A model generated the notes under the pieces. That model ran no database searches, was not told where the DNA came from, and was given only the letters and a program-made list of their open reading frames with translations. Below, in pieces: positions 1-23,094 of a stretch of DNA of 23,094 nucleotides. The DNA lies in contig JAFGCO010000051.1 of NCBI GenBank assembly GCA_016932575.1, forward strand, positions 1 to 23,094. Reading direction: 5' to 3'. The DNA is from a bacterium. Its GTDB lineage: Bacteria; Zhuqueibacterota; QNDG01; JAFGCO01. The position numbers were made by a program, and so were the translations under genes. The first letter of the stretch is position 1. Every line of letters starts with the position of its first letter.

Positions 1-258
1 AATCCCTTTAATCCGATAACAAACATCACATTCGGCATCCCCAATCAGCAGCAATCTGTTCGTGTTCAGGTTTTTGTTTATGATTTACTGGGGAAATTGG
101 TGAAGACACTGGTGAATGAAGAGAAAACTCCCGGATATTATACAGTGGCATGGGACGGGACCAATCAAATCGGCAACAAGGTCACTTCAGGATTATATGT
201 GTGCCGGATGGAAGCGGGATCGTATCGAAACACAAGGAAGATGGTCCTTTGGAAGTAG
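1..258 (+). CDS. 3' end of a secreted protein with an NPFNP-type C-terminal sorting domain (partial)
   Basis: The window opens inside this gene; reading frame 1 is open from the first base to a TAG at 256-258, giving the last 85 residues. They begin NPFNPITNITFGIP, continue with a VFVYDLLGKLVKTLVN strand pair and AWDGTNQIGNKVTSGLYVCR, and end RKMVLWK. This is the FlgD/Ig-like type A sorting domain that FCB-group bacteria place at the C-terminus of proteins exported across the outer membrane and attached to the surface (type IX secretion). The rest of the protein, and so its function, lies outside the window. It runs in the same direction as the large operon from 1227, but repeats and another gene lie between, so co-transcription is doubtful. 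Confidence 0.85.
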   Translation, partial: NPFNPITNITFGIPNQQQSVRVQVFVYDLLGKLVKTLVNEEKTPGYYTVAWDGTNQIGNKVTSGLYVCRMEAGSYRNTRKMVLWK

Positions 259-267
259 GTTGCAGGT

Positions 268-303
268 AAAACACCCGGGGTCCTTCGGACACCCGGGGTT
301 TGG
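268..303. repeat. CCCGG hairpin, copy A
   Basis: CCCGGGGTCC (274-283) pairs with GGAC (287-290) and CCCGGG (292-297) around a TTC loop, with a single bulged A at 291: a ten-pair stem. It starts 15 bases after the stop of the partial gene. There is no T-run, so it is not a classical terminator, though it could protect the 3' end of the transcript. The same sequence recurs at 414-449. Confidence 0.75.
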
Positions 304-319
304 TCAAGGGGGTGGTGAA

Positions 320-360
320 ACCCCGGTTGTTGTGTCGCTTTTCAGACACATCACCGGGTG
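320..360. repeat. CCCGG hairpin, diverged copy
   Basis: CCCGGT (322-327) pairs with ACCGGG (353-358) and TGTGTC (331-336) pairs with GACACA (345-350), with a small internal loop and an eight-base terminal loop. It shares the CCCGG base and the flanking GTGAAAC / GGGTGTTTGG context with copies A and B but has a longer, different tip. The paired changes suggest that the structure is maintained. Confidence 0.65.
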
Positions 361-413
361 TTTGGGGGGGATTGAAGGTGAATTACTTTGGATTTGGAGA
401 AATGGTTGAAGGT

Positions 414-449
414 GAAACACCCGGGGTCCTTCGGACACCCGGGGTTTGG
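414..449. repeat. CCCGG hairpin, copy B
   Basis: Identical to copy A over the hairpin: CCCGGGGTCC (420-429), TTC loop, GGAC (433-436), bulged A, CCCGGG (438-443). The preceding GGTGAAACA matches the flank of the diverged copy, so the repeat unit is somewhat longer than the hairpin. Confidence 0.75.
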
Positions 450-465
450 GAATTAAAATATCTGA

Positions 466-552
466 AGGATCTTATCGAGAGATGTTATCTCTCTGTGCCG
501 TATACAAGCCGGAGAGTATGTGAAGACGGTGAAGGTGATGATGATGAGGTGA
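466..552 (+). pseudogene. Remnant of a C-terminal sorting-domain tail
   Basis: Read in the frame that stops with TGA at 550-552, this stretch encodes LCRIQAGEYVKTVKVMMMR. That is the typical last strand of an FCB sorting domain (compare LYVCRMEAGSYRNTRKMVLWK just upstream and LYIVTV...MKKTVSVVNR downstream). An in-frame TGA at 463-465 and the lack of any upstream domain show that it is only a tail fragment. It may be the left-over end of a gene lost by deletion or by recombination between sorting-domain repeats. It is short, so the resemblance could be partly chance. Confidence 0.45.
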
Positions 553-712
553 CTGGTTTCTTGTTGCTGGTTGCTGGTGACTGGCTGCTATACAGACACA
601 AATTTCAAATGATAAAATCCAAATGACAAATGAATGCCCAAATCCTAATTAAAAATGTTATCCATGTTTGATATTTTAGATTTGGATGAATATTTAATTT
701 GAGTCAGAATAT
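553..712. other. Intergenic, low-complexity direct repeats
   Basis: A run of short imperfect repeats (GGTGACTGG, TTGCTGG twice, then GGTGACTGG again, about 549-584) is followed by AT-rich sequence containing the left arm of the inverted repeat that flanks the next gene. I see no ORF, RNA gene or convincing promoter. Confidence 0.5.
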
Positions 713-1174
713 ATGTTTTATGAACGAAAAAATGAATCAAATGTGTCAATCATAATGATGAATGCAGAAAATAATGGAGCATCTAACCGGCAATATGATT
801 TGGAAGAACGAACGGCATTATTTGGTGAAAAAATTCTTGAATTTGACCAATCGATTTCTCAGAATCCTATTAATTCTCCTCTTATCAGTCAAATTGTGAG
901 GTCAGGAACGAGTATTGGAGCGAATTATATGGAAGCTGATGCTGCTGAGTCAAAAAAGGATTTTAAGCATAAAATAAGTATTTGTCGAAAAGAATCCAAA
1001 GAAACAAAGCATTGGTTGCGTATGATTGCAAAAGCAAATCCGGAAAAAGCCAAAGAAAGCCGAATGTTATGGCGAGAGGCGCATGAGTTAACGCTAATAT
1101 TCTCAGCTATACTTCGTGCTAAGAAGAAACATTAAGTTTGGATTTTGAGTCATTTGGATTTGATTTGAAATTTG
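599..1174. repeat. Inverted repeat flanking the four-helix-bundle gene
   Basis: The left arm (599-627: CAAATTTCAAAT, then AAATCCAAATGAC) matches the reverse complement of the right arm (1149-1174: GTCATTTGGATTT, then ATTTGAAATTTG) except for a few bases in the middle. The arms enclose the whole 140-codon gene, so a transcript could fold into a long stem with the ORF in its loop. Intervening sequences in 23S rRNA genes that carry S23/four-helix-bundle ORFs have this arrangement. Confidence 0.6.
713..1135 (+). CDS. Four-helix-bundle protein, 23S rRNA intervening-sequence (S23/IVP) family
   Basis: Up to 140 residues. From residue about 27 on it follows the family closely: YDLEERTALFGEKILEF, then LISQIVRSGTSIGANYMEAD, ESKKDFKHKISICRKESKET, KHWLRMIAKA and EAHELTLIFSAILR. 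These are the four amphipathic helices of a small basic protein first found encoded in intervening sequences of 23S rRNA genes; free-standing copies are common in FCB and candidate-phylum genomes. The molecular role is unsettled (nucleic-acid binding is suspected; relatives serve as accessory proteins of diversity-generating retroelements). No good ribosome-binding site precedes 713. The family's usual length favours a start nearer the ATGs at 755 or 758. Inverted repeats surround the gene, and no rRNA or retroelement is nearby. Confidence 0.85.
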   Translation: MFYERKNESNVSIIMMNAENNGASNRQYDLEERTALFGEKILEFDQSISQNPINSPLISQIVRSGTSIGANYMEADAAESKKDFKHKISICRKESKETKHWLRMIAKANPEKAKESRMLWREAHELTLIFSAILRAKKKH

Positions 1175-1226
1175 AGCTTTGTCATTTGACATTTAATACG
1201 TTTATATTTTAAACGGAAAACCAAAT

Positions 1227-4200
1227 ATGAAACACACATCCATTTTTATTATCCTTCTCAGTATATCAATGACTCTTCGTGCCCAGGAATGGCAGCATTA
1301 TACCAAAACCAACAGCGGATTGCCGGGCAATGACATTCTGTCGATTGCGGTTTCTCCCAGCGGGGAGGATATCTGGTTCGGCCTGGGATATGAAGAGATG
1401 GAGATCGGTCAGGGATCCGGAGGACGGGGGCTGGCAAGATACCATATGAGCGCAGATACCTGGGAAGCCTTTAATTTTCAGGACGGGCTGATCAGTGATA
1501 TTGTGGAAAAGGTCTTTGTGGGCTCTCGTCACGTATGGTTTTATACGGACAAAGGCCCCATGATGTATGATCTTGCCAATCAAACATTCCACCAGGTATC
1601 GGGTATCGGAAGCGTTCGTGATTTTGTATCCAATGATACGACCGCCTGGTTTGCTACTGGAAGCGGTTTGAAACAATACCATTTTAATAGAAAAACACTG
1701 ATTAATATCACCACTGAGCAGGGCCTCATCAGCAATTCCGTGAATTGTCTGTCTATGGAAGGCGACCAGCTCTGGATTGGTACGGAATGCGGACTCCAGA
1801 TTTATAATATTTCAACATTATTATTTGCCAATGCTTTTTTTGAAGAACTGGAATCGGCTGATATTCAGACCGTGTGTACAGATGCCTTTTATGTGTGGGT
1901 CGCCTGTCAGGATGGACTGCACAGAAAAGACCGGAAAACCGGGATCTGGGACGTGTATCTGCAGGGAAAAGAACTCCGTACAATGACTTCCGGACGAAAC
2001 CGGATTTATGTTGTGATATCCGGAGAGGGGATTAAGGAGTATGATTATTCTCAACACAAATGGCAGTCGGTGAGTACATCGGGCAGCGGATTGAACAGTG
2101 CCTCCATTGATGAAATCGGGGCCACGCCCTGGGGTTTATGGGTGGGAACCGGCAACGGCGCCTGGCATTACAGGCCCTGCGAGAATCCCTGGTCCAATTG
2201 GGATGGCAGCGATATCGGCATGAGCGCGTTTTTAAACACAGTGGGCGCGGACAATCAGTATGTATGGGTGGGAGGGGCGGATGGTATCAGCAGATATAAC
2301 AAGCAGGATCAGAAGTGGGATTATTTTAATGTCGGAGAAGTGACCGATCTTGAAGTGGGATCCAAGGGTGTTGTTTTTGGCGGACCGGACGGCAGAATAA
2401 AAACCATGAATAAAGAATCCGGAGAGATCATTTCTTCGGTTCCCTTGGATCCTTCCTTTAATAAGCCCATTGAGGATATTGAACTGGATGGAAATGAGAT
2501 CTGGGTGGCTTCCTTTTTTGCCACATACAAGGTGGTCGGTCATTCTGTGATTGAATACGATTTTGAAGATTATCTCATTTGGGGAAACGGGCCCGCTTCA
2601 GAGGGCTGTTCCGCGCTGGCTGTCGGCGAGGAATATATCTGGTTCGGTCCCACAGAAAACTTATTCGAGGGATTTCCGCGTTATGAAAGGGCGACCGGTC
2701 AGTGGAAAAATGACATTACCGGATTTGACGCGATCATATCAGAAATTCAATCCGTTGCTGTATATGATGATTTTGTCTGGTATGGCTCATTGGGCATTGA
2801 ACAGGATCCGGGACTTCATGTATTAAATAAGCATACTTTGGAATGGGACAGGGAATTTATTCAAGGGGATCTATTTTATCAGACCATATGGGCGATTACT
2901 CCGGATCCGTTTCGTAATCAGATCTGGTTTGGGTGTTCCTCCGGAGTGGTTCAATATGATTTTAACAGCCGGGAATGGAACGAATATAATGATGATACTG
3001 CCCTGCTGATTACCAATGATGTACAGGATATCGCTGCGGATCAAAACGCAGTCTGGTTTGTGACAGGAGGCAGCGGCATTGCGGGAAAGGAGGGCGGCGT
3101 CACCCGGTATGGAGACAATTATCCGCCTATGATTATCCACGCCCCTCAGAGTGAATCACACCCGGTGAATCAATCCATACATATTGAAGCGGAAATGGTG
3201 GATAACCTGCTGATTGTAAGGCCAATATTGCATTATCAACGGACAGGACAATCAACCTTCAATGAAATTCCCATGACCTACCAATTCGGCGATGTGTGGG
3301 CAGCGTCCATTCCGGCCGGTGACGTGAAAACAGAAGGCGTGTTGTATTATCTGAGCGTTTCCGACGGTTCCCGGGAGGGGTATCATCCCTGGATGTATCC
3401 TTCTTCGCCTGCGCATCAGATACCGGTTTATGATGATATTCCTCCGGAGGGATCTGTGGAACTTATGCCTTTGAGTGATTTCGCATATATCACAGATCAG
3501 GATACGCTTCGACTGACAGGCTCGGTTGACGGCACGGAAAGCATCCCGGTCATCGAGTCCATATTTTTTGTTGAGTACAACAGCCTGGGGATTCTCATTG
3601 CAGAAGATACCCTTTCAGCAGATTCCCTGAATCTTGCCGGCACAGACACGCATAAAACGTTTGATTATACTTTTAAAGCGCCGGATTTTCATTCGGGTGT
3701 TTCCGCTGTAGAAGTTCAGATGACAGTGAGTGAGTCGGACAGTGTGGAAGATCTGACATTCAGCTCAAATCGTATTTCCGTGATTGTGGATGAAGATATT
3801 CCGCTGGGCTTTATCAGTTTTCCCGGAGATCAGGCTGAGGTGGAAGCTTCGGTCCGTGTGATGGGAACCGCTTATGATTTGCATATGAAGGAGTATCGGC
3901 TCGAATATGCTGCGGGAGAATCACCCGCGGCGTGGCGTCCGATTCTGATCACGGATCCCAATCAAACCGTGGTCAATAATGTGCTGGGACAATGGTATAC
4001 GGTTGATTTGCCTGATAGTGTCTATTCTCTGAGATTGTCTGTATTCGACCTGGTGAACCGGGTGACACGCGATACAGTTCTGGTTCATGTGCAGAAACAG
4101 GCACCTTTACCCATCGCAACCCTGATCTCTCCGCAGGACAGTCTTTATGTGAATGGACTGGTTCCGGTTCGGGGATATGCCGCGGGCGAATCCTTTGCCT

Positions 4201-5372
4201 CCGCAAGCCTGAGATTAACCGGTACGGATCTGGACTCGGTCGTATTTACCGGGATTCAAAAAATGGAGAACGAGCTCATCACATTGCTGAATACGGCTTC
4301 TTTTCCGGACGGGTCCTGTGAACTGATTCTTTCTGTGGCAAACGAAAAGGATGAGGTTGAATCAGATACGGTTTCTTTGATTATTGATAATACGCCGCCG
4401 ACCGCTGCATTGACGTCACCTGGTCAGGATACGATCAATTGTGAAGTGCTGCTGGAGGGCGTGGCTGAAGATGTCAATCTGAAACACATGAATTTGAAAT
4501 ATGCGTCGATTCATCAAACCGATACCTCAAAATTTATTCCACTCTCAGATCATTTCGGTTTCTGGATGACCCTGCCGCTCGACGGGTGGCACACGGTTTA
4601 TCTGACTGTTGAGGATCAGGGTGGTCTGGTCAGCACGGATCAAAAGAATTATTATATACACAATCCCTCTTTTGATATGACCTCGGGATTTAAAAAACGA
4701 TGGGGACAGCATGAATTGTTAATCCCGCCCAATGGATACGCATCGAGTTCAATTTGTCTGATTCATCTGTATATGGAGGATTTTGATTTTCAAACAGGGG
4801 CATTTCATCCGACAGATTGTATTTTTGAATTGCGTTCAGATAAAGTCGATCTCACATTGAAAAAACCGGGAGTTCTTCAACTGTCTTTCAGCGGATTGGA
4901 TATCAATCAGGCAGATAAAGAGAGCCTGGCTCTTTTTTACTGGGATGAACCGGAATGGGAATTCGCAGGGGGCACTGTCAATCCGTCGGAAGAGGTCATC
5001 ATCGCTCCAGTCTCAAAGCTGGGCATTTACGGTGTGTTTGTTAATCTGGATGAATCCGTTTCAGCCGATGAAGAATGGAACATCGACTGCCAGCCCCGCG
5101 TGTTTTCTCCCGGAGGCGGAGGATATGACACACAGACTGCGGTTTCATTTTCGCTAAAAAAATCCATGGATGTCACGGTGAAGGTGTACAATCTCTCCGG
5201 CCGTCTGAAGAAATGTGTCCTTGAAAGCCGGAACATGAATCCCGGTATGAATGTCGTACATTGGGACGGACGGGACGGAAACGGTGCTGTTGTGCCCGGC
5301 GGTTTGTATATTGTTACAGTTAAGACGGATAGTAAAGTGATGAAGAAGACGGTAAGTGTGGTGAACCGGTGA
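1227..5372 (+). CDS. Giant secreted double-propeller protein with Ig domains and sorting tail (paralogue 1)
   Basis: 1381 residues. A signal peptide (about 1-19, ending LRA before QEW) is followed to about residue 628 by 14 short repeats. Each is centred on a W-[FIV]-x-[GTA] strand (DIWFGL, HVWFYT, QLWIGT, YVWVGG, QIWFGC, AVWFVT and others), the number needed for two seven-bladed propellers like the periplasmic half of hybrid two-component sensors. About 628-1150 holds a string of Ig-like domains, several opened by PP-x-[GA] linkers. About 1150-1275 resembles the pre-tail domain of the two downstream paralogues (ending in WEFAGGTVNPS and LGIYGVFV). The last ~95 residues form the sorting domain CQPRVFSPGGGGYDTQT through MKKTVSVVNR. 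There is no transmembrane helix or kinase. It is first in a probable five-gene operon. Its repeats are more diverged than those of the two paralogues, and ligand and function are unknown. Confidence 0.85.
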   Translation: MKHTSIFIILLSISMTLRAQEWQHYTKTNSGLPGNDILSIAVSPSGEDIWFGLGYEEMEIGQGSGGRGLARYHMSADTWEAFNFQDGLISDIVEKVFVGSRHVWFYTDKGPMMYDLANQTFHQVSGIGSVRDFVSNDTTAWFATGSGLKQYHFNRKTLINITTEQGLISNSVNCLSMEGDQLWIGTECGLQIYNISTLLFANAFFEELESADIQTVCTDAFYVWVACQDGLHRKDRKTGIWDVYLQGKELRTMTSGRNRIYVVISGEGIKEYDYSQHKWQSVSTSGSGLNSASIDEIGATPWGLWVGTGNGAWHYRPCENPWSNWDGSDIGMSAFLNTVGADNQYVWVGGADGISRYNKQDQKWDYFNVGEVTDLEVGSKGVVFGGPDGRIKTMNKESGEIISSVPLDPSFNKPIEDIELDGNEIWVASFFATYKVVGHSVIEYDFEDYLIWGNGPASEGCSALAVGEEYIWFGPTENLFEGFPRYERATGQWKNDITGFDAIISEIQSVAVYDDFVWYGSLGIEQDPGLHVLNKHTLEWDREFIQGDLFYQTIWAITPDPFRNQIWFGCSSGVVQYDFNSREWNEYNDDTALLITNDVQDIAADQNAVWFVTGGSGIAGKEGGVTRYGDNYPPMIIHAPQSESHPVNQSIHIEAEMVDNLLIVRPILHYQRTGQSTFNEIPMTYQFGDVWAASIPAGDVKTEGVLYYLSVSDGSREGYHPWMYPSSPAHQIPVYDDIPPEGSVELMPLSDFAYITDQDTLRLTGSVDGTESIPVIESIFFVEYNSLGILIAEDTLSADSLNLAGTDTHKTFDYTFKAPDFHSGVSAVEVQMTVSESDSVEDLTFSSNRISVIVDEDIPLGFISFPGDQAEVEASVRVMGTAYDLHMKEYRLEYAAGESPAAWRPILITDPNQTVVNNVLGQWYTVDLPDSVYSLRLSVFDLVNRVTRDTVLVHVQKQAPLPIATLISPQDSLYVNGLVPVRGYAAGESFASASLRLTGTDLDSVVFTGIQKMENELITLLNTASFPDGSCELILSVANEKDEVESDTVSLIIDNTPPTAALTSPGQDTINCEVLLEGVAEDVNLKHMNLKYASIHQTDTSKFIPLSDHFGFWMTLPLDGWHTVYLTVEDQGGLVSTDQKNYYIHNPSFDMTSGFKKRWGQHELLIPPNGYASSSICLIHLYMEDFDFQTGAFHPTDCIFELRSDKVDLTLKKPGVLQLSFSGLDINQADKESLALFYWDEPEWEFAGGTVNPSEEVIIAPVSKLGIYGVFVNLDESVSADEEWNIDCQPRVFSPGGGGYDTQTAVSFSLKKSMDVTVKVYNLSGRLKKCVLESRNMNPGMNVVHWDGRDGNGAVVPGGLYIVTVKTDSKVMKKTVSVVNR

Positions 5373-5398
5373 TCAGTGGCTTCCTGGGATGCCACTGA
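5373..5398. other. Intercistronic hairpin
   Basis: TCAGTGGC and GCCACTGA pair as an eight-base stem around a ten-base loop, right after the stop of the first large gene and before the next start. No T-run follows, so it is unlikely to terminate. It may set mRNA stability or lower expression of downstream genes. Confidence 0.5.
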
Positions 5399-5416
5399 AT
5401 AGTTGGGGTGAGTCTG

Positions 5417-8400
5417 ATGCGTCGATATCATATCATATTTATTTTATTTGTCATCGTTATCCAGTCTTTATTATTATATGGTCAATGGCAGGGGGCCTGG
5501 CTGACATTCACAGTCAAGGACGGACTTTCCAATAACTGGATAAGGGCCATCGTTACCGATCAGGATGGCACATTATGGGTGGGTACGGATGAAGGAATCA
5601 GTCAATATCAGAATGGCATATGGAAGACCGTTTATCCGGACGATATTCCGATCCATACGATTATTTATCATGGCTGTTGCGACAGCAATGGTGCGTTATG
5701 GTTTGCAACGTACGGCCGTGGCGCCTGTCGTTATTATCAAAGTCATTGGGAATTATTTAATACTGTCAATAGCGGGCTTCCCAATGATACAGTAATGACT
5801 GTTATTGAGGATCATAAAGGATCAATATGGTTTGGAACGTTTGGCGGCGGTGCCAGCCGTTTGACAAATGGATCCTGGGAAACATATCATGCGGATAACA
5901 GCGGTCTTGAATCAAATCATATTCTGTCCATACTCGAGGATCGGGAAGGCGCCTTCTGGTTCGGAACTTATCGGGACGGTGTGTTCAGATTAAAGGACCA
6001 TAAATGGGATCGCTTCGATACTGAAAACAGCGGACTGATATCATATGAAGTTCGGGATATCATGCAATCCAGTGACGGATCGATCTGGTTTGGCATTTGG
6101 GGAGCCGTTGACGCACCGCATGCAGGGGGGATCAACCGTTATCAAAATGGCGTATGGGAAACCCTCATTCCTTATGAAAGTGAGCTTGCAGGTCAGGGCA
6201 TCTTTAAAATATATGAAGATCGTGAAGGCGCTCTGTGGTTTGGTACGGGGACAGATGGTGTGTATCGATATAAAGACGGTGTCTGGAATATGTTCAATAC
6301 TTCTAACAGTGGCATCCCGGGTTACTTTGTGTCCTCTATATACCAGGATGATCAGGGTTCCCTCTGGTTCGGCTCAAACGGCGGTGTTTCCCAATATGAA
6401 ATGAAAGTGTGGGAAGTGATTGATACAACACGGGATGAGACGACCGCAAGCTGGATGATGGATATCTATGAAGATCGTCAGGGTGCAATCTGGTATTGTA
6501 AGGGAAATGGTGTTACCCGCTGTGAAAATGGCGCATGTTATACATTTGATACGGGTAATAGCGGACTTGCTGAAAATGATGTCAGTGTGATATTCGAAGA
6601 CAGTCAGGATGCGATGTGGTTTGGATTGTTTACACAGGGCATCAATCGATATAAAGACGGAAAGTGGCAGACCTTTAACCGGTATAACAGTGGTTTGGCC
6701 GGTTATAATGTCAGTACGATCATTGAAGATCATGAAGGGGTGATCTGGATAGGCACAACGGAAAAAAGTATTGAAGACCCTGGAGGTGTCAGCTGTTATT
6801 TAGGGAATACACAAAGCGCTTCAGAAGGCGACCTATGGAGGCATTACAATGTTGCCAACAGCGGGATTGTGAGTGATTCTGTCAAAGTGATTTTTGAAGA
6901 CAGCCGGGGTTCGTTTTGGTTCGGTACGCCGGGAAAAGGGATCAGCCGTTTTATTAACGATGAATGGATTACCTATAACAGATCCAACAGCGGACTTGTT
7001 CATGATTATATTCATTCAATCATTGAGGATCAGGAAGGCAGCATATGGATCGGTACCTGGGGAACAAAAGAGGATTACGGAGGTGTGAATCGATTTTTTG
7101 ATGGGAATTGGGAGACTTACAAGCCTTCAAACTGTGGTCTGGTATCACCCTATATTTTAGAAATGATGGAAGACAGCAAGGGGACTTTGTGGTTTGGAAC
7201 CAATCTCGGCGTCAGCCGATTGGAAGAGGGTTTATGGAGCCGGCTGAATATCGAGAACAGTCACCTCCCCAGCAATATTGTTCTGGCTCTTTTGGAAGAT
7301 CATCAGGGAGATTTCTGGTTTGGATGTGAAGGCGGAGGAGTTATCAAATACTATGGAGATGATACGCCTCCTGTGATTCGAATCACATCCACACCGGGCA
7401 GTCTGGTCGGTAATTCTACGCCGGTTTTCACTTTTCAGGCAAAGGATACACAAACACCGCAAGCTGACATTACATATTCCTTTGCCTTTGCCAGTTCGAT
7501 ATCCCAATACCCGGATTATTCGGCATTTTCTTATCTGACATTTGCCGAATCCTTTCCGCTTCTGACGGGAGAATATATATTTTATGTCAGGGCGCGAGAT
7601 ATTATGGGAAACATTTCTTGGCCGGCGACCTTTCCTTTCACGGTGGATATTATTCCTCCGACTGTGATTATTGATTCTCCAAAAGCAGGGAGCACTGTTT
7701 ATGATTCGATTTCCGTTACCGGTTCTGTTTTTGATGATTCTCCTGTTCGTGACTTTGGTTATTACAGCCTGATGTATAAAAAGGGGGATTGGTCTGAAGA
7801 CATTGAGGAATGGCATTCCATTGTCACTCACAACGGAAATGAAATTCGAAGCGACACATTGGGTATATGGGACGTGTCCGGATTAAGGGGATCTTATAAA
7901 CTTCAGCTTTTTGCCACAGACAGCCTGGGCCATGAAAGTCATGATGTTGTGACTGTTTATATTGTCGATGAGATTGGCAGGATCGATCGCAGTCAGGGAG
8001 GAAAACTCATTGACGATATCCTGGGTATTGTAATTGACTTTGCTCCCAATACTTTTAAAGAAGATCAGACTGTCCAGATCGTTCAATCAGCCGATCAAAA
8101 TCAATCGATCGTTGTTTTTGATATTTTCCCTGAAGATGTTCAGTTATTCAAACCGGCTACTGTCACAGTTACATATGCCGATTCGATATTAAACGAGCAG
8201 ATTGATGAAAACAGGCTGGCAATTTATTATTATGATTTATCCCTGGACCAATGGAAATATACGGGCGGAACAGTGAATACTCAAAAAAATACGATTTGTG
8301 TGTCAGTGAACCATTTGGGCTGTTATGGTGTATTTGAGACAATCGAAAATGTATCATTCGAAACATGGGCTGACATTGACTGCCAGCCCCGTGTGTTTTC

Positions 8401-8665
8401 TCCCGGAGGCGGCGGATATGACACACAGACCGCGATTTCTTTTTCGATAAAAAAATCCGCAGATGTCACGGTGAAGGTATACAACCTCTCCGGCCGTCTG
8501 AAGAAATGTGTCCTTGAAAGCCGGAACATGAATCCCGGTATGAATGTCGTACATTGGGACGGAAGAGACGGAAATGGTGATATTGTGCCCGGCGGTTTGT
8601 ATATTGTTACAGTCCAGGCAGGGGACAGAATGATGAAGAAGACGGTGTCGGTATTGAATAAATAG
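5417..8665 (+). CDS. Secreted double-propeller protein with Y_Y_Y-like, Ig and sorting domains (paralogue 2)
   Basis: 1082 residues from ATG 5417, chosen because GGGGTGAG lies just upstream; an in-frame GTG at 5408 is the alternative. After a signal peptide (about 1-23) come 14 clear two-component-regulator propeller repeats (DGTLWVGT, KGSIWFGT, EGAFWFGT, EGALWFGT, RGSFWFGT, QGDFWFGC and others), spaced about 45 residues, with the linker NSGLxxNxV. About 648-745 resembles the Y_Y_Y domain that follows these propellers in hybrid sensors (TGEYIFYVRARDIMGN), then an Ig domain (IPPTVIIDSPKAGSTV) and a ZU5-like domain (about 851-975, GGKLIDDILGIVIDFAP to GGTVNTQKNTICVSVNHLG). A sorting domain (986-1082) ends the protein in place of a membrane helix and histidine kinase. 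So it is a sensor-type ectodomain made as a secreted product. What it binds cannot be told from sequence. Confidence 0.87.
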   Translation: MRRYHIIFILFVIVIQSLLLYGQWQGAWLTFTVKDGLSNNWIRAIVTDQDGTLWVGTDEGISQYQNGIWKTVYPDDIPIHTIIYHGCCDSNGALWFATYGRGACRYYQSHWELFNTVNSGLPNDTVMTVIEDHKGSIWFGTFGGGASRLTNGSWETYHADNSGLESNHILSILEDREGAFWFGTYRDGVFRLKDHKWDRFDTENSGLISYEVRDIMQSSDGSIWFGIWGAVDAPHAGGINRYQNGVWETLIPYESELAGQGIFKIYEDREGALWFGTGTDGVYRYKDGVWNMFNTSNSGIPGYFVSSIYQDDQGSLWFGSNGGVSQYEMKVWEVIDTTRDETTASWMMDIYEDRQGAIWYCKGNGVTRCENGACYTFDTGNSGLAENDVSVIFEDSQDAMWFGLFTQGINRYKDGKWQTFNRYNSGLAGYNVSTIIEDHEGVIWIGTTEKSIEDPGGVSCYLGNTQSASEGDLWRHYNVANSGIVSDSVKVIFEDSRGSFWFGTPGKGISRFINDEWITYNRSNSGLVHDYIHSIIEDQEGSIWIGTWGTKEDYGGVNRFFDGNWETYKPSNCGLVSPYILEMMEDSKGTLWFGTNLGVSRLEEGLWSRLNIENSHLPSNIVLALLEDHQGDFWFGCEGGGVIKYYGDDTPPVIRITSTPGSLVGNSTPVFTFQAKDTQTPQADITYSFAFASSISQYPDYSAFSYLTFAESFPLLTGEYIFYVRARDIMGNISWPATFPFTVDIIPPTVIIDSPKAGSTVYDSISVTGSVFDDSPVRDFGYYSLMYKKGDWSEDIEEWHSIVTHNGNEIRSDTLGIWDVSGLRGSYKLQLFATDSLGHESHDVVTVYIVDEIGRIDRSQGGKLIDDILGIVIDFAPNTFKEDQTVQIVQSADQNQSIVVFDIFPEDVQLFKPATVTVTYADSILNEQIDENRLAIYYYDLSLDQWKYTGGTVNTQKNTICVSVNHLGCYGVFETIENVSFETWADIDCQPRVFSPGGGGYDTQTAISFSIKKSADVTVKVYNLSGRLKKCVLESRNMNPGMNVVHWDGRDGNGDIVPGGLYIVTVQAGDRMMKKTVSVLNK

Positions 8666-8755
8666 CAATATCTGTCTGGCCTTTCAATATGAAAAAGAAA
8701 GAAAAAAAGATTGAAGCCGGTTTAATTATATATTAAAAAAGGTTGCTGAGCTGAA

Positions 8756-11700
8756 ATGCGCATGAAGATCCATGATATTATTTCCGTTGTATTTGTGGCT
8801 GCTTTTTGTCATATTTTCGCCCAACAGGGTTCCTGGATCACATTTAACAAGGATGACGGCCTGGCTGACAACGAAGTCTATTGTATGATTCAGGATAATG
8901 AAGGCGGCTATTGGTTTGGGACAGTGAAGGGTCTCAGCCGGTATAATGACGGCCTGTGGCAAACATATACTACAGAGAACAGCGGTTTATTAAACGATGA
9001 AATCTGGGCCCTGATTCAGGATCGTGAGGGTACAATTTGGATAGGAACCTACGGGGGCGGTGTCACCTTATACAAAGAGGGTTTGTGGGAGACATTCAGC
9101 CTGACTGATTTTATCGATATTGATAAGTATTATGTGACTGACATTTATGAGAGCCGGGACGGAACCATATGGATTTGCACAGACAATACGGGTGTCTGCG
9201 AATATAAAAACGGAGAAAAGACCAATATAATGGCGGATATAAGCGGTTTGGCTGATAATTCTGTCAGAGCAGCCATTGAAGATCATGAGGGCGCGATGTG
9301 GTTTGCCACGGCTGAAGGGATCAATCAATTGAATCCTGATGGATCCTGGGAAACTTATAATGTGCTGAGCAGTGATTTTTCTACCAATAATATCTGGTCC
9401 GTTGCCGAAACTCAGGCGGGCGCAATCTGGGCCGGCGGTGACTTGGTGATGAGTCGATTGCAGGATAATCAGTGGAATCATTACTTCCCTTTGAATTATG
9501 GTTTGGGCTCCTATATCTGGACAGTGATGTGCGATCATGAAGGCAATGTATGGATGGGGTCGAATGACGGTGCCGCATATATCAAGGGAACCAGTTTATC
9601 CGTCTATCATCAGGCCAATTCCGGGTTATGTGATAATTGGGTCATGAAAGTTTATGAAGATCATACAGGGAACATCTGGTTCTGCACCCGTGATGGCGTT
9701 TCGAGATATCAGAAGAATATCTGGGTGACGTACGATTCGGCCAATAGTCCCATCTCAGATAATTATATCCACAATATTCTGGAAGACTATGAAGGCAATA
9801 TGTGGTTCGGTACCATGAATAGCGGCCTGGTCTGCTATCAAAAGTCAGGAGATTGGGTTTATTATAATGAGGAGAATGGGTCTCTGCCGTTCAATTCTAT
9901 ATTAACGATTTATGAGGATCATGAGCGTACGATATGGGCGGGTGTTTCCGGGTGGGGTGTTGTGCGATACGAAGAGGGTGAATGGCATAATTTCAACACA
10001 TTTAACAGCGGTATTGCTTCAAATATGGTTTACGCAATTTATCAAGACCGTGAAGGTGTTATCTGGTTTGGTACGAATACGGACCAGTGGGGTTACGGTG
10101 GATTGACGAAATACAAGGATGGAAAATGGGAGACGTACAATACAGTCAACAGTGATATCTGCCATAATGAGATTTTCACAATCACAGAAGACGTTCACGG
10201 CAACCACTGGTTTGGATCGAATAATAACGGTGTATGCAAACTGAGTCCGGATGGATCCTGGGTAACAATGAATACGCAAAATTCTCCCCTTGAAAGTAAT
10301 TTTATCAATAGAATTCTTGAGGACAGTCAACATGCTTTATGGCTGGGTACCTGGAATGGCCTCACCCGGTATCAAGATGATGAATGGTATACATTTACTA
10401 TCAGCAACAGCGATCTTCCCAGTGAGTTTATTTTTGATATCATCGAGGATAATACGGGTGCCATTTGGGTGGCTACAGGCAGCGGTGTGGCTCGCTTTAA
10501 AGATAATTATTGGAGTATATTTCGTGTCGATAACAGCGGGATTATGGAAAATTATGTCCCTTGTGTCTTTCAGGATAAGCAGGGTGATTATTGGTTCGGA
10601 TCAAATCATTCAGGGGCGACTTTTTACTCAGGGGATTATATGCCCCCGTTTATTGTCATCAAAGAGAAGCCGCAAAAGATAATCGGGAGTTCAACACCGT
10701 TTTTCTTTTATTATGGTAAAGATGATCAGACTGAAAATAATGAAATACGTTATTCGTATGCCATTGTTGATTCCGGTGTCAATCCGGAACAGTACTATGG
10801 TCCTTATTCATATGACTATTATCATTACAGTAATCCCTTAACAAGCGGGACGTATACATTTTATGTGAGAGCCCAGGATAAAATGGGCAATATCTCCGCA
10901 CCGGCCCAATATACATTCTGTGTGGATATTACGCCGCCTGTGATTATTATTGAATCTCCAAAACCGCACAGCACAGTTGGATCGATTTTTTCCATTACAG
11001 GTTCAATCTTCGATAATTCGCCCATTCAGGATTTTTATTTTTATGGGGTCTGCTGTGGTATGGGTGAAAGTGAAAACGAGGTCAGTGTCTGGGATACCAC
11101 AGGCATTTTTTATACAGAAATCCGAAATGATACCTTATGTACAATTTATACTCAGGGCAGACAAGGCACTTATCAGATAAAGTTTTTTGCGAGAGATTCT
11201 TTGGGACATGAAACCAAGAATGTTATGACAGTTTATATTGTTGAAGCTTCTCAACAAATCATTGCAAAAACCGGAGGATATGTCCGGAATGCTTCCAATA
11301 CGGTTGCTCTCTCTTTGCCTCCAAACAGCTTATCTGAAAATACAAATGTACTTATATGCGGTGTATCGCGGGACAATCTCGATTTTCAGGATTTAGATAC
11401 ATACAGGTATTCTGGAATTGGTTATGATATTTTACCCAGGGATTTATTGCTGAATAAACCGGCAGGATTATGCCTGGCCTATTCAGATTCGAATTTGATT
11501 GATGTGGAGGATGAAAAAAGACTGTGTATCTGTCATTATCATGATCGTGCCTGGCGCCTGGTTGGCGGGACGGTTGACCGGGATGTGAATACAGTTACGG
11601 CCGGGATTTCCGTATTTGGACGATATTGTATTTTTGAAAATTTGAGTTCCAATATGTCGCCCGATCGATACGCGGGTATGCAGTGCCAGCCGCGTGTTTT

Positions 11701-11968
11701 TTCTCCCAAAGGCGGCGGATATGATACCCAGACAGCCATCTCTTTTCCACTTGAAAAACCGTCTGATGTAACTGTAAAAGTTTATAATCTGTCCGGCAGG
11801 CTGAAGAAATGCGTTGCTGAAAACCGGTCCATGAACGAAGGCGTCAATGTGGTTCGCTGGAACGGCCGGGATGAAAACGGTGCTGTTGCCCCCAGCGGAT
11901 TATATATTGTTACGGTGCAGACGGACAGTAAAGTGATGAAGAAGACAGTGAGTGTGGTGAACAGATAG
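8756..11968 (+). CDS. Secreted double-propeller protein with Y_Y_Y-like, Ig and sorting domains (paralogue 3)
   Basis: 1070 residues; signal peptide about 1-22 (ending IFA before QQG). Fourteen propeller repeats follow (GGYWFGT, EGTIWIGT, EGNVWMGS, EGVIWFGT, QGDYWFGS and others), then a Y_Y_Y-like domain from about 627 (SGTYTFYVRAQDKMGN), an Ig domain (TPPVIIIESPKPHSTV), a ZU5-like domain from about 831, and the sorting tail from about 975 (CQPRVFSPKGGGYDTQT). Layout and repeat number match paralogue 2, so the two arose by duplication. The tail is the most diverged of the three (CVAENRSMNEG for CVLESRNMNPG). ATG 8756 has only a distant purine run (AAAAAAGG) upstream; ATG 8762 is possible. It lies 90 bp after the previous gene and 37 bp before the barrel gene. 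Confidence 0.87.
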   Translation: MRMKIHDIISVVFVAAFCHIFAQQGSWITFNKDDGLADNEVYCMIQDNEGGYWFGTVKGLSRYNDGLWQTYTTENSGLLNDEIWALIQDREGTIWIGTYGGGVTLYKEGLWETFSLTDFIDIDKYYVTDIYESRDGTIWICTDNTGVCEYKNGEKTNIMADISGLADNSVRAAIEDHEGAMWFATAEGINQLNPDGSWETYNVLSSDFSTNNIWSVAETQAGAIWAGGDLVMSRLQDNQWNHYFPLNYGLGSYIWTVMCDHEGNVWMGSNDGAAYIKGTSLSVYHQANSGLCDNWVMKVYEDHTGNIWFCTRDGVSRYQKNIWVTYDSANSPISDNYIHNILEDYEGNMWFGTMNSGLVCYQKSGDWVYYNEENGSLPFNSILTIYEDHERTIWAGVSGWGVVRYEEGEWHNFNTFNSGIASNMVYAIYQDREGVIWFGTNTDQWGYGGLTKYKDGKWETYNTVNSDICHNEIFTITEDVHGNHWFGSNNNGVCKLSPDGSWVTMNTQNSPLESNFINRILEDSQHALWLGTWNGLTRYQDDEWYTFTISNSDLPSEFIFDIIEDNTGAIWVATGSGVARFKDNYWSIFRVDNSGIMENYVPCVFQDKQGDYWFGSNHSGATFYSGDYMPPFIVIKEKPQKIIGSSTPFFFYYGKDDQTENNEIRYSYAIVDSGVNPEQYYGPYSYDYYHYSNPLTSGTYTFYVRAQDKMGNISAPAQYTFCVDITPPVIIIESPKPHSTVGSIFSITGSIFDNSPIQDFYFYGVCCGMGESENEVSVWDTTGIFYTEIRNDTLCTIYTQGRQGTYQIKFFARDSLGHETKNVMTVYIVEASQQIIAKTGGYVRNASNTVALSLPPNSLSENTNVLICGVSRDNLDFQDLDTYRYSGIGYDILPRDLLLNKPAGLCLAYSDSNLIDVEDEKRLCICHYHDRAWRLVGGTVDRDVNTVTAGISVFGRYCIFENLSSNMSPDRYAGMQCQPRVFSPKGGGYDTQTAISFPLEKPSDVTVKVYNLSGRLKKCVAENRSMNEGVNVVRWNGRDENGAVAPSGLYIVTVQTDSKVMKKTVSVVNR

Positions 11969-12005
11969 CTAGTCATTTGTATTTTCAGTTCAGGAGGAAC
12001 GATAA

Positions 12006-14531
12006 ATGTATCATCATAAACGGTTTTGCATTTGCATGACATTTTGCGTACTTCATGCGTTCAGCATTTATTCCCAAACCCGTGACCAGATTTTTGTGGG
12101 TGCACGGCCCATGGCCATGGGGGAGACATTTGCAGGTATCGCAGATGATGGAAACGCCCAATACTGGAATCCCGCTGGTCTGCCTCATATCAATCATTAT
12201 GAGATAAATTCCATGCATGCGGATTTATTCAATACGGATATCAAAAATAATTATTTTGCCTTTATGGTTCCTTTTACGGACCGTATTGCTGTGGGATTGG
12301 ATTGGTTTAATATCGGATTTGATGATGATGAGCTGGGTTACAGTCAAAATAAATTCGATTTATCTTTGGCCTACAAAGTTTCCGGCAGAATTTCAATTGG
12401 ATCGAATATAAGGCATTTCAGAACGGAGACCCGCCTGGATGGTATGACAGAAGCCGATGGAACAGGGTGGGGAGCGGATTTGGGACTCCTTTATCTGTTT
12501 TCTCCAAACTGGAGAATAGGGATTATGGCGCATGATCTGATTGAGACAACAGTTCATTATAACGGAGGAGGCAGTGATAAAATCTATGGAAGGAATCTCC
12601 GTTTTGGAGCCTCCTATAAACCGTTTCCTGAACTGCTTGTGGCGACAGATGTTGATGATCGGATTCATCTGGGATCTGAATATCAGCTGTTTGATCTGTT
12701 TGCATTGCGCGCCGGTTTTCAGAAAGATCTGGTTACCCGGGAAAGCCCCACTTATTCCTTGGGAGCAGGATTCAAATGGCAATTTATCAAAATAGATTAT
12801 GCTTACACACTTTCTCCGGTTCTGGAAAATACCAGCCGATTTTCGGTGGGTTTTTATTTTAACCTCTTTCCGTCCAAAGTAAGAATTCAGAATATACGGG
12901 TGAACGAGATTTTTCCCTCTCAATATAAACATTACATCAAGCGTCCTTTTGGAACCGTTTCACTGATTAACATCAGTGAAAGACCCATTCAGACCAAACT
13001 GAGTGTATTTGTTCCAAAAATTATGGATGAACCCACGGATACAACCATTATTGTCCGTCCAAAAATAACAGATGATTATGATTTAAAAGCCGTAATCAGT
13101 GATGTTGTTCTCGATATTCATGATGATGTGGCCAGTCAGGTTTCTGTAGAAGTTTCATATAAAACCGAGAGGAAAACCTATTCAGATAAATACAGTACGC
13201 CCTTGATTATTTATAATAAAAATGCCATTCAATGGGCAGAGGGCGTCGCTTCGGCAGCTTCCTTTATTACAACCACCAGCGATGGAGTGCAGAGATTCTC
13301 CAGACAGAGCCTCATCGATGCGCAAACAGAATACCGTACATTTGCTGATGATAAATTGATAAAAGCAATAAACATCTTTAATGCACTTCACCTTTACGGC
13401 ATACAGTATATTGAAGATCCGTATTCTCCCTACAGTATCGTATCCACAACAAAAAAAGCTGTGGATAATATTCAATATCCGGTAGAAAGCCTTTCAAGAA
13501 AAGCAGGAGATTGTGACGATCTTACCGTTTTATATGCAGCAATGCTTGAATGTGTTGGTATTGAAACTGCATTGCTGGATGTTCCCGGGCATCTGTTTCT
13601 GATGCTGAACACAGAAGTGCTTGAGAATCAGCAGCTTGCTTTTGGTTTGGATCCAATGAATTATGTGGTTTATCAGGGGATGGTCTGGATTCCGATTGAA
13701 GTCACGCTGATTGACCAGTCTTTTTATAAAGCCTGGCATTCAGGTATTGAAAAATATTATCAGTATCATGATTTAAAGCAGATAAAAATTGTCCCCGTGC
13801 ATCAGGCCTGGCAAGGTTATCCGGCTGTTCATGTTGATGCGGATATTGAGTCGGTGACACTAAATCCATCTATGCTTTCTCAGAAAATTCAGTCTGATAT
13901 TAATCAAATCCGTCATGATCGTGAAGAATTCATCGATTCAAGGATCCTTCAGCTGAGTTTGTCTGATGAGGAGTACTTTAAAAGGTCAAATGAACTGGGA
14001 ATTTACTACGCACTTTCAGGAAGAAAAGATGAGGCCAGCCAAATATTTTCAACAGCAAAAAAACGGATACCGAATGCGGCGGTAACGAATAATCTTGGCA
14101 ATACTTATATGATTCAAAACATGCTGGATTCCGCATTGGTGTGCTATCAGAAATCTCTTGAGCTTGACCCGGAAGACGGCGGCACGTATGTCAACATGGG
14201 AATTACATTGCTCCTGAGCGGTGACACTTTATATGCGGACCGGATGTTTTCAGAGGCAGTCAAACACTATAAAAATTTGGTGGAACTCTATAATCATATC
14301 GGTATCTCAGAAGAAAAATCATCACGGCAGAAGGGCAAAATTGAGGATCCCAATGAAGCCGTACTGGTCATGAAGATCAATGAAGTGAAATCAGAGGAAA
14401 AAACAGGACTGCCTTCATTGGATATGACTTCAATCCTTGATAATTTCAGCGAATCTTATGTCAGGGGCAAATTAAGCCAGTTATTGACCCTTGATCAAAT
14501 TGAAAAGAACCTGTACTGGAAGTTCAATTGA
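12006..14531 (+). CDS. PorV/PorQ-like outer-membrane barrel fused to a transglutaminase-like domain and TPRs
   Basis: 841 residues; AGGAGG lies 9 bases before the ATG. After a signal peptide (about 1-23), residues 24-290 begin IFVGARPMAMGETFAGIADD and NAQYWNPAGLPHI, the hallmark of the PorV/PorQ-type barrel family of the outer membrane, and continue as alternating beta-strands. After a linking region (290-440) comes a transglutaminase-like cysteine-protease fold. Cys503 sits in KAGDCDDLTVLYAAML, His529 in PGHLFLML and Glu565 in WIPIEVT, where classical members often have Asp. About 655-760 holds at least two to three TPRs (NNLGNTYMIQNMLDSALVCY, YVNMGITLLLSGDTLYADRM). In type IX secretion PorV is a shuttle and anchor partner for proteins with C-terminal sorting domains, and three such proteins are encoded just upstream. 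The enzymatic domain should lie on one face of the barrel, probably periplasmic with the TPRs; its activity is unproven. Confidence 0.82.
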   Translation: MYHHKRFCICMTFCVLHAFSIYSQTRDQIFVGARPMAMGETFAGIADDGNAQYWNPAGLPHINHYEINSMHADLFNTDIKNNYFAFMVPFTDRIAVGLDWFNIGFDDDELGYSQNKFDLSLAYKVSGRISIGSNIRHFRTETRLDGMTEADGTGWGADLGLLYLFSPNWRIGIMAHDLIETTVHYNGGGSDKIYGRNLRFGASYKPFPELLVATDVDDRIHLGSEYQLFDLFALRAGFQKDLVTRESPTYSLGAGFKWQFIKIDYAYTLSPVLENTSRFSVGFYFNLFPSKVRIQNIRVNEIFPSQYKHYIKRPFGTVSLINISERPIQTKLSVFVPKIMDEPTDTTIIVRPKITDDYDLKAVISDVVLDIHDDVASQVSVEVSYKTERKTYSDKYSTPLIIYNKNAIQWAEGVASAASFITTTSDGVQRFSRQSLIDAQTEYRTFADDKLIKAINIFNALHLYGIQYIEDPYSPYSIVSTTKKAVDNIQYPVESLSRKAGDCDDLTVLYAAMLECVGIETALLDVPGHLFLMLNTEVLENQQLAFGLDPMNYVVYQGMVWIPIEVTLIDQSFYKAWHSGIEKYYQYHDLKQIKIVPVHQAWQGYPAVHVDADIESVTLNPSMLSQKIQSDINQIRHDREEFIDSRILQLSLSDEEYFKRSNELGIYYALSGRKDEASQIFSTAKKRIPNAAVTNNLGNTYMIQNMLDSALVCYQKSLELDPEDGGTYVNMGITLLLSGDTLYADRMFSEAVKHYKNLVELYNHIGISEEKSSRQKGKIEDPNEAVLVMKINEVKSEEKTGLPSLDMTSILDNFSESYVRGKLSQLLTLDQIEKNLYWKFN

Positions 14532-14542
14532 AAGTGATCCAT

Positions 14543-17500
14543 ATGAAAGGAAAGTATATAAAGACTATTTTACTGATGTTAATGTCAGGTTCATGCTTCA
14601 CTCTCAGCAGCCAGATGATGCCGGAGATCGTTGTGCAGAGCAGTCATGTGAGTGTGGATAAGATCCATTTAAGTCCTGATGAGACCTGTGTGGCATCAGT
14701 TGGGGATCATGAAATACGGATATGGGACTATCGTACGGCGCAATTATTGGCGTTTAGATCTTTCGAATCAGGCGAAAATATTTTTTGGATTTCAGAAGAG
14801 TCTTTATTGCTGGTGCATTCGCACCCCAAAGGCTGGATAGAAATTGAGGAGTGGCGATGGCGCGAAGACCGATGTATCCCTGTTAAATATGGTTCAGAAA
14901 TGATGCCCTGGGGCGTAATAAAATGCAATCAAAAAATACTCGTCGGGTATCTGATACAAACTCAGAGGGATGATCATAATCAAAATTGTGTGCTGGAATT
15001 AAGAGAGGCTGTATCGGGCGAATTGTGTATCTCAGTGGATGGACACAGCAATTTTTTTCAACGTATCCTGGGTTACAATGAACGTGAGGATTTATTGGTC
15101 ACTCTCGGCGAATCGGCTGGCGGCCAGATCCAGTGTCTGGTATGGCGGGCGGGTGAAAATCGGATCATGAAGACAATTCCGATACCGGATGAGATGCATG
15201 GAACCTCTGTTAAAGTTGATTTGACTCCGGATTGCAAAACCCTCGTATTTTCAGGGAATAAAAAAGATGGGCATATGACGATGTTCTTTTCCCCTGTTCC
15301 GGACGGGCGTGTTATTGGTATTGAAAAGTTGCCGGCTTCGGATCGATGCATGATTCAGTTGCCGCCTGAAAATGACGGCGTTTTCTTTATTTCAAATCGT
15401 TTTGAGGAAAATCAATATTCCATCTGTCACCGGAAGTTTGACGATGATAAAATATCGGTTTTTTTTCATTGCGATTATCCGATGCATTGTTTTCGGATCA
15501 ATAAAAATAAAAATGATATTTTGATCGGCACTGTGCAAAATTCTTTTCAGCATGCAAGTCTGACCCGGTACAGTTATCCGTATGGGGTAAAAGAACAGTC
15601 ATATGGTGTTAAAACGCAGAGTGCTTTCGGGATTTATGGATATCGTTATAAGGATCAATGTATTATTGATGTGGATGAAGTGATCGCCCAGCAGTGGTCC
15701 GTTTCTGAGGCCCAGCCAAAAAAACAGTTTTTCATTGACTCCACAAATAATGCTATAAATGGCTTTTCTATATCCTCAAACGGGGAGTTTGTTGTTCAAT
15801 ATTCCAGAGACAATGAAACCATAATAAGACAGCTGGAATCAGGGGAAACATATCAAACACTTCCAGGGCCGAATATCCCCTCGCAGTCAAGAGTCGCCGC
15901 AGTGGGCAATAACGGCCGGTTTATTATTACCGGTGATCATGTACCACCTGAATTATACGGTTTTTTTAATACGATAAAGAAATCAAAGGATCGGTCTGAA
16001 TCTCAAGCCAATGTGTGTTTATGGGATGCGCTTACTGGCAAAAAATTATTTGATCTGGATTATGGTGCTCCGGCTTACAAAGTCGGTTTCAGTCTGGATG
16101 GACGCTACTGTTATGCGACTGTGGGACAAAGGATCATTATTGAAAATGATAAAATGTCATCAAGACGGTATACCCTGGGCCATTATATTAAAATCTGGGA
16201 AACAGAGACAGGTATACTTTTTTTTGAATTTCCTGCCGGAGTGGTATGGGATCGTGGTCATTGCATCTGGGCATCACCTGTATCAGTTATTGCCATGAGT
16301 GAGAATAATCAATATCTGGCGTTTCTGTCGCTTGAAGGGAAGACCGGTTATTTAAATGTGATCGATTTGAGTCAGAAACAAATGATGATTAAAAAGCCAT
16401 GTCCTTTGTCTTTTGTCGATTGTGCAGCCCGGCCCGCTTCATTATTATTCGATGGTACGTCTGAACATATCATTCTGGGAACCACGGATTCAGCTCCTTA
16501 TCTGCAGAGTTTTGAAACAAAAACAGGCCATGTTGCCTATGTGTTTCAATCGCAGATGTGTCCGGTTCAGGCCAGCGGAAATGCCCTGGGTTTTTTTAAT
16601 AAGGATCAGCAACTGGTTACTCTGGGGCAGGATAACAAAGTGCGAATATACAACATGCTTCGAAAAAGCATCCCTGTGACTGCACTCACTTTTTTTGACG
16701 GCAACTGGATTTCATGGGCTCCCAACGGGTACTTTCATGGTTCTGTGGAAGCAGAAGACTATGTGGGATGGAAATATAAAAATCAGATGGTTACTTTTAA
16801 GCAATTCAAGAATAAATTTTATCATCCTGATGTTGTTATAAAGTATATATCAGGAGATGCCGTGGGTGATGCAACTATTCAACTCCCGAATCCTCCTTCA
16901 GTAAAAATTGTTCAGCCGGCAAACCAGGATCGGTTTCAATCTTTTCAGTGCAATGTCCGGATTTGTGCACAAGATGATATTGAAGTCATGGATATCAAAC
17001 TTTACATCAATGGAAAAGAGATTTTGAATGATCATCATCTTGATGCACTTGAAATAAATCGTTCTTCTTACGGAAAGCTGGAACTCACGGGTTCTGTTGC
17101 CCTGTACCAGGGAGTGAATAAACTGACAGCCGTGGCTTATGATAATGAAGGGAACATGAGTCAGCCTGCATATGTCGACCTTGTTTGTGAAAAAGAAAAG
17201 GGGAATGCATCCAGGTTGTTTCTTATCATGATCGGCATTGACCGTTATCATCATTGGGAGTATCAGGATTTGAAAACAGCAAGTCATGATGCAGTCGGGC
17301 TTGCGCAATTTTTCGGGGCTCAGGAAAAAAGATTATATGAAACAGTGTATGTGGATACCTTGATTAACGAAAATGCAACTCCTGAAAATATTAAATTGGC
17401 TTTTCAGGAACTGCCGGATATGTATGCTGAGGATGTGATCATTATATTCATGTCGGGTCATGGTGTTCATGGATCGGACGGAAAATATTATTTCTGTACT

Positions 17501-17983
17501 TCAGAATCGAATCCTTCCAACCTGATGAAGTCCGCATTGAGCTGGGCTGATTTTGAGAAATTTCTGATTCAACTTGATGCAGGAAAGATTCTTTTATTGC
17601 TGGATACCTGCCATTCAGGGGATATTTTAAACAGAGTGCCCGGAGATCGTTTTGCAGAACATATTTCAAAGCATACAGCCATCGTATTTACATCCTGCAA
17701 GGGTGCGGAAACAAGTTTTGAAGATCCGGAGCTTGGTCACGGGCTTTTTACTCATGTGATCTTGGACGGACTCAAGGGAAAAGCAGATTTAAAACCGGAT
17801 GATTTAATCACCATGAGTGAATTAAAGACTTATGTCGAACTCAACCTGCCTTCTCTGGCAAAAGAGTATATTCAAAAGGCTCAGCGGTTGGGCCAGCTGA
17901 GAGGCACAAATGTCTCCATGACCCCCTATACACCGCGGTTGGAGCGGTATGCGGATTTCCCCATTGCAGTCAGGTTGCCATGA
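14543..17983 (+). CDS. Secreted WD40 - Ig - caspase (peptidase C14) protein
   Basis: 1146 residues from ATG 14543. A TTG at 14528 overlapping the previous stop, with GGAAG upstream, is an alternative start. Signal peptide about 1-23 (LLMLMSGSCFTLSSQ). Residues 25-720 are WD40-type repeats (DHEIRIWDYRTAQLL, VCLWDALTGKKLF, IKIWETETGILFF, NKVRIYNML), ending with NWISWAPNGYFHGS, a block common in bacterial WD40-caspase proteins. An Ig-like domain follows (about 782-885, PPSVKIVQPANQ). The caspase domain (about 888-1115) has LFLIMIGIDRY, the catalytic His973 in FMSGHGVHG and Cys1023 in LLLLDTCHSGD, so the protease looks intact. Family members cut after Arg/Lys or Asp in signalling and stress responses and are mostly cytoplasmic; export of this one is noteworthy. 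It is the last gene of the operon, next to the barrel gene. A role as processing protease for the sorting-domain cargo is inference. Confidence 0.88.
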   Translation: MKGKYIKTILLMLMSGSCFTLSSQMMPEIVVQSSHVSVDKIHLSPDETCVASVGDHEIRIWDYRTAQLLAFRSFESGENIFWISEESLLLVHSHPKGWIEIEEWRWREDRCIPVKYGSEMMPWGVIKCNQKILVGYLIQTQRDDHNQNCVLELREAVSGELCISVDGHSNFFQRILGYNEREDLLVTLGESAGGQIQCLVWRAGENRIMKTIPIPDEMHGTSVKVDLTPDCKTLVFSGNKKDGHMTMFFSPVPDGRVIGIEKLPASDRCMIQLPPENDGVFFISNRFEENQYSICHRKFDDDKISVFFHCDYPMHCFRINKNKNDILIGTVQNSFQHASLTRYSYPYGVKEQSYGVKTQSAFGIYGYRYKDQCIIDVDEVIAQQWSVSEAQPKKQFFIDSTNNAINGFSISSNGEFVVQYSRDNETIIRQLESGETYQTLPGPNIPSQSRVAAVGNNGRFIITGDHVPPELYGFFNTIKKSKDRSESQANVCLWDALTGKKLFDLDYGAPAYKVGFSLDGRYCYATVGQRIIIENDKMSSRRYTLGHYIKIWETETGILFFEFPAGVVWDRGHCIWASPVSVIAMSENNQYLAFLSLEGKTGYLNVIDLSQKQMMIKKPCPLSFVDCAARPASLLFDGTSEHIILGTTDSAPYLQSFETKTGHVAYVFQSQMCPVQASGNALGFFNKDQQLVTLGQDNKVRIYNMLRKSIPVTALTFFDGNWISWAPNGYFHGSVEAEDYVGWKYKNQMVTFKQFKNKFYHPDVVIKYISGDAVGDATIQLPNPPSVKIVQPANQDRFQSFQCNVRICAQDDIEVMDIKLYINGKEILNDHHLDALEINRSSYGKLELTGSVALYQGVNKLTAVAYDNEGNMSQPAYVDLVCEKEKGNASRLFLIMIGIDRYHHWEYQDLKTASHDAVGLAQFFGAQEKRLYETVYVDTLINENATPENIKLAFQELPDMYAEDVIIIFMSGHGVHGSDGKYYFCTSESNPSNLMKSALSWADFEKFLIQLDAGKILLLLDTCHSGDILNRVPGDRFAEHISKHTAIVFTSCKGAETSFEDPELGHGLFTHVILDGLKGKADLKPDDLITMSELKTYVELNLPSLAKEYIQKAQRLGQLRGTNVSMTPYTPRLERYADFPIAVRLP

Positions 17984-18028
17984 TCATGTTAAAAATAACG
18001 ACTGCCCTTTAAGCGAATGTATTAAATT

Positions 18029-18214
18029 TCAGTTTTTTGATTTTGATTTTTGTCGTCCAAAATATTGACCGATCCCCACACCGCATCCGACTCCAGTGGC
18101 AAAGAAAGCGATTTTTGCAGCAGCCGATACATCCGGCCATAATACAACCGAGAACGCTGCGGCGAATATGAAGAATAATACTGCTATTGCGATAAAGCTT
18201 TTTTGTTTTACCAT
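18029..18214 (-). CDS. Small two-helix membrane protein
   Basis: 61 residues, preceded by a strong ribosome-binding site (AAGGAGAT, 8 bases before the ATG), which supports it as a real gene. Two hydrophobic segments (about 6-25, FIAIAVLFFIFAAAFSVVLW, and 32-51, AAKIAFFATGVGCGVGIGQY) are joined by a short loop, with a basic C-terminal end (GRQKSKSKN). I do not recognise the family. It converges on the caspase gene with a 45-bp gap and has no evident partner. Confidence 0.7.
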   Translation of the reverse strand: MVKQKSFIAIAVLFFIFAAAFSVVLWPDVSAAAKIAFFATGVGCGVGIGQYFGRQKSKSKN

Positions 18215-18365
18215 TATATCCGATCTCCTTTTAAATAAGTATAAGAAATTTTTTGGCTGTAAAACTGTCTTCCTGAGCCGGATTGCTCTTTCTCACAGCG
18301 TTCCGCTTGGTACAGGGAAAATTTTTAAGTAAGCATGATGACAGGAGGCAGAGGCTCCCGGCTTG

Positions 18366-18390
18366 CGTACCCGGCGTCTCACCGGGTACG
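18366..18390. repeat. CCCGG-core hairpin
   Basis: CGTACCCGG and CCGGGTACG form a perfect nine-pair stem with a seven-base loop, between the small membrane gene and the Lnt-like gene. No T-run lies on either side. The ACCCGGCG start resembles the element at 23011, and the CCCGG core resembles the hairpins at 268-449. The rest of 18215-18442 shows nothing recognisable. Confidence 0.6.
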
Positions 18391-18442
18391 AGAAAAATTC
18401 AACAAGTCAAGTTTAATATTGTTTAGAGACGTTAATATTTTT

Positions 18443-19894
18443 TCAAAGAAAATTTAAAATACAGAATGCTGCTGACACTATTAAAAATATAGCGCATAAA
18501 AAAGCAAAATAGTCGCCCAGAACAGAGTAGATGGTTTTTACTCCTTTTACAGGAACATCTGATATCATCATATGCTCAGAACTGCTGAAATAATCCAATC
18601 TTGACAGAACTTCACCCTTAAAGTTAAATGACGCTGATAATCCATGCCCTGTTGACCTGACCATATTGAATCCATACTCGATTGTTCGGGACGCTGCAAC
18701 AAAAGTATGGTAGGGTGAAATTTCTTTCCAGTCATTGCCTGGCACAAGCATCATATCAATGTCGCTTTTTCGAATTTGATTAATGAGTTTTGGAAAATCC
18801 ATATCAAAACAAATGGCTGAACAAATTCTGCCATAAGGAGAGTCAAAATATTTTAGTTTTCCATCCCCATAAATCCTTTTTCCATACATCGGTTTGGCTT
18901 TATAATATTCAGCCACAACCTTCCCCTCCGGTGATATCCAGACCATTTTATTTTTAGCAGGCATCTGATTATTCCTGGCCTCCTCTGTGATCAGAGCCAT
19001 TGAAAGACCAATGTAAATACTGTCTCTTGATGCGATTCGTTTAATCTTTTCAAGATAATCCTGTTCATTCTCGTGCCAGATCCCCAGTAAGGTTTCCTGT
19101 CCAAATATGATTTTAGCGCCTGCCTGAACAGCTTTACCACATGACTCAATAAAGCTTTGACCTATCTTGTCATATAGTCTGTCAAACTCTTCCGTTTCAG
19201 ATATTGAATGAAATTCTCTTTCAAGGTTTTTATCTAATGTCACTGAGGCGATTCTTACTGTATCAGTCTTTTGGGATATTAAGTTCAACCTGATTTGCCC
19301 GAATAGTACCAAAATAAGTAAAGTAATGCCGTAAAGCAATGCTCCTTTTTGTGCTTGTTTTATTTCAAAACCATGATCCCATAACCAATTGATAAATGAG
19401 GCGGTCCAGGTTGTAAAGAAAATGATACCCCAGTTGCCTGTGACCGAAGCTATTTGTAAGATTGGCAAATAAGATTGCGTATGAGCCAATGAACCAAACG
19501 AGCCGGATGGAATTATGGATACAACAATGAAATCGATAACGACGACCGTTGAAGGATATACAAATGTCCTTATAATTCCTTTTATTCTGGCAGAGAGAAT
19601 TCGATTTATAAGATAACTCAATGATGTAAACAGACTCATCATAAAACAGACCACATAATAAAAAACACCTGACATTGGCATCATTCCTTTCCAGATAATC
19701 ATATTGGAAATCCATAATGCCAATAGGATGAGCAAGAATCCTTTGAATGGTTTTTTAGCACTGTAAAAATGGATCAGGAAAACAGGCGCCATAAACGTTG
19801 CGATCGGTAAAATCCATCTGCCGTTTGCAAAAATCAGAAAGATAAATCCTGTTAGTAAATACAGGAAAGAATATATTTTTTTATTGTTAACCAA
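18443..19894 (-). CDS. Lnt-like membrane acyltransferase / nitrilase-fold hydrolase
   Basis: 483 residues. The start is TTG at 19894, chosen because AGGAGA sits 7 bases upstream and no ATG fits. The N-terminal ~200 residues are several membrane helices. About 210-450 is a carbon-nitrogen hydrolase domain with the Glu-Lys-Cys triad placed as in apolipoprotein N-acyltransferase: Glu267 (KIIFGQET), Lys332 (EYYKAKPM) and Cys362 (SAICFDMDFP). A last helix lies at 460-480. Lnt adds the third acyl chain to lipoproteins in the inner membrane; length and layout agree with it. Lnt's usual VPFGE stretch after the lysine is missing (MYGKRIY instead), and FGQE replaces the common PE motif. It could therefore be a diverged second copy or a related amidase rather than the housekeeping enzyme. 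Confidence 0.75.
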   Translation of the reverse strand: MVNNKKIYSFLYLLTGFIFLIFANGRWILPIATFMAPVFLIHFYSAKKPFKGFLLILLALWISNMIIWKGMMPMSGVFYYVVCFMMSLFTSLSYLINRILSARIKGIIRTFVYPSTVVVIDFIVVSIIPSGSFGSLAHTQSYLPILQIASVTGNWGIIFFTTWTASFINWLWDHGFEIKQAQKGALLYGITLLILVLFGQIRLNLISQKTDTVRIASVTLDKNLEREFHSISETEEFDRLYDKIGQSFIESCGKAVQAGAKIIFGQETLLGIWHENEQDYLEKIKRIASRDSIYIGLSMALITEEARNNQMPAKNKMVWISPEGKVVAEYYKAKPMYGKRIYGDGKLKYFDSPYGRICSAICFDMDFPKLINQIRKSDIDMMLVPGNDWKEISPYHTFVAASRTIEYGFNMVRSTGHGLSASFNFKGEVLSRLDYFSSSEHMMISDVPVKGVKTIYSVLGDYFAFLCAIFLIVSAAFCILNFL

Positions 19895-20203
19895 TAGAAG
19901 TCTCCTTTGTCATTTTGTTCAGATAATCTGTTTTATAGGACGCGCGCCATGAGCAAGCATCCCGAAGATTGTGTTCTAAATTCCACTTTCAAGCGGAATT
20001 TAGCGGATCGCTAAAGAGAGCCGCTGTAAATATGGGTATCGTTATGCGAACGTACCGCCCAATATACAAGCATAAGGACTCGAAATTGAACACGATTCCT
20101 TTAATAGAGTTAAGATTTACATGTGACTCAGCGTCTGACTTTGAAAATCGTCTATTTTCTCTCTAAAAACAGCAAACTTAAAATCACGTTCTTTGTATCT
20201 TGG
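19895..20203. other. Intergenic region with a 28-base near-palindrome
   Basis: At 19976-20003, CTAAATTCC and GGAATTTAG are perfect inverted arms, with CTT/AAG also matching inside. A second short inverted pair (AGCGGA...; AGCCGCT) follows. It lies upstream of the Lnt-like gene on the minus strand and could be an operator or a repeat remnant. A 65-codon frame here (19969-20166, +) has no ribosome-binding site or recognisable features, and I do not call it. Nothing else is seen. Confidence 0.4.
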
Positions 20204-20584
20204 CTATTTACTAATATTTTGTGGAATTAGAAAATACCCAAAACCGATTGTAAAGACTAAGTAAACAGCCACTATACCCCAGCCAAGGACATTTAATCCG
20301 CCCGAAAGTTGAATAACCACTGTAGCCACCAGCGCAATTGCATCATATATGAATAAATGCCAAATAATAGCGCGTCTAGCAATACAGTCTTCTGCTTTTC
20401 GGGCAATCCAGGTAAGAAAAAGATTTCCAAAAAGTGCGGCACCATATTCCCTCGCTGTCAGGGCAGCACCTGGGCCAAATGATGTCCCCAGAAGATTGAG
20501 TAATTGACCAGGCACAAACAACAGCAATGGACCAAAACCTAAACAAACAGCAGCCTTGATGATCATTAGTGTTTTGAATTTCAT
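20204..20584 (-). CDS. Four-helix integral membrane protein, unknown function
   Basis: 126 residues from the ATG at 20584, where AAAAAAAGGAGT lies 6 bases upstream. The frame is open further upstream but without a ribosome-binding site, so the longer form is unlikely. Four hydrophobic segments are visible (about 6-30, 43-61, 69-89, 96-120). The second is preceded by LTAREYGAALFGN and the third by ARRAIIWHLFIYDAIAL. The size and charged residues near the second helix recall small uncharacterised DUF4345/DoxX-like membrane proteins, but I cannot assign a family. It stands alone; the next gene on this strand lies beyond the intron. Confidence 0.7.
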   Translation of the reverse strand: MKFKTLMIIKAAVCLGFGPLLLFVPGQLLNLLGTSFGPGAALTAREYGAALFGNLFLTWIARKAEDCIARRAIIWHLFIYDAIALVATVVIQLSGGLNVLGWGIVAVYLVFTIGFGYFLIPQNISK

Positions 20585-21398
20585 GGCTGTACTCCTTTTT
20601 TTGTATTTGTTTATAGCAAGCAGGCTAACTGGATTAAAACAAAACGAGAATCTTTTTTGAAAAAGCAATTCTCTAAAAGGCGATTCCACTAAAACTGTCA
20701 GGGTTTAAATTCCAGTTGAGCCAATTGTGTACGCCCGGCATGGGCGTGAACTAATGGGGTGAAAGTCCCCTTTAGGAGGATCACCGTAACATTAGTTAAG
20801 TTACGTTAACTATTAGTGAAAGGCAAGGGCGGCGTTGCGAGATTCCGTCTGAAGGAAGCCTGTAGCAAAGCAGCGATCTGACGAACAGGAACGTCATACA
20901 AGGCCAAGCCTGTGGGCGAGTCAGCCACAGATGACAAAGTCCAGTGATCCATCAGGTATGGTAAATGACGCAGATGTGCTGTGACAGTTCACGCTCCTTA
21001 TCCGGGGAGATCTGTCTGATATGCATTGACATTGATTCGATTAATACCGGTTGGGGATATCGGATTCAAAGCCCTGGCGAACGCATGTGCTGTCCATGAA
21101 TTCGCGCTAAGAATAGACAGCAAGTCGAATCGAATTGTCAAGGCGCCAACCAAGGTAACTTGATTGGTTAACCAGATAGAAGTCAGCAAAAGGCATAGTA
21201 GCCAAATGCCTGATGTAATAGTCAGGACAGGGTGAAGGCCTGAACATCGAAGTCAAGGAGGAGCATTGTCTCGCTCATAATTTGGCATTGATCCCTGAAC
21301 AGGGATAGTCATGATCGTGGCGCGTAGATAACCGCCAGCCTTGTTGTGTGACAAAGAACATCTTGTTTCACAGGATGTCTAACAACATCCCTCGATGA

Positions 21399-21430
21399 AT
21401 CGCCGGATGCGGACCCGCATGTCCGGTGGT
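21399..21430 (+). ncRNA. Group II intron domain V
   Basis: ATCGCCGGA (21399-21407) pairs over nine bases with TCCGGTGGT (21422-21430). The CGC catalytic triad (21401-21403) faces GUG. A two-base bulge (TG, 21420-21421) and a short upper stem with loop GACC complete the fold. All elements of a catalytic domain V are present, with an upper stem one pair shorter than usual. Confidence 0.85.
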
Positions 21431-21435
21431 GCCTG

Positions 21436-21535
21436 TCCCGTGAGATAATTAAGATAAAATACTTTGTTCTATTTGATTTTGTTATTTCAATTCTGATATA
21501 AAGTTATAAACCATTTTATGGTTTATCTCACGGGA
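21436..21535. mobile_element. 100-bp MITE-like element inside the intron
   Basis: Perfect 13-bp terminal inverted repeats, TCCCGTGAGATAA (21436-21448) and TTATCTCACGGGA (21523-21535), enclose AT-rich, non-coding sequence that includes a small hairpin (AAACCAT / ATGGTTT, about 21508-21523). In group II introns of this kind domains V and VI are joined by only a few bases, so the element is an insertion. A few flanking bases (CCTG / TAAAG) cannot be assigned to intron or element. No clear target duplication is visible. Confidence 0.65.
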
Positions 21536-21539
21536 TAAA

Positions 21540-21572
21540 GGGCCGGGGGAGAAAAACCCCCGGCTACCCGAT
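21540..21572 (+). ncRNA. Group II intron domain VI and 3' splice end
   Basis: GCCGGGGG (21542-21549) pairs with CCCCCGGC (21557-21564). The unpaired A at 21566, seven bases from the AT 3' end, sits where the branch-point adenosine of group II introns is found, followed by CCCGAT. On the opposite strand the same hairpin lies just past the Kelch gene stop but lacks a T-run. Confidence 0.75.
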
Positions 21573-21589
21573 TTATACCCTGTACTCCG

Positions 21590-22957
21590 CTATTTGATCA
21601 GCAGCATCTTTCTGATTTGTGTATGCCTCTCTGCCTCCAGTTTATAAAAGTATACACCGCTGGAATGGTTACTCCCATCAAATGAGACACTGTGGTCCCC
21701 GGAAGATTGATATTGATCAATCAGATTTTCTACCGCTCTGCCCTGCAAATCAAAAATACCCAATCTGACCTGGCTGGATTTCGGAATGGTATACCGTATG
21801 GTAGTGACTGGATTAAAAGGATTGGGATAATTGGGATACAGAAGGGATACTTTTGGATTCTGGTCCGTTTTTTCAACCGGAGTGTCCCCTTCGATGTATT
21901 TGTACAGGGTGTTAATGGCTGTACCGTCTGACTTCATGCCGCCGAAAATATAAAACTCGCCGTCCATATCAACACCCGCCGCCTGAGTCAGGGCAACCGG
22001 AAGGTCGGCACAACGGGTCACGGTGCTGTCCTCCAGATTCAATTTCCACATATCGCAGAGAATAGTGTCTTCTTCGGCAATTTGAGAGCGATTGGTTTTG
22101 GGAAAAAAGCCATAGGGATGATCTTTGGGACATTGACCGCCGAATAAAAAGATATCCAAGGCCCTGTAAAGCATGGTGGTGTACATTCTGAGCATCACTT
22201 GGTTAAAACTGGCAAAACCGGCTTTGGGCTTCCAGTCCACAATGTCCCATGTGCCCCCGTCTGTATGGTAGACCAGATTACCCGTATGGTATCCCCAGGG
22301 ACTGCCGTTTCCGCCACAAATATAAATGTCATTTCCCACAGCTGCGGAGCTATGCCCGTATCGGGGGCCCTCATACTCCCCCATGTCTGCCAGTTTTTCC
22401 ATCCCAAAGGTATTCAGATAAACAACCCACAGGTCTTTAAAGATGGTTTCTGTTGCCGGATTCCGCCCCCCCTGGAGATAGGCCTTGTCGCCCACAACGG
22501 TCATGGTCGCCTCCGTGCGTGGTTTGGGCGTATCTCCACGACTGGAATCCAATTGTGTCCAGATCTGAGTGTCAAAGTCATAATGCCAGAAGTCGTTCAA
22601 ACAGGTTGATCCCGAACTGCCGCCGAAAATATACATTTTCTCGTCGTAGATAAAGGCAGAGTGGTTTTTTCTTGGCGGGGGAGGATTATTTTGGGGGACT
22701 ATACGTTCCCATTTATCTTCATCTTTATAAAACTTCCATAATTCACCTAAATCCAAACCTGATTCATCAGCACCTCCAAAAACAACAATTTCAGTGTCCA
22801 TTTTAACTATGCTGTGTCCCCATCGTGGCTCAGGGATGTCTCCGATTATGGTAATCTCATCCCAGCATTCTGCTAAGAGCGGATGATTAAAAAGAACAAT
22901 ACCTGTCATTAATAAAATGACAGCGACAAACAGATTTCTGCCTTTTTTTGTTTCCAT
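21590..22957 (-). CDS. Secreted Kelch-repeat propeller protein with NPFNP-type sorting domain
   Basis: 455 residues from ATG 22957, preceded by GGAGGGAATA; an upstream in-frame ATG at 22969 overlaps this ribosome-binding site and is unlikely. Signal peptide about 4-29 (FVAVILLMTGIVLFNHPLLA before ECW). Six Kelch blades follow, marked by the di-glycines VFGGADES, IFGGSSGS, LQGGRNP, ICGGNGS, LFGGQCP and IFGGMKS, each with a downstream W: one six-bladed propeller (about 45-360). The C-terminal ~75 residues start LLYPNYPNPFNPVTTIRY and end RKMLLIK, the common FCB type A sorting domain. It therefore belongs to the general type IX-like cargo, unlike the CQPRVFSP tails of the operon. Probably a surface binding protein; ligand unknown. 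Confidence 0.85.
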   Translation of the reverse strand: METKKGRNLFVAVILLMTGIVLFNHPLLAECWDEITIIGDIPEPRWGHSIVKMDTEIVVFGGADESGLDLGELWKFYKDEDKWERIVPQNNPPPPRKNHSAFIYDEKMYIFGGSSGSTCLNDFWHYDFDTQIWTQLDSSRGDTPKPRTEATMTVVGDKAYLQGGRNPATETIFKDLWVVYLNTFGMEKLADMGEYEGPRYGHSSAAVGNDIYICGGNGSPWGYHTGNLVYHTDGGTWDIVDWKPKAGFASFNQVMLRMYTTMLYRALDIFLFGGQCPKDHPYGFFPKTNRSQIAEEDTILCDMWKLNLEDSTVTRCADLPVALTQAAGVDMDGEFYIFGGMKSDGTAINTLYKYIEGDTPVEKTDQNPKVSLLYPNYPNPFNPVTTIRYTIPKSSQVRLGIFDLQGRAVENLIDQYQSSGDHSVSFDGSNHSSGVYFYKLEAERHTQIRKMLLIK

Positions 22958-23011
22958 TATTCCCTCCATATATGTTTAAATTAAATTTTAAAACAACTCT
23001 AAAGGGTATAA

Positions 23012-23094
23012 CCCGGCGATTCACCAGAGCCGAAGGCTGCTGGTGGAATCCCTTGATAGGAGGTCGCGAAGCGACCGAGTAGGGATTTCCGGTG
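23012..23094. repeat. Structured (REP-like) repeat, cut by the window end
   Basis: Two adjacent stems: ATTC-ACCAG-AGCC / GGCT-CTGGT-GAAT around GAA (23019-23049), and AATCCC...GGTCGC / GCGACC...GGGATT around GAA (23047-23087). Both may be enclosed by CCGG (23013-23016) and CCGG (23089-23092). It lies upstream of the Kelch gene. The folding and GAA loops suggest a dispersed palindromic repeat, but only one copy is visible here. Confidence 0.5.

Follow-up and report, generated by a model that had tools for sequence, protein, structure and literature searches.

When the open reading frames of the window, the entire 23,094-base contig of a draft genome (4.41 Mb, 72 contigs), were listed, five same-strand ORFs (A to E) were confirmed as real and as forming one operon. 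They encode an exported propeller protein with an Ig-like region and a sorting tail (A; 1227..5372, +), a Reg_prop propeller protein with Ig-like domains and a sorting tail (B; 5408..8665, +), another Reg_prop propeller protein with Ig-like/Y_Y_Y-like domains and a sorting tail (C; 8756..11968, +), a PorV-family outer-membrane barrel with Ig-like, transglutaminase-like (TG) and TPR parts (D; 12006..14531, +) and an exported protein with WD40, Ig and caspase (C14) parts (E; 14528..17983, +). Assignments were made from ORFs and domain profiles (A, B and C), from profiles and structure comparison (D) and from the ORF, profiles and hydropathy (E). At the listed starts the intergenic gaps are 35, 90, 37 and -4 nt, the last becoming +11 nt when E is begun at an alternative ATG (14543). 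By consensus matching alone, which is weak evidence, a promoter-like match was observed 5' of gene A (1179..1208, +) and no terminator-like sites were found in the three short gaps of the operon. A protein of the 23S rRNA intervening sequence family, a four-helix bundle, is encoded upstream of the operon (713-1135). The opposite strand carries an apolipoprotein N-acyltransferase-like protein (18443-19894, -; CN_hydrolase, under the Lnt cut-off) and a Kelch-propeller protein (21590-22969, -), whose standard type A sorting tail differs from the tails of A, B and C.

The FlgD_ig sorting tails of the three propeller proteins occupy positions 5085..5369 (A; CQPRVFSP...KTVSVVNR), 8378..8662 (B) and 11681..11965 (C) on the + strand. 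When the tails were aligned, those of B and C were 86% and 81% identical to that of A; the last 95 residues of the three proteins share 73-86% identity, whereas the remaining bodies share 26-35%. Nucleotide identity drops abruptly directly 5' of the tail (for A-B from 0.80-0.98 to 0.35), and by this pattern the tail behaves like a cassette exchanged or homogenised between neighbouring genes. The A-B tail cassettes reach 98% nucleotide identity in a 60-nt window while the bodies diverge. With the type A cargo model (TIGR04183, cut-off 23 bits), C scored above the cut-off (31.4 bits) and A and B slightly under it (21.0 and 21.9 bits). The PorZ model (NF052228, cut-off 260 bits) gave 42 (A), 86 (B) and 106 bits (C), none of which reaches the cut-off, and these scores come via the propeller repeats. 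Protein A also matches a tailed propeller protein of genome G069 at 284 bits. In an alignment of 20 tails, PR was present in all, mostly inside QPR.(F)SP and equally at loci without a caspase, and most tails ended near V.N[KRN].

The barrel of D (residues 26-289; 12081..12872, +) was aligned by VIA-align to the PorV of a substrate-bound type IX secretion system (T9SS; 8gl6_F) with Z 29.1 and rmsd 2.6 over 262 residues, FadL being equally near. A score of 106 bits against NF033709 (PorV_fam, cut-off 90) places D in the PorV/PorQ family, and its 51.6 bits against canonical PorV (NF033710) are below the equivalog cut-off of 250. Residues 405-600 (13218..13805, +) form a TG domain with C503 (13512), H529 (13590) and E565 (13698). 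We hold this assignment with moderate confidence, as the match to PF01841 is 17.5 bits, under the 23-bit cut-off (Pfam E 0.005), and Foldseek gave an E-value of about 1e-3 to TG2. The matches of the fold search with this part were filled by the Ig-like sandwich, and they speak neither for nor against a TG fold. By sequence alignment, the Cys-His-Glu triad is retained in 24 of 25 D proteins. Profiles and structure comparison place TPR helices at residues 643-765 (13932..14300, +). From the barrel topology, the C-terminal half of D (TG-like and TPR) is predicted to be periplasmic.

The tail of A was searched in the 11 genomes carrying D, with 29-117 tails matched per genome. Its best match adjoins D in eight of the ten other genomes; in one more (G069) the D-adjacent tail ranks second, the top-ranked tail being on a different contig. 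The D-adjacent tail was best in G012 (120 bits, next 54), G044 (98, next 52), G278 (74, next 47), G138 (68, next 45) and G362 (55, next 40). In G077 the tails at three D loci scored 92, 89 and 58 bits (next 47), the best tail of G063 is near D with one gene intervening (84 bits, next 50), and two tails of G057 (76 and 72 bits, next 43) lie in divergent orientation within about 8 kb of D. The two best tails of G080 are on a contig without D, D itself being at a contig edge. The D-adjacent cargo bodies vary (Reg_prop, FG-GAP repeats or a 393-aa protein, some having no recognised propeller) and thus the similarity of the tails exceeds whole-protein orthology. Shared operon inheritance explains part of this similarity; judged from the rankings, the tail and the barrel of D seem to form a cognate pair in different phyla.

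Protein E scored 43 bits with Peptidase_C14 (cut-off 21.4) and has the His/Cys dyad, which places it in family C14; by alignment and sequence, the codons of His978 to Cys1028 span 17459..17611 (+). A signal-peptide-like stretch can be read at its N-terminus. Hydropathy revealed no internal transmembrane segment in E, the domain profile search no CHASE2 domain and the PorU model (NF033707, cut-off 420 bits) no match, and E bears no sorting tail. The E protein of G012, likewise downstream of D, is 34% identical over 1119 positions and keeps H978 and C1028; when 82 genomes were searched, no full-length E was found in the phylum outside these two genomes. Three more caspase genes lie in a row elsewhere in this genome (G000, contig C14; L040 11781-16133 to L041 5181), the first with WD40; two T9SS-tailed proteins are nearby and a D-like gene is absent. 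The sequence-only reading of this DNA had described five same-strand genes with gaps of 11-90 bp (11 with E at ATG 14543), a sorting domain common to three proteins, a PorV/PorQ-like barrel and an exported caspase with intact His/Cys, and all of this agrees with the profiles and alignments; the PorZ scores of A, B and C, the TPRs of D and the genome-wide T9SS parts were absent from it.

Genes close to D were counted at 24 distinct full-length D loci with readable neighbours (the near-identical L091 and L092 were counted once). A CHASE2 gene was close by in 15, a caspase in two and neither in seven (L090, two loci each of G185 and G159, G321 and G350), all seven being more diverged. CHASE2-sigma-54 activators were observed in G057, G063 and, two genes downstream, in G138, which is outside the phylum. 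CHASE2-CHAT proteins with intact His/Cys were found in G044 and at three G077 loci, and the CHASE2 protein of G069 is cut off by the contig end. In other phyla, including loci labelled Neomarinimicrobiota and Gemmatimonadota/Latescibacterota, a class III cyclase is fused to CHASE2. From the CHASE2 density in the phylum's D genomes, a locus would have a CHASE2 gene within 5 kb by chance with a probability of 0.5-1.2%. The loci are related and not statistically independent; the stronger argument is that the arrangement is conserved between phyla whose D proteins share about 30% identity.

A maximum-likelihood tree was drawn for 25 D proteins; it grouped the two caspase loci together (100/100), and their sister group (93/93) consisted of the phylum's sigma-54 loci and one CHASE2 locus lacking an assigned output. 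The cyclase loci and the CHAT loci formed their own clusters, each containing one output-less D. Most simply, the caspase would be a replacement of a CHASE2 output, a direction that we infer from a midpoint-rooted tree with four long rows. Hydropathy gave the CHASE2-CHAT proteins a single membrane segment at the N-terminus and two or three in the centre, which together with the usual CHASE2 topology predict a cytoplasmic CHAT. The inner membrane would then separate the sites of action of the two clan CD outputs (CHAT and E).

Two Gemmatimonadota loci (L109 4903-9576 and L126 6941-11593) encode a single chain that joins a Reg_prop/Y_Y_Y sensor to TG-TPR. Eight genomes have a short exported TG paralogue (about 530 aa) no more than 5 kb from a CHASE2 gene. 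This Rosetta-stone fusion and the second TG paralogue beside CHASE2-sigma-54 support a link between propeller, TG and CHASE2. The short paralogue loci (L015/L043 8223-9938, L193, L194, L195, L196, L200 and L201), all of this phylum, have a CHASE2-sigma-54 gene near and conserved small neighbours; FecR was considered as a member of this cassette and dropped, as there was no Pfam match. NHL-TPR-TG or similar proteins of Proteobacteria/Nitrospira adjoin CHASE2-cyclases at L098, L099 and L125, and at L100 such a protein adjoins a PAS histidine kinase. We rejected the idea that TG-TPR proteins always lie beside CHASE2, as the majority of those from Proteobacteria and spirochaetes in the set do not.

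Since the relatives have membrane signalling proteins at the place of the caspase, the locus reads as a signalling cassette with swappable outputs and not as a private display machine. We give an even chance to the five genes being a cross-envelope signalling cassette with a periplasmic caspase as its local output. An undescribed class of surface receptor, in which a T9SS sensor is tail-docked on a PorV-type barrel and a TG/TPR arm drives interchangeable outputs, here a caspase, is a tentative proposal to which we give a little less than an even chance. The regular type IX system of the cell would export A, B and C, which would remain at the surface with their common tail docked on D's PorV-like barrel, as we infer from the cognate pairing and the PorZ/PorV precedent. 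Ligand on the propellers, which the sequence-only reading had proposed as surface sensors or adhesins (the sensor role fits this scheme), would alter the state of D, and its periplasmic TG-like/TPR part would act on the output partner. In the relatives, that partner would be a CHASE2 protein of the inner membrane with a sigma-54 activator, a CHAT protease or a nucleotide cyclase as its cytoplasmic half; here and in one relative it would be the exported periplasmic WD40-caspase. With E exported and periplasmic, the local output would be periplasmic proteolysis. The seven D-like loci without CHASE2 or caspase, the presence of the caspase variant in two genomes only, an E without a membrane anchor to carry its action to the cytoplasm and the moderate TG assignment count against the signalling reading.

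A possible though unlikely alternative is that D is a specialised shuttle and anchor for propeller adhesins, as SprF is for type B tails, and that assembly or envelope stress, not a ligand, is what the CHASE2 or caspase gene monitors. Cognate tail-barrel pairs are known (PMC12618676), and the pairing of A's tail with D and a tail that is an exchanged cassette would suit such a shuttle. However, it leaves unexplained why a periplasmic TG/TPR part with conserved catalytic residues is fused to D, and why propeller-TG fusions occur without a barrel.

The full-length canonical PorU of this genome (C6:284383-287616, 916 bits, GHG then Cys) lies away from the operon and PorU scored above the cut-off (NF033707, 420 bits) in 10 of the 11 D-carrying genomes, thus D loci coexist with the regular sortase. 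Each of these genomes also has a regular PorV candidate, close to full length, that lies apart from D; the best of this genome (C45:78915-80030, 249.2 bits) is marginally below the cut-off of 250. This genome contains about 150 other type A tails and 12 PorV-like matches. In nine of the 11 D genomes there are 10-29 matches to PorV-like barrels (2 and 4 in the other two), a strong expansion, and certain of these barrels may serve specific cargo tails only.

These counts bear on the proposal of the sequence-only reading, a dedicated and self-contained unit for processing and display, with the caspase in a PorU-like role for its own cargo. Such a unit would account for the dedicated tail-barrel pair and for the combination of PorZ-like, PorV-like and clan CD parts, which the PorU-PorV-PorQ-PorZ attachment complex also has (PMC8545088), and the conserved PR of the tail would suit orthocaspases, which cut after basic residues (PMC6426788). 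With a canonical PorU elsewhere, however, the caspase need not replace it. Most relatives have intracellular signalling outputs in its place, and the CHASE2 outputs, predicted to be cytoplasmic, could not cut tails outside the cell. The PR is also conserved at loci lacking a caspase, and E, having no sorting tail, should stay in the periplasm, whereas the tails come to lie outside. We concluded that a PorU-like caspase is unlikely and consider the processing unit as a whole improbable. The part of the claim that stands is co-inheritance with matched cargo tail and barrel (8/10 genomes), and the case for this pair is stronger than the earlier reading was able to know; in the related genomes, tailed cargo was found beside D, but the full-length caspase only here and in one relative. 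Least probable is the alternative that the caspase acts as an effector of cell death or defence which phage or envelope attack triggers from the surface. Clan CD outputs do recur (caspase, CHAT) and the PADLOC caspase and SAVED_CHAT models match weakly, but these matches are confined to the catalytic domain, a known defence partner is absent, E is exported and many relatives have regulators, not killers.

Of the tested systems, that of Sinorhizobium meliloti is the closest analogue for barrel-to-CHASE2 signalling as proposed for the cassette; in it the outer-membrane receptor NsrA feeds CHASE2 adenylate cyclases (PMC7529298, PMC13001267). There too, an outer-membrane barrel protein is required for perception by inner-membrane CHASE2 cyclases. 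However, the accessible portions of these two papers do not describe a T9SS tail, propeller cargo or a caspase, and the likeness of NsrA to D is one of function. In the T9SS attachment complex, PorZ is a propeller protein with an uncleaved tail (PMC8545088), and that complex likewise joins a two-propeller tailed protein, a PorV-family barrel and a clan CD protease. D adds the TG/TPR part, the protease here is a tail-less C14 WD40-caspase, PorU is separate from the cassette and the caspase is swapped for CHASE2 proteins in relatives. A barrel gene adjoining its own tailed cargo is shared with type B CTD and PorP/SprF (PMC12618676), whereas D belongs to the PorV family and comes with a FlgD_ig/type A-like tail, extra periplasmic domains and an output gene. 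A surface tailed protein also relays a signal inward from PorA to PorXY-SigP, but through other proteins and without a D-like hub (PMC7712824). A CHASE2 histidine kinase with a LysM/FecR operon resembles the cassette in linking a CHASE2 sensor to a periplasmic partner gene, but no barrel, propeller or TG-like part is reported in the accessible part of that paper (PMC5192318). A literature search on CHASE2 with transglutaminase, CHAT, FecR and type IX secretion, covering mostly papers outside subscription, returned no published description of the cassette.

If the signalling reading is true, bacteria with a T9SS would sense the outside via secreted sensors that are still tied to a barrel, and the alternation of caspases, CHAT proteases, sigma-54 activators and cyclases at one genomic position would be explained. 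The cassette also offers a tail-barrel pair beyond type B/SprF and gives a defined place to look for the role of exported bacterial caspases.
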